64,000 bases of DNA from Rhodococcus erythropolis NBRC 15567 (lineage in GTDB: Bacteria; Actinomycetota; Actinomycetes; Mycobacteriales; Mycobacteriaceae), in contig NZ_BCRM01000005.1 in the NCBI RefSeq assembly GCF_001552595.1, positions 310,001-374,000 on the forward strand, in the 5' to 3' direction. Positions within the stretch are counted from its first letter, which is position 1. Each line of letters opens with the position of its first letter. Positions 1 through 64,000 of this stretch are shown piece after piece. The position numbers were made by a program, and so were the translations under genes. Below the pieces are notes generated by a model. That model was given only the letters and a program-made list of their open reading frames with translations, had not been told where the DNA came from and did not search any database.

Positions 1-148
1 TCAGGGCATCGGTCTTCGCGATGCTGCGGTTGTGCAGGGCAACGGTGTGACCGTGGCGGGCGAAATTGCGGGCAATATTCGAACCCATGACGGCCAGGCC
101 GGTGACGCCGATCTGAGCTCGGGGTGATTCGGTGCTAGTGGTTGACAT
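1..148 (-). CDS. gnd: 6-phosphogluconate dehydrogenase, N-terminal part
   Basis: Only the first 49 codons are in the window; the gene continues beyond position 1. After a short Ser/Thr-rich leader the protein shows the Rossmann NADP-binding start GVTGLAVMGSNIARN, then a region reading HGHTVALHNRS, which is characteristic of decarboxylating 6-phosphogluconate dehydrogenases of the pentose phosphate pathway. The ATG at 148 is preceded by a GAGGG about 12 nt upstream. M. tuberculosis gnd1 (Rv1844c) lies beside a BlaR/BlaI pair as here, although here a helicase gene sits between them. Confidence 0.85.
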   Translation of the reverse strand, partial: MSTTSTESPRAQIGVTGLAVMGSNIARNFARHGHTVALHNRSIAKTDAL

Positions 149-256
149 ACTTACAGCTTTCCCTCTCGGTCCGCGGCTGTGAAATCCTGCGCTGTGCGCA
201 GCCGAAAACGGTGCGGCCGCGACGCGCGTGAACATCAGACCGTGCATACAAAACAC

Positions 257-292
257 GGATGCAGATCACTTTAATTGCAGTGACCTGCATCC
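257..292 (-). terminator. Intrinsic terminator after the DEAD-box helicase gene
   Basis: On the minus strand a 14-bp stem (GGATGCAG...CTGCATCC with one G-T pair) closes an 8-nt A/T-rich loop and is followed by GTGTTTTGT. It lies about 75 nt past the helicase stop codon. A second perfect hairpin (CTTCCGGC-tgt-GCCGGAAG, 305-323) lies between the stop codon and this one. Confidence 0.6.
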
Positions 293-365
293 GTCTCGAT
301 ACAGCTTCCGGCACAGCCGGAAGGTTCTCAGTGTTCAGTTGTCGAGCCGCAGCTCAGCGCAGGTA

Positions 366-2207
366 TTACCGCTGATCGCGCTTCGGGCCGTCGAATCCGT
401 CATAGCTACGACGGTCGGTGCGGCTGCGGAAGCCGCCACCGCTGGTCGAGGCTGCACGGTTGTCGCCGCCGTCGCGGTTGCCCTGGTAGCCACCGGAAGA
501 GCGGTTGCCCTGGTATCCGGTCGAGGGGCGGCTGTCGCGATCGCCGTACGAGCGGGTGTTGTCGCGGTTGCCCTGGTATCCACCACCGGACGAACGGTTG
601 CCCTGGTATCCGCCGCGGCTCTCGCCGTCACGGCTTCCCTGGTATCCGCCCGAAGAGCGGTTGCCCTGGTAACCCGTCGACGGGCGGCTGTCGCGGTCTC
701 CGTAGGACGGACGGCTGTCACGGTTGCCCTGGTAACCACCGCTGGAGCGATCACCCTGGTATCCACCGGAAGAGCGGTTGCCCTGGTATCCGCCGCGGCT
801 CTCGCCGTCACGGTTGCCCTGGTAGCCACCGGAAGAGCGGTTGCCCTGGTATCCGCCCGAAGAGCGGTTGCCCTGGTAGCCGCCACGGCTTCCGCCACGA
901 TCACCGAAGGAACGCTCGCCACGAGAAGAGCTCTCGCGCAAGGGTTCTCCGGTCGGCTTCTTGGCGCCGGTGATGCGAGCAAGTTCAGCAGAACCCGGGG
1001 TGACGGCAACGGCTGCGGCATTGACGCCGGCCATTCCGGTCAGACGCTTGAACTGACGCTTCTGGTTGGGCAGCACGATGGCGACAACGGTGCCCTTCTC
1101 GCCGGCGCGAGCGGTACGACCAGCGCGGTGCAGGTAGTCCTTGTGGTCGGCCGGGGGATCGACGTGAACGACGAGGTCGATGCCGTCGACGTGGATACCG
1201 CGTGCTGCGACGTCCGTTGCGACGAGGACCGGGGTGCGGCCGTTCTTGAAACGCTCGAGGACGCGGGTGCGCTGGTTCTGTGCCTTGCCGCCGTGAAGCG
1301 ACTCGGCAGCGATGCCGACTGCGCGGAGGCGATCGGTGATTCCCTCGCAACCGAGCTTGGTGCGGGCGAACATGATGGTGCGTCCGTCGCGGGCACCGAT
1401 CTCGGCGAGGACGGAATCCTTCTGCCCACGATCGACGAGGAGGACGTAGTGCTCCATCGTGTCGACGCTTGCGCGGCCGTCTTCGGTGGAGTGGGTGACG
1501 TGGTTGGCCAGGAACTGACGAACCAGCGACTGGACCTCACGGTCGAGGGTTGCCGAGAACAGCAGACGCTGTCCGTCTGCGGGGGTCTCGCCGAGGATCG
1601 AGCGAACCTCGGGCAGAAAGCCCATGTCCGCCATCTGATCGGCTTCGTCGAGTGCGGTGATTTCCACCGAGTCGAGGATGCAGGTGCCCTGACGCAGGTG
1701 ATCGCCCAGGCGACCCGGCGTTGCGACGAGGACGTCTACGCCGCGGCGAAGCTGATCGACCTGCTTGGCGAACGGCGTTCCACCGACAGCGGGACGAACC
1801 GTGAGTCCGAGTGCGCCGGCGTAGGAGTTGAGGGAGTCGACCACCTGGAAAGCAAGCTCACGGGTGGGGACGAGCACGAGTGCGCGGGGACGCTTGGCGG
1901 CCGGGCGATCTTCGTGGCGTGAGAGGCGGGTCAGCATCGGCAGGCCGAAGGCGAGGGTCTTACCCGATCCGGTCTGTGCGCGGCCGAGAACGTTGGTTCC
2001 GGCGAGCGCGTCCGGGATGGACTGTGCCTGGATGGGGGACGGGACGGTGATGGAGTTGCGCGCCAATGCGGCAACAAGCTGCTCGGGCAGGCCGATCTCG
2101 GCGAAGGTGATACCCGGCTCGGTGGCGACTGCTTCTTCGGCAGCGGGGGTGTTGACGGTGGGGTCTTCGATGTTCTCGGAAGACGACATTTGGACAGCGT
2201 TGGTCAC
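366..2207 (-). CDS. DEAD-box ATP-dependent RNA helicase with Arg/Gly-rich repeat tail
   Basis: The 613-residue product unwinds structured RNA in the cytoplasm and is probably involved in ribosome assembly or RNA turnover. All core motifs are visible in order: Q-motif (FAEIGLPEQ...PSPIQ), motif I AQTGSGKT, Ia PTRELAF, Ib TPGR, motif II DEAD, III SAT and VI HRAGRTARAG. The last ~170 residues are near-identical GGYQGNRSS/GDRDSRP repeats, an RGG-box-like disordered tail expected to bind RNA. I chose the GTG at 2207 because GGAGAGG lies 7 nt upstream; the next in-frame ATG (2189) has no ribosome binding site. The family fits RhlE/CsdA-type enzymes. The gene separates gnd from the blaR/blaI pair. 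Confidence 0.92.
   Translation of the reverse strand: MTNAVQMSSSENIEDPTVNTPAAEEAVATEPGITFAEIGLPEQLVAALARNSITVPSPIQAQSIPDALAGTNVLGRAQTGSGKTLAFGLPMLTRLSRHEDRPAAKRPRALVLVPTRELAFQVVDSLNSYAGALGLTVRPAVGGTPFAKQVDQLRRGVDVLVATPGRLGDHLRQGTCILDSVEITALDEADQMADMGFLPEVRSILGETPADGQRLLFSATLDREVQSLVRQFLANHVTHSTEDGRASVDTMEHYVLLVDRGQKDSVLAEIGARDGRTIMFARTKLGCEGITDRLRAVGIAAESLHGGKAQNQRTRVLERFKNGRTPVLVATDVAARGIHVDGIDLVVHVDPPADHKDYLHRAGRTARAGEKGTVVAIVLPNQKRQFKRLTGMAGVNAAAVAVTPGSAELARITGAKKPTGEPLRESSSRGERSFGDRGGSRGGYQGNRSSGGYQGNRSSGGYQGNRDGESRGGYQGNRSSGGYQGDRSSGGYQGNRDSRPSYGDRDSRPSTGYQGNRSSGGYQGSRDGESRGGYQGNRSSGGGYQGNRDNTRSYGDRDSRPSTGYQGNRSSGGYQGNRDGGDNRAASTSGGGFRSRTDRRSYDGFDGPKRDQR
478..899 (-). repeat. In-frame tandem repeats encoding the helicase RGG-like tail
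   Basis: A block of about 27-33 bp units containing CGGTTGCCCTGGTA (plus strand) recurs roughly a dozen times. It encodes GGYQGNRSS and GYQGNRD units. The nucleotide units are highly similar, so copy number probably changes by slippage or recombination. Unit lengths are multiples of three and the frame stays open. Confidence 0.85.
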
Positions 2208-2468
2208 GCGGAAACCTCTCCGGACTACGGGCACGTCGCGGAGCGGAAGAAGCCATGCTGAAATACACGACACAGTTCGCAAAGGGACGAGCCAGGGCAC
2301 ATGTCACCTGGCAATCCGAACGCATACTGCGGGGAATTGGGCTGTGTGCCGTTATATGTTGACGGACCACGATGGTGGCCGTGGTCCACTCTACGCCACC
2401 GGGGACACCGAAGTCAGGTAGCCCCGCCTGTGACCTGCACTACTACACGGGGTTGCGCAGGTCAAGAC

Positions 2469-3422
2469 TCAGTATGCGTTGAAAAGCAGTCGAAGTTCGG
2501 TGAGCCAGGGCACAGCCACCGCAACCGTGGGAACCACGAGAATCGCGACCGCCCCGAGATACGCAAAAACTGCGATGCGGGGATCTGCATCGTCGGCCGA
2601 GAGGCGCTGCACTCGGATGAGCGTCGACGGGCCGCCCGCTGCCATCGCTCCGCGGGGTGCCGTCGATCCGGCACACGCGACAAGTGCCCGCGCGAGGGGA
2701 GTGGGACCGGTAGCCCGCACAGCTGAATCGTCGGCGAGCAACTCCACCAGGAGTTGTACCGATCCCAGAGCCGACTTGCTACGGACGAAACGGGGGAACG
2801 CGTGGTTGACGGCCGTGAAAGCCTCGAGGACCAGATCGTGACGAGCTCGCAGGTGTGAACGCTCGTGCGTCAGGATTGCTTTGACCTCGGCATGATCGAG
2901 GTTCTGCAGAGTGCCTTGGCTGAGAACCACGCGTTGGCGCAGACCTGGCAGGCAGTATGCGATCGGTTCGTCCACGTCCAGCACCCGCAGATCGGGTGTG
3001 CGTTCCACCGACGCGGGCATGGCGCAGTCGTCGAGAAGGTCCACCAACACGCGGTGACGTGCACGGCGACGTCGGGTTCTCACAGCGACCTGGATTATCG
3101 AGAAGATCAGCTTCGCGCCGATCAGGAGCGTCAGGGCAAAAACAACCACGTACAGAATCCACAGCGGGAGCCCGAGTGCATCGATTTCGGCGGTCGGGGC
3201 CGTCGTCGGCCTACCGTCAGCGCCGGGAACGAGCAGCTGGCTGGCAATGGCCAGGCCCGAGCTGAATGCCGACAGCACCGCAGCAATCGCGACGGCTTGC
3301 CACAGAACCAACGCCGCGCGTGGAGCGCGGTAAGGCCACGTGGAGCGGCTCAGGAGTGCGGGAACCGGACCGGCCAGCAACAAGGCAAGCAGTCCGAAAA
3401 CCAGTGCAGTAGTGGCGTTCAT
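2469..3422 (-). CDS. M56 family (BlaR1-like) membrane metallopeptidase
   Basis: This 317-residue membrane protein has hydrophobic segments at about residues 1-25, 35-60 and 90-115, and a zinc-protease motif HERSH (His186, Glu187, His190) in LTHERSHLRARHD. It ends with another hydrophobic stretch and lacks the C-terminal penicillin-binding sensor domain of staphylococcal BlaR1, as in the mycobacterial homolog (Rv1845c). The family role is to sense an envelope signal and trigger loss of the partner BlaI repressor. The gene lies 25 nt downstream of blaI on the same strand and is presumably cotranscribed. The ATG at 3422 has GTAGGA just upstream. Confidence 0.85.
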   Translation of the reverse strand: MNATTALVFGLLALLLAGPVPALLSRSTWPYRAPRAALVLWQAVAIAAVLSAFSSGLAIASQLLVPGADGRPTTAPTAEIDALGLPLWILYVVVFALTLLIGAKLIFSIIQVAVRTRRRRARHRVLVDLLDDCAMPASVERTPDLRVLDVDEPIAYCLPGLRQRVVLSQGTLQNLDHAEVKAILTHERSHLRARHDLVLEAFTAVNHAFPRFVRSKSALGSVQLLVELLADDSAVRATGPTPLARALVACAGSTAPRGAMAAGGPSTLIRVQRLSADDADPRIAVFAYLGAVAILVVPTVAVAVPWLTELRLLFNAY

Positions 3423-3447
3423 GTCCTACACATCATGCACGACGAAA

Positions 3448-3861
3448 TCAGTTCGGCCTAGAAATTCCGGGCTGCGCAGCCTTTTTCGCGGACTCGCGCA
3501 CCTCGAGGGCAGCGAGCGCTTCGCGGAGAGCATCGGCTTCGTCAGCATTGACCTGTCCCACGAAGTGGACGAGTGCCGCAGCGCGACCGCCGGACTCCGG
3601 GGCCTGGGCCAGCGCGTCGACCATCAGGCTCGCGACCAGTTCTTCGCGCTTGTTGACGGGAAGATAGCGATGGGCGCGATCGTCACGCTGCTGAATCACC
3701 AGATGCTTCTTCGCCAGGCGCTGCAGAACGGTCATTACCGTCGTGTACGCCAATTCGCGATGCGTCGCGAGTGCTTCATGCACCTGTCGCACAGTTTGCG
3801 GTTCCGATGTGGACCACAAATGATCCATCACCGCGCGTTCGAGTTCACCTAGACCTGCCAT
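3448..3861 (-). CDS. blaI: BlaI/MecI/CopY-family transcriptional repressor
   Basis: The 137-residue protein has the typical BlaI length and a winged-helix N-terminus: MAGLGELERAVMDHLW, then TVRQVHEAL and a recognition region around AYTTVMTVLQRLAKKHLV. The C-terminal half matches the dimerisation part of the family. It should bind a TACTAC/GTAGTA dyad, and such a dyad lies 35 bp upstream of its start, so it is probably autoregulated. Its partner is the M56 peptidase gene that follows. The M. tuberculosis ortholog (Rv1846c) is reported to control its own operon and ATP synthase/beta-lactamase genes; targets here are unknown. Confidence 0.88.
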   Translation of the reverse strand: MAGLGELERAVMDHLWSTSEPQTVRQVHEALATHRELAYTTVMTVLQRLAKKHLVIQQRDDRAHRYLPVNKREELVASLMVDALAQAPESGGRAAALVHFVGQVNADEADALREALAALEVRESAKKAAQPGISRPN

Positions 3862-3895
3862 TCTTCGATTCTACGGACTTCCACGACGAAATACG

Positions 3896-3909
3896 TACTA
3901 CTGGTAGTA
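3896..3909. promoter_or_regulatory. BlaI operator (6-2-6 dyad)
   Basis: The sequence TACTAC-TG-GTAGTA is a perfect inverted repeat with a 2-bp centre, very close to the TACTACA/TGTAGTA operator core known for BlaI/MecI repressors. It lies 35-48 bp upstream of the blaI start, where it would overlap the promoter. Confidence 0.75.
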
Positions 3910-4052
3910 GTAACCGCCTCGGTGGGGGTGTGGTATTGGCCATAGTGATCTGCGTGACGGTTACGGTGGTGTGAGACGACCAAAGTCCCGACAATGACGA
4001 TGCCCGATAATTGCAAGCCAACAGTCGATCCGCAGAAAGTAGCCGCACGTAG

Positions 4053-6626
4053 ATGACGATCGACAGTTCGCCGGGCACCGAAGAATCGACGTCACGGGCG
4101 CGGGTAGTCAGGCAGAAAGCTGCCGGCATCATCCGTTTCGGCATTCGCGACGCACCCTTGACGGTCGTCCTACTTCTCACCATGTGGATACTGGGCGCCG
4201 TAACCGGCAGCATCGTTCACGGACCGTCCCGCGATCTCGAGCACACGATCGGTGCGGGAATGGGCTCGATCCAGCACGGACATGTCTGGATTCCACTGAG
4301 CTCCGCGCTGTGGGCAGGAAACCTGCTCGGGTACATCGGCGCGAGCGTGCTCCTGATTGCGGTCGCTGCACCCCTCGAACGGCGGATGGGAACGATCAAG
4401 CTGGCGATCGCCGGCGCAAGCACTCAAATCTTGGGAGTTCTGCTCGGGCTCGGCTGGGCATCCTTCGTGAAAGTGTTCGACTCCAATTGGGGGTTCCGCC
4501 TCCATGTCGGCTCCGCTGTCGGCGCGAGCGCGTGGATCGTCGGCGCCGCGATGGCCGCCAGCTCGAACATGGGGACATTGTGGCGTCGCCGCATCCGCGT
4601 CGGAACCCTGGCTTTGACCATCACCTTGGCCTTGTTCAGTGGTCAGCTGCAAGATGTCATCCGATTCTTTGCCGCTGTGGTGGGTTTGGTCATCGGACAG
4701 TGGATCGTCGGACGATCGGCTCGCGGTGAACGCATCGCCGGGACACAGCGAGAGGGCCGCGTCCTGGTCGCCATCGTCGTCGCGGCAAGTGCGATCGGCC
4801 CGATGATCGCCGCGCTGTCCCCACAGGCGGTTGGCCCACTCGCCGTACTCCGCGATCTCTTCCGTGGTGTTCCCTGGACCGTCGCAGAAGTACGTGAGCT
4901 GTGCGCCGAATCCGCGTCGGATCCGGACTGCCGACGCGGCCTCCTCGAGCTGAGACTCTCGGGGATCGGGCCGACTCTGCTCTCGTTGATGCCGTCGATT
5001 TTTGTGCTGGTGTTGAGCGATGGGCTCCGTCGTGGCCGCAGATTCGCCTGGATTGCGACTGTCTGTGCTCAGGTCGTCTTACTCGTCCTCTCGATCGGGA
5101 ACTTCGTCATCAGGTTCGTCGACGCAGTCGACAGTGACAGCTTGTTCTACGGAATCAGCGATCCGAACGTGTATCGAACGCTGGTGCCGTTCCTGACACC
5201 GCTCTTCGTGCTGATCCTGCTGATCGCCACACGTCGATACTTCGACGTCGCGGCCCCGGCCAAGACGTACCGACGTCTCGGTGCTGCGATCGTGACCTTG
5301 CTCGCGGTCCTCGCCGTGATCTACGTCGGCGGCGGAATGCTCGCCAGGCACGGGTTCGACCGCGAGCCCACGGTCACGTTGCTGCTCGCGGACTTCCCAC
5401 AGCGCCTTGTACCGCCGGTGTACCTGCAGTTGATCGACCCGCGCCTGCTTCCCGTGGACATCGAGTCGACGTTGCTCTTCGAGTGGACCGGCGTCGTGTT
5501 CTGGGGCGTTGCCGCCGTGTTGGTATTCGTGAGTTTCCTCAAGCCGGTCAAGACCGCCGATCCCAAAGCCGCCGAACGAGCGCGATCCATGTTGATCGCC
5601 GGTACCGGCAGCCCGTTGTCGTGGATGACGACGTGGAAGGGGAACACGTACTGGTTCAGCGCGGACGGTTCGAGTTACGTCGCGTATCGCGTCATCGCCG
5701 GCGTTGCTCTCACCACAGGTGATCCGGTCGGTCCTCCAGATCGCATGCGCGCGGCGATCGAGGGGTTCGCCGAGTTCGCGTCGTCGAACGGTTGGATTCC
5801 CTGCTTCTATTCCGTGACCGACGACGCCCGAACCATCACCGATTCGATGGGCTGGAGCGGTCTACAGGTCGCCGAGGAAACCGTGCTCGACCTGGGACAA
5901 GTCGCGTTCACAGGAAAGCGGTTCCAGGACGTGCGCACAGCACTGAACCGGGCGAAGAAGTCCGGTATCACCGCCGAGTGGATTTCCTTCCCTCATGCAC
6001 CTCTCGCGATCAAGGATCAGATGGTCGCGATCTCGGAGGAGTGGGTAGCGGACAAGGGGATGCCCGAGATGGGATTCACCCTCGGCGGACTCGACGAGGT
6101 CGACGACGAACAAGTGCGATGCCTGATCGCGGTCGACGAGGATCGCACCGTGCACGGTGTCACGTCGTGGCTACCGGTGTACCGCGACGGCAAAGTCGTC
6201 GGGTGGACACTCGACTTCATGAGGCGACGCTCCGAAGGGTTCCGTCCCGCGATGGAGTTCCTCATCGCTTCCGCTGCACTGAAATTGGAGGAGGAGGGCG
6301 TCGAGTTCCTCAGTCTGTCCGGTGCACCGCTGGCAACAATCGCCGGTGACTCCGAGAGGAATGCGAACGAACCGGAGGCCACGACTTTCTCGGCGATGAT
6401 GGACAGCGTGCTCGACCTACTCGGTCGCACCCTTGAACCGGTGTACGGATTTCGATCGCTGCTGGCCTTCAAATCGAAGTTCCAGCCGCGGTACGTGCCG
6501 ATGCACATGACATTCGCCGATCCAGCCGCGTTGCCGAGCATCGGCAACGCGGTCGGACGGGCATACCTGCCGACCGTGACGATCGGTCAGGGATTCAAAC
6601 TCGTTCGGACGATTCTGGGTCGCTGA
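4053..6626 (+). CDS. Aminoacyl-phosphatidylglycerol synthase-like protein: rhomboid-like membrane half plus DUF2156 domain
   Basis: The 857-residue protein begins with about six hydrophobic segments (residues ~30-220) resembling a rhomboid-type fold (HGHVWIPLSSALWAGNL, LLGYIGASVLLI). More membrane segments follow (~310-500), then a soluble DUF2156/MprF-type C-terminal domain (~535-850). That domain contains GDPVGPPDRM, FYSVTDDARTI, KSGITAEWI and FLSLSGAPLA, the GNAT-like fold that transfers an aminoacyl group from tRNA to phosphatidylglycerol. Corynebacterial and mycobacterial relatives make aminoacyl-PG or aminoacyl-diacylglycerol; the amino acid used here cannot be read from sequence. I see no catalytic rhomboid GxSG/H pair, so the N-terminal half may only scaffold or flip lipid. 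It converges on the ABC genes with a 10-bp gap. Confidence 0.75.
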   Translation: MTIDSSPGTEESTSRARVVRQKAAGIIRFGIRDAPLTVVLLLTMWILGAVTGSIVHGPSRDLEHTIGAGMGSIQHGHVWIPLSSALWAGNLLGYIGASVLLIAVAAPLERRMGTIKLAIAGASTQILGVLLGLGWASFVKVFDSNWGFRLHVGSAVGASAWIVGAAMAASSNMGTLWRRRIRVGTLALTITLALFSGQLQDVIRFFAAVVGLVIGQWIVGRSARGERIAGTQREGRVLVAIVVAASAIGPMIAALSPQAVGPLAVLRDLFRGVPWTVAEVRELCAESASDPDCRRGLLELRLSGIGPTLLSLMPSIFVLVLSDGLRRGRRFAWIATVCAQVVLLVLSIGNFVIRFVDAVDSDSLFYGISDPNVYRTLVPFLTPLFVLILLIATRRYFDVAAPAKTYRRLGAAIVTLLAVLAVIYVGGGMLARHGFDREPTVTLLLADFPQRLVPPVYLQLIDPRLLPVDIESTLLFEWTGVVFWGVAAVLVFVSFLKPVKTADPKAAERARSMLIAGTGSPLSWMTTWKGNTYWFSADGSSYVAYRVIAGVALTTGDPVGPPDRMRAAIEGFAEFASSNGWIPCFYSVTDDARTITDSMGWSGLQVAEETVLDLGQVAFTGKRFQDVRTALNRAKKSGITAEWISFPHAPLAIKDQMVAISEEWVADKGMPEMGFTLGGLDEVDDEQVRCLIAVDEDRTVHGVTSWLPVYRDGKVVGWTLDFMRRRSEGFRPAMEFLIASAALKLEEEGVEFLSLSGAPLATIAGDSERNANEPEATTFSAMMDSVLDLLGRTLEPVYGFRSLLAFKSKFQPRYVPMHMTFADPAALPSIGNAVGRAYLPTVTIGQGFKLVRTILGR

Positions 6627-6636
6627 TTCGCGATCG

Positions 6637-7488
6637 TCACGCAGGCTTTGCCGGCCCGCCGACGGCACCGAACACGTGCCGGGTTCCGATCGGAACGATC
6701 AGCGGCCGATCCGAGACGGGATCGTCGATGACCGCAGCTTCGAGACCGAACACCTCGAGCAGAAGTTCCGCGGAAATGATGTCCTTGGGGACACCAGAAG
6801 CGACGACGGCGCCGTCGCGCATCACGATCAGATGATCGCTGTATCTGACCGCGAGATTGAGGTCGTGCAGAACCATCACCACGGTGCGCCCCATTTCCTC
6901 GTGGAGTTGATCCACCAGGTCGAGGACTTCCATCGAGTGCGCGAGGTCCAGATAGGTAGTCGGTTCGTCGAGAAGCAGGATGTCGGTTCCCTGGGCGAGA
7001 GCCATCGAGATCCAGGCTCGCTGACGCTGACCGCCGGACAATTGATCGACGGGCCGATCGGCGAGATCCGAGACACCGGTCAGCTCGAGCGCTTCGGCGA
7101 CCTCGCCCTCGTCGTCCGCGGACCACTGCCTGATCCACGACTGGTGCGGGTGGCGCCCACGTGAGACCAAATCGGCGACGGTGAGCCCTTCCGGCGCAAC
7201 AGGAGTCTGGGGGAGCATTCCGAGCACCCGCGCGACTTCCTTGGTCTTCATCGAACTGATCGCCTTGCCGTCGAGGATGACCGATCCACCCTTTGGCTTG
7301 AGCAGACGACCGAGCGCGCGCAAGAGCGTCGACTTGCCGCAACCGTTGGGTCCGATGACCGTCGTGATCACGCCGGTGGGGATCTCGAGATCGAGTCCGT
7401 CGACGATGATGCGATCCCCGTACCCGAGCGTCAGATTCTGCGCGACGAGACGCGAAGGAGCATCGGTGGACTGGGCGATGGTGGTCAT
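6637..7488 (-). CDS. Iron-siderophore ABC transporter ATP-binding protein (FecE/FepC type)
   Basis: The 283-residue ATPase has Walker A GPNGCGKST, Q-loop GMLPQTP, signature LSGGQRQRAW, Walker B ILLLDEPT and the switch His in VMVLHDLNLA. The N-terminal LTLGYGDRIIVDGLDLEIP is typical of ferric-siderophore/B12 importers. It is the last gene of a three-gene operon; its start codon overlaps the stop of the preceding permease by 4 nt. The upstream iron box indicates induction on iron limitation. No substrate-binding lipoprotein gene is in the window, so the specific siderophore is unknown. Confidence 0.93.
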   Translation of the reverse strand: MTTIAQSTDAPSRLVAQNLTLGYGDRIIVDGLDLEIPTGVITTVIGPNGCGKSTLLRALGRLLKPKGGSVILDGKAISSMKTKEVARVLGMLPQTPVAPEGLTVADLVSRGRHPHQSWIRQWSADDEGEVAEALELTGVSDLADRPVDQLSGGQRQRAWISMALAQGTDILLLDEPTTYLDLAHSMEVLDLVDQLHEEMGRTVVMVLHDLNLAVRYSDHLIVMRDGAVVASGVPKDIISAELLLEVFGLEAAVIDDPVSDRPLIVPIGTRHVFGAVGGPAKPA

Positions 7489-8576
7489 GCTGTGACCTTC
7501 CGATTGTTACGAACCAACAGGTAGAGCAGGAACGGGCCGCCCAGTGCGGAAGTCACGATTCCGACGGGGAGTTCCACAGGCAGAATTGTTCGAGCGATGA
7601 CGTCGCTGCCTACCACCAGTACAGCACCGGTCAGCGCGGAAGCCACGATGGGCGGGCCGGCGGAGCGCACCAGACGCATGGCGACCTGTGGCGCAGCCAG
7701 GGCGACAAAGCCGACCGGACCTGCTGCTGCGGTCGCGATGGCGGCCAGTGCCACGGCGGAAAGCAACAACTTGGCCTGTGATGATTGCAAGCGAACACCG
7801 AGTGAGGTTGCGTTGTCGTCGCCCAACCGCAGTGCTCCCATGGTGAACGATGCGATCACCGCGTAGCCGCCGACTACTGCGACGGCGATTGCGACCGGCC
7901 ACATCTGATTCCAGGTGGCACCGTTGAGTGAACCGTTGAGCCACACCTGTGCGCGAGAAGCGTCGTTGATGTCCGCCGAGATGAGGAGCCATCCCGTCGC
8001 TGCCACCAGCATGGCGTTGATGCCGATACCGATCAGGATGAGGCGGAACCCCTCGACGCCCTTGCGCCACGCCAAGGCGTAGATCACCACTGCTGTCAGT
8101 AGGCCGCCGCAGAGCGCAGCCAACGGAATCCCCAGTGTGGCAAGCAGTCCCACGAACGAGCCACCCCCGCCGAGTACGATGAGTGCCACTGCGGCGGCAC
8201 TCGATCCAGCCGTGATTCCGAGGATGTCGGGGCTGGCGAGGGCATTGCGCGCAATCGTCTGGGTGACCGCACCGGCAATGCCGAGTGCCATACCGATGAA
8301 GAGCGCGGTGAGCGACCGAGGAAGTCGAAGGTCGAAGACGATCAGGTTCTGTGTCTTGCTGCCATTGCCGAGCAGGACCGAAATGACATCGGGGATCGAG
8401 ATCGGATAGTCGCCCCGCCCGATGTTGATGCAAAGCAGAAGGAACAGCGCAACTGCGAGGGCAATGCTCACCGACACCGCGAGTGGGCGGTAGACCAGCG
8501 AGAATCCACCGAGGCGGATCGACTTACGTGAGGGGACGGTCCGGGGGAGTACCCGGAGTTCCTGCTTGAGCGTCAC
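7485..8576 (-). CDS. FecCD-family siderophore ABC transporter permease
   Basis: The 363-residue protein has about ten hydrophobic segments from residue 30 onward and FecCD family signatures: LPRSLTALFIGMALGIAGAV, NALASPDILGI and GPVGFVALAAPQVAMRL, the last being the coupling-helix region that contacts the ATPase. It forms the heterodimeric membrane channel with the permease upstream, overlapping it by 4 nt and the ATPase gene downstream by 4 nt, which points to translational coupling. Confidence 0.93.
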   Translation of the reverse strand: MTLKQELRVLPRTVPSRKSIRLGGFSLVYRPLAVSVSIALAVALFLLLCINIGRGDYPISIPDVISVLLGNGSKTQNLIVFDLRLPRSLTALFIGMALGIAGAVTQTIARNALASPDILGITAGSSAAAVALIVLGGGGSFVGLLATLGIPLAALCGGLLTAVVIYALAWRKGVEGFRLILIGIGINAMLVAATGWLLISADINDASRAQVWLNGSLNGATWNQMWPVAIAVAVVGGYAVIASFTMGALRLGDDNATSLGVRLQSSQAKLLLSAVALAAIATAAAGPVGFVALAAPQVAMRLVRSAGPPIVASALTGAVLVVGSDVIARTILPVELPVGIVTSALGGPFLLYLLVRNNRKVTA

Positions 8577-10039
8577 AGACTTGCCAACTTCCTGCGGCGT
8601 ACGAGAGCGATGAAGAACGGAGCGCCGAACAGGGCCAAGATGATGCCGACCTGCAACTCACCAGGGCGCACGACCACGCGGCCGATGATGTCCGCGGTGA
8701 TCAACATGACCGCGCCGAGTAAGCCCGCGTACGGGACCAGCCAGCGGTAGTCGGGTCCGGTGATGGCCCGGGCCACGTGAGGGACCACCAAACCGATGAA
8801 CGCGATCGGACCACACGCCGCGGTGGCGGCGCCGGTCAGCAGGGTGATCGCGACGATGCCGAGTGTGCGACTGAACGCGATGTTAGTTCCCAGTGCTTTT
8901 GCGACGTCTTCACCCAGGCTGAGGACGTTGAGCCCCGGCGTACTTGCCAAGGCGATGACCAATCCGAGTATCAGGAACGGCAGGACCTGCCAGAGGACGT
9001 CGAACCCGCGACCGGACACCGACCCGACAACCCAGAAACGGTAGGCGTCCAGGCTCGTCTGGTCGAGGATTATCACGGCGTTGGTCATGGCTTGCAGGAA
9101 GAATGCGACGGCCGCGCCCGCCAGAGCCAGACTCAGAGGACTTGCGCCGCCGTTTCCGATGGAAGACAAGCCGAAAACGACGATGCTGGCGACGAAGGAT
9201 CCTGCGAACGCGAACCAGAGGTATTGACTCGGTGCCGTAAAGCCGAAGAGGTAGATCGCCATGACCACGAAGAACGCTGCGCCTGCGTTGAGGCCGAGTA
9301 GACCGGCATCCGCCAACGGGTTGCGCGTGTGTCCCTGAATCAAGGCACCGGCGATACCGAGTGCAATTCCGACAACAAGACCCAAAATCGTTCGTGGGGC
9401 GCGCAACGTCCGCACGATGATGTCCGTTTGAGTTCCGTCCGAATTGAAGAGCGCGTGGAAGATCTCGGCGAACGTCAGTGGACGAGCACCCACTGCGATA
9501 CTCGCGAGCATCACAAGCGCGAGCAGCACGGTGAGGACCGCGAGTCCGATCAGGCGGCGCCGGCGAGTTGCACCGACGCTGTTGTCGCGTGCGAGTTCTT
9601 CGAAGCCCTCGTCGCGGGCCGTGCTTTCTCGGACCACCTCGATGCCGCTTCGGTCGAACGGTCTGCGCAGAGCCCGGCGGACACCGATGGGCTGTTTGGT
9701 GGTCGCGTCACGCGTGACCAGGCCAACCCATCCCTTCCCCGAGGTCCGACCGGTTGCCCCCTCACGGAATCCGAGGTTCCACACAAGGAGACCGACGGCG
9801 ATGGCTATTGCTGTCCCGCCGAAGACTGCTCGATCGGCCTCGCCGCCACCGTTGTCGTCACGGAGCGACTGGACGATGTACCAGCCGACGATCAACGGAA
9901 GTAGGAACACCGCCGCGTCGAAAAGTCCAGCCAGGACACGCATTCGGACAGGAGCGGGGCCGCGCGGCACGATGCGCCGTCCGTACGTCTCGCTGGGTCC
10001 TCGGGGATGTCCGTTCCCGAGAGATTTGATCATCGTCAC
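8573..10039 (-). CDS. FecCD-family permease fused to an N-terminal RDD-like membrane domain
   Basis: The 488-residue protein is about 140 residues longer than a normal FecCD permease. Residues ~165-488 are the permease proper (LRAPRTILGLVVGIALGIAGA, NPLADAGLLGLN, GPIAFIGLVVPHVAR). Residues ~30-130 look like an RDD domain: Arg-x-Leu-Ala-x-x-x-Asp in RVLAGLFDAAV, a second hydrophobic segment, then GRTSGKGWVGLVTRD followed by the basic RRALRRPF. First gene of the importer operon, with an IdeR-type iron box about 45-65 bp upstream. The start could be the GTG at 10039 or the ATG at 10033. What the RDD part adds is unknown. Confidence 0.85.
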   Translation of the reverse strand: MTMIKSLGNGHPRGPSETYGRRIVPRGPAPVRMRVLAGLFDAAVFLLPLIVGWYIVQSLRDDNGGGEADRAVFGGTAIAIAVGLLVWNLGFREGATGRTSGKGWVGLVTRDATTKQPIGVRRALRRPFDRSGIEVVRESTARDEGFEELARDNSVGATRRRRLIGLAVLTVLLALVMLASIAVGARPLTFAEIFHALFNSDGTQTDIIVRTLRAPRTILGLVVGIALGIAGALIQGHTRNPLADAGLLGLNAGAAFFVVMAIYLFGFTAPSQYLWFAFAGSFVASIVVFGLSSIGNGGASPLSLALAGAAVAFFLQAMTNAVIILDQTSLDAYRFWVVGSVSGRGFDVLWQVLPFLILGLVIALASTPGLNVLSLGEDVAKALGTNIAFSRTLGIVAITLLTGAATAACGPIAFIGLVVPHVARAITGPDYRWLVPYAGLLGAVMLITADIIGRVVVRPGELQVGIILALFGAPFFIALVRRRKLASL

Positions 10040-10083
10040 TGGCGGTTCGAGCTCCTGGTCTTGGTGCGCAGGGAATTCGCATC

Positions 10084-10102
10084 TTAGGTTACGGAACCCT
10101 AT
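10084..10102. promoter_or_regulatory. IdeR/DtxR-type iron box upstream of the siderophore importer
   Basis: TTAGGTTACGGAACCCTAT matches the consensus TTAGGTTAGGCTAACCTAA at 14 of 19 positions by my count, with both outer TTAGG/CCTA arms conserved. It lies 45-63 bp before the permease start, so Fe-IdeR should repress the importer operon when iron is sufficient. Confidence 0.75.
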
Positions 10103-10169
10103 GCGGGTGCGCTTCCTGCGGGGGACGTTCCTGTGAATATGCGGTGCCCAGCGTCACAGTTCATTACTC

Positions 10170-10197
10170 TTGAATTATGGTGAGGCTAACCTACATT
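10170..10197 (+). promoter_or_regulatory. Promoter with embedded IdeR iron box for the FhuF-like gene
   Basis: The box at 10176-10194 (TATGGTGAGGCTAACCTAC) matches the IdeR consensus at 15 of 19 positions. It fills the spacer between a candidate -35 TTGAAT (10170-10175) and -10 TACATT (10192-10197), a placement expected to block RNA polymerase when IdeR is iron-loaded. The downstream start codon is 38 nt further on. Confidence 0.7.
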
Positions 10198-10235
10198 AAG
10201 AACCACAAGACAACTTCGGCCGATTGGAGTGCACG

Positions 10236-11018
10236 GTGACCATCACCTTGACCACCCAGCATGCGGATGTTCGTGAATTCGAACTCCGGTCGAACGCATT
10301 GAGCCGCACCAGCGTTCGCCTACGAGCGCTCAACCCTGACTATCCGCGCGTCTACGCGGTTGCCGCCATGGCGGGCGAAGGTAAACGGCGTTGGTGGCAA
10401 CTGAGCGAGGGCCTGTGCGGGGATCGGGTGCATCAGATGTTCGCCCGTTCACTTCAAGATCTCGACAGCGCCGAAGCTGCGGCGATCCAGGTTGCAACGT
10501 CACTTATTCATGCCGTGGTCGGCAGGGTGGCCGCGTCGATCGTCTCCGAGGGGTCCGCATGGGACCCGGGGCTCGAGAACCTGTTCATCCACATGGACAG
10601 CGACGGCGGGATCGACTGGGCCGGCGTGGTCGACGAAACGCTGCGCGTTGCGCCCAACGGACGGGAGTCCGGCAGTGACGGCGTCGTCGACATGCCATGT
10701 GAAGAAGCGCTCCTTGTCTGGACCGCGCACCGTTGCCTGACTTCACTCCGAGCGATCTATGACGCCGTCGCCAGGTGTGCGCCCGTCGACCAGTTCAGAT
10801 TCTGGGGCCTGGTAGGGGAGTCGATCCTGGGTGCAGCGGCCTACGTCCCCATCTTGGCCGGTGAGGGCGAATCGGCCGCTCAGCGTCGAGGGCAGGGACT
10901 GCTGGACGCCTTTGTTGCCGCCGGGCTGCCGGTTCGTGCGCGCCGCAAGGTCTCGCTACGCCCTCGTTGGAACCAGTTCGACGAAGGGCTTGCTAAATTA
11001 GGTCAGCCTTGCCTATGA
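10236..11018 (+). CDS. FhuF-like protein of iron uptake, lacking the Cys cluster
   Basis: The 260-residue soluble protein is transcribed divergently from the importer, with an iron box in its promoter, so a role in siderophore handling is likely. The pattern of a variable N-terminus, a middle helical region (GDRVHQMFARSLQDLD, IHAVVGRVAASIVSEG) and a C-terminal part with RRKVSLRPRWNQFDEG recalls ferric-siderophore reductases of the FhuF/IucA-C-terminal group. The C-terminal CCxxxxxxC iron-sulfur motif is absent; only one Cys is near the end. I chose the GTG at 10236 because GGAG lies 8 nt upstream. Function is inferred mainly from context. Confidence 0.5.
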   Translation: MTITLTTQHADVREFELRSNALSRTSVRLRALNPDYPRVYAVAAMAGEGKRRWWQLSEGLCGDRVHQMFARSLQDLDSAEAAAIQVATSLIHAVVGRVAASIVSEGSAWDPGLENLFIHMDSDGGIDWAGVVDETLRVAPNGRESGSDGVVDMPCEEALLVWTAHRCLTSLRAIYDAVARCAPVDQFRFWGLVGESILGAAAYVPILAGEGESAAQRRGQGLLDAFVAAGLPVRARRKVSLRPRWNQFDEGLAKLGQPCL

Positions 11019-11019
11019 T
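10990..11019 (+). promoter_or_regulatory. Promoter with IdeR box at the 3' end of the FhuF-like gene
   Basis: A third iron box, TTAGGTCAGCCTTGCCTAT (10998-11016, 14 of 19 matches), covers the last six codons and stop of the preceding gene. It is bracketed by a -35-like TTGCTA (10990-10995) and a -10 TATGAT (11014-11019) with an 18-bp spacer. Transcription should start near 11026. No start codon with a ribosome binding site follows before a strong terminator, so the product is probably a small RNA. Confidence 0.65.
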
Positions 11020-11025
11020 TGTGGA

Positions 11026-11162
11026 AGACCTCGCAGAGAGCTACACGACGCGAGAGTGACGAAACTGCCGGACCGCGCCGGAGTCCTGAGGGCTGCAGAG
11101 ACTCCCGGTCCTTCCCACGGCGGGTTTCCCATCGAATGATGGGAAACCCGCCGGTTCTTTTT
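11026..11162 (+). ncRNA. Candidate iron-regulated small RNA, possible MrsI counterpart
   Basis: About 135 nt lie between the predicted start of an iron-boxed promoter and a 15-bp terminator hairpin, with no plausible ORF. In M. tuberculosis the IdeR-controlled small RNA MrsI (ncRv11846) lies between blaI (Rv1846c) and the PaaI thioesterase gene Rv1847. Here the candidate lies directly upstream of the thioesterase homolog, in the same orientation. Position and regulation therefore agree with MrsI; I have not compared sequences or structure. The transcript could also just be a read-through segment of the upstream gene. Confidence 0.55.
11119..11162 (+). terminator. Strong intrinsic terminator
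   Basis: A perfect 15-bp stem GGCGGGTTTCCCATC / GATGGGAAACCCGCC with a GAAT loop (11119-11152) is followed by GGTTCTTTTT. It ends the FhuF-like transcript and would form the 3' end of the candidate small RNA. Confidence 0.9.
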
Positions 11163-11254
11163 CCAGACCTGATTCCAAGCTCGAGTTACCTCTCGTGTAA
11201 TCAGGTAGGGAGTGGCAGCCACACCGGCGCCAGAGAATCACAGATGGAGATGGC

Positions 11255-11683
11255 ATGGTCGACACTGCTGAGACCGCAGAGATGATGAAACGGCTCGGGA
11301 CGGGCTTCGACGCCACCATCGGCCTGGAATACACCGAACTGAGCCCAGACCGTGTGAGGGCGCAATGGACGGTCAAGCCCACGCTGCACCAGCCCGCCGG
11401 GATACAGCACGGGGGTGTGTACTGCTCGGTGGTGGAGTCTCTCGCCAGCGTCGGCGGCACCGTGTGGCTGGGCGAGCGAGGACACGTAGTCGGAGTCAAC
11501 AACAACACCGACTTCCTGCGCGCAACGCGGGAGGGCACTCTCACCGCTGAAGCCACCCCGATTCATCGCGGACGCACCCAGCAACTCTGGGAAGTTCGCA
11601 TCACCGACGAGAACGGCCGACTCGTTTCCAAGGGACAGGTTCGCCTCGCGAACATCACCGAGGTGGCGAAGATCGGAAACTGA
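11255..11683 (+). CDS. PaaI-family hotdog thioesterase
   Basis: The 142-residue protein has single-hotdog length and the family motif QPAGIQHGGVYCSVVES, where the HGG turn and the acidic residue on the central helix form the acyl-CoA thioesterase site. It continues with VGVNNNTDFLRA and RGRTQQLWEVRI. Substrate is unknown; relatives hydrolyse aromatic or medium-chain acyl-CoA. It is the positional counterpart of Rv1847. The start has GGAG in GATGGAGATGGC just upstream. Confidence 0.85.
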   Translation: MVDTAETAEMMKRLGTGFDATIGLEYTELSPDRVRAQWTVKPTLHQPAGIQHGGVYCSVVESLASVGGTVWLGERGHVVGVNNNTDFLRATREGTLTAEATPIHRGRTQQLWEVRITDENGRLVSKGQVRLANITEVAKIGN

Positions 11684-11701
11684 CCACGCGGCAGTCGATC
11701 A

Positions 11702-11752
11702 AATAACGAAGGGCGGCTGTGGAGTTGAACTCCACAGCCGCCCTTCGTTATT
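11702..11752. terminator. Bidirectional terminator between the thioesterase gene and ndh
   Basis: A perfect 25-bp inverted repeat around a single G, with AATAACGAAGG at one end and CCTTCGTTATT at the other, lies between the two convergent genes. The flanking A/T ends give a U-tract on both strands. Confidence 0.92.
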
Positions 11753-11770
11753 CGCCCAGGTACTGATCGA

Positions 11771-13186
11771 TCAGCCGGCGGCCTTCTGCTGCTTGCCGGC
11801 AGCCTTCTTGGCTTCGCCATTCGAAGTGCTGCCGGACTCCGTCGCTTCCTTGTTCTTCTTCTCCAACTCGCCCATCGCGTTTCGCGCGAAGACCTGCTGC
11901 TCGGTGGACGCCATCTGAGCACGGCCACGCCCGAAGAACGTCACTGCCCACGACAAGAGCGTCGAGGCGCGTGAACGGAATCCGACGAGGTACAGGAGGT
12001 GAATTGCCAACCAGGCAACCCACCCGATGAAGCCGCTGATCTCGAGCTTGCCCACCTTGGCTACCGCGCTGAAGCGCGAGATCGTCGCCATACTGCCCTT
12101 GTCGAAGTACTTGAACGGAACTCGTTCCGACGGGGACTTTCCATCCAGTGACGCTTTGATCTGTTTGGCCGCGTACTTGCCGCCCTGCATGGCGACCTGA
12201 GCCAGTCCGGGAAGCTTGTCGAGCGACATCATGTCGCCGATGACGAAGACGTTGGGGTGCCCGGGAAGCGACAGGTCAGGATTGACCATCACTCGGCCGG
12301 CGCGGTCGGATTCTCCGCCGCTTTGCTCTGCAAGCTGCTTGCCGAGGGGGCTGGCCTGCACGCCGGCGGACCAGACCTTGCACTGCGACTCGATGCGGCG
12401 AAGCGTGCCGTCCTTTTCCTTGATGATCAGACCGTCGTTGTCGACGTCGGTGACCATTGCGTCGAGCTGGATCTCGACGCCGAGCTTCTCGAGCGTCTCG
12501 GCAGCTTTGCGGCTGAGCTTCCCGCCGTACACGGGCAACACGGCAGGGGCGCCGTCGAGGAGCACGACGCGCGCTTCACGAGGATCGATCTTGCGGAAGG
12601 CGCCGTCCAGCGTTCGACGGGAAAGCTCGGCGATCTGCCCGGCCAACTCCACCCCGGTGGGGCCGGCGCCGACCACGACGAAGGTGAGCAAGCGCGCGCG
12701 CTCGGCGGGATCGTCCGACAGTTCGGCCTGCTCGAAGGCCCCGAGGATCCGTCCGCGCAGTTCGAGGGCGTCGTCGATCGTCTTCATTCCGGGGGCGAAC
12801 TCCGCGAACTGATCGTTGCCGAAGTAAGACTGACCGGCACCTGCTGCCACGATCAGACTGTCGAACGGCGTAACCGTGACGCGTTCGAGCAGACGCGAGG
12901 TCACGGTCTGATTCTCGAGATCAATGGTCTCGACCTCACCGAGCAGCACCTGGGCGTTCTTCTGCTTGCGCAGCACCAGTCTCGTGGCGGGAGCGATGTC
13001 ACCGACCGAGAGGATGCCGGTCGCAACCTGATAGAGGAGCGGCTGAAACAGATGGTGGGTTGTACGCGCGATCATCGTGATGTCGGCATCGGCTTTTTTG
13101 AGAGCCTGAGTGCCGAACAATCCTCCGAAGCCGGAACCGATCACCACTACGCGGTGGCGGTGCGGTTCAACCGACTGGATGCTCAT
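11771..13186 (-). CDS. ndh: Type II NADH dehydrogenase (NDH-2)
   Basis: The 471-residue flavoprotein oxidises NADH and reduces menaquinone at the cytoplasmic membrane without proton pumping. It has the FAD-binding VVVIGSGFGGLFG near residue 13 and a second dinucleotide motif VVVGAGPTGVELAG near residue 170. The quinone-site signature AxxQxAxxxxxxxA is present in AQVAMQGGKYAAKQI, and VFVIGDMMSL carries the second FAD-contact Asp. The C-terminal ~90 residues hold hydrophobic membrane-binding helices and end in a Lys/Ala-rich tail. GAGGAG lies 6 nt before the ATG. Counterpart of M. tuberculosis ndh (Rv1854c), which also follows the Rv1847 region. Confidence 0.95.
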   Translation of the reverse strand: MSIQSVEPHRHRVVVIGSGFGGLFGTQALKKADADITMIARTTHHLFQPLLYQVATGILSVGDIAPATRLVLRKQKNAQVLLGEVETIDLENQTVTSRLLERVTVTPFDSLIVAAGAGQSYFGNDQFAEFAPGMKTIDDALELRGRILGAFEQAELSDDPAERARLLTFVVVGAGPTGVELAGQIAELSRRTLDGAFRKIDPREARVVLLDGAPAVLPVYGGKLSRKAAETLEKLGVEIQLDAMVTDVDNDGLIIKEKDGTLRRIESQCKVWSAGVQASPLGKQLAEQSGGESDRAGRVMVNPDLSLPGHPNVFVIGDMMSLDKLPGLAQVAMQGGKYAAKQIKASLDGKSPSERVPFKYFDKGSMATISRFSAVAKVGKLEISGFIGWVAWLAIHLLYLVGFRSRASTLLSWAVTFFGRGRAQMASTEQQVFARNAMGELEKKNKEATESGSTSNGEAKKAAGKQQKAAG

Positions 13187-13367
13187 TCCGTACTCCTCGA
13201 GTTCTAGGCGACAGTCCTACGGTAGTCCCACCGCGGCCGAGCTTCTCTGCGAGCAGTCCGACGCGCGCCGGTGTGTCCGAATCGATCAAGCAGCCTCCGG
13301 CGGCGATCACCCCGAGACGCGCGTCATCGTCGCGCCGGGGGTGTTCACCACTTTGTCGAGGTGTCAG

Positions 13368-13478
13368 CTACTGCCGGACCGACAAAATGAACAGTGCGAT
13401 GCACCCGCCGACGAAAACCAGGATCGACAGGGCCACCGAGGCATACCCGACACCCACTCCAATTGCTGCCCAGTCCAT
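13368..13478 (-). CDS. 36-residue single-span membrane protein
   Basis: This short ORF starts MDWAAIGVGVGYASVAL, continues with one hydrophobic helix (SILVFVGGCIALFIL) and ends SVRQ. AGAGAGG lies about 9 nt before the ATG. It is upstream of ndh in the same direction, separated by 181 nt. I do not recognise the family. Small one-helix proteins often modulate respiratory or transport complexes, so a link with NDH-2 is possible but unproved. Confidence 0.6.
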   Translation of the reverse strand: MDWAAIGVGVGYASVALSILVFVGGCIALFILSVRQ

Positions 13479-13581
13479 GTGCCCAACCTCTCTTACGGTG
13501 CGATCCGGGATTCAGATCACATCTGCCTGAAGACATCACACCCTATTTATCCCTACTTCCGAAACCCGGCACGCCCAACCA

Positions 13582-13611
13582 TTGACATGCAAGCAAATGC
13601 TTGCATATCGT
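13582..13611 (+). promoter_or_regulatory. Promoter with autoregulatory dyad for the ArsR-SRPBCC gene
   Basis: A consensus -35 TTGACA (13582-13587) and a -10-like TATCGT (13606-13611) bracket a perfect dyad ATGCAAGCA-AA-TGCTTGCAT (13587-13606). Transcription would begin at about 13618, which is the preferred GTG start, so the mRNA may be leaderless. The dyad is a probable operator for the regulator it precedes. Confidence 0.65.
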
Positions 13612-13617
13612 GAAGTT

Positions 13618-14394
13618 GTGAACGACCGGATGAATGCAGCCTTCAAAGCACTTGCCGATCCCACGCGAAGACTTCTGCTGGACCGCCTGTTCGTAGTCAA
13701 CGGGCAGTCGCTCGGTGAGCTGTGCGAGAGCCTCGACATGAGTCGCCAAGCTGTCACGCAACACCTCACGGCGCTCGAGGATGCAAATCTGATCAGCACG
13801 GTACGGCAGGGGAGAACGAAACTTCACTATCTCAATCCCGTTGCGCTCGAGGAGATTCGAGAGCGATGGATCAACAAGTTCGAGGTACCGCGCCTGCATG
13901 CGCTCAGTGCCGTCAAAAAACTCGCGGAGGAAGCCATGACCGACAAGCCCAGTTTTGTATATGTCACCTACATCGCCAGTACGGCCGAGAACGTCTGGAA
14001 AGCACTCACGGACGCGGGGGCCACTGCAGAGTATTGGGGACACAGCAACGTCTCCGACTGGCAGCCGGGATCGACGTGGGAGCACCGCCGGATCGACGGT
14101 TCGAACATCGCGGATGTAGTCGGCACCGTAGTCGAAAGCAGCCCACCGTCGAGGTTGGTCACCACCTGGGCTGATCCGAACGGTGAACCGGGCGTCGATA
14201 TCTCGCGGGTGAGTTTCGACATCGAAGCCTTCGGCGCGATCGTGCGATTGACCGTCAAGCACACCGATTTAGCGGACGAATCGGCTCGCATGGAGGTAGC
14301 GGGCGGATGGTCGGCGGTGCTGTCGAATCTGAAGTCCTACCTCGAGACCGGAAATACTCTTCCGGTGGCGCCGTGGGAGATGCCGGTTGGTTGA
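13618..14394 (+). CDS. ArsR-type winged-helix regulator fused to an SRPBCC (AHSA1-like) domain
   Basis: Residues ~1-95 form an ArsR winged helix: MNAAFKALADPTRRLLLDRL, LGELCESLDMSRQAVTQHLTAL, and the wing LISTVRQGRTKLHYLN. Residues ~110-255 read as an Aha1/START-like ligand-binding fold (IASTAENVWKALTD, FDIEAFGAIVRLTVKH, GGWSAVLSNLKSYLETG). No metal-binding Cys pair of classical ArsR proteins is present, so a hydrophobic small-molecule ligand is more likely. Starts further upstream (TTG 13582) would place coding sequence over the promoter. It probably represses itself through the dyad just upstream; other targets are not evident. Confidence 0.85.
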   Translation: MNDRMNAAFKALADPTRRLLLDRLFVVNGQSLGELCESLDMSRQAVTQHLTALEDANLISTVRQGRTKLHYLNPVALEEIRERWINKFEVPRLHALSAVKKLAEEAMTDKPSFVYVTYIASTAENVWKALTDAGATAEYWGHSNVSDWQPGSTWEHRRIDGSNIADVVGTVVESSPPSRLVTTWADPNGEPGVDISRVSFDIEAFGAIVRLTVKHTDLADESARMEVAGGWSAVLSNLKSYLETGNTLPVAPWEMPVG

Positions 14395-14597
14395 CGGTTG
14401 TCGACCGGGACAAACGAGTCCCCTGAACAGGAGGAGATCGCCGTACTTCTGTCCGAACAGTCGGCGCAGTCCGGACTCAAATTCGCATACCCGTCAAATA
14501 TCGGCGCGTTCAGTCTGTAAAGTTGCCGGAAGGATGCTAGCGTTTTGCCCGACATCGAGTGAGGACGACCTCGTCTCGGACGCATGGGAGAAACGCT

Positions 14598-15131
14598 ATG
14601 GGCGGCGACGCTTTTCAGAATGTTCCGGTTGATCGACGCAAGTTCGTCAAGACAGTTCTAGCGGCCTCGGCGGTAACTGTTCCGGTCGTGACGTCGATCA
14701 GCCTCGGTGGTGCGGCACCGGCCTTCGCGGCCGGTGACACGCCGAACCTCTCCGGAGCTCCTACTCGAGGCCAGCAGAATCCGAATCAACCAGGAGGCGA
14801 GCAACCAGGCGGGAATCAGCCCGGTGGTAATACTCCGGGAGGGAATCAGCCGGGCGGAAACGAGCCGGGCAACCCCGGATCGTCGGGAAGTTCGGGATCG
14901 TCAGGAAGTTCGGGTAGTTCCGGGAGTTCGGGATCGTCTGGAAGTTCCACAGGTTCCGGATCAACCGGTAGCTCGTCAGGTTCGGGTGGAACGACGACCG
15001 CCAAGCCCACCGGGCCGACGGAGCCGACAGAGCCGACCGTCCCAACTGTCCCAACTGTGCCGACCACTCGCACCGAGCCGACGTTCCCAACCAGCCCGAC
15101 CAAGCCGACAGATCCCACGGAACCTGCGTAA
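14598..15131 (+). CDS. Tat-exported mucin-like Ser/Thr/Pro/Gly repeat protein
   Basis: The 177-residue product begins with a twin-arginine signal (VDRRKFVKT, a hydrophobic stretch, then APAFA-A as a likely cleavage site near residue 44). The mature part is entirely low complexity in three blocks: QPGG/NQPGGN repeats (~residues 57-92), about ten Gly-Ser-Ser repeats (~94-130), and a Thr-Pro tail with PTEPTEPTVPTVPT. There is no globular domain, lipobox, LPXTG or C-terminal membrane helix. Ser/Thr with frequent Pro is the composition of mucin-type O-glycosylated proteins. It is the first gene of the operon that supplies a GalNAc-transferase-like enzyme and an epimerase, so I infer it is their substrate. 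The ATG at 14598 has GGGAG 6 nt upstream. Confidence 0.8.
   Translation: MGGDAFQNVPVDRRKFVKTVLAASAVTVPVVTSISLGGAAPAFAAGDTPNLSGAPTRGQQNPNQPGGEQPGGNQPGGNTPGGNQPGGNEPGNPGSSGSSGSSGSSGSSGSSGSSGSSTGSGSTGSSSGSGGTTTAKPTGPTEPTEPTVPTVPTVPTTRTEPTFPTSPTKPTDPTEPA
14877..14949 (+). repeat. Gly-Ser-Ser codon repeat
   Basis: A 9-nt-periodic tract (GGATCGTCG, GGAAGTTCG variants) encodes a run of Gly-Ser-Ser triplets in the exported repeat protein. Codons alternate TCG/AGT/TCA, so the repeat is kept at the protein level and is not a simple DNA slippage tract. Confidence 0.85.
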
Positions 15132-15176
15132 CCGACGTAATCGATACAACGCCACGGGTTCCCAGGGAGCACACCG

Positions 15177-17264
15177 ATGCCCGAGTTCGACGAAGCCCTG
15201 CACCGCGCTCTGAAGAAGCTTCAGAGCGCGGTGCCAGTACAGGTGAAAGAAACTCCGCCGCACGGAGAATCTGCCGACCTCACCATTGCAATCGCGACCT
15301 ACGACGATTTCGACGGCGCATACTTCACGATCCACTCGATCCTGGTCCATCATCGCGAGATTCTGGACAGAGTCGAATTCGTCTTGTTGGACAACAACCC
15401 CGAGGGGTTGCCGGCGCCGATGCTCGAATCGTTTGCCGGTTACATCGATCGGTTCCGCTACATCCCGTTCACCGACGTTCGATCGACTGCGGTGCGGGAC
15501 GTCCTGTTCCGCAAGGCCACCGGAAAGTATGTCCTGGTCCTCGACTCCCACGTGATCCTGGCACCGGGATCGTTGTCGGCGTTGCTGGCGTATTTCGATG
15601 CAAATCCGGAAACTGACGATCTGATCCAGGGACCGATGCTCTCCCAGGATTCCTCGCACATCGCGGCCACCCACATGGACCCCAAGTGGCGCAACGGAAT
15701 GTTCGGCTCCTGGGGAGTTGATCCGCGAGCGAAGCAACACCCTGACGTGCCTTTCGAGATCATCATGCAGGGCCTCGGCTCATTTGCCTGCAGGCGTGAG
15801 GCGTGGCCGGGATTGAACTCGCACTTCACCGGATTCGGCGGTGAGGAGGGATACATCCACGAGAAGTTCCGGATCAACGGCGGAAAGGTCGTCTGCCTTC
15901 CGACATTTGGTTGGCACCATCGATTCGAGCGCCCGGCGGGTGTCCCGTATCGAATAAATTGGGAAGATCGCGTTCACAATTACCTGCTCGGTTGGAGTGA
16001 GGTCGGATGGGATCTCGACTCACTCCATCGTCAGTTCTCCAGGTACCTCGGTGATTCGTATCCCGAGATTCGTCGCCGTGCCGAACTGAGCGTCCAGCGA
16101 CCCGAGTTGGTCTTCGGCGGGGTGATCGTTCTCAGCGACGACGGCCGAGTAGCTCCGTGGCGTTCATGCCTGGCGGAGGCCGAGTCGATCGAACTGACCG
16201 TTCACCGTGCCATTCCGGCGGAGGACGACGGTCCGGATGGGTGGAGGACGGCCTCAGCGTTCGTCGCCGGACTCGACAAGGCGATTCTGCTGGGCTGGAA
16301 GTCGGTGGTCTTCCTGGACGAGGCTCGCGTGATCGAACCCGCGGTTATGTACAAGCTGCGGAACATAACAGACGACCTCCCCGCCGAAGCCGATGCGGCC
16401 GTCATCCACGCACACGGCGAAGACCTGGTCGGGGCTGCACTGATTGTTCGCGCCGCGGCATACCGAACCTTGCGAGACGAACTCTCTCGGAGCATGGACG
16501 GACCCGTGCGGCCCGACTTTTCACTGGCGACCTATCTGCTCGAGCGGGGCGCAGTCGACGTTGTGCTCGATCGCCCACTGTCGCCTGCCAGAGTAGGGGG
16601 AGAACCCACCCCGGCTGTCGAGGATTCGAAGTCGGACCTCGGTGTTGTCGTCGTGAATCTTGACCTCGATATTGACAGATGGAAGGCGTCCTGGCATCGA
16701 TTCATTCGCTTACCGCGCGTAACAGCGGTGGAGAGAGAATCAGCTTTCGAGGACGTGATGAATCAGGAAGCGGCCTTTGCCGTCTCGTGGCGTCGCGCGG
16801 TTTCTCGGGCGACCGAGAAGAGCAGGGATTCGGTCCTCATTGCAGCTGACGACGTGAGTTTGCTGGATGCGGCTGCGTCGATCCTGGACCACGCACGTGA
16901 AGAGCTCGATCACCGCGATTGGGATGTCGTCCAACTCGGACACGACGCGAAATCGGCCGACGGAGCGCTGATCGACGGTTCGGCGCTCTTGCGCACCAGT
17001 CCCGAGAACCGTGGAGTTCACGCCGTCCTCGTTCATTCGCGCGCCTTCGAGCGAATTCTGGACGCGATTGCGGATCCGGAGGCAGACCCTGAAGCATTCG
17101 AAAAATGGGCGGGCCACTACCAAACTTTGGGCGACTACCTGGTGGATGCGAACGCCGGGGGAGCGCTCACGTGTCTGACGCTCGCACCCGGCATCGCCTC
17201 CACACGCAGCCTGATTCGTTCGGGCGCAATCGAATCCGAATACTCACGACGCTTCTCGCTCTGA
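15177..17264 (+). CDS. Multidomain glycosyltransferase: GalNAc-T-like (GT27/GT2) N-terminus and GT25-like C-terminus
   Basis: The 695-residue enzyme has no signal peptide or membrane helix and should act in the cytoplasm. Residues ~25-290 are a GT-A fold: LTIAIATYDDFDGAYFTI, VLLDNNPEG, and a metal-binding DxH (Asp123-Ser124-His125 in VLVLDSHVILAPG), the form used by polypeptide GalNAc-transferases, not the DxD of most GT2 enzymes. FGGEEGYIHEKF (220-231) and the downstream GWHHRF (His247/248) also fit that family. Residues ~310-475 and ~490-690 both resemble GT25 enzymes; the second reads VVVNLDLDIDRW (Asn494), IAADD (Asp558/559, in place of LEDD) and WDVVQLG. The first GT25-like copy looks degenerate. 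It lies 45 nt after the repeat-protein gene. Sugar and acceptor are inferred. Confidence 0.7.
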   Translation: MPEFDEALHRALKKLQSAVPVQVKETPPHGESADLTIAIATYDDFDGAYFTIHSILVHHREILDRVEFVLLDNNPEGLPAPMLESFAGYIDRFRYIPFTDVRSTAVRDVLFRKATGKYVLVLDSHVILAPGSLSALLAYFDANPETDDLIQGPMLSQDSSHIAATHMDPKWRNGMFGSWGVDPRAKQHPDVPFEIIMQGLGSFACRREAWPGLNSHFTGFGGEEGYIHEKFRINGGKVVCLPTFGWHHRFERPAGVPYRINWEDRVHNYLLGWSEVGWDLDSLHRQFSRYLGDSYPEIRRRAELSVQRPELVFGGVIVLSDDGRVAPWRSCLAEAESIELTVHRAIPAEDDGPDGWRTASAFVAGLDKAILLGWKSVVFLDEARVIEPAVMYKLRNITDDLPAEADAAVIHAHGEDLVGAALIVRAAAYRTLRDELSRSMDGPVRPDFSLATYLLERGAVDVVLDRPLSPARVGGEPTPAVEDSKSDLGVVVVNLDLDIDRWKASWHRFIRLPRVTAVERESAFEDVMNQEAAFAVSWRRAVSRATEKSRDSVLIAADDVSLLDAAASILDHAREELDHRDWDVVQLGHDAKSADGALIDGSALLRTSPENRGVHAVLVHSRAFERILDAIADPEADPEAFEKWAGHYQTLGDYLVDANAGGALTCLTLAPGIASTRSLIRSGAIESEYSRRFSL
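15200..15234 (+). other. Perfect 16-bp hairpin inside the glycosyltransferase 5' coding region
   Basis: GCACCGCGCTCTGAAG and its exact complement are separated by AAG, at codons 8-20 of the glycosyltransferase gene. No U-tract follows, so it is not a standard terminator. It could stop 3'-5' decay and stabilise the upstream repeat-protein mRNA, or slow translation of the enzyme. Confidence 0.7.
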
Positions 17265-17325
17265 CACCACCCCCAACACATATAGCTCAACACGAATATC
17301 GGACTCGTTGGAACAAGGAGATATC

Positions 17326-17598
17326 TTGACGGAACTACTCGAAGACGCGAGGCCTCAGCGCTCACAGACGGTGGAGAGCAATGATCTCACCGACGGTGTC
17401 GTGCTGTACGACAGTTCCAGCGAGGTTGCCCATCACCTCAACCCCGTCGCGACTTTGGTGTGGGAACTGTGTGACGGCCGGACCGTCAGTGACATTGTCC
17501 AGGCGGTGTCGGAGGTGCTCGAGATCCCTGACCATGACGCGGAGTCGGTAGTCAGCGAGACCTATGGACAGCTGAGCGCCTCGCGTCTGCTGGTGTGA
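17326..17598 (+). CDS. PqqD-like peptide-binding (RRE) protein
   Basis: The 90-residue protein matches PqqD-family length and pattern: DGVVLYDSSSEVAHHLNPVATLVWELCDG, then TVSDIVQAVSEVLEI and a C-terminal helix with LSASRLLV. PqqD domains are winged-helix folds that hold leader peptides for modifying enzymes in PQQ, lasso and other RiPP pathways. The TTG at 17326 is chosen because AAGGAG lies 5 nt before it. The kinase-like gene starts 7 nt after its stop. No radical-SAM or cyclase partner is nearby, so which peptide it binds is open; the N-terminus of the repeat protein is one candidate. Confidence 0.8.
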   Translation: MTELLEDARPQRSQTVESNDLTDGVVLYDSSSEVAHHLNPVATLVWELCDGRTVSDIVQAVSEVLEIPDHDAESVVSETYGQLSASRLLV

Positions 17599-17605
17599 GA
17601 ATCCC

Positions 17606-18484
17606 GTGACAGGCAGCCATGTACCACAATTCCGAACGCACTACCTGTGGGTTGATGCGATCGTGCGCGGCCCTGCCATACCCGAACTCGGTGTCATCGA
17701 GCATCGAATTGCCAGCCCCTGGCCCGCGGACCACAACGTCGAAGTTCGGATTCAGCGGAATCGATCGACGTTCGGTCGCTGGGACGCCACCATCGACTCG
17801 AGCATCGGAGGCAGAAAGGAACCGCTGATCGGTCTCGACGGACTCCACCTCGCGGAGAACGTTTACCGCACTGTGCACCGGGATGTCATGACGGCCGCAG
17901 ATAACGAACTGTGGACACGCCTGCATGCCGCTCTGGTCGACTGCAACGGTGTGAGAGTGGCGATCGCCGGGCACTCCGGGGCGGGTAAAACCACCTTGGC
18001 GCTTGCCCTTGCCTTACGGGGTGCACAACTGCGAGCTGACGAAGGGGTCTTCATTCGCGGTACCGAAGCGGTGGGCTTGCCGCGCCGGGTCCACCTCAAA
18101 GCCGGTACGTTCGACGTTCTGCCGGACATCAAGGCGCACGATTCGCTGTATCTCCCGTATACCCCTTCGGTGTGGGCACTGGACCCGTCGACATTGCCCG
18201 CTACTCCCAACGTCGATTCGGCGGTTCGCGGAATCGATCTGGTGCTGATTCTCGATAAATGGGACGGGGGTCCTACTCGTATCGCGCCGATGCCCGCACC
18301 CCAGGCGATACAGTCGCTGGCCGAGCAATCCGCGTTGTGGTCCGACAATCACGGTCTGACCCTGAGAAACATCGCTGCCCTGCTCTCGAATGCCCCGTGC
18401 TACAGAATGATCCGGCACCACGGCGACACCGGCGCCGACACCGTGGAGGAACTGGTGGCGTCATGCGTGACACCCGGTACCTGA
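17606..18484 (+). CDS. HPr kinase-like P-loop kinase
   Basis: The 292-residue protein has Walker A GHSGAGKTT (residues 122-130) followed by LALALALRGAQLRADEGVFI, where the DEG acidic turn fits the HPr kinase/phosphorylase C-terminal fold. The N-terminal 110 residues replace the usual HPrK sensor domain. Such stand-alone HprK-like proteins accompany PqqD and NTP_transf_5 proteins in RiPP clusters such as paeninodin-type lasso peptides, where the kinase phosphorylates a peptide Ser. A Ser-rich exported protein heads this operon. The GTG start has only a weak ribosome binding site, and translation is probably coupled to the PqqD gene. Confidence 0.75.
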   Translation: MTGSHVPQFRTHYLWVDAIVRGPAIPELGVIEHRIASPWPADHNVEVRIQRNRSTFGRWDATIDSSIGGRKEPLIGLDGLHLAENVYRTVHRDVMTAADNELWTRLHAALVDCNGVRVAIAGHSGAGKTTLALALALRGAQLRADEGVFIRGTEAVGLPRRVHLKAGTFDVLPDIKAHDSLYLPYTPSVWALDPSTLPATPNVDSAVRGIDLVLILDKWDGGPTRIAPMPAPQAIQSLAEQSALWSDNHGLTLRNIAALLSNAPCYRMIRHHGDTGADTVEELVASCVTPGT

Positions 18485-19593
18485 TTTCGATGTTGGAAGC
18501 CAAGCACGGGGCCGACGTCATCCGTTCGTGTTCGCAGCGGGATTGGCCGCGAGTCATCGACGTCGCCGCCAGGCACAAGGTGCTGCCGCTGCTGGCCGCC
18601 CGCGCAGTCGATGCCGGCTTCGCATCGGTCCCGCCGGCGAGTTTCGCCGAAATGCTGTCGGAATCCGCAGCTAGCGCGTCGAGTCCGGAATTGACGCTGA
18701 GCCTTGTCCATCACCGAAACGCGCTTCGTATCGCGGACCTCGATGCGCAGCGCGTAGAACTGCAAGAGTTGTTACACAGCAGCGGATTTCCGACTGTCGC
18801 GCTGAAAGGTGCTGCCCTTCTCGAGCGAAGAATCTGGCCGAACCCGGCGGCACGACGGATGACGGACATCGACCTCTTGGTCGTAGATCCCGCACACGCC
18901 GTTCCAGCCAACGACGCGATCATCGACTTCGGCTATCGAATGGTTCGCGCGGACGAGGTGGCAGGGGATTCCATCGATCACGACGATCATCAGGAACCAG
19001 CGCTCCTTCGCGACGACCGTCACGGCTCCGTCGAAATCCATTCGCACTTGCTTCCGCGGTTCGCCCGTCACGCGTTGACCCGCGAGTCCGTGGTCCGAGG
19101 ACTCAGCGCGGAGACCGAAGGATCCAGGCTTGCCCTTTCCGATGTCACGCTTCATGTCATCGCTCACGCGCGGCTTGCCGATCGCGCCTTGATTCGCGCC
19201 GATCTGGCGTTGAACAGCGTCTTCGACGTGGGGTACCTGTTCACCTCCGAGCCGTCACTCCCGGCGATGCTCGCGCGACGCCGATTGCCACGCGATGTCC
19301 GTCGGGCGGTGAACGTCCACTGGGCTGCGGTGGAATCGATCTTCGGAGTGAGTACCGGGGTGACGACCACCTCGGCGCGTTGGTGGTGGCAATGCACGCT
19401 GTGGTTGGCCGATCGCCCACGCCTGCACTCGCTCTACCGCGATCTGGTCATGGTGCCGCTCTTTCTCGACCGTGATCGGCTTTCCATCCGGGACGGGCGC
19501 GACCTACGTGGATGGGACTTGGCACGCGCACGCGTATCCCACTTCGTCCGTCGTGCGAGGACTGCCGTCGAAGATGCCGGGGGAGCAGCGTGA
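18463..19593 (+). CDS. NTP_transf_5-family nucleotidyltransferase-like protein
   Basis: The 376-residue protein carries the family core: an LKG motif (residues 114-116 in VALKGAALLERRIW) and a catalytic-type MTDIDLLV (133-140), where the two Asp residues match the metal-binding pair of the nucleotidyltransferase fold. A later Glu-x-His (VEIHSHLLPR) fits too. Members occur beside PqqD and HprK-like genes, and in pseudomycoidin-type lasso clusters such a protein has been linked to sugar addition on the phosphorylated peptide. The ATG at 18463 lies inside the end of the kinase gene (22-nt overlap). Substrate here is unknown. Confidence 0.75.
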   Translation: MRDTRYLISMLEAKHGADVIRSCSQRDWPRVIDVAARHKVLPLLAARAVDAGFASVPPASFAEMLSESAASASSPELTLSLVHHRNALRIADLDAQRVELQELLHSSGFPTVALKGAALLERRIWPNPAARRMTDIDLLVVDPAHAVPANDAIIDFGYRMVRADEVAGDSIDHDDHQEPALLRDDRHGSVEIHSHLLPRFARHALTRESVVRGLSAETEGSRLALSDVTLHVIAHARLADRALIRADLALNSVFDVGYLFTSEPSLPAMLARRRLPRDVRRAVNVHWAAVESIFGVSTGVTTTSARWWWQCTLWLADRPRLHSLYRDLVMVPLFLDRDRLSIRDGRDLRGWDLARARVSHFVRRARTAVEDAGGAA

Positions 19594-20624
19594 AAGTACT
19601 GATCACCGGCGGAGCGGGATTCATCGGAAGCACCGTGGCGTCGAAGTGCGTCGACGCCGGGATCGATGTCGTGATTCTCGACAACCTGCTGACCGGCCGT
19701 GCCGAATTTGCGCAGAGATTCCCGTTCTACCGCGGCGACATCGCGGACGAGAAACTGCTCGACAAGATATTCGCAGATCATCCCGATATCGATGCCACAG
19801 TTCACTGTGCGGCCTTGATCGTGGTCGGAGATTCCGTGAGTAGCCCGGCGCGGTACTACGAGAACAACGTATCCAAGTCACTGACGCTGGTATCGAGTGT
19901 CCTTCGGAACGGGTGTGAGCGCCTCTTGTTCAGTTCCTCTGCTGCGGTGTACGCGCCGAGCGACGGTGGGTGTGTCGACGAACATTGGCGGATCGCACCG
20001 CAGAGTCCCTACGCGCACAGCAAGGCTCAGTTCGAAACGATGCTTGACGACATCGTGGCGGCCACAGGATTATCGGCGATATCTCTACGCTACTTCAACC
20101 CTGTCGGGGCAGACCCGGAGCTGCGAAGCGGAACAGCGTCGGCACGCCCGACCCACGCACTCGGAAAGCTGTTCGAATCATATTCGGCAGGAATACCTTT
20201 CAGGATTACGGGGACGGATTGGCCGACGCGCGACGGATCGGGTGTGCGTGATTACGTTCATGTCTGGGACCTTGCAGACGCTCATGTTCGAGCACTCGAA
20301 AGGTTCGACCGGGTCACCGCTGATTCATCACGCATGACTGTGGTCAACTTGGGCAGCGGGCGGGGGACGACGGTGTGGGAATTGGTACACACATTCGAGA
20401 ACGTGCTCGGCGAAGAAATCGACGTGGTCGTTGCCGACCGACGCACCGGTGACACTGCCGGCGCCTACGCGTCGAACGATCGTGCGTTACGACTACTCGG
20501 ATGGGTTCCGACGTTCACCCTGGAACAGGGGATCGAGGACACTGCACGGTGGCTGGCCGTACGGGCGCACCTGCTGAATTCTGCGCCGCTGAGCGTCAGC
20601 TTGGTGGCTCGCCCTCGACGGTGA
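19590..20624 (+). CDS. UDP-hexose 4-epimerase (GalE-like SDR)
   Basis: The 344-residue protein is an extended short-chain dehydrogenase with NAD-binding GGAGFIG at residues 6-12, active-site Ser region LLFSSSAAVYAPS and catalytic YAHSK. The substrate-side signature LRYFNPVGADP is typical of UDP-glucose/UDP-GlcNAc 4-epimerases. It would produce UDP-galactose or UDP-GalNAc. The GTG start overlaps the preceding stop codon (GTGA), so it is translationally coupled and belongs to the glycosyltransferase operon. This supports a galactose-type sugar donor for the transferase. Which N-acetyl state it accepts cannot be read safely. Confidence 0.88.
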   Translation: MKVLITGGAGFIGSTVASKCVDAGIDVVILDNLLTGRAEFAQRFPFYRGDIADEKLLDKIFADHPDIDATVHCAALIVVGDSVSSPARYYENNVSKSLTLVSSVLRNGCERLLFSSSAAVYAPSDGGCVDEHWRIAPQSPYAHSKAQFETMLDDIVAATGLSAISLRYFNPVGADPELRSGTASARPTHALGKLFESYSAGIPFRITGTDWPTRDGSGVRDYVHVWDLADAHVRALERFDRVTADSSRMTVVNLGSGRGTTVWELVHTFENVLGEEIDVVVADRRTGDTAGAYASNDRALRLLGWVPTFTLEQGIEDTARWLAVRAHLLNSAPLSVSLVARPRR

Positions 20625-21579
20625 TGTTGTTGCTTCGTAGCCAGAATGTGGCGTCCGGATCCCACCCGGCGAGCACGGTGGCCCCCGAGTTGGCCGACAA
20701 CGGGATCGCGATGCCTGGCGTGGTCAGATAAGCCATCAAGGTCAGGTGGACGGCGTCGTAATCTGCGGCGACCGAAACCCAGTCCGGAATGAACCAGTCA
20801 CGGTATTCACCGGTCGTGTCGTACCAAACGGAGCGTCGTGAAGCGGGCACTGGCAGGGGATAGGTATCGACCAGATTCGCCCAGTCCCGCGGACCGGTGA
20901 TCTCGTAGATGCGGGGCGCGCCGTAGATCCTTACCGGCTGCACCCGCGCCTCGTTCGAGGAGCTGTCTTCTTCGAGAAACACCCCGAGGGCCCCGATACC
21001 GTCGCGGGCCCTGGTTGTTTCGGTTGTGCCGTTGGCAAAAGGGGTAGACCACCATTCGCCTCCGATGTTACGGTCCGGATCTTCGATCTGGTATTCCAGA
21101 AACCGGCGTTCGGTATCGAGTGCCTCATCGCGCCACTGTTCGAGGCCGTCCTTCGTGGGGTAAATCCGCAGGGGTAGGCCCGACCAGCCGTAAATAGGGT
21201 TTCGCTTTTCAACCAGATTCTGGTTCAGACGGTCGATCGGCTCGGTCCACCAGGCGGCGTGTGGCGAGTCGAGTAGTGCTCCGGCAATCGGTCGCAGCGC
21301 CGCTGCGACATCCGGCCGGACGAAGATCAGGTCTTCTTCGTCCGGCGGCTCCCAGTAGCGTGCGCAATCTACGGCATACGCAAGACAGTGCAGAATCTCG
21401 AGTTCGGACATCTCGGCGATTGCCCGGATATCAACAGCGCCGAGAACTTCGAGCGCATGTTCCGGCGATTGAGGCCAGTGTCCACCGGAGTTGCTTGCGC
21501 TGGCGCGGCACGCGTACCCGACGTTCGCACAGAAGCGACGGCCACGTGGTGAACCGAGGACGAGTGCAACGGAATCCAT
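20596..21579 (-). CDS. Hypothetical protein, 327 residues
   Basis: A soluble, Trp- and acid-rich protein beginning MDSVALVLGSPRGRRFCAN, with no signal peptide or membrane helix and no motif I recognise. The N-terminal phrase RRFCANVGY with an early Leu-Gly-Ser-Pro-Arg-Gly is compatible with an immunity-type or SUKH-like scaffold, but I cannot support a family. I chose the ATG at 21579 because the protein looks natural from there; extension to 21627 is possible. It converges on the epimerase gene and overlaps its 3' end by 29 bp. Confidence 0.55.
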   Translation of the reverse strand: MDSVALVLGSPRGRRFCANVGYACRASASNSGGHWPQSPEHALEVLGAVDIRAIAEMSELEILHCLAYAVDCARYWEPPDEEDLIFVRPDVAAALRPIAGALLDSPHAAWWTEPIDRLNQNLVEKRNPIYGWSGLPLRIYPTKDGLEQWRDEALDTERRFLEYQIEDPDRNIGGEWWSTPFANGTTETTRARDGIGALGVFLEEDSSSNEARVQPVRIYGAPRIYEITGPRDWANLVDTYPLPVPASRRSVWYDTTGEYRDWFIPDWVSVAADYDAVHLTLMAYLTTPGIAIPLSANSGATVLAGWDPDATFWLRSNNITVEGEPPS

Positions 21580-22068
21580 GTGAGCAAAGCTAGCGGACAG
21601 GCTGACGGGGGACGTCCGAATACCCATTACTTGACATAATGTAGATTATCGGCAAATTGTCGACCTGGCGATATCGGCTCATGATCCGTTTCCTGCGTCG
21701 TCGATCCGTAGATGCATCTGTCGACCATTCGCGTGCTTCCGCCCTGAACCGCTGGACGCATTGTGTGAGCTGATCATCTTGGCGTGCCCGTCGTCGGACA
21801 ATCAATCGTTGCTCGCCGTCCGCCCCCGGCCGGCCACCGAGCAACCCTGCCGCTCAGGTGTCCAGGCCGCGCGGCAGGCCGCCTGACGCGGGTTGATGTT
21901 GATGGATGAGTCTCGCCCACTCCCAGCCACCCCGCCTCAATTCGTCACTGTGACGTATTGGCGACGACAGGCTCTGCGTGCGGGTGCAGTTCCATTGTCA
22001 TCGCCACGGACTACTATCGCCGCATGTGTTTTATTTCGACCGGCCGCTTCGAATGATCAGTGGCCGCG
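21580..22068. other. Gene-free stretch with an A/T-rich dyad
   Basis: About 490 bp without a credible gene. The A/T-rich segment near 21631-21660 holds TTGACA and a dyad ATAAT-GTAG-ATTAT (21635-21648), which may form a control site for the divergent hypothetical gene. The rest shows nothing recognisable. Confidence 0.4.
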
Positions 22069-23202
22069 ATGAGTGACACACCCAAGGCCGTGCACCGCTG
22101 GCTTGCAGTGCCAGACCAGTTCGACCGATTCACGCGATTCTTGCGCGACAACGGAATTCTGATGCCGACTCGGATAGGCATCGGCATATTGGTTTTCCTC
22201 CTGGGAGTCACGATTCTGCTGAAGCGACTGGGCACCCATTCGGTACAGACCATCGGATTTCCGTTGGACGTCGTCATCGCAGTGCTCGTGATGATCGGCG
22301 GAACAGCGCTGCCGTTCACTGCGACGACCCGGGAACGGTCGTACCTTTTCGTCATCGCGGGCGACCTCGCTGTTGCGGTGATCGTGCTGGCGGAGGCCAA
22401 TCCGGATCAAAGGCTGTTGGGGTGCCTCGTCTTCGGACTCGTCGGCTCGTACATAGCGTTCTTTCACAATCTTCGAGCGCAGCTGTGGCACCTGCTGTTT
22501 TCCGGGGCGGTCATCGTTATCGCCAGCATTGGCGTGTTCACCGATGTACCTTCCGGCCTCTCAGACGTCCTGGGACGCATTGCCTTTGCCATCCCTGTCA
22601 TCACCGTCATACCGGTGGTCACGCAGATTGCTCTGGCGCTCCTGAGCAACGACGCTCAAAGCTCCGAACTCGATCCGTTGACGGACCTGCTGAATCGGCG
22701 CGGACTCTCACGGCGGACTTCCGAACTCCTGCAAGCGAAATCCAGCCTCGACCAGTCCTTGCTGGTGGTGGTGATCGACATCGACAATTTCAAACACTTC
22801 AACGACACCTACGGTCACGACGTCGGCGACCGCGTCATTCTGCGCACGGCGTATCGACTCCACGACTGGGCCAGATCGGACGCAGCGATCGCTCGTATCG
22901 GCGGTGACGAGTTCGTCGTCGTTCAGATCATGCCGTTGCCGTACGTCGGCGACTTGCTCGCACGGATCGCCCCCATCATGAACTCCCCTACGGGCGAACC
23001 ACTCTCGACGACAAGCATCGGCATAGCCATACACAACGGCGGCTGGCCAGACGTGCAAGCAGCAGAAAGTGGCGTTCACGATCTACATCGCCTAGCCGAT
23101 TCGGCGATGTACGAAAGCAAGAGGATGGGTGGAAATCACGTCCACTCCATCGTTCTCACCGATCAACAGCCACAACAGTCAGGCGGTCGGTCAGTCGTCT
23201 GA
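22069..23202 (+). CDS. Membrane GGDEF diguanylate cyclase
   Basis: The 377-residue protein has about six hydrophobic helices (residues ~40-200) and a C-terminal GGDEF domain starting at DPLTDLLNRRGL. It has VIDIDNFKHFND and the intact active-site loop GGDEF at 278-282, so it should make cyclic di-GMP from GTP. No RxxD inhibitory site is present five residues before the loop (the sequence there is RSDAAIARI). No EAL or PAS domain is fused. The ATG at 22069 is preferred over the GTG at 22060, but neither has a strong ribosome binding site. The 3' end overlaps the convergent DUF5709 gene by 12 bp. Confidence 0.88.
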   Translation: MSDTPKAVHRWLAVPDQFDRFTRFLRDNGILMPTRIGIGILVFLLGVTILLKRLGTHSVQTIGFPLDVVIAVLVMIGGTALPFTATTRERSYLFVIAGDLAVAVIVLAEANPDQRLLGCLVFGLVGSYIAFFHNLRAQLWHLLFSGAVIVIASIGVFTDVPSGLSDVLGRIAFAIPVITVIPVVTQIALALLSNDAQSSELDPLTDLLNRRGLSRRTSELLQAKSSLDQSLLVVVIDIDNFKHFNDTYGHDVGDRVILRTAYRLHDWARSDAAIARIGGDEFVVVQIMPLPYVGDLLARIAPIMNSPTGEPLSTTSIGIAIHNGGWPDVQAAESGVHDLHRLADSAMYESKRMGGNHVHSIVLTDQQPQQSGGRSVV

Positions 23203-23664
23203 TTCTTCGATCAGATGCATCGCGGCTTCCTCCGCCGACGCTGCGCCGCCGTCGATTCCGACGTCTCCGGCAATGAGTTCGCTTTCCTCGTCCTCGTATC
23301 GGCCCTCGTCTTCGGCAACGAGACGCCCGACGCGGCGATTTCCGACTTCGTCACCGTTCGGGAATTCTTCTTCCCGTTCGAATTCGTCGGCATCTGCCGG
23401 ATCCTTCAGGGGATCTCCCAGTGACGCGTACGGATCGGGTTCTTCCTCGGCCAGGCGCTCGTCGAGGGTCTCCCCCGCCGATTCTTCACTGCCGGTCAAC
23501 CCGTGGGCGTCCAGGCCCAATGGGCGTTCCGGTGGTGAGATTCCCTCGTCGAGAATGTCGTCCACGCCTCGATCGATCAGGGTGTCTTCGGGTTGAAGTT
23601 GGTCGTCGGGATCGAGACTGTAATCGCCATTGCCGGCCGCGCCGGTGTCATCCGTGTCGCTCAT
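23191..23664 (-). CDS. DUF5709 acidic protein
   Basis: The 157-residue, strongly acidic protein reads MSDTDDTGAAGNGDYSLDP, then QLQPEDTLIDRGVDDILDEG with SPPERPLG, which is the layout of actinobacterial DUF5709 proteins, and ends with SAEEAAMHLIEE. It is predicted to be soluble and largely disordered, function unknown. It lies 73 nt downstream of the lipase gene on the same strand. Confidence 0.8.
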   Translation of the reverse strand: MSDTDDTGAAGNGDYSLDPDDQLQPEDTLIDRGVDDILDEGISPPERPLGLDAHGLTGSEESAGETLDERLAEEEPDPYASLGDPLKDPADADEFEREEEFPNGDEVGNRRVGRLVAEDEGRYEDEESELIAGDVGIDGGAASAEEAAMHLIEESDD

Positions 23665-23737
23665 ACGATCAACGATGCCACGGGCACACCGAGTTGGCCA
23701 TGTGCCGCGCCTGCTCGATACATCACTCCGGAGACAT

Positions 23738-24949
23738 TCAGCACGAACGCGGGGCCGGCACTCCGTCGAACCGGTCCTGCAGGTACTCGAACGCGGTGGG
23801 CAGACCGAGGACCGCAGTGGTGAGGTGGTCCGGGCTGGGGAACAGCTGAGATTGAACCGTGGCTCCGGCGGCGCAGTACCGAGAAATCGTGTTGACCACC
23901 GAATCGATGGGGATAAGGACGTCGTCGGGCGTGTGCCATTCGAATACCGGGGCAGTCGGCACACCCGGATAGAGCTCGACGCTGTTGTCGTCCATAACCT
24001 TTCGCACTTCGGGGCTGGACAACAGGGAAGTCGACGTCGACACCTGGGAAGCGCTGCGTCCTGCGCCAACTCTCAGGATGTCGTTGGTGCACGCGTTGGT
24101 GAGTTCGGTCCGCATCGACCGACCGAGGTCGTTGAGTTGATTACTCAGCGGAAGAAGATCGGGGTACTCGCGTTCGAGGCCCATTGCGGCGGCGAACGCG
24201 AGGCCGAATGCCGGGTGCGGATCCTGTCCGAGGCCGTTGGCCATCTTGGACAGATTCATCGGAACGCCGCCCTCGGCTACACCGACGAGGTTGACCTCGG
24301 GTGCGTAGCTCGGGGCCAGTGCGGCCGCCCACGCGGTGGCCATGCCGCCGCCGGAGTAGCCGGCAATACCGACTGGGCTGGCGCCACTACGCAATTCGGG
24401 GATTTTCTGAACGGCGCGGATACCGTCGAGCGTGATCTGTCCGCCCAGGCGCGCGGCGCCGTAGGCGCTGTTGGGTCCGAGATGGTCAGGAAGGGCAATG
24501 GTCCATCCACGTTGAAGCGCGACGTTGAGGATGGGCGCTTCACGGATGACGATGTTGGGATCCGATGCGTAAAGCGCGCGAGATGGCGCACATCCCGTTC
24601 CGAGTGCGTTGACGATGTGCTGATAGGAGAGCAACGGGCCGTCTTGCGCTTGATTCGGCGGGACCAGGATCGTGCTGACCGCGGCGATCGGCTTGTTCTC
24701 GGAGTTCGTGGACCTGTAACTGACCTGCCAGATCGCGACGCCGGGAAAGGTCATCAGGTCAGGGGCCCGGCGCACGGAGATCGGCGTGCCGGCGGTCCCC
24801 TCGGCCGCTGCTTGCGAATAGAACGGGTCCGGGTCAGGCGCCGGATATGCGGGATCTGCTTGTGCAGTCCACCCGGAGAGAAGTGCGGCAGTCAGTGCAG
24901 CAGCAGTCAGCATCGATCCGGTAAACACGCGTCTGGTTCGCAGTTTCAA
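23738..24949 (-). CDS. Secreted lipase (LIP family alpha/beta hydrolase)
   Basis: The 403-residue protein has an N-terminal export signal (TRRVFTGSMLTAAALTAALL...AQA) followed by a LIP-type alpha/beta hydrolase. The nucleophile elbow is GYSGGG, the acid is in EWHTPDDVLIP and the His in PSPDHLT. Family members hydrolyse triacylglycerols or esters outside the membrane. The TTG at 24949 has AGGGGAAAA just before it; a GTG at 24973 would lengthen the leader. It lies 74 nt after the NRPS stop codon on the same strand with no clear terminator between, so cotranscription with the NRPS is possible. Confidence 0.87.
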   Translation of the reverse strand: MKLRTRRVFTGSMLTAAALTAALLSGWTAQADPAYPAPDPDPFYSQAAAEGTAGTPISVRRAPDLMTFPGVAIWQVSYRSTNSENKPIAAVSTILVPPNQAQDGPLLSYQHIVNALGTGCAPSRALYASDPNIVIREAPILNVALQRGWTIALPDHLGPNSAYGAARLGGQITLDGIRAVQKIPELRSGASPVGIAGYSGGGMATAWAAALAPSYAPEVNLVGVAEGGVPMNLSKMANGLGQDPHPAFGLAFAAAMGLEREYPDLLPLSNQLNDLGRSMRTELTNACTNDILRVGAGRSASQVSTSTSLLSSPEVRKVMDDNSVELYPGVPTAPVFEWHTPDDVLIPIDSVVNTISRYCAAGATVQSQLFPSPDHLTTAVLGLPTAFEYLQDRFDGVPAPRSC

Positions 24950-25023
24950 CGTTTTCCCCTCGTCCGGACCCACCCGGGGTCCATCACCCTGTGTGTTTCA
25001 CTCATACCCATGTCGAACCTGGT

Positions 25024-28000
25024 TCAGACACCCCACTGAGCGATAACTTCCCGCAATCGTACAGCTATGCTTGCCGCCGGACCCGGTTCGATCATCTGGT
25101 TGTGTTCACAATCGACTTCGGTGACTCGAATGTCGCCTTGCACAAACCTTCGCCATTCGGCCACGTCGTGTCCGTTCTCCGTAGATCTTCCGGCTACGAA
25201 GAAGTCGATGGCTCCAAGGTGGACAGGCGGTTGGTGCCGATTCGTCAATTCGACGGAGTGGGAGTAACCGCGACTGATCCGCGCTAGATGCTCCGCTTCG
25301 ATTCCGATTCCGGCGCCCAGGGTCTGCTCCAGCAATTCCGCCGCTTCTTCGAAGGTTTCGACGGGCTTGGATCCCGCCGGCATCGCGAGCCCGGCCAGTA
25401 GTTCGGAGACCGAGAGTTCTGCGGGCTGATCGGAATCCGACGACGGATAGCTGTCGAGGATCGACAAAGTCACGTCACGTCCGCTCCGAGTGAGACTGTG
25501 CGCCACGGCGTGTGCGATGACGCCGCCGAGCGACCAGCCGGCCAGATGGATCGGGCCGGTCGATGCCACGGCTGCAATGCGATTCGCGTAGTCGTCGGCG
25601 AGTTCGGTCAGCGAGTCGAAGCTGGGTCCGCCGCTCAGGGACGGTAGCTGAAGACCGTATACGGGTTGATCCAGCTCGAGGTGCTTGACGAATTCTGCAT
25701 AACCCCAGGACAATCCGATACCCGGATGGACGAAGAACAGTGGTGCTCGATCGGATCCGGCGCGCAGCGTGATCATCGGGGCGAGCAGATCCGAAGAATC
25801 GTCCGGCGAGTGTGCGTCCATTCCGTCAGCCGCCCGGGCGACACCGGCCGGTGTCGGATCCAGGAAAAGCGATTGCAACGGCACTCGCATCCCGAGGCGC
25901 TTCTCGAGTTCGATGGTTATTCGAGTGGCGACGATCGACGTTCCTCCCAGTTCGAAGAAGTCGTCGTCGACGCCGATGTGCTCGTGACCGAGCACGGTCT
26001 CGAAGATGTCGACGACCGTTCGTTCGGTGTCGTTGGTCGGCGGCGCGTACGGGACTGTACGACGCTCGAAGCTCGGCGTCGGCAGTGCTTTACGGTCCAG
26101 CTTGCCGACCGGTGTCACCGGAATTCGGTCGACGACGACAATCGCGCCGGGAACCATGTGCGCAGGCAGGCGAGAAGACAGGTGGCGGCGAAGCTCCCAG
26201 TCGTCGACGGTCTGTCCTTCTACAGGCTGGATGTAGGAGGCGATCATCGTCTCCCCCGACGGCGCTTCGTGCCCAAGTGTTGCGGCGAAGTAGACGGATG
26301 GGTGTGCCATCAGGACTGAGTCGATTTCGCCGAGTTCGATGCGGAATCCGCGGACCTTGATCTGGAAGTCGCTGCGGCCGAGGTATTCGAGTGTGCTGTC
26401 GGAGCGCCAGCGCACCAGGTCGCCTGTGCGGTACATCCGCTGGCCTGGTTCGCCGAACGGATCGGCGACAAATCGGTCGGCGGTGAGGTCGGGACGATTG
26501 TGGTACCCGCGGGCGAGTCCGGGGCCGGTCACGTACAGCTCCCCGATGACTCCCACTGGCACGGGCTTGAGGTGCCCGTCGAGGACCAGGCCGGCAAAGC
26601 CGATGGCCGGTCGGCCGATGTTGATGTCCTTGCCCGGCCGCATGGGTTCACTGACGCTGGCCTGGATGGTGGATTCGGTAGGTCCGTATCCGTTGAACAT
26701 GCGGCGGTCGCGGCCCCAGATGTCCACGAGTTCGGGTGGGCAGGCTTCGCCACCGACTGCGAGCACGCGGAGTTCTGGCAGCGCGGAGCTTTCGATGGAG
26801 CTGAGCGCGGTCGGCGTGATGAACGCGTGTGAGACGTGTTCGTCGGCAAAGATTTCGGCCAACTCGGATCCGCCGAAGACCGTGGGTGGGATGACGACCA
26901 GGCAGGCTCCGCTGCCGAACGCCATCATGAGTTCGAAGACCGAGGCGTCGAAGCTCGGTGATGCCAAGTGAGAGATACGCGAATAGGGCTGGACGTTGAA
27001 TCTCTGATGTTCCTCCGCGTTGAGGTTGGACAAACCGAGGTGGGTGACGATGACGCCCTTCGGCTTCCCGGTTGAACCCGAGGTGTAGATCAGGTACGCG
27101 GGATGCCCGTGATGCAAGGGGATCGTGCGGTCGAGGTCGGTGATCGCGGCGGCGCTCTGGCCGTCGATCTCGTCGACGGTCTGCGCTTCATCGAGGACCA
27201 TCCACTCGACCGTGTCGGGAAGTTGACTGCGGTGAGCGTCGTCGGTGATGCCGAGTACGGCCCGCGAATCGTCGAGCATGTGGTTGATGCGATCGTCTGG
27301 ATAGTTCGGGTCGACCGGCAAGAATGCTGCTCCGGTTTTCGTAACCGCCCAGATGGCGACGATCTCCGCCGTGGACCGCGGCAGACCCAGCGCCACAAAA
27401 TCTTCGGGTCCGACACCGCGCCGGCACAACGCTCGAGCCAGCTTCGTCGATTCCTCGTCGAGCTCGCGGTAGGTCATCGATCCCTCGCGACTCGAGAGAG
27501 CTGGAGCATCCGGGTTCGAGGCGACTGCCTCGGCGAGGATCTCCGGCCACACCTGCACGCGAGTCGCTGCTGCACCGGATGCCGGCACCAGGGCTGCTGT
27601 TTCGTCGGCGGCGAGGATGCCGATGTCGGCGATACGTGTTGCGGGTTCGCGTCCGACAGTGTCGAGGATCAGACGCAGGCGGTCGGCAAAGCGCCGAATG
27701 GTGGCGGGTTCGAAGAGATCGGTTGCGAAGTCGAACGCAGCGGACATCCCGGCCGGGGCGCCGGACTCGTCGAACTTCTCGTCGACGATCAGTTCGAGAT
27801 CTTCCTTCGCGTATTCGGTTTCCACGGTGAGGCCTTCGATATCGAGGCCGGGCAAGTGGAAATGCGCTGGTTCGTTGTTCTGAAGTTCGAGGGCGACCTG
27901 GAACAACGGTGAGTACGACGTGGATCTGGTCGGATTGATGACGTCGACGAGCCGTTCGAATGGCAGATCCGAGTTCTGGAATGCGGCCAGATCGATTTCC

Positions 28001-28969
28001 CGGATGTGTTCCACCAGTTCGGCAAACGTGATGTCGGGGTCGACGCCTGTGCGCAGGACCAGCGTGTTGACGAACATTCCGACGAGGTGGTCGAGCGCTG
28101 CCTGACCGCGGCCGGCGATCGGTGTGCCGATGGTGACCTCTTCGGCGCCGGACAGCTTCGACATCAGCACGGCCAGTGCGCCGTGCAGAGCCATGAACAT
28201 CGTCACTCCGTTTGCCCTGGTGAGGTCCGCGAGGGCGCGGTGGGTGTTGGCGTCGATGTCGAAGGTGAATCGGTCGCCGTGGAAGGTCTGTTGCACGGGC
28301 CGCGGGTGGTCGGTGGGCAGTGCGATGACGTCGTCGAGGCCGGCGAGTTGCTCACTCCAGTAGCGCAATTGGCGACTGATGACGGATTCCGGATCGTCTT
28401 CCGATCCGAGGACGCGGTGCTGCCACAACGTGAAGTCCGCGTACTGCACTTCGAGTGGCGCCCAGGTGGGTTCGGTTCCTGCCGTGCGCGCCAGGTAGGC
28501 CGTCATCACGTCGCGTGCGAGCGGCGCCATCGACGAACCGTCGGCGCAGATGTGATGGACCACGACAAACAGAATGTGAACGGGTTCATCGGTGTCGAGG
28601 CGGAAGAGCGCGACGCGCAGCGGCAGGTCCACCGACACGTCGAAACCGGTCGTGGCGAGTCGTTGCATGCGCTCTGCGAGTTCGTGCTCTCCCAACGTCA
28701 TTTCACGGACCGGCGGTACGGCCTCGTCGGCGGTGAGCACTTTCTGAATCGGATCGCCGCCGACGGCGGGGAACACCGTCCGCAGGGTTTCGTGCCGCTC
28801 GACGACGTCGGCGATCGCCTGTTGCATGGCGGTGACGTCGAGGTCACCGGTGAGGCGAACAGCTAGTGGGATGTTGTACGCGGCTGAGCGTGTGTCGAAC
28901 TGGTTCAGGAACCACATGCGCTGCTGCGCCAACGAGAGCGGGACGTTACCGTCGCGCTCCATGGGAGTG
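25024..28969 (-). other. NRPS module 7: C-A-T-TE
   Basis: The A7 code reads DAFFAGGIQ; the D-A-F--G-G pattern leans toward an aliphatic residue such as Val, with low certainty. The carrier motif is LGGTSI. The terminal thioesterase has GWSLGG, an acid in SILDSYP and a His in DCEHNQMIEPG, so it can release a linear or cyclic product. Confidence 0.75.
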
Positions 28970-31900
28970 AGCGGCACAGTGCCGACGGCAGTGACAGCGT
29001 CGGAAAGCCGTTCGGCGAGCTGAGCTGTCGTCGGTGCCTCGAAGAGCACTCGCACCCCGACGTCGATGTTCAGTGCGGAGTTGAGCCGCGAGACCACACG
29101 AGTGGCGATCAGCGAGTTGCCGCCGAGTTCGAAGAAGTTGTCGTCGACGCCTACCTGCTCGACGCCGAGTACATCGATGAAGGCGTCGGCGATCCGACGC
29201 TCGAGGCTGGTGCCGGGAGCCCGGAATTCCACGCCGGTTCCGGTGAACTCCGGGGTCGGCAACGCTTTTCGATCGAGCTTGCCGACCGCGGTGCGCGGTA
29301 GCTCGTCGACGATCATGATACTGGCCGGAACCATGTGCGAGGGAACACGTCCGGCGAGGTGCGCGGTGATCTCTGCGCCGGTCAGCGTCGACCCTTCCTC
29401 GACGGTGAGGTAAGACGCGAGAACGGTTGCGCCGGCCGGTCCGTCGACGCCGAGTGTCACGCAGTTCGTGACACTTGCCATTGCAGTGATCTGGGCGTCC
29501 ACCTCACCGAGTTCGATACGGAATCCGCGAATCTTGACCTGGAAGTCGCTGCGCCCGACGTACTCGATGGTGTGATCGCTTCGCCAGGAGGCGATGTCAC
29601 CGGTGCGGTACATCCGGTCGCCTGGCTTGCCGAAGGGGTCGGCGACAAATCGCTCGCTGGTCAAGCCGGGACGCCGGTGGTATCCGCGAGCCAGGCCGAT
29701 GCCGGCGATGTACAGCTCACCGGGAGCTCCGACGGGCACCGGTTGCAGCCGCGAATCGAGGATCATCTCGTGCACACCGCGGATCGGGCCACCGATCGTG
29801 ATGGGTGCACCCACTGTCATGGGTTCGCTGATGTCTGCCATGACGGTTGTCTCGGTGGGGCCGTAGGCATTGACGAATTCCCGCCCGGGTGCCCACAGAC
29901 CGACGAGATGTGGTGGCAGGGCCTCTCCCCCGACGACGACGTGCCGGAATTCGTCCAGGCCGGCCGGATCGACGGTGGCGAGTGCCGCCGTGGTGACGAA
30001 CGCGTGAGTGACGTGTTCGCGGCGGATCAGACTTGCCAGTTCGGCGCCGCCGTAGATGTCGGTCGGGACGATCACCATGGTTGCTCCGACACCGAATGCC
30101 TGCAGGTACTCGAAGATGGCACCGTCGAAGCTGGGGGTGGCGAAGTGCAGGGTCCGAGAGTGGTGATCGGCGTGGAATCGACGTTGCTGATCGAGTGCGA
30201 AGCTGTCGAGTCCGGTGTGGGTGACGACAACTCCCTTGGGTCGGCCGGTGGATCCCGAGGTGTAGACCACGTAGGCGGCGTTGTCCATGACCACCGGTGC
30301 AAGCCGTTCGTCCTGGGCGATCGGCAGCGTGCAGCTTGTGGCGACGTCGTCGTCGAATGCTTCCTCTCCGAGCACCAACCAGGACACGATGGGTGGCAAT
30401 GTGTCGATGGCGTCGACGACGGTCAACCCGAACAACACCTCGGAGTCGCTGAGCATGTGTTCGATTCGGTCGGCCGGATAGGTGGGGTCGACGGGGACGA
30501 ACGCTGCGCCGGTCTTGGCCACTGCCCACACCGCGAGTACTGATTCGACGGACCTTTCGATGCCAATGGCGACCGACGTCTCGGGCCCGGCGCCGCGGCG
30601 GATCATGGCTCTGGCCAACTGGTTCGAGCGTCGGTCCAGTTCGATGTAGGTCATGGAACGGCTGCCGGCCGAGAGCGCGATGCGGTCGGGATATGTGGCG
30701 GAGACGTCGGCGAGTATTTCCGGGAGCGTACGAGCGGAGCGACCCGGGGATCCGAAGACCGGCGCAAGATCACGGCTCTCGAACTCCGTGAGAACCTGCA
30801 GGCGGGCCAGCGGCTGATCCGGCGCCGACGCCAGCTGCTCGAGGACGATGCCCACGCGCTCGGTGATCTTCGCGACTTCGCGGGCGGAGAAGTGCGTCGG
30901 CAAGTATTCCATCTTCAGGTTCAGCGTGTCACTTTCCGACGCGACAACGGCAATCGGATAGTGCGCCGAGTCGCGTCCGTCGATGCCGAGGACGTGCATT
31001 CCCGCGATGTCGGTTTCGGCGGTCAGGGCTGCCTCGTCGACGGGATACGACTCGAATACCGTCAGGGTGTCGAATGAACCGGCGGCGCCCACTGCTCCCG
31101 CGATGTCCGACAGTCCGATGTGGTGGTGGTCGAGTAGTGACGCTTGCTCGGATTGGACGCGAATGGCCAGTTCCGCGAGGGTTTCTCGGGCGTCGAGGCG
31201 GATTCGCACGGGCACTGTGTTGATGAACAAGCCGACAATCGATTCCACACCGGACACCTGTGGTGGGCGTCCGGAAACGGTTCCACCGAAGACGACGTCG
31301 TCGCGGCCGAGGAGTTCGGCGAGCACGATTCCCCAGGCCACTTGGACCAGGGTTGCCATGGTCAATCCGCGGCTTCGCGCGAACGCCCGAAGGGTCTCGG
31401 CTCGTTCGGTCGGCAGCGAGTACGAGTGAATGTCACTGGCAACGGTTTCGGCGGCGGTGCTCGCTTGCGAGAGTTGGGTGGATGAGTCCACTCCTCGTAG
31501 CGCTTCCTGCCAGGCTCGCAGAGAAGAGTCGGGGTGCTGCTTCGAGATCCAGGTGAGGTAGTCGCGATACGACTGAACTCTGGGCAGAATCTCGGGGTCG
31601 CCGTCGGTTGCGTAGAGAGTGAGCAGGTCTCGAAGTAACAGAGGGGTTGACCAGCCGTCGAGCAGGATGTGGTGGTTCGTCACGACGAAGCGTGCTGTGT
31701 CCGGTCCGAATCGTACGAGCATGAACCGGATCAGGGGTGCTGTTTCCATGTCGAAACGCTGAGCGCGATCACGCTCGAGCAGCTGAGCGAACGCGACTTC
31801 ACTGTCCTCGGTCCCGGACAGGTCGATCTCGGCCCAGCCGATCTCGACACCGGAACGGATTACCTGCAGCGCCCGCCCTCCCGGCGCGGAGACAAATCCC

Positions 31901-34900
31901 GCGCGCAAGCTCGGATGACGATCAACCAAGGCCTGCGCGGCGCGACGCAGGCGCGGCGCCTCCACCCGACCCCCGAGTTCGAGGGTCAGTTGCACCATGT
32001 ACGGATCGATTTCCGTTTCGTCGAACTGGGCGTGGAAGAGCATGCCCGACTGCAGCGGTGACAGTGACCAGATATCGGTCAGGTCGGGGAATCTACGCTC
32101 GAGCTGTTCGATGCTCTGCTGATCCGCGGTGACGAGATCGAGATCGGTGGGCGTGAGCTCGCGCTCGGAGTGTTCGTCCACGTATTCACTCAACGAGCCG
32201 AGCGCTCGGGACCAGAGTTCCGCCAGTTCCGTGACTTCGTCCTCGCTGAGGATGCCGCGGGGGAAGGACCACGTAGCGCGCAGAATCGGACCGTGCGCGG
32301 TGTCGGTGGTGACGGCATTGATGTCGAGCACCGACGCGGCGGCAAGATCTCCGCTGTGCGCTTCGTCGAGCGTCACTTCCGAGATCGGCAGCCACGGCAC
32401 CTCGCCGTGCTCGGGGTCCGAGCCGGCAAAACGTCCGAGGTAGTTGAACGAGATCTCAGGTGTGGGCAACTCCTGTAGTTCTTCGTTCCGGTCGAGGTAC
32501 TTGAGCATCCCGAACCCGATGCCGTTGTCCGGCAGACCGAGCAGCGTTTCCTTGACGACTTTCACAGCGGAGGCCGCGGTTGATCCCCCGGACAGTGCAT
32601 CGACGACATTGAGTCCGGTGAGATCGATCCGGACGGGGAACAAGGTGGTGAACCAACCGACTGTGCGCGAGAGGTCTGCGCCAGGCGCTGCGTTCTCCTC
32701 GCGCCCGTGTCCCTCGAGATTGACGAGCACTTCCCCGCTGCGCTGTCCGCGCGATCGACGCCAGGCGGTGACGGCAATCGCGAGAGCAGCAAGCAGCCCG
32801 TCGTTCACCGAGCCTCCGAAATGTCGAGGCACCGCCGAGATGATGTTCTCGGTCACCGAGGTCGGTACGTCGACGCTGACGCGGTCGACGGTGGCTCCGA
32901 CGTCGACCGCGGGGTCTAGCCCGCGCGTTCCGAGCATTGGTTCGTCGGTCCGCATCCTCGACCACAGGTCGATCTCGTCGCGTCGATCTGCGGCGGCCTC
33001 GGCGAGCGCTGTCGCCCAGCGACGTATCGACGTTCCGCCGGGGGGAAGAATCGGTGTTTCGCCGTCGAACGCCGACGCATATGCCGTGACCAGTCCGGGG
33101 ACCAGCATTCGCCAGGACACACCGTCGACCGCGAGGTGATGAAGTACCAGGAGCAACCGTCCCGCCTCAGGCCGGTTGCCGTTCGCGCTGACCGGATCCA
33201 ACCAGACTGCGCTGATCATCTTGCCGTGCTCGGGATCGAGTCGGCTGGATGCGTCCTGCATCGCGGCTTCTGCCGCGCGTAGGAATTCTTCGCCGCCGGT
33301 GGACACGATGGGGGTTCGGTGCAAGATGTCGGAGGCTGCGACGGTGCCGGGTTCGCTGATCTCGAGTTGGTGAGTCACGGCCTCCAGACGTGCCCGCAGT
33401 ACGTCGTGGCGGTCGAGGATCGTTTGTAGTGCGCGCTCCAGCGCGGGGCCGGACACATCCGCGGGCAGTGCGATCAGCGCGCTCTGGCTGTAACTGCGGA
33501 TCGTGCTCAGGTCACCGCGACTGCGTTCGACGAGCCACTCCATGATCGGTGTGAGCGGTAGCGGGCCGGCTCCCCCGCCGGGTAGCTCGGTGAGAACCGG
33601 TGCCGTTTCCGATGATTCGATGAGGAGGACCTTGGTGAGGCCGGCCACGGTTTTCGCTTCGAAGACGTCCCGCGGAGTGAAGATGAGGCCTGCGGACTTC
33701 GCCCGTGAGACGAGTTGGATTGACATGATCGAATCGCCGCCGAGGCCGAAGAAGGAATCGTCCACTCCGATACCGCCCCGCCCCAGAACCTCTCCGAAGA
33801 GGTCCGCGAGGACCGCTTCGGTGGCGGTGGCTGGTGCCCGCGTTGCCTCGGTTGTTCCCGTCACGGTGAAGTCCGGAGCCGGGAGGCTGCGTCGGTCGAG
33901 CTTTCCGTTGACCGTCAGTGGAAGCGATTCGAGGACGACGATCGCGGTGGGCACCATGTACTCCGCGAGTTCGGCGGCGACGAAGTCGGTCACCGTCGCT
34001 GAATCGACGGTACTGCCTGTTTCGGCGACCACGTACCCGACGATCCGCGGTGACGCTCCCTCTGTGCGAACAAGTGCTACCGAGGCAGCGACGCCGGGGC
34101 AGCGGAGCATTGCGGCTTCGATCTCTCCGAGTTCGATGCGGAAACCACGCACCTTCACCTGGAAATCACTGCGGCCCACGTACTCCAACTGCCCCGCGTC
34201 GTTCCACCTCGCCAGGTCCCCGCTCCGATACATTCGATCCCCCGAACTACCGAATGGATCGGGAAGGAACCGCACCGAAGTCAATGCGGGTTTCCCGAGG
34301 TATCCCCGAGTCACCTGGTCACCGGCGACGTACATTTCGCCGACAACACCTGGTGGCACCAGGTTCAGTCGCCGATCGAGTACGTAGACGGACAATCCTG
34401 GTACTGCTCGCCCGATGATGCTCGCCGACGCGTGCTCGCTGTCGTTGCGGTCGAGTGCGATTCGACTGACGTGCACTGTCGTCTCGGTGATCCCGTACAT
34501 GTTGACCAGCGTCGGCGCCGTGTCCGCACGACGGTCGTACCACTTGCGCAATTGCCCGAGATCGAGCGCTTCTCCACCGAAGACGACGTAACGCAGTGCA
34601 AGGTCGGGGTCCGTGCCGTTCGGTGAGTACGCACGGTCGGCTTCGGCGAGTTGGTAGAAGGCGGTGGGTGTTTGGTTCAGCACCGTCACTCGCTCACGGC
34701 GGAGCAGTTCGTGGAACATGTCCGGCGATCTGGTCGTGTAGTAGTCGACGACGACCAGCCGGCCACCGTGCAGCAACGGCCCCCACAGCTCCCAGACGGA
34801 GAAGTCGAATGCGTACGAGTGGAACATCGTCCACACGTCCGTGTTGTCGAACCCGAATGTCGGGGAGGTGTTGTCCATCAGAGTCAGGACGTTTCGGTGG

Positions 34901-37900
34901 CTGACCTGGACACCTTTGGGGCGCCCTGTGGATCCGGAGGTGTAGATGATGTACGCGATCGCGTCGGGCAGAAGTGGTGTCGTCCGGTCCGCGTCGGTGA
35001 TGCGATGTGGCGCGGAGTGATCGAGGCGTACCGCGATCTCCGGCGATCCGAGTTCGACGATGTCGATGCCGGATTCGATGATCTCCGAAGGTAGGTCGCT
35101 TCGGAAGTCTCCGGTCGTGACCAGGCATACCGGCCGCGCGTCGTCGAAGAGGAATCGCATGCGCTCGGCCGGGTAGGTGATGTCGACCGGCAGGTATGCC
35201 GCCCCCGCTTTGATGACAGCGACGAGGGCGAGCACGAGATCGGTGGTTCTGGGCATCGCAACGGCAACCACGGATTCCGGACCGATACCGCGGCCGATCA
35301 GGAGCCGCGCCAGGCGGTTCGCGCGCCCGTCCAGTTCGGCGTACGTCATGGCGCCGTCGCTGTCGTTGACCGCGGTCGACGACGGATGTGCTGCAACAGC
35401 TTCGAAGAATCGGTCCGCGATGTTGTCGGCCGGAGCCGGTTCGGCGTGAGTGTTCCACTCGGTCAGCATCTGTCGACGCTCGCCGACGCCCACGACGTCG
35501 ATGTCACCGGTAGGAGTCGACGGCTCTCGGGAGACCGCCTCGAGGAGGGTGAGCAGCCTGCGTGAGAACGATTCGATCAATTCACCGTCGAACAGGTCTG
35601 TGGCGTAGATGAATTCGGCGTCGATTCCATCCGTTCCGCCATCCGCGTCGTAACGCTCGGTGACCGAGAGTTGCAGATCGAACTTGGCGACGGGTAGGTC
35701 GAACTCGACTCCCGAGACAGACAGCCCTGGCAGTTCGAGTTGCGGTAGCGCGTTGTTACGGAACTCGATGAGGATCTGGAACAACGGAGTGTGCGACGTC
35801 GAGCGTTCCGGGGCGAGTGCGTCGACCAACCTTTCGAAGGGCAAGTCGGTGTGTTGGAACGCGCCGAGGTCGCCTTCGCGAACCTGGGCGAGTACGTCCT
35901 CGAACGACGCGTCGGGCGTGATCTGTGCCCGCAGCACAAGAGTGTTGACGAACATTCCGACCAGGTGATCGAGTTCGGCCTCGCCGCGCCCGGCGACAGG
36001 TGTACCGATGGCGATGTCCTCGGTACCGGCCAGGCGTGCCGCAAGTACCGCCAGTGCTGCGTGCATGACCATGAACATGGTGCTGCCGTGCTCGCGGGCC
36101 AGATCGGTCAGCGCCCGATGGGACTGCGGCGATACCGCGAACCGGTGAACAGAGCCGACCATGGACGGCTTTGCCGGACGTGGGAACGACGTCGGCAGGG
36201 CGATCGGCTCGCCCAGTCCCGCGAGTCGGTCCTTCCAGTAATCGAGCTGACGGGTCAGAGCCGAGTCCGGATCTTCCTCGGAGCCGAGCACTTCGTGCTG
36301 CCACACAGCGAAGTCGCCGTACTGCACGGCCAGTTCCGACCAGCTCGGCGCACTGCCGGCGCTGCGGGCCGCATATGCCGCTGCCACGTCCGCTGCCAGG
36401 GGGTTCATCGAGAACCCGTCGGCGACGATGTGGTGGACGACGATCACGAGTACGTGCCTGCGCTCGTCCCCGTCGACGCGCAGGACCGCGCAGCGGATCG
36501 GAACTTCGGCCGAGGCGTCGAAGCCTGCCGAGGCCAGCTCGAGGATTCGATCGGACACTCTGGCAGCAGTGACGATTTCCGGCTCCAGGATCGGCATGAC
36601 CTCGTCGCTGGACATCACCTGCTGCACCGGCTGTCCGTCGATCGAGGGGAACTTCGTCCGCAAGCTCTCGTGGCGACCCAATACGTCCGCTACCGCGGCC
36701 TGCAATGCGGCGAAGTCCAGATCGCCGTCGAGGCGCACTGCCAGGGGAACGTTGTAGGCCGGCGAGGTCACGTCGAACTGGTTGAGGAACCACATCCGCT
36801 TCTGTGCCAATGACACGGGCAGTGGATCCGGGCGAGATCGCCGAGTCAACGGTGGTCTGGGGTTCTCGCCGCGGCCGACACTCTCCGCCAGACGAGACAG
36901 CTGCCGAACTGTCGGAGACTCGAACAATCCTCGAACGCCGATGTCGGTGCCGAGAAGTGCGTTGACGCGGGCGATGACGCGGGTCGCGGTCAGTGAGTTT
37001 CCGCCGATGTCGAAGAAGTGAGTATCGATACCGATCGGGGACACTCCGAGCACGTCCTCGAAAACGCCCACGACCAGCCGTTCGAGCTCGGTCGCCGGTG
37101 CAGCGAGTGTTTCGGCATCGGTGTCGAAGCGAGGTGCCGGAAGAGCAGCCCGATCGACCTTGCCGACGCCGGTCAGTGGTAGCTCGTCGAGCACGACGAC
37201 GCTCGCGGGCACCATGTGTGCCGGCAGTAGCTCCCGTGCCGCCGCCCGGATGTCCTCGGCGCTCACCGGGCGTTCGTCGTCGCAGACGACATATGCCGCC
37301 AAGGCCTGCTCGTCGGAGGGTCCGCGCACCGCCAATGTGACCGCGTACTCCACACCGGGCAGCTGACCCAACGCCGTGTCGACCTCGCCTAGTTCGATAC
37401 GGAACCCGCGGATCTTGACCTGGAAGTCGCTGCGTCCGAGGTACTCGATGGTGCGGTCACTGCGCCAGCGCACCACGTCTCCGGTGCGGTACATCCGCTC
37501 CCCCGGCTCGCCGTACGGGTTGGCGACAAATCGTTCGCTCGTCAGCGATGAACGCCCGTGATAGCCGCGCGCGAGTCCAACTCCGGCGACATACAGTTCG
37601 CCGGGAACTCCGACGGACACCGGTTGAAGTCTGCGATCGAGGACGACCTCGCTGAAGCCGCGGTTCGGCGGCCCGAGATAGACCTTCTCACCGGCTGGGA
37701 TGGGGTCACTGAGGTTGCAGGAGATGGTGGTTTCGGTGGGTCCGTAGACGTTGACGAACGATCTTCCCGGCGCCCAGGTGCGCACCAGGTCCGCCGAGGG
37801 CGCCTCGCCACCGACCGTGATGGTGGTCAGTTCGTCGAGTCCCTCGGGATCCACCGACGTCAGCGCTGCGGGCGTGATGAACGCGTGCGTGACATGTCCC

Positions 37901-40900
37901 TCTCGGAGAACGTCGGCCAGTTCGGCCCCTCCGTAGACGGTGGTGGGAGCTACGACCAGTTCGCCGCCGACGGCGAAGGCGAGCAGATACTCGAGAACGG
38001 AGGCGTCGAAACTCGGCGAGGCGAAATGCAGTGCGCGTGAATTCTCCGTGAGACCGTAGCGATGACGCTGTTCGTCGGCGAAGTTCTCGAGACCGGTGTG
38101 CGTGACGACGACACCCTTGGGCCGGCCGGTCGAGCCCGAGGTGTAGATGAGGTAGGCAGTGTTCTCCAGCCGCGGGGTTCCCCGGCGCTCGTCTTCGCGT
38201 AGCGGTGATGTGGACACTCCGGAGAGCCGAGTGGCGTTCTCCGGGTCGTCGAGTTCGAGCCACTTCGTTGCGCCACCGCCGGCCGGTGCGTGTGCAGCCG
38301 TGGTCATTCCGAGCGATGATGCCGAGTCCTCGAGCATGAACGAGATCCGGTCACTCGGGTAGCGAGGATCGATCGGCACGAAGGCGGCGCCGGTCTTGGT
38401 GATCGCCCAGACCGCTGCGACGGATTCGAAGGACCGTTCCACACAGATCGCCACCCGTGAGTCCGGGCCCGCGCCTTCCGAGATGAGCACGCGCGCCCAC
38501 TGATTCGACGCCTCGTCCAGCTCTCGATAGGTCATCTTTCTGTCACCACAGGACAGTGCGACCCGTTCGGGGAATCTGCTCGCGGTGTCCGAAAAGATGC
38601 GATCGAGTGTCCTTACCGAGCGGCCTTGCCGGCCGCGCGCGGGAACCAATTGCTGCACTTGCGAATCCGGCATCAAACGCAGTTTCGCCAGCGGAAGATC
38701 CGGTTGTGCGGTGATCAGTTCGAGGGTGCGGAGCAGCCGGTCCGCGATCGCGTCGATGTCGTGATCGCCCAGGACTCCCGGGAAATACTCGAATTTGAGC
38801 CGCAGTCGCCCGTCTGCCGCAGAGGCAACGATTGCGAGTGGATAGTGCGCGGCATCCTCGGCGTCGTGGACGTCGAGAACGTGCATTCCGGCGATGTCGG
38901 TGCCCGAGGAGAGTCCACCGCGGTCGACGGGATACGACTCGAACACAGTCAGCGTGTCGAACGATGCAGCGGCCCCCACTGCCGAAGTGATGTGCGAAAG
39001 CCCCACATGATGGTGATCGGACAACCGCGCCTGTTCCGCTTGGACACGAACGCACAGCGCTGCCAGTGACTCTCGCGGGTCGAGGCGAACTCGGACGGGG
39101 ACAGTGTTGATGAACAAACCCACCATCGACTCGACGCCGGACACCTGGGGTGGTCGGCCGGAGACGGTTCCACCGAAGACGACGTCGTCGCGGCCGAGGA
39201 GTTCGGCGAGCACGATTCCCCAGGCCACCTGGATCAAGGAGGCTGTCGTCAGGCCACGGGAGCGGACGAATCCACGCAGAAGTTCCGTCTCACGTTCTCC
39301 GAGGGCTGTGGTGGTCGAGCGTGAGGTGGCGCCGTCCTCGTCGACGGCGTGAGTTCCGGTCAGCAGCGTCGGGTCGTCGAGTCCGCGGAGTGCTTCGCCC
39401 CAGGCTTCGATCGACACGCTGTCGTCGCGAGTGCTGATCCAGCTCAGATAGTCCCGGTAGGGGTGCACGCGTGGGATGGCACTGTGATCACTGTCGGTGG
39501 CGTAGAGCGTCAGTAGGTCACGGACCAGCAGCGGCATCGACCATCCGTCGAGGAGGATGTGGTGGTTGGTCAGGATCAACCGATACGCGTCGTCTCCGGT
39601 TCGCAGAAGCAGGAACCGCAGCAGGGGCGGCGTGGCCATGTCGAAGCCTCGCACCCGATCCGCATGGAGGAGCTCGCGTATCTCGGTTGCCTGTTCGGTG
39701 GGGGCCAACGGAGAGATGTCGATCTCGGTCCACGGCACGTCCACGTCGGCGCTGATCACCTGCACCGATCGCCCACCGGTGTCGGTCGTGAACGCAGCTC
39801 GCAGGTTCTCATGACGGTCGAGCAACGCCTGTGCGGCGCGGTGCAACCTGGACGCGTCGACGCCGTCGAGTTCGAGTGCGAGTTGGACGGTGTACGCGTC
39901 GACTGTGTGTTCGGCGTAGCGGGCGTGGAAGAGCAGTCCGGATTGCAGCGGTGAAAGGGACCAGACGTCGGTCAGTGTCGGGAACTCGCGCTCGAGGTGG
40001 TCGATGGACTCCTGGTCCAGTTCGATCAGGTCGATGTCCGACGGTGTGAGTCCCCCGCGTTCGCTGTGTTCGGCGTAGCTGGCCAGAGCGCGCAACGACT
40101 GCACCCAGAGTTCGGCGATGGCGCGAGCATCGCGCTCTGCCAGCACGCCGGTGGGATAGGCGATAGTGGCACCGATGTGCGGTGCACCCGAGATTTCGGT
40201 GGTGACGACATTGACGTCCAGGACCGAACCCACGGGCATCTCGGACCGAGCTGCCGCTTCCAGATCGACGTCGCGGGCCAGCGCCCAGTCCCCCAGCGAC
40301 TCTCCTGCCTCGGTGCCGGAGAAACGACCGAGATAGTTGAAGGAGATCTGCGGTTGACGGAGATCTTCCAGTTCCGCTCGGCCCGCCTCGTCGAGATAAC
40401 GCAGAACTCCGTACCCGATGCCACTGTCCGGAACTCCCAACAGTTCTTCCTTGACCCGCTTGAGAACCACCGCTGCCTCGGGGCCGCTGCTCATCACGTT
40501 CGCGATGTCGATGTCGGCGAGGTCGATTCGCATCGGGAAGACACTGGTGAACCAGCCGACGGTGTGCAGGACGTCCGCACCGGGCACCACGTGAGCCTCG
40601 CGTCCGTGACCTTCCATCGAGACGAGCACGTTGTCGGTTCGTATGCCCTGTGCCTGCCTCCACTGCGTCAGTGCCAGCGCGAGAGCAGCAACGAGACCGT
40701 CGTTGACGGATCCACCGAAGAGCGCGGGAAGCGTGGTCAGGACTGTGTCGGACAGTTCGACGGGCACGTCGGCGACAACTCGGCCGACCGAATCGAACGT
40801 GTCGAGCCGCGGGTCCAGCGGCCGGGTTCCGATCAGGGGGTCGTCACCTTCGAGGATCGAACGCCACCGGGGCAATTCGACTCTTCGATCGGGCGCGATG

Positions 40901-43900
40901 TCACGGAGCGCATGCGACCAACGACGAACCGACGTGCCCGAATACGACGGCTCCGGCTCCTCGCCGGCGTCGATCCGGTGGAAAGCGGACGCAAGTTCCG
41001 GTACGAGCACGCGCCAGGACACGCCGTCCACCGCGAGGTGGTGGATCACCAGGAGCAACCGGCCGGTGTTGCGTACGCCGGACAACCAGACGACCCGCAC
41101 CATCTCGCCCCGGACGGGGTCGAGTTCTCGACGTGCATCACCCAGGGCGGCGACGATCGCCGCGTCGAACACGGCGGTGCCCGGCTCGGCCTCGACCTCG
41201 ACTACCCGGCAGATGTCCTCGGCTGCAACAGATCCCGGATCGCCGACTATGAGCCCGCGCTCGCCGTCGAGTTCGAGGCGCGCGCGAAGGATGTCGTGAC
41301 GATCGAGAACGACTTGAAGCGCTGCGGTCAACTGCTCCACACTGCGAAGCCCGTGCGGCGCATTGAGAAGGGTCGCTTGGGAGAACGAATCGAGCCCCTG
41401 GAGATCGGAGCCGAGCCGGTCGAGCCACCACTGTGCCACCGGCAACAACGGCATGTGGCCGACGCCGCCTCCGGGAAGTTCCTCGAGCACCTCGGGTTCG
41501 TCGTCCTTGGTCGATGCCAGCAAAACCGCAAGACCGGCGACCGATTTCACCTCGAAGACGTCACGCGGGGTGAACACGAGCCCGGCGTCGCGGGCACGGG
41601 CGACGAGCTGAATCGACATGATCGAATCGCCGCCCATCGAGAAGAACGAGTCGTCGACGCCCACCGATTCGACACCGAGGACATCGACGAACAAGGCGGC
41701 CAGCGTGCGCTCGGTATCGGACTCGGCAGCCCGCGAGCGTGCCTGGGTTGCTCGCAGGTCGGGAACCGGCAGGGCTCGGCGGTCGAGCTTTCCGTTGGCA
41801 GTCATCGGCAGTTCGTCGAGCACGACCACCGCCGCAGGAACCATGTACGGGGCCAGAGCCGAACCCGCGAACGCGATGACGGCCTCGGGATCCACAGTCT
41901 GAGCATCGTTGGCGGGCACGACGTATCCGACGATTCGCGCGGCGCCTCCGTCACGTTCGAGCGTGGTCACCACGGAATGCGCGACCCCGGGATAGCGAGC
42001 CAGAACTGCTTCGATCTCGCCGAGTTCGATGCGGAACCCACGAATCTTGACCTGGAAATCACCTCGGCCCTGGTACTCGAGTTCGCCGTTCTTGTTCCAC
42101 CTGGCGAGGTCGCCGGTGCGGTACATCCGTGTGCCCGCACTGCCCGCGGGATTGGGCACGAAACGTTCGGCGGTGGTGCCGGCGCGGTTGCGGTAACCGC
42201 GGGCGAGTCCGTCGCCACTGACGTACAGCTCCCCCGTCACTCCGACCGGGACGCGGTGCAGGCGATTGTCGAGGACCCACGCAGTGATGCCTGTCGACGG
42301 GCGACCGATCGTCACTCGATCGGCCGGGGACATCGGCTCGGTGATGCTGGCGACGACCGTCGATTCGGTCGGTCCGTAGGCATTGATCATGATCCGGTGA
42401 TCACTGACCCAGGCGGCGACGAGATCGGGCGGGCAGACGTCGCCACCGGTTCCGATGCAAACCAGCTCGTTCAGTTCGCTCGGATCGACCGTGGCCAGAG
42501 CGGCCGGGGTGATGAAGGCGTGCGTGACGTGCTGATCGGCGATCAGGCTCGTCAGTTCGGTTCCGCCGATGATGCTCGGTGGAGCGATGACCATCGTGGC
42601 CCCGGCACCAACGGCCATCAGGAGTTCGAGAATCGAGGCGTCGAAGCTCGGTGAGCTGAAATGCAGCGTGCGCGAGGTCGATTCCACCCCGAATCGAGTA
42701 CGTTCCTGTTCGGCGAGTGCCGAAAGCCCACGGTGAGTGACCATGACACCTTTGGGGACGCCGGTGGAACCGGAGGTGTAGATGACATAGGCGGGATTGT
42801 CCAGAGACACCGTCCCCGCCAGTTCCGAGGCCTCCAGCCGCTGATCTCCGAACTGTTCGAGGGTTGCCAGTGTCTCGGCCTGATCGAGCAGAACTGCGTC
42901 TGCCTCGTCGGGGACGACACCCACATGCTCGGCGGTGGTGAGGACGACGCCCGCTCCCGAGTCGTTGATCATGTGATGTACGCGGTCGACGGGGTACGCC
43001 GGGTCGACGGGTACGAATGCGGCGCCGGTCCGGGCAACCGCCCAGATCGCGACCACGGATTCCAGTGAGCGTGGCAATGCCAGGGCGACAACGGATTCCG
43101 GACCTGCCCCGCGGCCGATCAACAGTCGTGCAAGCCGATTGGCCCGGCGGTCCAGATCGGAGTACGTCAGATGTCGGTCGCCGAAAATCAGTGCAGTTCT
43201 CTGCGGTTCGTCGACGTACTTCCGCTCGAGCAACGTCGAGAAGTGAACCTGGTCGGGAAGTTCCGGTGCAGACACGACGCTGATCGTGTCGGTGTCGACC
43301 ACGAGATCGATGTCGCCGACCGGCGTGTGCGGTGATTCGGTCACCGCACCAAGGATCCGAACAAGATATCGAGCGAAGCCTTCGACCGTCGACTCGTCGA
43401 ACAGGGCGCTCGCGTAGGTGAACCCGGCCTCGATTCCCGCCGGCCGGCCGTCGTCGTCGAATGTCTCGGCAAGCGTGAGTTGCAGATCGAAATTCGAAAC
43501 GGCGGATTCGAGTTCGAGGACCTCGACCTCGAGGTCCGTCAGACGAACTGCTGGTCGACTGGTGTTCTTGAACTCCAGCATCACCTGGAACAACGGTGAA
43601 TGCGAAGTCGACCGCTCCGGAGCCAGCGCATCGACGACGCGCTCGAAGGGGACGTCTGCGTGAGCGAAGGCGTCGAGGTCGGTGCTGCGAACTCTGGCCA
43701 ACAGATCGGTGAACGAGGCTGCGGGGTCGACATCGGCGCGCAGCACCAACGTTCCGACGAACATACCGACCATCGGATCCAGGAGGGCATTTCCGCGTCC
43801 GGCGATCGGTGAGCCGATCGTGATGTCTTCCATGCCGGACAATCTGGCCACGAGCACCGCGTACGCGGCGTGTATCGCCATGAACATACTGCTTCGGTGT

Positions 43901-46900
43901 TCGATCGCGGTTTCGCTCAGACGACGATGAATGCCGGCATCGATGTCGAATCGAACGACGCCGCCCGAGAGATCCTGTACGCGCGGCCGCGGGCGATCTG
44001 CGGGGAGCGCGAGAAGCTCGGGCACACTTGCCAGCTGACGTGTCCAGTACTCGAGCTGGCCGGCGAGGGTGCTCTCCGCTTCGTCTATCCGTCCGAGAGC
44101 CCTTTCCTGCCAGATCGCGAAGTCCGCGTACTGGACCGGGAGAGGAGACCAGTCGGGTGCCTCACCTCGATGCCGTGCCGAGTACGCGCTCATCACGTCG
44201 AACGCCAACGGTGCCATCGAGAATCCGTCGGCGCAGATGTGATGGACGACCACAGCCAGGACGTGATCTTCTGCGTCGACCTCGATCAGTTCCGCCCTGA
44301 TCGGTGGAGCCTGCGTCACGTCGAAGCCCCTCGAGGTGACGCGTTCGATCTCCCCGAGTACCGCTTCGGTGCTCGCGCCGACAATCGGTAGCGACCCCAA
44401 CGCTTCACCGGGTTCCACGATCACCTGCGCCGGCACTCCCTCGATCATGGGAAACAGCGTGCGCAGCGATTCGTGGCGATCGAGCACATCGGTGATCGCG
44501 CCTTCCAAGGCCGCAACGTCCAACCGGCCTCTCAGCCTGATCGCTATGGCCACGTTGTACGCCGCGGAGGTGACGTCGAATTGATTGACGAACCACATGC
44601 GCTTCTGCGCCAGCGACAGCGGAATCGACTGTGGCCGCGGCAACGCCTCGAGTGGAAGAACGGTTGCTCCCCCTCGCGCCGTTGCGCACTCGACCGCCAA
44701 CTGCGCAACGGTCGGCGCGTCGAACAACTCTCTGATCGACAGGTTCAACGAGAGTGAATCGTTCACGCGCGCCACGGCGCGGGCAGCGACGAGACTGTTT
44801 CCGCCGATCTCGAAGAAGTTGTCGTGAACACCGACGGCCCCGGATTCCAGCAGCTCCTCGAAGATCGCCGCCAACTGTGCTTCGAGCGGTGTTCGCGGCG
44901 CCAGATACGTCTGCGAGCTGTCGAAGCTGGGAGCGGGCAGGGCTTTCCGATCGAGCTTGCCGGTCGAGCCGAGCGGAAACACGTCGAGGGCGATGACCAC
45001 TGCGGGAACCATGTAGGCGGGAAGGAGACCTCTCAACTCGGCGCGCATGCCGTCCGTGTCGATCGAGGTGCCGGTCTCGGCGATGACGTAGCCGACCAAG
45101 CTGTCACCGACCACGTCGTCGTGATGGACGAGAGCAGCAGCTTGCGTGACACCGGGCAGCCTGAGCAACGCTGCTTCGACCTCGGCGAGCTCGATGCGCT
45201 GGCCGCGGATCTTGACCTGGAAATCGCGTCGACCGACGTAGTCGAGCAGCCCGTCGGCGCGCCACCGGACGACATCACCGGTTCGGTACATCCGGGTGCC
45301 AGCCGGGCCGTACGGATCGGCCACGAATCTGTCGGCCGTGAGATCGCTGCGCCCGAGGTATCCACGCGCCAGTTGCACTCCCGCCAGGTACAGCTCGCCG
45401 TGAACGCCGACCGGAACGGGATGCAGCCGCCCGTCGAGGACATAGAGCTGGGTGTTCCACACAGGAGCACCGATGGGAACGGTGACGGTCATGTCGGGGG
45501 TGAATTCGGCGGCGCTCACGTCGACGGCAGCCTCCGTGGGTCCGTACAGGTTGAACAATCCTGCAGAACTCAGACGGGTGAACGCCTCCGCGGTGGTGGG
45601 AGCGAGAGCTTCACCGCTGCAGAACACCTGACGCAGGCTTGCGCACTGCCCGGCAGTCGCGACCGCGACGAATTCCGCGAGCATCGACGGAACGAAGTGC
45701 GCCGTCGTGACGCCTTTTTCGGCCATCAACGCCGACAGGTACCCGGGATCACGGTGCCCCTCCGGTTCCGCGATCACCAACTGCGCACCAGTCTGCAGGG
45801 GCCAGAACAGTTCCCACACCGAGACGTCGAAGGTCACCGGAGTCTTGTGCAGCACCACGTCCGACGCGTGAAGTGGGTACGCGTCTTGCATCCACAGAAG
45901 GCGATTGACGATCGAACGGTGTGATACTGCAACGCCTTTCGGTCGACCGGTCGATCCGGACGTGAAGATCACGTATGCAGCATTGTCCGGGAGGAGGGGT
46001 CGGATCCGATCAGCGTCGGTGATCGGCACCGTCGTGGACACGGGACGATCGAGATCGACGTCGACGATCGGGACTCGCGCGGGAAGTGCGCCGTGGTCCT
46101 GGGGCCGGCTCAGCACACAGATCGGTGCGGCGATGTCGAAGACGTACGCGATCCGTTCGGCCGGATGGTCGGGGTCCACCGGGACATACGCCGCACCGGC
46201 ACGGATCACGGCGTGGACCGCGACGAGTAGTTCGGGTGACCGGCGAATCGACACCGCGACGCGCATGTCCGGGCCGACACCGTGGGCGATGAGGGTTCTG
46301 GCAAGTTCGCTGACCCTCGCGTCGAACTCCGCATACGTCAGTGTCCGCTCGCCGTAGATGAGCGCGGCCCCCTCGGGCGTCCGGGCTGCCTGCTCCGCCA
46401 CCAGGTCGGAGAGGGTGGTGATCGGTACGGCGTGTTCGGTGGCATTCCAGCGCTCGAGGACCAGTTCCGCCTCGCCCACAGCTGTGAGATCGACGTCGCC
46501 GACGATTGATTCGGGGTCGGCCGCTACCGCGTCGAGGAGCATCGTGAAGCGATCAGCGAGGCCCGACATGGTGTCCGAGTCGAAAAGTTGGCTGGCATAG
46601 TTCAACTGGCCGTCGAGATGGTCGCCGCGGTCGGTGAGAATGACCTGAAGATCGAACTTTGCTGCACCCGTGGACAGTTCGTCAACCGTGACGTCGAGCT
46701 CGGGCAAGGTGACCTCGGCGGGAGCAGCGCCTTGCATCACCAACATGACCTGGAACAGCGGTGCCTGGCGCTCTGCGAGGGATTCGACGAGCACGTCGTA
46801 CGGCACTTCGGTGTGCTGCAAGGCCGCCACGTCGACGTCCCGGACGCGGGTGAGAACTTCACCGAAGGTGAGTCCCCCGTCGAGAACCGTCCTCAGCACC

Positions 46901-49900
46901 ACCGTGTTGACGAACATTCCGACGACGTCGTCGAGGGCGCGCTCGCTACGCCCGGCCACCGGGGTGCCGATCGTGATGTCGTTCGCTCCACATTCTCGAC
47001 TGAGCAGGACGGCCAGCGCGGCGTGGATCACCATGAACACGCTGACGTCGCATCGCGCCGCGATCTCGCCGACCCGGCGGTACGTCGCGGAGTCGATCCG
47101 GAAATCGAGATCGCCACCGCGCAGCGAGACACCTGCAGGCCGCGGATGATCCATCGGCAGTTCCGCGAGCTCACCGCGTTCGGCGAGCGTGTGCGACCAG
47201 AACCGCAACTGCTCGGCGAGAATCGAATCCGGGTCGGACGCTTCGCCGAGCGCTCCGCGTTGCCATTCGCTGAAATCGCCGTACTGCACTTCGAGCGGCA
47301 ACCACGCCGGTACACGCCCGCTCGCCCTCGACGCGTACGCGACCATCACGTCACGAGCCAGCGGCGCCATCGACAGGCCGTCCGCTGCAATGTGGTGAAC
47401 GACGAGGACCAGGGTGTGCTCGCGTTCGTTCACCTCGAGCAGAGTGGCGCGGATCGGCACCGATTCGCTGACGTCGAATCCCGTTCGTGCCAGTTCGCTC
47501 GCCCGCGCTGCGGCCGCTGCGGCAGGCACCGTTTCCACCTCGAGATGATCGAACATCTCGTCCACACCGAGAACGTGCTGGACCGGACCACGGGCGCTCT
47601 CGGGGAAAACGGTCCGCAAGACCTCGTGCCGAACGATCACGTCCCGCAGTGCGGTGAACAGTGCGTTGACGTCGAGATCGCCGGTCATCGAAACCGCGAT
47701 CGGAATGTTGTACGCCGGCGAACTCGGATCGAGTTGATTGGTCAGCCACATACGTTGCTGAGCCAGAGATACCGGTATCCGGTCAGGGCGATCGATACGC
47801 GTCAGTGCTGGGGCGCGCGTGTTCCGCGAGTCCGCGAGGTCTGCGCGAGCAGCCAGAGCGGAGACGGTCGGCGCCTCGAAGAGGTCGAGAACGCTCAGCG
47901 TCGTCCCGAGTGCTCCGTTGACCCTCGACACGACTCGGGTCGCGATCAGCGAGTCACCGCCGAGGTCGAAGAAACTGTCGTCTGCTCCCGCCCTGGTGAT
48001 GCCGAGCAGATCGCAGAACACTGCAGAAATTCGCTTCTCGGTCGAGGTCTCGGGGGCACGGTATTCGGCCGTGCCGCCAGCCGAATCGATGTCCGGTAAT
48101 GCTTTCCTGTCGATCTTTCCGGCGGGAGTCAGTGGAATGGAATCGAGTACGACGATCCGCGACGGAACCATGTGCGCTGCCAACGAGGATCCGGCGTGGG
48201 CGATCAATTCGGAGTTGTCGATGTGCGTGCCCTCAGCCGCCGTGACGTACGCCGCCAACAGTGTTTCCCCACTCGGGCCCGAAACTCCGGCGGTGACGGC
48301 CTGCGCGACGCTCGGATGGCGGCGCAGTACGTCGTCGATCTCGCCGAGTTCGACGCGGAAACCGCGGATCTTGATCTGGAAGTCGCTCCGTCCGAGGTAC
48401 TCCAGCTCACCCGCGCCGTTCCACCGCGCGAGGTCACCCGTGCGGTACATGCGCTCTCCCGCAACGCCGTTGGGGTCGGCGACGAATCGTTCGGCCGTGA
48501 TCGTGGCTCGCGCGTGGTATCCACGCGCCAAACCGATACCGCTCACATAGAGTTCGCCGGCGACACCGATCGGCACCGGTTGAAGCCGCGAATCCAGGAG
48601 GACGGCCGCGGCGCCGCGCATCGGCTTTCCGATCGTGACGGGAACATCGCTGCTCAGCGGTCCGGTCAGGGTGGCGACGACGGTGGTTTCGGTCGGTCCG
48701 TACGCGTTGAACATCGAGCGTCCGTGTGACCACTGATCTACCAGCGCGGGCGAGCAGGCGTCGCCGCCGGTCACGACCACTCGTAGATCCGGTAGGCCGG
48801 CGGGATCAACAGTTGCCAGCGCGGCCGGGGTGACGAAAGCGTGTGTCACCCGGCCGACGCGCATCACCTGGGCCAGTTCGTCGCCGCCGTACACGGTGGG
48901 CGGCGCTATCACCATCGTCGCCGCGCCGCCGAAGGCAAGGAGAAGTTCGAGTACCGAAGCGTCGAAGCTCGGCGACGAGAAATGCAGGGTGCGGTCGCCT
49001 GGTTCGACTCCGAACCTGATTCGTTCTTCGTCGGCGAAGCTGCTCAGCCCGCGGTGACTGACCACGACGCCTTTGGGGACGCCGGTAGATCCCGAGGTGT
49101 AGATCAGGTAAGCCGGGTCGTCGTAGCGAACGCGTGAGCGACGTTCGCCATCGTCGAGCGGTGCGTCCGAGCGGTACGCGTTCGGTTCGTCGGTGCGGAA
49201 TTCGTCCAGAAGCAGCCAGTCCACCGAATCGGCGAGCCCGGCATGGTGCTCCCCCACGCTGATTCCGACAACAGCTCCCGAATCGGTGAGCATGTGCCGA
49301 ATACGATCCTCGGGGTAGTGCGGATCGATCGGAAGGAAGGCGCCGCCGGTCTTGGCCACTGCCCACGTCGCGGTCACCGATTCGATCGACCTCGACAGTG
49401 CAAGGGCGACGTAGGTGCCTGGGCCGACTCCCCTGTTGATCAGTTCGCGGGCGAGTGTGTTCGACTCGGCGTCGAGTTCCCGGTAGCTCACCTCACGATC
49501 ACCGAAAACGAGCGCCGGGGCATCGGGGTTCACAGCCGCGGCCCGGCTGAGGATATCGGGCAGGGTCAACGGCGCGGACGCGGTCGCTCCCCGTGCCGGC
49601 ATAAGGAACTCACGCTCGAACTCGTCGAGAAGATCGAGATCTCCGACCGACGTTCGCGGGGCTGCCGCTGCGCCCGCAAGGATCCGCACCAGTCGCGAGA
49701 GGAAGGCTTGGACCGTGGATTCGGCGTAGTGCTGCGTGGAGTACGCCACCTCGAGGGCGCCGGTATCCGCGTGGACGTCGATCGCCACATCGAGGCCGGC
49801 AATCGTGGTCTCCTGCGAGCCGTCGTTGAGATGGACGTGCAACTCGGGCAGCTCGGGGATACCTGCCGCCGATCGAACCAACAACGTGTCGCGTTCTCGA

Positions 49901-51600
49901 GCAAGAAAACTCACGAACTCGTCGAACGGCGCCGCCGGATCGACCTCGCAGCGCAGCGGCGAAGTCCCCCACTCGGTCCTCGTTCCGATCAACACGTCAC
50001 GGCGCTCGGTCGATCTCGACAACAATGCCGCAAATGCCGCGTGGACAACGGCAAAGAGTGAGACATCTTCCGTACGTGCAAGTTCGGCGACCGCGGGATC
50101 GAGCGGGAAGCTGAGCCGATTCGTAGTGGTCGGCTCCGATTCTGCGTCGATTCGCTCGAGCCCCAGCGCCGAACCCTCGTCGGAGTCCCCCAGATATCCA
50201 GCCCAGAACCTTTCGGTTTCCCTCCGCTGCGCACTGCGTGCCCCGGCCTCGGCGCTTGCCGGATGAATCCGGTTCATCGGCGTACCGGCCGGTGCTGCTG
50301 TCAGTTCTGCGACCAACTCGGTGAACGCCCGGTGGTGTTCAACCAGTTCGTCGTGACCGTAGCGATTGGGGTTGCCACGAAAGTCGATCAACGTCTGAGC
50401 TGGGTCGCCACTCTGGTACACGTTGACCAGGAGATCCTCGACGGGCCCCGACGTGACGATGTGAAACTCGCCGGTCAGTGATCCCAGTGTTATCTCCTGC
50501 CGGAAGAGCATCACATTCATCATCGGACCGGACAGTCGTGCATCGCCGACCGCCAAGCCCGCATCGCGCCTGATGTCTTCGAGACTGCATCGCTGATGAC
50601 GAAGCGCGCCGAGGAGTTCGAGTTGGACCCGCCCGACCAGATCGTCCACGCTTTCGTCGGGGTCGACGTGGATGTGAAGGGGCGCGACGTTGACCAGCAT
50701 TCCGCCGGAGCGTTGCAGCGGTGCCGTGGTCCTCGCCGAGACCGGCAGATTTATCAGAACGTCGTCGTAGCCGGTGTTGCGAGACAAATAGCACGCCAGT
50801 GCCGAAATCAGCACCGCCGCCGCAGTGGCACCGGAACGCGAATTCCACTCGTCCAAGGCAGCAAGGCTGTTCGCCGACATCGCGGCACTGACGAGTTCGC
50901 TACGCGCAGTCGGAGGTCCCTCACGCGTTGCCAACGTAGAACCGTGCTCGACGCCGGACACTCGCTGGGCCCAGTATTCGCGGTCGGCCTCGAACCGACT
51001 CGATTCGCGGTACTTCTGATCGAGTTCGGACAGCGTCGTGACGTCGAGCGCCTTGTTTACCGCAGGCTCCCGGCCCTCGACTGCTGCGGTGTAGATCGCG
51101 GCAATTCGATTCACTATCGTCATTCCGCTGTATCCGTCGAGAGCAACGTGGTGAATCCTGGTGTACCACAAGTAGTCTCGATCACCAGTTTGGAGAATTG
51201 TCATCTCGACGAGACGATCACGCGTCAAGTCGAGCGTCGTCGCGTAATCGTTGTCCATCCACTCCGACGCAGCCTGCCGAGGGTTCTCACGCTCGCGGAA
51301 GTCGAAGTAGTCGATACCCGGATCGATCGTGAAGTCCACGATCTGGCACGGCTCACCATCGGGGTACATCAACCGCAGAAATGGCGACTCGAACTCGTGG
51401 GCGGCCTCCACTGCAGCGCGGCTGAGCAGTTGCATGTCCAGGTCGCCGTGGAACTCGATGTACTGCGCAATGAAATACGGCACCGTCGGGTGAAGTTGCT
51501 GCGCAAACCACATACTGCGCTGCACCGCTGACAGGGGAAACGCCCCTGCCGGCAGGCTTCGCGATCCGGTCAGCGGATCGATCCTCTTGTCGGTATCCAT
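25024..51600 (-). CDS. Seven-module nonribosomal peptide synthetase for an N-acyl heptapeptide
   Basis: The 8,858-residue protein has module order C-A-T, C-A-T, C-A-T-E, C-A-T, C-A-T-E, C-A-T, C-A-T-TE. Condensation/epimerase HHxxxDG motifs start at residues 150, 1402, 2453, 3520(E), 4013, 5056, 6154(E), 6643 and 7682. Adenylation (Y/F)TSGSTG motifs are at 834, 1879, 2941, 4486, 5553, 7113 and 8172. Phosphopantetheine Ser are at 1217, 2269, 3326, 4869, 5957, 7496 and 8555, and the thioesterase GWSLGG Ser is 8690. All are intact. The N-terminal C domain precedes the first A domain, indicating acylation of residue 1 by a fatty acid. By-eye specificity codes give Ser for A2 and Thr for A5; the others are less sure. 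Start chosen at ATG 51600 with GGGGG 8 nt upstream; GTG 51615 is possible. No mbtH, exporter or tailoring gene is adjacent. Confidence 0.95.
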   Translation of the reverse strand: MDTDKRIDPLTGSRSLPAGAFPLSAVQRSMWFAQQLHPTVPYFIAQYIEFHGDLDMQLLSRAAVEAAHEFESPFLRLMYPDGEPCQIVDFTIDPGIDYFDFRERENPRQAASEWMDNDYATTLDLTRDRLVEMTILQTGDRDYLWYTRIHHVALDGYSGMTIVNRIAAIYTAAVEGREPAVNKALDVTTLSELDQKYRESSRFEADREYWAQRVSGVEHGSTLATREGPPTARSELVSAAMSANSLAALDEWNSRSGATAAAVLISALACYLSRNTGYDDVLINLPVSARTTAPLQRSGGMLVNVAPLHIHVDPDESVDDLVGRVQLELLGALRHQRCSLEDIRRDAGLAVGDARLSGPMMNVMLFRQEITLGSLTGEFHIVTSGPVEDLLVNVYQSGDPAQTLIDFRGNPNRYGHDELVEHHRAFTELVAELTAAPAGTPMNRIHPASAEAGARSAQRRETERFWAGYLGDSDEGSALGLERIDAESEPTTTNRLSFPLDPAVAELARTEDVSLFAVVHAAFAALLSRSTERRDVLIGTRTEWGTSPLRCEVDPAAPFDEFVSFLARERDTLLVRSAAGIPELPELHVHLNDGSQETTIAGLDVAIDVHADTGALEVAYSTQHYAESTVQAFLSRLVRILAGAAAAPRTSVGDLDLLDEFEREFLMPARGATASAPLTLPDILSRAAAVNPDAPALVFGDREVSYRELDAESNTLARELINRGVGPGTYVALALSRSIESVTATWAVAKTGGAFLPIDPHYPEDRIRHMLTDSGAVVGISVGEHHAGLADSVDWLLLDEFRTDEPNAYRSDAPLDDGERRSRVRYDDPAYLIYTSGSTGVPKGVVVSHRGLSSFADEERIRFGVEPGDRTLHFSSPSFDASVLELLLAFGGAATMVIAPPTVYGGDELAQVMRVGRVTHAFVTPAALATVDPAGLPDLRVVVTGGDACSPALVDQWSHGRSMFNAYGPTETTVVATLTGPLSSDVPVTIGKPMRGAAAVLLDSRLQPVPIGVAGELYVSGIGLARGYHARATITAERFVADPNGVAGERMYRTGDLARWNGAGELEYLGRSDFQIKIRGFRVELGEIDDVLRRHPSVAQAVTAGVSGPSGETLLAAYVTAAEGTHIDNSELIAHAGSSLAAHMVPSRIVVLDSIPLTPAGKIDRKALPDIDSAGGTAEYRAPETSTEKRISAVFCDLLGITRAGADDSFFDLGGDSLIATRVVSRVNGALGTTLSVLDLFEAPTVSALAARADLADSRNTRAPALTRIDRPDRIPVSLAQQRMWLTNQLDPSSPAYNIPIAVSMTGDLDVNALFTALRDVIVRHEVLRTVFPESARGPVQHVLGVDEMFDHLEVETVPAAAAAARASELARTGFDVSESVPIRATLLEVNEREHTLVLVVHHIAADGLSMAPLARDVMVAYASRASGRVPAWLPLEVQYGDFSEWQRGALGEASDPDSILAEQLRFWSHTLAERGELAELPMDHPRPAGVSLRGGDLDFRIDSATYRRVGEIAARCDVSVFMVIHAALAVLLSRECGANDITIGTPVAGRSERALDDVVGMFVNTVVLRTVLDGGLTFGEVLTRVRDVDVAALQHTEVPYDVLVESLAERQAPLFQVMLVMQGAAPAEVTLPELDVTVDELSTGAAKFDLQVILTDRGDHLDGQLNYASQLFDSDTMSGLADRFTMLLDAVAADPESIVGDVDLTAVGEAELVLERWNATEHAVPITTLSDLVAEQAARTPEGAALIYGERTLTYAEFDARVSELARTLIAHGVGPDMRVAVSIRRSPELLVAVHAVIRAGAAYVPVDPDHPAERIAYVFDIAAPICVLSRPQDHGALPARVPIVDVDLDRPVSTTVPITDADRIRPLLPDNAAYVIFTSGSTGRPKGVAVSHRSIVNRLLWMQDAYPLHASDVVLHKTPVTFDVSVWELFWPLQTGAQLVIAEPEGHRDPGYLSALMAEKGVTTAHFVPSMLAEFVAVATAGQCASLRQVFCSGEALAPTTAEAFTRLSSAGLFNLYGPTEAAVDVSAAEFTPDMTVTVPIGAPVWNTQLYVLDGRLHPVPVGVHGELYLAGVQLARGYLGRSDLTADRFVADPYGPAGTRMYRTGDVVRWRADGLLDYVGRRDFQVKIRGQRIELAEVEAALLRLPGVTQAAALVHHDDVVGDSLVGYVIAETGTSIDTDGMRAELRGLLPAYMVPAVVIALDVFPLGSTGKLDRKALPAPSFDSSQTYLAPRTPLEAQLAAIFEELLESGAVGVHDNFFEIGGNSLVAARAVARVNDSLSLNLSIRELFDAPTVAQLAVECATARGGATVLPLEALPRPQSIPLSLAQKRMWFVNQFDVTSAAYNVAIAIRLRGRLDVAALEGAITDVLDRHESLRTLFPMIEGVPAQVIVEPGEALGSLPIVGASTEAVLGEIERVTSRGFDVTQAPPIRAELIEVDAEDHVLAVVVHHICADGFSMAPLAFDVMSAYSARHRGEAPDWSPLPVQYADFAIWQERALGRIDEAESTLAGQLEYWTRQLASVPELLALPADRPRPRVQDLSGGVVRFDIDAGIHRRLSETAIEHRSSMFMAIHAAYAVLVARLSGMEDITIGSPIAGRGNALLDPMVGMFVGTLVLRADVDPAASFTDLLARVRSTDLDAFAHADVPFERVVDALAPERSTSHSPLFQVMLEFKNTSRPAVRLTDLEVEVLELESAVSNFDLQLTLAETFDDDGRPAGIEAGFTYASALFDESTVEGFARYLVRILGAVTESPHTPVGDIDLVVDTDTISVVSAPELPDQVHFSTLLERKYVDEPQRTALIFGDRHLTYSDLDRRANRLARLLIGRGAGPESVVALALPRSLESVVAIWAVARTGAAFVPVDPAYPVDRVHHMINDSGAGVVLTTAEHVGVVPDEADAVLLDQAETLATLEQFGDQRLEASELAGTVSLDNPAYVIYTSGSTGVPKGVMVTHRGLSALAEQERTRFGVESTSRTLHFSSPSFDASILELLMAVGAGATMVIAPPSIIGGTELTSLIADQHVTHAFITPAALATVDPSELNELVCIGTGGDVCPPDLVAAWVSDHRIMINAYGPTESTVVASITEPMSPADRVTIGRPSTGITAWVLDNRLHRVPVGVTGELYVSGDGLARGYRNRAGTTAERFVPNPAGSAGTRMYRTGDLARWNKNGELEYQGRGDFQVKIRGFRIELGEIEAVLARYPGVAHSVVTTLERDGGAARIVGYVVPANDAQTVDPEAVIAFAGSALAPYMVPAAVVVLDELPMTANGKLDRRALPVPDLRATQARSRAAESDTERTLAALFVDVLGVESVGVDDSFFSMGGDSIMSIQLVARARDAGLVFTPRDVFEVKSVAGLAVLLASTKDDEPEVLEELPGGGVGHMPLLPVAQWWLDRLGSDLQGLDSFSQATLLNAPHGLRSVEQLTAALQVVLDRHDILRARLELDGERGLIVGDPGSVAAEDICRVVEVEAEPGTAVFDAAIVAALGDARRELDPVRGEMVRVVWLSGVRNTGRLLLVIHHLAVDGVSWRVLVPELASAFHRIDAGEEPEPSYSGTSVRRWSHALRDIAPDRRVELPRWRSILEGDDPLIGTRPLDPRLDTFDSVGRVVADVPVELSDTVLTTLPALFGGSVNDGLVAALALALTQWRQAQGIRTDNVLVSMEGHGREAHVVPGADVLHTVGWFTSVFPMRIDLADIDIANVMSSGPEAAVVLKRVKEELLGVPDSGIGYGVLRYLDEAGRAELEDLRQPQISFNYLGRFSGTEAGESLGDWALARDVDLEAAARSEMPVGSVLDVNVVTTEISGAPHIGATIAYPTGVLAERDARAIAELWVQSLRALASYAEHSERGGLTPSDIDLIELDQESIDHLEREFPTLTDVWSLSPLQSGLLFHARYAEHTVDAYTVQLALELDGVDASRLHRAAQALLDRHENLRAAFTTDTGGRSVQVISADVDVPWTEIDISPLAPTEQATEIRELLHADRVRGFDMATPPLLRFLLLRTGDDAYRLILTNHHILLDGWSMPLLVRDLLTLYATDSDHSAIPRVHPYRDYLSWISTRDDSVSIEAWGEALRGLDDPTLLTGTHAVDEDGATSRSTTTALGERETELLRGFVRSRGLTTASLIQVAWGIVLAELLGRDDVVFGGTVSGRPPQVSGVESMVGLFINTVPVRVRLDPRESLAALCVRVQAEQARLSDHHHVGLSHITSAVGAAASFDTLTVFESYPVDRGGLSSGTDIAGMHVLDVHDAEDAAHYPLAIVASAADGRLRLKFEYFPGVLGDHDIDAIADRLLRTLELITAQPDLPLAKLRLMPDSQVQQLVPARGRQGRSVRTLDRIFSDTASRFPERVALSCGDRKMTYRELDEASNQWARVLISEGAGPDSRVAICVERSFESVAAVWAITKTGAAFVPIDPRYPSDRISFMLEDSASSLGMTTAAHAPAGGGATKWLELDDPENATRLSGVSTSPLREDERRGTPRLENTAYLIYTSGSTGRPKGVVVTHTGLENFADEQRHRYGLTENSRALHFASPSFDASVLEYLLAFAVGGELVVAPTTVYGGAELADVLREGHVTHAFITPAALTSVDPEGLDELTTITVGGEAPSADLVRTWAPGRSFVNVYGPTETTISCNLSDPIPAGEKVYLGPPNRGFSEVVLDRRLQPVSVGVPGELYVAGVGLARGYHGRSSLTSERFVANPYGEPGERMYRTGDVVRWRSDRTIEYLGRSDFQVKIRGFRIELGEVDTALGQLPGVEYAVTLAVRGPSDEQALAAYVVCDDERPVSAEDIRAAARELLPAHMVPASVVVLDELPLTGVGKVDRAALPAPRFDTDAETLAAPATELERLVVGVFEDVLGVSPIGIDTHFFDIGGNSLTATRVIARVNALLGTDIGVRGLFESPTVRQLSRLAESVGRGENPRPPLTRRSRPDPLPVSLAQKRMWFLNQFDVTSPAYNVPLAVRLDGDLDFAALQAAVADVLGRHESLRTKFPSIDGQPVQQVMSSDEVMPILEPEIVTAARVSDRILELASAGFDASAEVPIRCAVLRVDGDERRHVLVIVVHHIVADGFSMNPLAADVAAAYAARSAGSAPSWSELAVQYGDFAVWQHEVLGSEEDPDSALTRQLDYWKDRLAGLGEPIALPTSFPRPAKPSMVGSVHRFAVSPQSHRALTDLAREHGSTMFMVMHAALAVLAARLAGTEDIAIGTPVAGRGEAELDHLVGMFVNTLVLRAQITPDASFEDVLAQVREGDLGAFQHTDLPFERLVDALAPERSTSHTPLFQILIEFRNNALPQLELPGLSVSGVEFDLPVAKFDLQLSVTERYDADGGTDGIDAEFIYATDLFDGELIESFSRRLLTLLEAVSREPSTPTGDIDVVGVGERRQMLTEWNTHAEPAPADNIADRFFEAVAAHPSSTAVNDSDGAMTYAELDGRANRLARLLIGRGIGPESVVAVAMPRTTDLVLALVAVIKAGAAYLPVDITYPAERMRFLFDDARPVCLVTTGDFRSDLPSEIIESGIDIVELGSPEIAVRLDHSAPHRITDADRTTPLLPDAIAYIIYTSGSTGRPKGVQVSHRNVLTLMDNTSPTFGFDNTDVWTMFHSYAFDFSVWELWGPLLHGGRLVVVDYYTTRSPDMFHELLRRERVTVLNQTPTAFYQLAEADRAYSPNGTDPDLALRYVVFGGEALDLGQLRKWYDRRADTAPTLVNMYGITETTVHVSRIALDRNDSEHASASIIGRAVPGLSVYVLDRRLNLVPPGVVGEMYVAGDQVTRGYLGKPALTSVRFLPDPFGSSGDRMYRSGDLARWNDAGQLEYVGRSDFQVKVRGFRIELGEIEAAMLRCPGVAASVALVRTEGASPRIVGYVVAETGSTVDSATVTDFVAAELAEYMVPTAIVVLESLPLTVNGKLDRRSLPAPDFTVTGTTEATRAPATATEAVLADLFGEVLGRGGIGVDDSFFGLGGDSIMSIQLVSRAKSAGLIFTPRDVFEAKTVAGLTKVLLIESSETAPVLTELPGGGAGPLPLTPIMEWLVERSRGDLSTIRSYSQSALIALPADVSGPALERALQTILDRHDVLRARLEAVTHQLEISEPGTVAASDILHRTPIVSTGGEEFLRAAEAAMQDASSRLDPEHGKMISAVWLDPVSANGNRPEAGRLLLVLHHLAVDGVSWRMLVPGLVTAYASAFDGETPILPPGGTSIRRWATALAEAAADRRDEIDLWSRMRTDEPMLGTRGLDPAVDVGATVDRVSVDVPTSVTENIISAVPRHFGGSVNDGLLAALAIAVTAWRRSRGQRSGEVLVNLEGHGREENAAPGADLSRTVGWFTTLFPVRIDLTGLNVVDALSGGSTAASAVKVVKETLLGLPDNGIGFGMLKYLDRNEELQELPTPEISFNYLGRFAGSDPEHGEVPWLPISEVTLDEAHSGDLAAASVLDINAVTTDTAHGPILRATWSFPRGILSEDEVTELAELWSRALGSLSEYVDEHSERELTPTDLDLVTADQQSIEQLERRFPDLTDIWSLSPLQSGMLFHAQFDETEIDPYMVQLTLELGGRVEAPRLRRAAQALVDRHPSLRAGFVSAPGGRALQVIRSGVEIGWAEIDLSGTEDSEVAFAQLLERDRAQRFDMETAPLIRFMLVRFGPDTARFVVTNHHILLDGWSTPLLLRDLLTLYATDGDPEILPRVQSYRDYLTWISKQHPDSSLRAWQEALRGVDSSTQLSQASTAAETVASDIHSYSLPTERAETLRAFARSRGLTMATLVQVAWGIVLAELLGRDDVVFGGTVSGRPPQVSGVESIVGLFINTVPVRIRLDARETLAELAIRVQSEQASLLDHHHIGLSDIAGAVGAAGSFDTLTVFESYPVDEAALTAETDIAGMHVLGIDGRDSAHYPIAVVASESDTLNLKMEYLPTHFSAREVAKITERVGIVLEQLASAPDQPLARLQVLTEFESRDLAPVFGSPGRSARTLPEILADVSATYPDRIALSAGSRSMTYIELDRRSNQLARAMIRRGAGPETSVAIGIERSVESVLAVWAVAKTGAAFVPVDPTYPADRIEHMLSDSEVLFGLTVVDAIDTLPPIVSWLVLGEEAFDDDVATSCTLPIAQDERLAPVVMDNAAYVVYTSGSTGRPKGVVVTHTGLDSFALDQQRRFHADHHSRTLHFATPSFDGAIFEYLQAFGVGATMVIVPTDIYGGAELASLIRREHVTHAFVTTAALATVDPAGLDEFRHVVVGGEALPPHLVGLWAPGREFVNAYGPTETTVMADISEPMTVGAPITIGGPIRGVHEMILDSRLQPVPVGAPGELYIAGIGLARGYHRRPGLTSERFVADPFGKPGDRMYRTGDIASWRSDHTIEYVGRSDFQVKIRGFRIELGEVDAQITAMASVTNCVTLGVDGPAGATVLASYLTVEEGSTLTGAEITAHLAGRVPSHMVPASIMIVDELPRTAVGKLDRKALPTPEFTGTGVEFRAPGTSLERRIADAFIDVLGVEQVGVDDNFFELGGNSLIATRVVSRLNSALNIDVGVRVLFEAPTTAQLAERLSDAVTAVGTVPLTPMERDGNVPLSLAQQRMWFLNQFDTRSAAYNIPLAVRLTGDLDVTAMQQAIADVVERHETLRTVFPAVGGDPIQKVLTADEAVPPVREMTLGEHELAERMQRLATTGFDVSVDLPLRVALFRLDTDEPVHILFVVVHHICADGSSMAPLARDVMTAYLARTAGTEPTWAPLEVQYADFTLWQHRVLGSEDDPESVISRQLRYWSEQLAGLDDVIALPTDHPRPVQQTFHGDRFTFDIDANTHRALADLTRANGVTMFMALHGALAVLMSKLSGAEEVTIGTPIAGRGQAALDHLVGMFVNTLVLRTGVDPDITFAELVEHIREIDLAAFQNSDLPFERLVDVINPTRSTSYSPLFQVALELQNNEPAHFHLPGLDIEGLTVETEYAKEDLELIVDEKFDESGAPAGMSAAFDFATDLFEPATIRRFADRLRLILDTVGREPATRIADIGILAADETAALVPASGAAATRVQVWPEILAEAVASNPDAPALSSREGSMTYRELDEESTKLARALCRRGVGPEDFVALGLPRSTAEIVAIWAVTKTGAAFLPVDPNYPDDRINHMLDDSRAVLGITDDAHRSQLPDTVEWMVLDEAQTVDEIDGQSAAAITDLDRTIPLHHGHPAYLIYTSGSTGKPKGVIVTHLGLSNLNAEEHQRFNVQPYSRISHLASPSFDASVFELMMAFGSGACLVVIPPTVFGGSELAEIFADEHVSHAFITPTALSSIESSALPELRVLAVGGEACPPELVDIWGRDRRMFNGYGPTESTIQASVSEPMRPGKDINIGRPAIGFAGLVLDGHLKPVPVGVIGELYVTGPGLARGYHNRPDLTADRFVADPFGEPGQRMYRTGDLVRWRSDSTLEYLGRSDFQIKVRGFRIELGEIDSVLMAHPSVYFAATLGHEAPSGETMIASYIQPVEGQTVDDWELRRHLSSRLPAHMVPGAIVVVDRIPVTPVGKLDRKALPTPSFERRTVPYAPPTNDTERTVVDIFETVLGHEHIGVDDDFFELGGTSIVATRITIELEKRLGMRVPLQSLFLDPTPAGVARAADGMDAHSPDDSSDLLAPMITLRAGSDRAPLFFVHPGIGLSWGYAEFVKHLELDQPVYGLQLPSLSGGPSFDSLTELADDYANRIAAVASTGPIHLAGWSLGGVIAHAVAHSLTRSGRDVTLSILDSYPSSDSDQPAELSVSELLAGLAMPAGSKPVETFEEAAELLEQTLGAGIGIEAEHLARISRGYSHSVELTNRHQPPVHLGAIDFFVAGRSTENGHDVAEWRRFVQGDIRVTEVDCEHNQMIEPGPAASIAVRLREVIAQWGV
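28970..32089 (-). other. NRPS module 6: C-A-T
   Basis: The C domain again has NHHILLDGWS and is closely related to the C domain of module 4. The A6 code reads DGFFVGAVM; the GAV ending resembles A1 and A3, so possibly aromatic, with low certainty. The carrier motif is LGGNSL. Confidence 0.7.
31277..31341 (-). repeat. 65-bp exact repeat, copy in C domain of module 6
   Basis: This stretch is identical to 39164-39228. It encodes the LAELLGRDDVVFGGT core of the D-accepting C domain. The bases immediately on either side differ. Confidence 0.9.
32090..36849 (-). other. NRPS module 5: C-A(Thr)-T-E
   Basis: The A5 code reads DFWNVGMVH, one change from the common threonine code DFWNIGMVH. The carrier motif is GGDSIMS and an intact E domain follows (HHLAVDGVSW), so D-Thr or D-allo-Thr is expected at position 5. 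Confidence 0.85.
36850..39989 (-). other. NRPS module 4: C-A-T
   Basis: The C domain begins SPLQSGLLF and has NHHILLDGWS, the form that follows E domains and accepts a D-residue donor. The A4 code reads DALFTGVIS, which I cannot assign; a hydrophobic residue is likely. The carrier motif is IGGNSL. Confidence 0.7.
39164..39228 (-). repeat. 65-bp exact repeat, copy in C domain of module 4
   Basis: Partner of 31277-31341. Identity at synonymous positions suggests gene conversion or recent duplication between the two C domains. Confidence 0.9.
39990..44659 (-). other. NRPS module 3: C-A-T-E
   Basis: The A3 code reads DALFGGAVV, near that of A1, so probably aromatic. The carrier motif is GGDSIMS, the form usual before epimerases, and the E domain has HHLAVDGVSW. 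Residue 3 should be D-configured. Confidence 0.75.
44660..47819 (-). other. NRPS module 2: C-A(Ser)-T
   Basis: A normal LCL-type C domain (HHIAADGLS) precedes an A domain whose code reads DVWHFSLVD, the same as the EntF serine code. The carrier motif is IGGNSL. Serine activation is the firmest assignment in this synthetase. Confidence 0.88.
47820..51600 (-). other. NRPS module 1: C(starter)-A-T
   Basis: The starter-type C domain has HHVALDGYSG (HH at 150) and should join a fatty acyl group to residue 1. The A1 code read by eye is DALFVGAVV, close to the tyrocidine Tyr code DALVTGAVV, so an aromatic residue is the best guess. The carrier Ser lies in LGGDSL. Confidence 0.75.
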
Positions 51601-51679
51601 CACGACCACCCCCACACAGCGTTGTGACGATCAGCGCCGGGAACTGTGGCTCGGGGATTGAAGAGAAACATCGCACCGC

Positions 51680-51691
51680 CTCGATATCGAG
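51680..51691. promoter_or_regulatory. 12-bp palindrome upstream of the NRPS gene
   Basis: CTCGATATCGAG lies 80-91 bp before the NRPS start, in the 279-bp gap after the preceding gene. It is a candidate operator. A hairpin GCACCGCA-gtgc-TGCGGTGC (51823-51842) lies nearer the upstream gene and may end its transcript. Confidence 0.35.
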
Positions 51692-51879
51692 TGGAAACCA
51701 TGTGGCGATCCTGCGAGAGCGCAGCCGAAGGTCATCGACCTCGACGAAGGGTCGCTTCGAAGTCCGAACCTCCCCGAAGGTCCGAACTCAGGATCAGAAT
51801 TTGTCGTCGTCAGGCGTCAGGCGCACCGCAGTGCTGCGGTGCTCAACGCAAGGCTAGAAACCGGTTGCCCACACCTGCT

Positions 51880-52236
51880 TCACCGGAAACGTTCGGCTTC
51901 ACGGGCAAGTTCGGTCAACCGTTCACACAACTGTGCGAGTTCCGAACTTTCGGCTCCCTCGGCAACAGCAGTCGCCACATCTTCGGCGGCGCAGCGAACC
52001 TCGAACATCCGATCCACCAGTTCGACGGCCTCGACGGCGGTCAAGATGACGGCGTCAGCCGGGATCGACGTGCCCTTGACGGCATTGCGCTGCTCGTACG
52101 CGCGCTGGCGACAAGACTGGCTGCAGTACCGGCGACGACGACCCACTCCCGTCACCGCGACCTCGCGGCCGCACCACACACACGGGTTTCCGGAACGCGC
52201 AGTCTGCGGTGATCCGACGCGTGTGCTCTCAGCCAT
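51880..52236 (-). CDS. Small Cys-rich (putative zinc-binding) protein next to rbpA
   Basis: The 118-residue protein starts MAESTRVGSPQTARSGNPCVWCGREV and has CxxC followed by YCSQSCRQRAYEQRN, a four-Cys layout like a zinc ribbon or treble clef. The CRQRAYEQR segment is common in small actinobacterial proteins. The C-terminal half is an acidic helical region (VEAVELVDRMFEVR, LAQLCERLTELAREAE). I chose the ATG at 52236 because all recognisable sequence follows it. It is divergent from rbpA. Function unknown; nucleic acid binding is plausible from the finger. Confidence 0.7.
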   Translation of the reverse strand: MAESTRVGSPQTARSGNPCVWCGREVAVTGVGRRRRYCSQSCRQRAYEQRNAVKGTSIPADAVILTAVEAVELVDRMFEVRCAAEDVATAVAEGAESSELAQLCERLTELAREAERFR

Positions 52237-52325
52237 GAGTCGACACTGTACTCGAGATTCGGACGCCTTCGATGAACGCGCGCGGTACCCGGTAAGATGG
52301 AGAGGTTGCGTCTTCTCGCCACACG

Positions 52326-52351
52326 GGAACCAATCGGGTGCTCGTGGCGTT
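52326..52351 (+). promoter_or_regulatory. SigH/SigR-type promoter of rbpA
   Basis: GGGAAC at 52325-52330 and CGTT ending at 52351 give GGAAC-N18-GTT, matching the oxidative/disulfide-stress sigma consensus GGAAY-N18-GTT. Streptomyces rbpA is known to be under SigR. It lies about 75 bp before the rbpA start. Confidence 0.65.
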
Positions 52352-52425
52352 GTAGATGAGTGTGAGCGTCTACTCCCCAAGTCAGGGCGCCCACCAGCGG
52401 TGACGAACGAAGAGAGGACACCACC

Positions 52426-52764
52426 ATGGCAGATCGCGTACTTCGAGGTAGCCGTCTCGGAGCTGTGAGCTACGAGACCGACCGTGACCATGACCTCGCG
52501 CCCCGTCGTATGGCCAAGTACAAGTGCGAGAACGGCGAGATCTTCGACATCCCGTTCGCGGACGAAGCCGAGATCCCCGGCACCTGGTTGTGCCGCAACG
52601 GCCTCGAAGGCGCCCTCATGGAGGGAACTGCCCCCGAAGCCAAGAAGGTCAAGCCTCCCCGCACCCACTGGGACATGCTGCTCGAGCGTCGCTCGGTCGA
52701 GGAACTCGAAGAGCTCCTCAAAGAGCGTCTCGATTTGCTGAAGGCCAAGCGTCGCGGCGCATGA
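52426..52764 (+). CDS. rbpA: RNA polymerase-binding protein RbpA
   Basis: The 112-residue protein binds the primary sigma factor and RNA polymerase core and stabilises the open promoter complex in actinobacteria. It starts MADRVLRGSRLGAVSYETDR, followed by the core domain with KYKCENGE and PGTWLCRNG. The sigma-interacting helix THWDMLLERRSVEELEELL is at the end. Length is exactly as in mycobacteria (Rv2050). AGAGAGGA lies 7 nt before the ATG. It probably has a stress-induced promoter upstream and an intrinsic terminator after it. Confidence 0.97.
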   Translation: MADRVLRGSRLGAVSYETDRDHDLAPRRMAKYKCENGEIFDIPFADEAEIPGTWLCRNGLEGALMEGTAPEAKKVKPPRTHWDMLLERRSVEELEELLKERLDLLKAKRRGA

Positions 52765-52779
52765 ACTAGCACTTCGATC

Positions 52780-52813
52780 AAGACCGTCCGGTTCTACACC
52801 GGGCGGTCTTTCT
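52780..52813 (+). terminator. Intrinsic terminator of rbpA
   Basis: A 13-bp stem AAGACCGTCCGGT / ACCGGGCGGTCTT with one G-U pair and a TCTAC loop is followed by TCTCGTT. It starts 16 nt after the stop codon. Confidence 0.85.
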
Positions 52814-53122
52814 CGTTCTACGGGGAGTGATCGTTCACAAGTCGACGTCATACTTCGGCCCTTCTTCGACGTGGCAACTTCAGGATGCTTCGCGGTCCTC
52901 AAAGGCACTTCAGGACAACGTCATTCAGCATCCAGGCGCACTCGCGAGCCGACAGTGCGCGGATTCGCGATTCGCGCTGGAGAACCATCGGCACTGCTTC
53001 GTGCACCAGTGTGAGCTGTATCCCCCACCCCGCGACACACCAAACTTCGGTACCCCACTCACGCCGACTGGGGTGTGGGTAAATGACTTACGGTGCTGAA
53101 CGGTACTTCCGCTACTTCGCGG
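52814..53122. other. Gene-free stretch between rbpA and the PrsW-family gene
   Basis: About 310 bp between two convergent genes. A 90-codon open frame at 52827-53099 lacks a ribosome binding site and any family pattern, so I do not call it. Several TTCGG/ACTTC repeats occur but no clear hairpin or promoter. Confidence 0.4.
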
Positions 53123-54301
53123 TCACCGATCGATGCTCTGTGCCGCGGTTCCTTGGCGGAGGCGGGTGATTTCGTTGCGTGATTCGACGACCTGGGAGCT
53201 GTCGTCGCCCTTGCTGACAGCAAGGTCGCTGCACAGATCCAGCGCGGCACGAACGATATGTCGTCGTTGGCGACGTTCGGTGCGAGTGGGTGCGGCTTTC
53301 GCGTAAGTGCGTTGTTGTCGCCATCCGCCGGCGGCTGTCACCTCGGCGTCGGTCAGGACGCCGGACTCGATTTCCGGGGCGAGAATGTCACGGACGAAGT
53401 GGGATTCACGTGGGTGCGCCCAGACGAACGCGATCCACAAGGCAGTGAAAGCGAAGACGATGTCGCCGATCATGATGACGAACACGAGCGAACTGCTGCC
53501 GCCGGCGATCGCGAGCATCGAATCCCACACGCCGTGGATCAGGATGGGTGCCACGATCAACGCCAATCCGCGTCCGATCCGCCGGGGCTGGGCCGGGGTG
53601 CCGATCAGATAGATCACGCCGGCGCAGAAAAGGGCTGTAAAGAGGGGATGAGAGACGATGTCGGAGTAGGTGCGGGTGGCGATGGAACCGATCAGGCCGT
53701 CGGTTTGGTGGGCGCCGAAGCCCTGCGTCGCGCCGGCAATCGAGTACAGAAAGTCTTCGCTGGTCTGAAATCCCAAGCCGATGAAAGCGCCGAGGAGCAG
53801 GCCGTCGGTTGCGGTGCGCACCAGTCGCGGTGCAAGCGCGAGGAGGACGACGATGCCGATGCCTTTGGCGGTTTCCTCCACGAACGGTGCAGAGAGGCCC
53901 GCATGCCAGTCCTGAGCCCATACCTGCCCGAAAATCTTCGTGTAGAGCGAGCCGACTGCTCCGTTCGCGGGTACCGCGATAGTGAACGTTGCTGCGGTGG
54001 CGCCCCAGATGAAGCCGGTGACCACTAGTCCTACGGGTTGGCGTTCGTAGCGGTCGATGTGCCGGAACCACCATGTCCAGACCGCGGCGCTGATGATGCC
54101 GACGATGCCGGCAACGAGGAGTGCGCGCCCGAAGTATCCGGCGAAGGGGGCGAACATCTGCCAGCCTTTGACGAGGCCGAATCCGCACATCCACAGGTAT
54201 ATCCAGAACACGACGTTGCGTGGTTGGAAGAAGTGAAATTTCTCGCCCCAGGCCGTCGTATCGAATGCGCGAGAGCGGGTTTCGAGGAGATCGCTGCTCA
54301 C
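53123..54301 (-). CDS. PrsW-family intramembrane metalloprotease
   Basis: The 392-residue membrane protein has about eight hydrophobic segments between residues 30 and 305. It shows the PrsW signatures FVEETAKG (Glu-Glu-x-x-Lys), GFQTSEDFLYS, SHPLFTALFC and IHGVWDS; the Glu and His residues are the expected metal ligands. In Bacillus PrsW cleaves the anti-sigma factor RsiW, but target proteins in actinobacteria are not established. The C-terminal ~90 residues are cytoplasmic and basic. The ATG overlaps the stop of the upstream gene (ATGA), so the upstream membrane-anchored protein is probably cotranslated and could be a partner or substrate. Confidence 0.88.
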   Translation of the reverse strand: MSSDLLETRSRAFDTTAWGEKFHFFQPRNVVFWIYLWMCGFGLVKGWQMFAPFAGYFGRALLVAGIVGIISAAVWTWWFRHIDRYERQPVGLVVTGFIWGATAATFTIAVPANGAVGSLYTKIFGQVWAQDWHAGLSAPFVEETAKGIGIVVLLALAPRLVRTATDGLLLGAFIGLGFQTSEDFLYSIAGATQGFGAHQTDGLIGSIATRTYSDIVSHPLFTALFCAGVIYLIGTPAQPRRIGRGLALIVAPILIHGVWDSMLAIAGGSSSLVFVIMIGDIVFAFTALWIAFVWAHPRESHFVRDILAPEIESGVLTDAEVTAAGGWRQQRTYAKAAPTRTERRQRRHIVRAALDLCSDLAVSKGDDSSQVVESRNEITRLRQGTAAQSIDR

Positions 54302-54951
54302 TTGGTGTCTCCCTCATGTGTGCCGATGGAGGCGATCATGTCGGTGATTTCTCGACTGCGGGCGGCGATCTGATCGGGTGGGCCGACTACCTGTACCCGA
54401 ATTCCCTCGCCGTCGGCGACGAATGTTGTCACCGATCCGGCGGACCGCGGAGTGTCAAAGCTGACCTGGACGCCGCTCAGACCCCCGTCGGTGCTGATCG
54501 GCTGGCGTGTACCGGAGACCGCAAGCACGGAACTGCCGTTCGTCGCCAGACTCACGGCATCTGTTTGGGAGAGGAGCTCGTCGGCAGTTCCACTGAATGT
54601 GTCGGCGTCGACGCTCACGGTGACGGTGCCGCCGGTCAACGTCACACGCGGGAACGAATCGGACGCGCCATGTTGGTCGGTTCGGAAACCACTCTCGACA
54701 TTCCAGCCCGCAGGTGCGGCGAAGGAGACCGTTTCGGTCACGGCCATTCGGTCTCCGGCGCCGGTTGGATCTTCGGAGGAGACAGCGGAATCGATGGCGG
54801 GCACGATCACGGTCCAGAGCATCCACACCCCCAAGATCGCGAGGGCGTGTGGGAAGACGCGTGTGTCGAGTCCGAGGAAGCGGTGATCCGCTGGTGGACG
54901 TCGTCCGTGTATGGGCTCGTGCTTGTGTGCAGTACTCGAAATAACGCTCAA
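54298..54951 (-). CDS. Membrane-anchored protein coupled to the PrsW-family protease
   Basis: The 217-residue protein has a basic cytoplasmic start, one membrane helix (~residues 35-55, FPHALAILGVWMLWTVIVPAI) and an extracytoplasmic beta-rich domain with FAAPAGWNVESGF, LTGGTVTVSVDADTF and GVQVSFDTP. I do not recognise the family; the domain layout resembles small LpqN/PsbP-like folds only loosely. TTG 54951 is chosen since GAGGG lies 4 nt upstream. The 4-nt overlap with the protease gene suggests the two act together. Confidence 0.65.
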   Translation of the reverse strand: MSVISSTAHKHEPIHGRRPPADHRFLGLDTRVFPHALAILGVWMLWTVIVPAIDSAVSSEDPTGAGDRMAVTETVSFAAPAGWNVESGFRTDQHGASDSFPRVTLTGGTVTVSVDADTFSGTADELLSQTDAVSLATNGSSVLAVSGTRQPISTDGGLSGVQVSFDTPRSAGSVTTFVADGEGIRVQVVGPPDQIAARSREITDMIASIGTHEGDTK

Positions 54952-55087
54952 TTTCCCTCGTTTCCATTGCACGGCAGGTGCACTGACTATCGCAGAAACG
55001 GACAAATTCCGTGCATCAGCCGGCACCTACCGGTCATCGAGACGATCGTGCACCAAGTTCCCGTCGGCGCGAGATCACCGAGAGCTC

Positions 55088-55948
55088 CTAGTCGACGGTG
55101 AACCGTCGCATCGCCAGATGTCCGAACACGCCGACCAGAATCAACGTGACGCCTGCGGTCACGGAAACGGAGTCGGTCACCAACCCCGCGATGCCGGTCA
55201 CGGCTACGAACACCGGCAAAAAGTCGAACAGCCTGAAAATCGACTGCGGTGGTTCGGTTTCGAGGCCCTGAGCCTGAGCGGCCTTGTTCGGCGCATACTC
55301 GGGGTACCACTCGGTGAAGGAGATCGCGAAGAAGGTTCCGAGCAACTGCAGAATCCATCCGGTCCAGAAGTTGTCTCCGTCGTGCAGCAGCGCGTCTCCG
55401 AACAGGCCCACTGCGGCCGACCATGTGAAGGCGAGCGCCCACACTGCGGTGATGACGTAGTTGATGCGCAGAAACAGTGGCGTCGTCCAATACTCTTCAG
55501 GCGTCGACTCTTTCGCGTACTGCAAAGTGAAAGGATTGCGGAGCAGGATCGATCCGAAGGCAAAGACCACCAGCGCGATGTTGGTCAGTTCGCCTCCCCA
55601 GAGTTCGAACCACCGAATCGTGTTCGCCGACGCGAGGAGGCCGATGGCCGCCAGAACGCCGAAGAACACGACGTCGAAGACCTCCAACAGCTTCACCGTG
55701 CCGCCGCGCCGGTGACTGGCCGCCAAGATCAGCAGTGACAACCCGAGCGCGGCGGCCGCGGATTCCTCGAACCTTCCCGGCCCGGAGAGCAAGGACAGCA
55801 GGATCCACGGTGACAGCCCCGCGAGCGGTGACTGCAGCACCGCGTCGACGACACTGGTCTTGCGAACTGCAGTCTGGGGCCCGGTCTTCTCAGGCTGGGT
55901 CTTCTCAGGCTGGGTCTTGTCTGGCTCGGTCTTGTCTGGCTCGGTCAC
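55088..55948 (-). CDS. Hypothetical integral membrane protein with PDKT/PEKT repeat start
   Basis: The 286-residue protein starts with five copies of a Pro-Asp/Glu-Lys-Thr unit, then has about seven hydrophobic segments (for example LSPWILLSLLSGPG, VFFGVLAAIGLLAS, NIALVVFAFGSILL, VFVAVTGIAGLV). No catalytic motif is visible. It lies 92 nt downstream of lnt on the same strand, where M. tuberculosis instead has the dolichol-phosphate mannose synthase domain fused to Lnt. Function unknown. Confidence 0.7.
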   Translation of the reverse strand: MTEPDKTEPDKTQPEKTQPEKTGPQTAVRKTSVVDAVLQSPLAGLSPWILLSLLSGPGRFEESAAAALGLSLLILAASHRRGGTVKLLEVFDVVFFGVLAAIGLLASANTIRWFELWGGELTNIALVVFAFGSILLRNPFTLQYAKESTPEEYWTTPLFLRINYVITAVWALAFTWSAAVGLFGDALLHDGDNFWTGWILQLLGTFFAISFTEWYPEYAPNKAAQAQGLETEPPQSIFRLFDFLPVFVAVTGIAGLVTDSVSVTAGVTLILVGVFGHLAMRRFTVD

Positions 55949-56040
55949 AGGAGGCCGCCTTTACGCAGGAACGGGTGGCACAGCGAGTACCCGCGTAGGC
56001 GCCCCTCGGAACATCGGCAGCCCGATATCCGTTGCTCGGG

Positions 56041-57654
56041 TCAGATTGCCGCAGTCTCCTCAGGTGATTGCTCGGCCCGATCTCGGCGCCGGGCTACCAG
56101 CGCCAGTGAAATCGCACCGACCGCGATGATGCTGAGCACGATCTCCGGCGCCGGACCTACTCGGGTAGCGAGGGTGGAGCTGGTCGAGAGCGGCACCTTG
56201 GCCACAAGTGCCGCCGGCACGAACAGGTCGGTCTGCGAAGTCACTGCCCCGTCGGGAGCGATGATGGCGCTGACACCACTGGTTGCGGCCACAACGACGG
56301 CACGGCCGTGCTCGACTGCCCGCACACGGGACATTGCCAGCTGCTGATACGTCATCTCGGTGTCCCCGAAGGTGGCGTTGTTGGTCGGTACTGCCAGCAG
56401 CTGCGCACCATTGCGCACCGATTCCTGGAACGCCCGGTCGAACGCAACCTCGTAACAAGTCGCGACGCCGATCGGTACACCCGCTGCGTGGACAACGCCG
56501 TTGCCCTCGCCGGGCACGAAATTGCCCGCACGATCGGCGTACGAGGAGAAGTTCCGGAAGAAGCTTCGGTATGGCAGGTATTCACCGAACGGCTGGATGA
56601 TCTTCTTGTCGTGCTGTTCCTGAGGACCATTGGCGCCGTCCCACACGATCACTGAATTGGTGGTCGTCCGATCGGCATTCACGAGTACGGTGCCGACAAG
56701 AATCGGGGCTCCGATCGCTTCGGAGGCTCGGGTGATGTCGGCCGCGGCATCGGCGTTTCGCAGTGGGTCGATGTCCGAGGCATTTTCCGGCCAGATCACG
56801 ACGTCAGGCTGATCGACGCGGCCCGCGTCCACCTCGGCTGCCAGTTTCACGGTTTCGGTGACGTGGTTGTCGAGGACCTGCTTGCGTTGCGAGTTGAAGT
56901 CCAAGCCCAACCGCGGAACGCTGCCCTGGATCGCGGCGACGGTGATCGTTCGGTCGCCGGAATCCATGGTGGCAAGAAACGGCGACACCACGAGAGCAAC
57001 GATCACGGGCACGATGGCGGCGGCAACGGCTCCGAAGAATCCTCGGTCCCATCGTTTTGCCGCGACAGCGACGACGACTGCTGCCAAGCCGGTACCGGTC
57101 AGGGCCACCGCGAAGCTGAGCAGCGGCGCACCGCCGATACTCGCGAGTGGGAGGAGCCACCCTTCGGATTGACCGAATGCGAGCCTGCCCCAAGGAAATC
57201 CGCCGAAAGGGACGCTGGAACGAAGCCACTCGGTAAGCGTCCAGGTCGCGGCAATCCACAAAGGTGCCCAAGGCAACCTCGCCACCAGTACCGCCAGCAA
57301 ACCGAACAGTCCGATGAACAACGACTCCACCGCGGCCAACGCGATCCACGGGACCGCGCCCACGAACACACCGATCCACGGAAGCAACGGCACCAGGAAT
57401 CCGAGACCGGCCAGGTACCCGTAACCGAAGCCGGCACGAAGACGCAATCCGCCTCGACCGAAGTTCATCAACACGCACGTCAGAAGAGCGATCCCGACTG
57501 GCGCCAGAAACCACAGCGGACGAGGTGGGAACCCGGCGAAGATCAAGAATCCGCCTGCGGCTGCGTACAGCGAACGTAGCCATGCCGAACCGGTGAGCAC
57601 AGCGCTCACGCGGGAGCGATCACTGCTGGGCGCCTCTGCGCCGGCCTCACTCAC
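56041..57654 (-). CDS. lnt: Apolipoprotein N-acyltransferase
   Basis: The 537-residue enzyme adds the third fatty acid to the N-terminal Cys of lipoproteins at the outer face of the cytoplasmic membrane. It has about seven N-terminal membrane helices (residues ~25-225) and a nitrilase-type domain with the Glu-Lys-Cys triad: Glu290 in VIWPENAS, Lys350 in HDKKIIQPFGEYLP and Cys400 in GVATCYEVAFD. The GTG at 57654 overlaps the amidohydrolase stop by 8 nt. In M. tuberculosis this domain is fused to a polyprenol-phosphate mannose synthase (Ppm1, Rv2051c); here the ORF ends after Lnt and no mannosyltransferase follows in the window. Confidence 0.93.
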   Translation of the reverse strand: MSEAGAEAPSSDRSRVSAVLTGSAWLRSLYAAAGGFLIFAGFPPRPLWFLAPVGIALLTCVLMNFGRGGLRLRAGFGYGYLAGLGFLVPLLPWIGVFVGAVPWIALAAVESLFIGLFGLLAVLVARLPWAPLWIAATWTLTEWLRSSVPFGGFPWGRLAFGQSEGWLLPLASIGGAPLLSFAVALTGTGLAAVVVAVAAKRWDRGFFGAVAAAIVPVIVALVVSPFLATMDSGDRTITVAAIQGSVPRLGLDFNSQRKQVLDNHVTETVKLAAEVDAGRVDQPDVVIWPENASDIDPLRNADAAADITRASEAIGAPILVGTVLVNADRTTTNSVIVWDGANGPQEQHDKKIIQPFGEYLPYRSFFRNFSSYADRAGNFVPGEGNGVVHAAGVPIGVATCYEVAFDRAFQESVRNGAQLLAVPTNNATFGDTEMTYQQLAMSRVRAVEHGRAVVVAATSGVSAIIAPDGAVTSQTDLFVPAALVAKVPLSTSSTLATRVGPAPEIVLSIIAVGAISLALVARRRDRAEQSPEETAAI

Positions 57655-59281
57655 TCGTCGAGCCGCGCTGGTAGACGACGCGTCCGCGATGCACCGACTT
57701 GATGCAGACCGGAATCGGCGCATCTTCCGCCAGCCTGGGCAGAGCGGGTACTCGCGAGCGCGGATCGGTAGACCATCGCTGAACCGAATCGGCCGGTGCA
57801 CTGACTTCGAGTTCGCCTGCCGCCCACAACACGTAGGAGGCGGGTGCACCCGGATTGAGCGTTCCCGCGGCGCCGTCCCGCACTCCGCCCGCGCGCCAGG
57901 CGCCGCGCGTTGCGGCGGAGAAGGCCGCACGCGGTGAGATTCCACTTCCGTCGGTGCGGTGCTGGACAGCGGCGCGCAGCATCGCCCACGGCTCGATGGG
58001 GGTGACCGGGGCATCGGAGCTGAATGCGAGCGAGACACCCTTACCGGCAGCAGGTGCAAACGGATTCAACGCTGCTGCGCGGTCGACTCCCAGGCGCGTG
58101 GCGTACAGACCGTCGGTACCGCCCCACAGTGCGTCGAACACCGGTTGGACGCTCGCGATGACACCCAAGGCCGCGAAGGTTTCCGCGTCGGCCATCGACA
58201 TCATTTCCGCGTGCTCGAGGCGGTGACCCAACGCGGCGACCTTGGGGCCACCCAGTTCGTCGGCGACCTTGCGGAACGCGGCCGCTGCCGACGAGACGGC
58301 ACCGTCGCCGATGGCATGGAAGCCGGCCTGGACACCCGCGAGGGTGCAGGCCCGGATGTGTGCGGCGATCGCGTCGACGTCGAGATAGGCGTTGCCCGTC
58401 GAATCAGGTTGGTCTGCATAGGGTACGAGCAGCCACGCGGTATGCGAACCGAGCGAACCGTCGATGAAGAGATCCCCGCCGAGTCCGTCTGCTCCGGTTT
58501 TGTCGAGGAGTGCGCGAGCATCCTCTTCGGTGTCGACGCGCTCACCCCAGTAGCCCCGAACCTCCACTCCGTGGTCGTGGGCCAGTAGTTCCTGGAAATC
58601 GGTCAGTCCCGAGATGTCCGGTCCCCCGCACTCGTGCACTGCGACGATCCCGCGGGAGGCGCACAGATCGAGCGCCGCGGTACGAGCAGACGCGCGCTGA
58701 GATTCGGTCAGCAGGTTCCGAGCCGCATTGCGCGCCAGGTGGTGTGCGTCGAAGGTCAGCGGGCCGTCGGCCGAGTATCCGGCAGTGTCGGCGAGGCCGG
58801 AGATCCCGTCGCGCAATGCGCTCGAGCACGCGGCCGAGTGAACGTCGATCCGCGAGAGATACACCTTGCGGCCAGGGGCAGCCGCGTCGAGATCCGCGGT
58901 CGAGGGCGGCGTCTGATCTGCCCACTCGGTGTCGTCCCAACCGTGTCCCCAGATGACTGCGTCGGGATGGGCAGTTTCGGGGTTTGCCGCTGCGAATGTT
59001 CGTACTCGCGAGAGGCATTCGTCCAGTGAGGTCGCGCCCACGAGATCGAGACAGACGAGATTGAGTCCCAATGCAGTGATGTGGACGTGGGTGTCGACGA
59101 ACCCGGGAGTGACAAACGCACCGCCCAGGTCTTCGATCTCCGCGGCGGGGTGCAACGCCCGTCCGGCGCGCTCGTCGCCGACCCACACGACGGTGCCGTC
59201 GGTGATGGCGATCGAGGTCGCGTCAGGTGCAAATGAACTGTAGATCCGGCCGTTGACCAGCAGACGAGTAGTCACGAGCAC
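57647..59281 (-). CDS. Amidohydrolase of the YtcJ-like family
   Basis: The 544-residue protein has the amidohydrolase metal-binding strand motif DTHVHI in VTPGFVDTHVHI, a later HECGG, GFHAIGDGA and LGHRLEHAEM, and ends with FSSDAPVTPIEPW. This His/Asp ladder fits the metal-dependent YtcJ/N-substituted formamide deformylase group. Substrate is unknown. It lies 12 nt after fxsA and overlaps lnt by 8 nt, forming an operon. The start may be GTG 59281 or GTG 59275. Confidence 0.87.
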   Translation of the reverse strand: MLVTTRLLVNGRIYSSFAPDATSIAITDGTVVWVGDERAGRALHPAAEIEDLGGAFVTPGFVDTHVHITALGLNLVCLDLVGATSLDECLSRVRTFAAANPETAHPDAVIWGHGWDDTEWADQTPPSTADLDAAAPGRKVYLSRIDVHSAACSSALRDGISGLADTAGYSADGPLTFDAHHLARNAARNLLTESQRASARTAALDLCASRGIVAVHECGGPDISGLTDFQELLAHDHGVEVRGYWGERVDTEEDARALLDKTGADGLGGDLFIDGSLGSHTAWLLVPYADQPDSTGNAYLDVDAIAAHIRACTLAGVQAGFHAIGDGAVSSAAAAFRKVADELGGPKVAALGHRLEHAEMMSMADAETFAALGVIASVQPVFDALWGGTDGLYATRLGVDRAAALNPFAPAAGKGVSLAFSSDAPVTPIEPWAMLRAAVQHRTDGSGISPRAAFSAATRGAWRAGGVRDGAAGTLNPGAPASYVLWAAGELEVSAPADSVQRWSTDPRSRVPALPRLAEDAPIPVCIKSVHRGRVVYQRGSTSE

Positions 59282-59293
59282 CCAGTCTGCCTG

Positions 59294-59854
59294 TTAGTAC
59301 TGCGGCCCCCGCGAACGGGTGGGTGTATCCGTGTCCAGAATCTCACCCTCGAGGACGAGTTCCTTGCCGTTGCTTGCTACGTACTCGGTGGTTTCGGGTG
59401 TCTCGACGATGATCTCGCCGTCGATCACCTCGCCGTTTCCGCGCATGCGCGCCGCGTAGCCGACGGTTCCGGCGAAGGCGTCACCACCGGCGGCAAATGC
59501 TGCTGCGCGCTTGCCTGCCAGGAGCACCGCAAGCGGGCGGAGCGCCCACCGGGTCGGCGGAATCAGAAGCAGAAGGCCCAGAACCGAAGTCACGAGTCCG
59601 GGTACGAACATCAACGCGGAGCCCGCCGCGACCAAGGCGCCGTCGGCGACCGCCAGTGACGGCGATCCCTCACCTCTGGTTGCCTTGCGGAATCCGTCCA
59701 TGACTCGTCGCCACTGCGAACGCATGAGGATCAATCCGACAAGCGAACCGGCGAGAAACAGCAGCACTGTCCAGGCGACACCGATGGCGTTGCCCACGAT
59801 GACCAATGCGGCGATCTCGACGATCACGTAGAGGAGGAATACGGCGGCGATCAT
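59294..59854 (-). CDS. fxsA: FxsA family membrane protein
   Basis: The 186-residue protein begins MIAAVFLLYVIVEIAALVIVGNAIGV and has further hydrophobic segments (VLLFLAGSLVGLILM and LMFVPGLVTSVLGLLLLIPPTRWAL). Together with the cytoplasmic GxxP loop this is the FxsA pattern of three to four helices. The tail is acidic. E. coli FxsA relieves phage exclusion when overexpressed; its normal role is unclear. M. tuberculosis Rv2053c sits near lnt and rbpA in the same way. AAAGGGG precedes the ATG at 59854. Confidence 0.9.
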   Translation of the reverse strand: MIAAVFLLYVIVEIAALVIVGNAIGVAWTVLLFLAGSLVGLILMRSQWRRVMDGFRKATRGEGSPSLAVADGALVAAGSALMFVPGLVTSVLGLLLLIPPTRWALRPLAVLLAGKRAAAFAAGGDAFAGTVGYAARMRGNGEVIDGEIIVETPETTEYVASNGKELVLEGEILDTDTPTRSRGPQY

Positions 59855-59990
59855 GACGTCCCCTTTCAGACGGTCTATCCGTTCAACGCTCGAGGGGCCG
59901 GATTTTCTCCCGACAACGACGCAGAGGTGCAAAACAGGCGAGTGCCGTGAGTCACACGGGCCTTCTCTCGCGCACGTGCGACTTGCCTGG

Positions 59991-60002
59991 CGTTAACTAA
60001 CG
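59991..60002. promoter_or_regulatory. Dyad CGTTA-AC-TAACG upstream of the secreted protein gene
   Basis: A perfect 5-2-5 inverted repeat, with a further CTAACG copy at 60008-60013, lies in the 250-bp gap between fxsA and the divergent secreted-protein gene. It may be a repressor site. Confidence 0.35.
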
Positions 60003-60104
60003 CTCCGCTAACGATTCTAAACCTCAAGTTGACGTTGAGACTATTCGCATGGTCAAGTCACTTCGGGCCGCATTTCCCGGCCTCATGAAATGAAGGAGCC
60101 CGAC

Positions 60105-60764
60105 ATGAGCCGACTCCCCGGCAAGACACTCGCCCGACACATTCCCGCTGCCATCGCCGGCACTGCCGCCGTCGTGGCACTCACCGCCGGCAGCACGATG
60201 ATCAGCGCGGGAACCGCGGCCGCAGAACCGGTAGTACCCGAAGGAATTGCCGCGCTGATCGCGCAGGCCGCAGCCATCTCCCCCGAAGCCTCTGCTGCTG
60301 TTCAGCAGTTGATCGGCACGGCAGGCGCTGATCAGATCACGACCGCCCTCGATCTCCCGGACATCGGCGTCACCAAGCCGCAGTCGTTCATGTACCCCGC
60401 ACCGACAGTCGGGTGTGGCGTGGCCGGTGAACCTGTCACCGTCACCCTCAGCTCCGCACAGGCCGGTCCGAACTTCCCGTTGCCGCCGTGGGTCGAGGCC
60501 GACCATCTCCGGTTCCAGGCAATCCCGGGTTACGTCGGCATACCCAAGACCTCAGGGTTGAGTGTTGCCTGGATCAACGTCGGCACCTTCAAGGGTGGCA
60601 TCGTCCCGTTGGACGAGAAGTTGCCCGTACTCGATACGCCGTTGCTCTCGAAGGTCGTCGACACCGGCGACGGCAAGGTGTTTGCCGCTCTGTTCGGCAA
60701 TGTCGATTACGCAGACGGGAAGACCTGCATCGTGCTGCCAACAGTGGGCGCTTTTGATGCCTGA
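60105..60764 (+). CDS. Secreted protein of unknown function
   Basis: The 219-residue protein has a Sec-type signal peptide (residues ~1-41: basic start, hydrophobic IPAAIAGTAAVVALTAG, then GTAAAEP as likely cleavage region). The mature part contains an Ala-rich helical segment and a domain with YPAPTVGCGVAGEPVTVTLS and DGKTCIVLPTVGAF. The two Cys may form one disulfide. The layout resembles small exported proteins common in Rhodococcus and Nocardia, but I cannot name a function. GAAGGAG lies 6 nt before the ATG at 60105. Confidence 0.8.
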   Translation: MSRLPGKTLARHIPAAIAGTAAVVALTAGSTMISAGTAAAEPVVPEGIAALIAQAAAISPEASAAVQQLIGTAGADQITTALDLPDIGVTKPQSFMYPAPTVGCGVAGEPVTVTLSSAQAGPNFPLPPWVEADHLRFQAIPGYVGIPKTSGLSVAWINVGTFKGGIVPLDEKLPVLDTPLLSKVVDTGDGKVFAALFGNVDYADGKTCIVLPTVGAFDA

Positions 60765-60801
60765 GCAGACCGAAACGCTCGCTGCCTGACAGGCGGCTGG
60801 C

Positions 60802-61461
60802 CTACGCGCCCGGAGTCACCAGTCCGGTCTCGTAGGCCAGCACCACCGCCTGCACACGATCACGCAGATCGAGTTTGGTCAGAATGCGTCCGACGTGCGA
60901 CTTGATCGTCGATTCGGACAGGTACAGCTGCTGTGCGATCTCGATGTTCGACAGTCCCGTGGCCACGTGCCCGAGGACTTCGCGTTCGCGTTCGGTCAGG
61001 ACGTCGAGAACCACCGGATCGCGTCGCGGCGCCGGACCGTCCACGATGAACCTCGACAGCAGACGACGTGTCACCTTCGGGGAAACAACCGCATCACCGG
61101 CCGCCACGCTGCGGATAGCCGACACGAGGTCCTCGGGCGGGGTGTCCTTGAGAAGAAACCCACTCGCTCCGGCACGCAGGGCGCCGAGCGCGTGTTCGTC
61201 CAGGTCGAACGTCGTCATCACCAGGACCCTGGATTCGATCCCGGAGGCAAGAATCTGCTCCGTCGCTTTCACACCGTCGACAATCGGCATCCGCACATCC
61301 ATCAACACGACGTCAGGCTTCAGCGCCACCGCCGCTGCGACCGCCGCGGCTCCGTCACCGGCCTCACCGATGACCGAGATGTCCTCATGTGCTTCGAGCA
61401 CCATGTTCAGGCCCATCCGCATGAGTTCCTGGTCGTCGACTAGCAGCACGGTGATGGGCAC
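60802..61461 (-). CDS. NarL/FixJ-type response regulator
   Basis: The 219-residue protein has a receiver domain (LLVDDQELM, phospho-acceptor Asp in VVLMDVRMPIVDG, Thr in MTTFDLDEHAL, Lys in FLLKDTPPEDL) and a C-terminal LuxR-type helix-turn-helix (LTEREREVLGHVATGLSNIEIA, LSESTIKSHVGRILTKL). It works with the histidine kinase encoded 57 nt upstream. Targets are not evident from the window; the divergent TauE/SafE gene or the nearby secreted protein are possibilities. Confidence 0.93.
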   Translation of the reverse strand: MPITVLLVDDQELMRMGLNMVLEAHEDISVIGEAGDGAAAVAAAVALKPDVVLMDVRMPIVDGVKATEQILASGIESRVLVMTTFDLDEHALGALRAGASGFLLKDTPPEDLVSAIRSVAAGDAVVSPKVTRRLLSRFIVDGPAPRRDPVVLDVLTEREREVLGHVATGLSNIEIAQQLYLSESTIKSHVGRILTKLDLRDRVQAVVLAYETGLVTPGA

Positions 61462-61518
61462 GGCGTAAACCTATCGGGCCTGAGACGTCGGTGCCAATGC
61501 GATTGCGGCGAGCCGGGA

Positions 61519-62682
61519 TCAATCGTGGATCTCGAGCGGCAACTCTGCGTACACACGCCAACTGCCGTCGGGGCGTCGTCCCGTCTCGAGCGTCCCGTGC
61601 AGTACCGCCACCCGCTCACGCATGCCGACCAGTCCGTTGCCCGAACCGTGAGCGAAGGTCGAGCTCGACGTTCCGTTGTCGACGACCTCGAGCAGTACCG
61701 CGGTCTCGGTGCGGCGCACGGTGACTCGGGCCTTCGGGTTCGCGCCGGCGTGGCGGAGGACATTGGTCAGTGATTCCTGAACGAGGCGATGAATGCCCAG
61801 GCTGACCGATGGACTGACGTCGTCGAGCTCGCCGGTCAGCTCGAGGCGCACGCCGAGACCGGCAGCCCGCATCATCTCGACGACCTTGGCGATGCCGGCC
61901 GTTCCGTGTTGCGGCATCAAATCGCTACTGACCTCGGTGCGCAGAAGCGAGACGGTCCGGCGAAGCTCGGCAAGGGCGTCACGTCCGGTGCTGGAGATGT
62001 TGCCGAGCGCCTTCTTCGCCAACGCGGGATTGGAATCGACGGCGTACGAGGCGCCGTCCGCTTGAACGATCATCACGCTGACCGCGTGGGCAACGACGTC
62101 GTGGAGTTCGCGGGCGATCCGGGTTCTTTCCGTCGCCACCGCATCCTCGGCGCGGCGGTCTCGTTCGTATTCGGCCACTTCGAGTCTGGCGGCCACTTCC
62201 TCGTCGTAGGCACGTCGCGCGCTCAAGAACTCGGCGGTGATCCAGGCCAGCGCATAGAGCAGCGTCGCGATGATGATCGTCAGGATCACGTCTTGGCGGA
62301 TGACGAGCAACGAGAGAGTCATGTCCAGGGCAAGGAAGCACGCGAATATCGCCCCGGTACGCCGATCGACGTACGCAACGAGTGTGTAGAGCGAAACTCC
62401 GAGCGCCAGCAGGCCTGGATGTTCCGCAGCCGGATCCCCGGTCGCCCACATCATCAGGGTCGCGAAGTACGACATCGACAATATGGACGCAGCGGACACA
62501 CGCGGATATTTGCGACGCCACACGACGGGAAGGCAGATCAGAAATCCGACGACGAGCTGAGGCCACCGCTCCTCACGCGGCGAACTGACGAACGTGACTA
62601 CCTCGAGCGCGAAGAACACGAGCGCGAGCGCGCTGTCCGCGATCATCGGCTTTCCTCGCAGCCACAGGCTGAACCTCCGCAT
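61519..62682 (-). CDS. HisKA_3-type sensor histidine kinase
   Basis: The 387-residue kinase has about five to six N-terminal membrane helices (residues ~13-145), a dimerisation helix with phospho-acceptor His in RIARELHDVVAHAVSVM, and a HATPase domain with VDNGTS and GNGLVGMRERV. Short loops between helices suggest it senses a membrane signal, as DesK/LiaS-type kinases do. It is cotranscribed with the NarL-type regulator downstream. Confidence 0.92.
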   Translation of the reverse strand: MRRFSLWLRGKPMIADSALALVFFALEVVTFVSSPREERWPQLVVGFLICLPVVWRRKYPRVSAASILSMSYFATLMMWATGDPAAEHPGLLALGVSLYTLVAYVDRRTGAIFACFLALDMTLSLLVIRQDVILTIIIATLLYALAWITAEFLSARRAYDEEVAARLEVAEYERDRRAEDAVATERTRIARELHDVVAHAVSVMIVQADGASYAVDSNPALAKKALGNISSTGRDALAELRRTVSLLRTEVSSDLMPQHGTAGIAKVVEMMRAAGLGVRLELTGELDDVSPSVSLGIHRLVQESLTNVLRHAGANPKARVTVRRTETAVLLEVVDNGTSSSTFAHGSGNGLVGMRERVAVLHGTLETGRRPDGSWRVYAELPLEIHD

Positions 62683-62720
62683 GTGCTCAAGAGTGTCACA
62701 GCTGTGAAAGAGTCACCGCC

Positions 62721-63488
62721 GTGGATATTGCTGATTGGGGACTGCTGATGACGGCAGCAACGGCGGCGGGTTGGGTGGACGCCGTCGTCGGCGGCGGCGG
62801 ATTGATTCTGTTGCCCGCGCTCTTTCTGGTCGCCCCGCAATTGACCCCGCAGGCCGCACTGGCCACCAACAAACTGACGGCATTCACTGGGACGAGTGCT
62901 GCGGTGTACACGTTCTCGCGTCGAATCCCGATGGAATGGCGGCAGATGGCGCCGGCAGCCGCCTTGGCTGCGGTGACGTCCGCGTGCGGGGCGGCGGCCG
63001 TTTCACTGATCGACAAGAAGTACTTCATTCCGATCGTGATGGTCGTACTCGTCGCTGTCGCCGTCTTCGTGACAATGCGGCCGACGCTGGGCACCACGAT
63101 CGCCACTCATCGTCCGACGCAGCGCAAGACCGTCCTCGTCCTGCTGCTCTCCGCCGGACTCATCGGGCTTTACGACGGTCTGCTCGGACCCGGCACCGGC
63201 ACTTTCCTCATCATCAGCTTCGCCACCTTCCTCGGAACCGAATTCGTTCGGAGCGCGGCTATGGCGAAGGTGATCAATCTCGGTTCCAATTTCGGCGCGC
63301 TCGCCTACTTCGCCGTCACCGGGCATGTCTGGTGGAGTTTGGGTTTGGCGATGGCGGTGTGCAACGTTCTCGGCGCGGTCATCGGTTCGCGGATGGCGCT
63401 GAGCAAGGGATCCGGATTCGTCCGGATCACGCTGTTGGTGGTCGTGATCGCCATGGTGATTCGCCTCGGATGGCAGCAGTTCGGTTGA
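62721..63488 (+). CDS. TauE/SafE-family membrane permease
   Basis: The 255-residue protein has about seven to eight hydrophobic segments and the family pattern GWVDAVVGGGGLILLPALFL near the N-terminus, ALATNKLTAFTGT, and a second repeat GLYDGLLGPGTGTFLIISF with KVINLGSN. Family members export sulfite, sulfoacetate or related organic anions. The GTG at 62721 has GAAAGAG 8 nt before it. It is divergent from the histidine kinase with 38 bp between starts. Confidence 0.9.
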   Translation: MDIADWGLLMTAATAAGWVDAVVGGGGLILLPALFLVAPQLTPQAALATNKLTAFTGTSAAVYTFSRRIPMEWRQMAPAAALAAVTSACGAAAVSLIDKKYFIPIVMVVLVAVAVFVTMRPTLGTTIATHRPTQRKTVLVLLLSAGLIGLYDGLLGPGTGTFLIISFATFLGTEFVRSAAMAKVINLGSNFGALAYFAVTGHVWWSLGLAMAVCNVLGAVIGSRMALSKGSGFVRITLLVVVIAMVIRLGWQQFG

Positions 63489-63519
63489 GATCGGCGGTCG
63501 TCGGCTAGCGTCGTGTGCG

Positions 63520-64000
63520 TGACCGTCACCCGAGATGTCGATGCAGATTTCCTCGCCCTCCCGCTGCGAGCCGTCGCTGATGCGGCGCTGTCGGCAGCGA
63601 GAACAGCCGGCGCCCAGCACGCCGATGTTCGTGTCCACCGCGTGCTCACACAGTCGATCCGCTTGCGCGACGGCGTAGTTCAGGCGGTGTCCGACGGAGA
63701 CGAGATCGGGGTCGCCGTCCGTGTGATCGTCGACGGCACGTGGGGATTCGCCTCGCACGCCGACGTATCTCCTGACGTCGCGGCTGCGCTGGCACGCCAA
63801 GCGGTCGAGGTTGCGAAGGCATTACGCTCGCTCAATCGGGATCCGGTCACCCTCGCCGACGAGCCCGTCTATGCCGACGCGACGTGGGTGTCCCCGTACC
63901 TCGAAGATCCCTTCGCGACACCGACGGCCGACAAGGTAGCGCTGCTGGTCGACTACTCCGGACGGCTTCAAGCCGCTGACGGCGTGGATCACGTCACGGC
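63520..64000 (+). CDS. tldD: TldD-family protease, N-terminal part
   Basis: About 160 codons are present and the frame stays open to the window end. Sequence includes ALSAARTAGAQHADVRVHR, SIRLRDGVVQAVSDGDEIGVAVRVIVDG, TWGFASHADVS and LARQAVEVAKAL, the N-terminal domain of TldD/PmbA (TldE) metalloproteases. The zinc motif HExxxH would lie beyond the window. TldD-TldE complexes degrade peptides and act in CcdA and microcin processing in E. coli. The GTG at 63520 is chosen; GTG 63514 is also possible. Confidence 0.82.

Follow-up and report, generated by a model that had tools for sequence, protein, structure and literature searches.

A Rhodococcus operon that may produce a heavily O-modified, Tat-exported repeat protein

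A six-gene operon on the forward strand of Rhodococcus erythropolis NBRC 15567 suggests an undescribed bacterial way of making sugar-coated surface proteins. It occupies positions 14598..20624 of the window, i.e. the whole stretch of 64,000 nucleotides that was analysed, and codes, in this order, for a repeat protein (A), a glycosyltransferase (B), a PqqD-family protein (C), an HPr-kinase-like protein (D), a nucleotidyltransferase of the NTP_transf_5 family (E) and the UDP-sugar 4-epimerase GalE (F). We consider it fairly probable that its product is a repeat protein that is heavily O-modified and exported by Tat. The analysis establishes which genes are present, how they are conserved, the predicted folds, the motif residues and the recurrence of the neighbourhood and of fusions in other lineages; from these we infer the substrate, the sugar, the order of steps, the export and the role. 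In the proposed route the PqqD-like C would hold or deliver A in the cytoplasm, probably by binding its unusual conserved signal region; the GT27-like domain of B would then move a sugar, which GalE provides as a UDP-sugar and which is most likely GalNAc or Gal, onto the many Ser/Thr residues of the T-x-P and SSG repeats. By analogy with their relatives acting on lasso peptides, the kinase D and the nucleotidyltransferase E would probably add a phospho-sugar type modification. The completed glycoprotein would leave via Tat and, once extracellular, would serve as a polymer of mucin-like or linker type.

The coordinates place these genes in close succession: gaps of 45 bp (A-B), 43 bp (B-C) and 7 bp (C-D) are followed by overlaps of 22 bp (D/E) and 4 bp (E/F). 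The A-B-C-D-E order is kept in 8 of 25 genomes of the same genus, the source genome counted; hence, this grouping is not a chance one. F adjoins it in 6 of these 8 genomes, and the absence of a GalE gene beside the operon in the remaining 2 counts against the O-glycosylation reading. Scans for promoters and terminators gave nothing clearly exceeding shuffled sequence. The core observation of an earlier note on this DNA, namely a tight operon combining a repeat protein, a glycosyltransferase and a 4-epimerase, is confirmed by the motifs, the TIGR01179 match of F, the spacing and the kept order. The PqqD, kinase and nucleotidyltransferase genes were absent from its description of the operon.

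Gene A (14598..15131, + strand), which starts with the ATG at 14598, codes for the proposed substrate, a Tat-signal protein of 177 aa with Ser/Thr/Pro/Gly repeats. The N-terminus reads MGGDAFQNVPVDRRKFVKTVLAASAVTVPVVTSISLGGAAPAFA followed by AGD, after which come PGGN, SSG and T-x-P repeats. The signal peptide (14598..14729) comprises DRRKFVK, a hydrophobic stretch with a VTVPVVTSIS motif and an AFA cleavage site that was judged by eye. These Tat-type features (the RR motif, hydrophobic stretch and A-x-A) were read off the sequence, and A is probably secreted; that it is unmatched at E 1 by the curated Tat signal model TIGR01409, whose cut-off is passed by the protein from locus L045, counts against our reading. 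In the mature part, from GDTP onwards, Gly accounts for 22% of the residues, Ser for 18%, and Thr and Pro for 17% each; Ser and Thr together make up 46 of its 132 residues. It includes a Ser-Ser-Gly block (14877..14959) delimited by Tandem Repeats Finder and a Thr-x-Pro tail (14991..15128), and ends in T-E-P-A. Residues 1-57 show 86% identity in the loci L011-L013, where the repeats are divergent. When a profile of the signal region was run against the source genome, A was the only strong match (E 8.2e-20, the next being 0.17), a match that is not independent since A itself is a row of the profile.

Gene B (15177..17264, + strand) codes for a 695-aa glycosyltransferase in which alignments and a Pfam match to the generic PF00535 (4.9e-11) point to two or more GT-related domains. 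The N-terminal domain (residues 32-311; 15270..16109) adopts a GT-A fold in the AlphaFold model mcc8ef5798c8e, and in both the Foldseek and the VIA-align ranking its nearest solved structures are GT27 polypeptide GalNAc-transferases. It carries LDSH at 122-125 and FGGEE at 220-224; the motif residues D123-S124-H125, F220-GGE223-E224, W246 and H248-R-F are invariant in 18 sequences. In a PDB profile search D123-S-H125 and FGGE223E align with the DAH and WGGEN of 6s22 (E 0.35), and we take H248 to be the counterpart of the third metal-binding His of GT27. The likeness to GT27 proposed in the earlier note thus stands for fold and for the DxH/FGGE motifs, and the structural check that this note had asked for places GT27 structures nearest by fold, rather than the polysaccharide synthases that would have told against its proposal; it does not extend to the sequence, where the GT27 entries of the PDB search score a non-significant E 0.35 to 1, or to a ricin-type lectin domain, of which Pfam found none at E 1. 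The fold and motif residues were counted for O-glycosylation. The lack of significant sequence similarity, together with the top PDB sequence matches being TarP and chondroitin synthase, was counted against it. Filing B as a GT2 polysaccharide enzyme follows from the sequence search alone; the fold of the model points to GT27 instead.

The C-terminal domain of B (residues about 485-695; 16629..17261) is, by homology to other members, related to GT25 (collagen galactosyltransferase), and both the GT25 fold and a profile match were found for this domain of the family. This GT25/COLGALT-like region also belongs to a protein-glycosylating family, which again favors O-glycosylation. Of the 8 non-Rhodococcus rows that cover its acidic motif, 7 have LEDD, the exception being the first GT25-like region of L024; the motif reads AADD in the window and AADN in L007 and L008; hence, the metal motif is probably eroded in Rhodococcus. 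The middle part of B (about residues 312-484) is missing from the non-Rhodococcus relatives and is of low confidence in the model. As no signal peptide was seen on B, it is presumably cytoplasmic. Relative to the mucin-type O-glycosylation of animals and Toxoplasma, with which B shares the fold and motifs of its N-domain, it thus differs in having no significant sequence match to GT27, no lectin domain and no seen signal peptide, and in adjoining genes for a PqqD protein, a kinase and a nucleotidyltransferase.

The identity of F (19590..20624, + strand; 344 aa, GTG start) as GalE is clear from TIGR01179 (312 bits against a cut-off of 262.3) and from a match to 3enk at 1.5e-60. It has a putative small gatekeeper residue, Ala (GDTAG-A-YA), which is present in 6/6 neighbouring GalE proteins and aligns with a Cys in 3enk; this position would correspond to Tyr299 of E. 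coli. Under the rule linking the gatekeeper residue to the substrate, as given in an excerpt of PMC5349592, the small Ala is consistent with production of UDP-GalNAc. Of the UDP-Gal or UDP-GalNAc epimerase anticipated earlier, the GalE assignment holds and the putative gatekeeper fits UDP-GalNAc; its presence in all six was counted in favor of O-glycosylation.

The remaining three genes, all on the + strand, form a recurrent trio. C (17308..17598; 96 aa, TTG start) is a PqqD-family, RRE-like peptide-binding protein matching PF05402 above the cut-off (8.7e-12). D (17606..18484; 292 aa, GTG start) is an HPr-kinase-like kinase whose P-loop (GHSGAGKTT) and D145-E146 are the same in all 8 sequences compared; its matches to PF07475 (3.1e-7) and TIGR04352 (1.5e-11) both lie under the cut-offs, which was counted against our reading. 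E (18463..19593) matches PF14907 above the cut-off (2.4e-25) and has the motif RMTD133-I-D135, also invariant in 8 (numbering from 18469). The NCBIfam HPr-rel-A system (TIGR04352, TIGR04353) was rejected as an identity, with D scoring 44 bits against 200 and C 22.4 bits against 35.

According to the accessible part of PMC8498205, kinase and nucleotidyltransferase homologues modify lasso peptides, and the clusters of phosphoglycosylated ones (paeninodin, pseudomycoidin) have the same PqqD-type leader binder, HPr-kinase homologue and nucleotidyltransferase. Sulfotransferase genes are a further feature common to the two, L051 being the case found here. The operon differs in that its proposed substrate is a long, Tat-signal-bearing repeat protein and in the extra GT27-like transferase and GalE; the lasso protease B2 and cyclase C are absent from the six operon and three flanking genes tested, and a lasso cluster identity was accordingly rejected. 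The target of the lasso-cluster kinase is a Ser at the C-terminus; the last residues of A are T-E-P-A, a point against our reading.

To see how the trio is distributed, one may consider the best 40 of 76 match rows for NTP_transf_5, all from Actinomycetota and with the own-genome row excluded: at E 0.01 these show NTP_transf_5 at 39, the kinase at 20, PqqD at 17 and all three at 11, the last falling to 6/40 at E 0.001. A loose filter gave 15 RR-containing frames at 14 of these loci; only those of L120 and L121 were judged by eye to be Tat proteins bearing the P-V/I motif, and the remaining 13 resemble antisense, membrane or unrelated frames. The two Tat proteins are Cys-rich and are not Ser/Thr repeats. 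As the trio mostly occurs without such a Tat protein among these 40 loci, it need not act on A. This distribution, along with the TarP and chondroitin synthase matches of B, speaks for B, D, E and F belonging to a small pathway for a cell-surface polysaccharide or glycolipid, with A being secreted unmodified as a spacer or matrix protein and sharing the operon by chance; we regard this as unlikely. We would give slightly less credence to A being a RiPP-like precursor that is mainly phosphorylated and phospho-glycosylated by D and E, with B extending or decorating the phosphosugar rather than starting O-glycosylation, and part of A later being cut off as a peptide product. The trio is indeed the set by which phosphoglycosylated lasso peptides are tailored (PMC8498205), and the Tat proteins beside it are sometimes Cys-rich and lack Ser/Thr repeats (L120, L121); but a protease, cyclase and ABC exporter are absent among the six genes, and A has long repeats with no conserved core peptide past its GDTPNLSG segment.

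The O-glycosylation reading draws further on loci of the transferase elsewhere. The transferase is rare, as the wide searches for it returned few genomes: 1/396 (the source genome itself), 1/349 (again the source genome, with two copies) and 3/296 (the source genome plus two not seen before). Ten loci with the GT domain were identified beyond Rhodococcus, in Acidimicrobiia, Alphaproteobacteria and Binatia; L026 (Caulobacter), one of the 11 loci from one search, was excluded because it is an ordinary GT2 enzyme matching residues 30-156 only (E 5e-6). At 8 of these 10 a PqqD domain is adjacent or fused to a Thr-rich protein whose sequence includes a signal or a signal-like segment, and at 5 the HPr-like kinase and NTP_transf_5 are present. 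Kinase and transferase are fused at both Oricola loci (L023 and L045); L051, L052, L053 and also L160 show fusions of a PqqD domain, a signal-like segment and a Thr-rich tail. At L051-L053, on contigs of 3.5 to 6.9 kb, the kinase and NTP_transf_5 were not found, and the RR-hydrophobic segment is internal, lying C-terminal to the PqqD domain: Tat signals are not usually so placed, and the segment may anchor the protein in the membrane. Both features weigh against our reading. The earlier note had suggested looking for its gene order in other Actinobacteria; similar partners recur in Acidimicrobiia and Alphaproteobacteria, which supports its interpretation. The label of an ‘Actinobacterial mucin operon’ is too narrow, since the trio belongs to the operon and is also found next to Tat proteins at loci whose transferase belongs to another family or at which none was seen.

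The search with the signal region by itself found PqqD near 6/6 of the best non-source matches and 3/14 of the other fetched ones (Fisher p 0.002), as against 0/20 control regions; 10 of the 20 matched regions are without any trio gene. Three regions are close to contig ends: about 1100 bases remain on one side of L161, about 81 for L162 and about 19 for L166. The regions L166, L167, L170 and L172 resemble one lipoprotein family. In L156, L157 and L159 a SunS-related transferase gene adjoins the Tat repeat protein, occupying the place of B, which is of another family; the transferase of L157, the one checked against GmaR, is also GmaR-related. A regular expression run over 796,111 bases gave 12 matches, all close to trio genes, and is illustrative only, the loci overlapping, the expression being modelled on known cases and the true cases L011-L013, L022 and L045 being missed. 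The recurrent PqqD/Thr-rich neighbourhood, the natural fusions, the outcome of the signal-profile search and the peptide- or protein-glycosylating relatives of SunS/GmaR beside Tat repeat proteins were all counted for O-glycosylation. That A is merely a flexible, disordered secreted protein, its neighbours targeting other cell components, is highly improbable given this neighbourhood, the fusions and the PqqD neighbours of the best relatives of the signal region, even if low-complexity tails arise easily in evolution.

A broader reading, which we put forward tentatively, is that these are bacterial phosphoglycoproteins of a new class, exported and made in a RiPP-like way: the Tat signal would be a leader read by the PqqD-type protein through the conserved x-P-V/I-V/I of its hydrophobic stretch, recruiting the HPr-type kinase, the nucleotidyltransferase and an exchangeable glycosyltransferase, GT27-like or GmaR/SunS-like, to coat the repeat domains. 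Cytoplasmic decoration would be feasible here because Tat export comes after synthesis is complete. Were this so, the Rhodococcus system would be, within this class, the bacterial equivalent of mucin O-glycosylation. The O-glycosylation of A, if true, would join fields so far separate: RiPP tailoring by PqqD, kinase and nucleotidyltransferase, Tat export, and mucin-type protein O-glycosylation. It would also offer a bacterial, cytoplasmic and genetically tractable fold relative of the polypeptide GalNAc-transferases, useful in glycoprotein engineering and for the question of GT27 origin, and a testable role for some PqqD-kinase-nucleotidyltransferase cassettes.

Two further systems bear comparison with the operon. 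In the serine-rich repeat glycoproteins, GtfA/GtfB O-glycosylate a Ser-rich repeat protein in the cytoplasm and export by the accessory Sec system follows. The proposed route resembles this in placing cytoplasmic O-glycosylation ahead of export; it differs in that export would be by Tat, GtfA/B are not GT27-like, and no PqqD protein or kinase is known to be involved there. The RRE-guided exported RiPPs, as described in the portion of PMC12710340 used here, show the same pairing of an RRE-type protein with a precursor bearing an export signal: their DUF2282 precursors have a Sec signal and their RREs are of the DUF2063 type, whereas the operon has Tat and PqqD, and its modifying enzymes are a kinase, a nucleotidyltransferase and a glycosyltransferase.

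The operon comprises six closely spaced genes on the + strand (14598-20624), here termed A to F. A (14598-15131, +), the proposed substrate, is a protein of 177 residues whose Tat-type signal (DRRKFVK, a hydrophobic stretch and AFA) leads into PGGN, SSG and T-x-P repeats; Ser or Thr make up 46 of the 132 residues of its mature part. The remaining genes encode: a glycosyltransferase of 695 residues (B; 15177-17264, +); a PqqD-family protein (C; 17308-17598, +); an HPr-kinase-like protein scoring under the family cut-offs (D; 17606-18484, +); an NTP_transf_5 nucleotidyltransferase (E; 18463-19593, +); and GalE, whose score exceeds its cut-off (F; 19590-20624, +). We refer to C, D and E as the trio. 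An earlier note had read a possible mucin-type O-glycosylation operon here, with a Tat-exported substrate, a transferase whose motifs resemble those of the (GT27) polypeptide GalNAc-transferases and a 4-epimerase. The operon is real, though described too sparingly, and the GT27 resemblance of B was upheld when an AlphaFold model of its N-domain was ranked by Foldseek and VIA-align. The boundary drawn around the system fails, because the signal, PqqD, kinase and nucleotidyltransferase recur jointly with an exchangeable transferase.

Within Rhodococcus, B is present in 8 of 25 genomes (its own counted), and in 0 of 16 genomes from other genera of the order; relatives at 70-90% identity occur in records named Rhodococcus sp. 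P-2, IEGM 1379, ARC_M6 and R. globerulus. The order A-B-C-D-E is kept in all eight B-bearing genomes, with GalE next in six. Residues 1-57 of A are 86% identical across three Rhodococcus loci (L011-L013), while repeat number and type differ; the A protein of a further one, L014, is without the SSG block and has a longer T-x-P tail. Unchanged across eight sequences are the P-loop GHSGAGKTT and D145-E146 of D, and the M-T-D-I-D motif of E. The stretch GDTAGAYA is common to all six neighbouring GalE proteins, and in F the region RRTGDTAG-A-YAS places Ala at the position of Cys in its PDB match 3enk. The Ala of GDTAG-A-YA would correspond to the E. coli gatekeeper, Tyr299. In passages of PMC5349592 a small gatekeeper residue goes with action on UDP-GlcNAc/UDP-GalNAc; Ala is not among the residues that they name. 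Directly upstream of the operon lies a fusion of an ArsR-type regulator and an AHSA1/SRPBCC domain (13582-14394, +), relatives of which are on the opposite side of the operon in L012-L015.

Transferase loci outside the genus came from a genome-collection scan and two sampled searches, which found the transferase in 1 of 349 genomes of the phylum of Oricola and 3 of 296 of the class Acidimicrobiia. Ten distinct loci were counted (L020-L025, L045 and L051-L053; L026 was dropped). L020-L022 (Acidimicrobiia MAGs) have PqqD, kinase, a Thr-rich Tat protein and NTP_transf_5. The two Oricola (Alphaproteobacteria) cassettes are L023 and L045, each with a kinase-transferase fusion, PqqD, NTP_transf_5 and Thr-rich Tat-type proteins alongside, these being three tandem paralogues in L023. 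In L051-L053 a single frame combines a PqqD domain, an RR-hydrophobic segment and Thr/Pro repeats; because the segment is internal, it may be a membrane anchor instead of a cleaved Tat signal. A sulfotransferase gene adjoins this frame (by Pfam in L051, by eye in L052 and L053). No Thr-rich signal-bearing protein was found at L024 (Binatia, 3.5 kb contig) or L025 (Rhizobiales, contig edge). Hence 8 of the 10 loci have both PqqD and a Thr-rich protein carrying a signal or signal-like segment, and 5 have kinase and nucleotidyltransferase. In L025 (1003-2784, +), the 300 residues preceding the transferase domain resemble, by eye and with no profile match, an HPr-type kinase without the P-loop.

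A signal profile, A8, built from nine signal regions, matched in 79 of 218 Acidimicrobiia genomes (E 0.05). Twenty match regions were read (12 short-frame, 8 long-frame), in which local profiles (E 1e-3), themselves derived from the same source cassettes, detected PqqD in 9, the kinase in 6, the nucleotidyltransferase in 4 and any of these in 10. Any trio gene accompanied 8/12 short-frame and 2/8 long-frame matches. PqqD accompanied all six best non-source matches versus 3 of the other 14, mostly ordinary Tat proteins (Fisher p 0.002); the rows of A8 are proteins beside trio genes, and the top matches may reflect close kin of the source cassettes. By the same local profiles, trio genes occur in none of 20 control regions from arbitrary places in 12 of the 19 genomes that gave test regions (240,018 bases against 208,077; Fisher p 0.0012 for all 20 and 4e-6 for the best six). 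In its own genome A, itself a profile row, is the only clear match (8.2e-20; next 0.17). Among the match regions, L160 holds another PqqD-signal-repeat fusion (PF05402 5.3e-4, under cut-off), and in L156, L157 and L159 a SunS-related transferase adjoins the Tat repeat protein (TIGR04195 9.9e-24, 7.3e-14 and 1e-16, all under cut-off). That of L157 matches GmaR, a flagellin glycosyltransferase, at 1.3e-18. Near the Tat repeat protein of L157, one frame (2727-4787, -) joins an NTP_transf_5 domain (local profile) to a TauD-like dioxygenase. The Tat protein of L156 (5844-6266, +) has PNQYQ rather than Ser/Thr repeats, with PqqD nearby and the SunS-like transferase adjoining.

In Actinomycetota, sampling of 246 genomes found NTP_transf_5 in 64; 40 of its loci were read, and 11 of these also have PqqD and kinase (E 0.01). 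Only two, L120 and L121, additionally have a Tat protein with the P-V/I signal motif, in both cases Cys-rich and not repetitive; in L050 (Ilumatobacter) a third motif-bearing Tat protein adjoins the trio. Few trio loci show such a protein, so the trio has further jobs, and that it acts on A is a proposal. The small Tat proteins of L120 (7071-7382) and L121 (5838-6155), with a W-x-x-P-V-I signal and a Cys-rich mature part (knottin-like by eye), lie within PqqD-kinase-NTP_transf_5 loci and are a possible second substrate type.

Passages of PMC8498205 describe lasso precursors phosphorylated on the C-terminal Ser by HPr-kinase homologues, leader binding by PqqD-like B1 proteins and, for pseudomycoidin, a nucleotidyltransferase that puts one or two hexoses on the phosphorylated peptide; RREs paired with Sec-signal precursors appear in passages of PMC12710340. 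Based on these and the operon's anatomy, we propose that C would recognise the signal region of A, B would initiate O-glycans on the A repeats with sugar from GalE, D and E would add phosphate and sugar, and Tat would export the finished product; for A-F, anatomy and association are what the analysis shows. A literature search, with most subscription-journal papers outside its scope, returned neither a PqqD-kinase-nucleotidyltransferase set on a Tat-exported repeat protein nor an operon of this kind that encodes a bacterial GT27-like protein glycosyltransferase, which hints that the operon type may be new.

Elsewhere in the window, the size of a single open frame of 8863 codons (25024-51615, -) makes it probable that this encodes a giant non-ribosomal peptide synthetase. 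Another frame (8573-10039, -) joins a FecCD (PF01032) siderophore-type permease to an RDD domain (PF06271), and is followed by a second FecCD gene (7485-8576).
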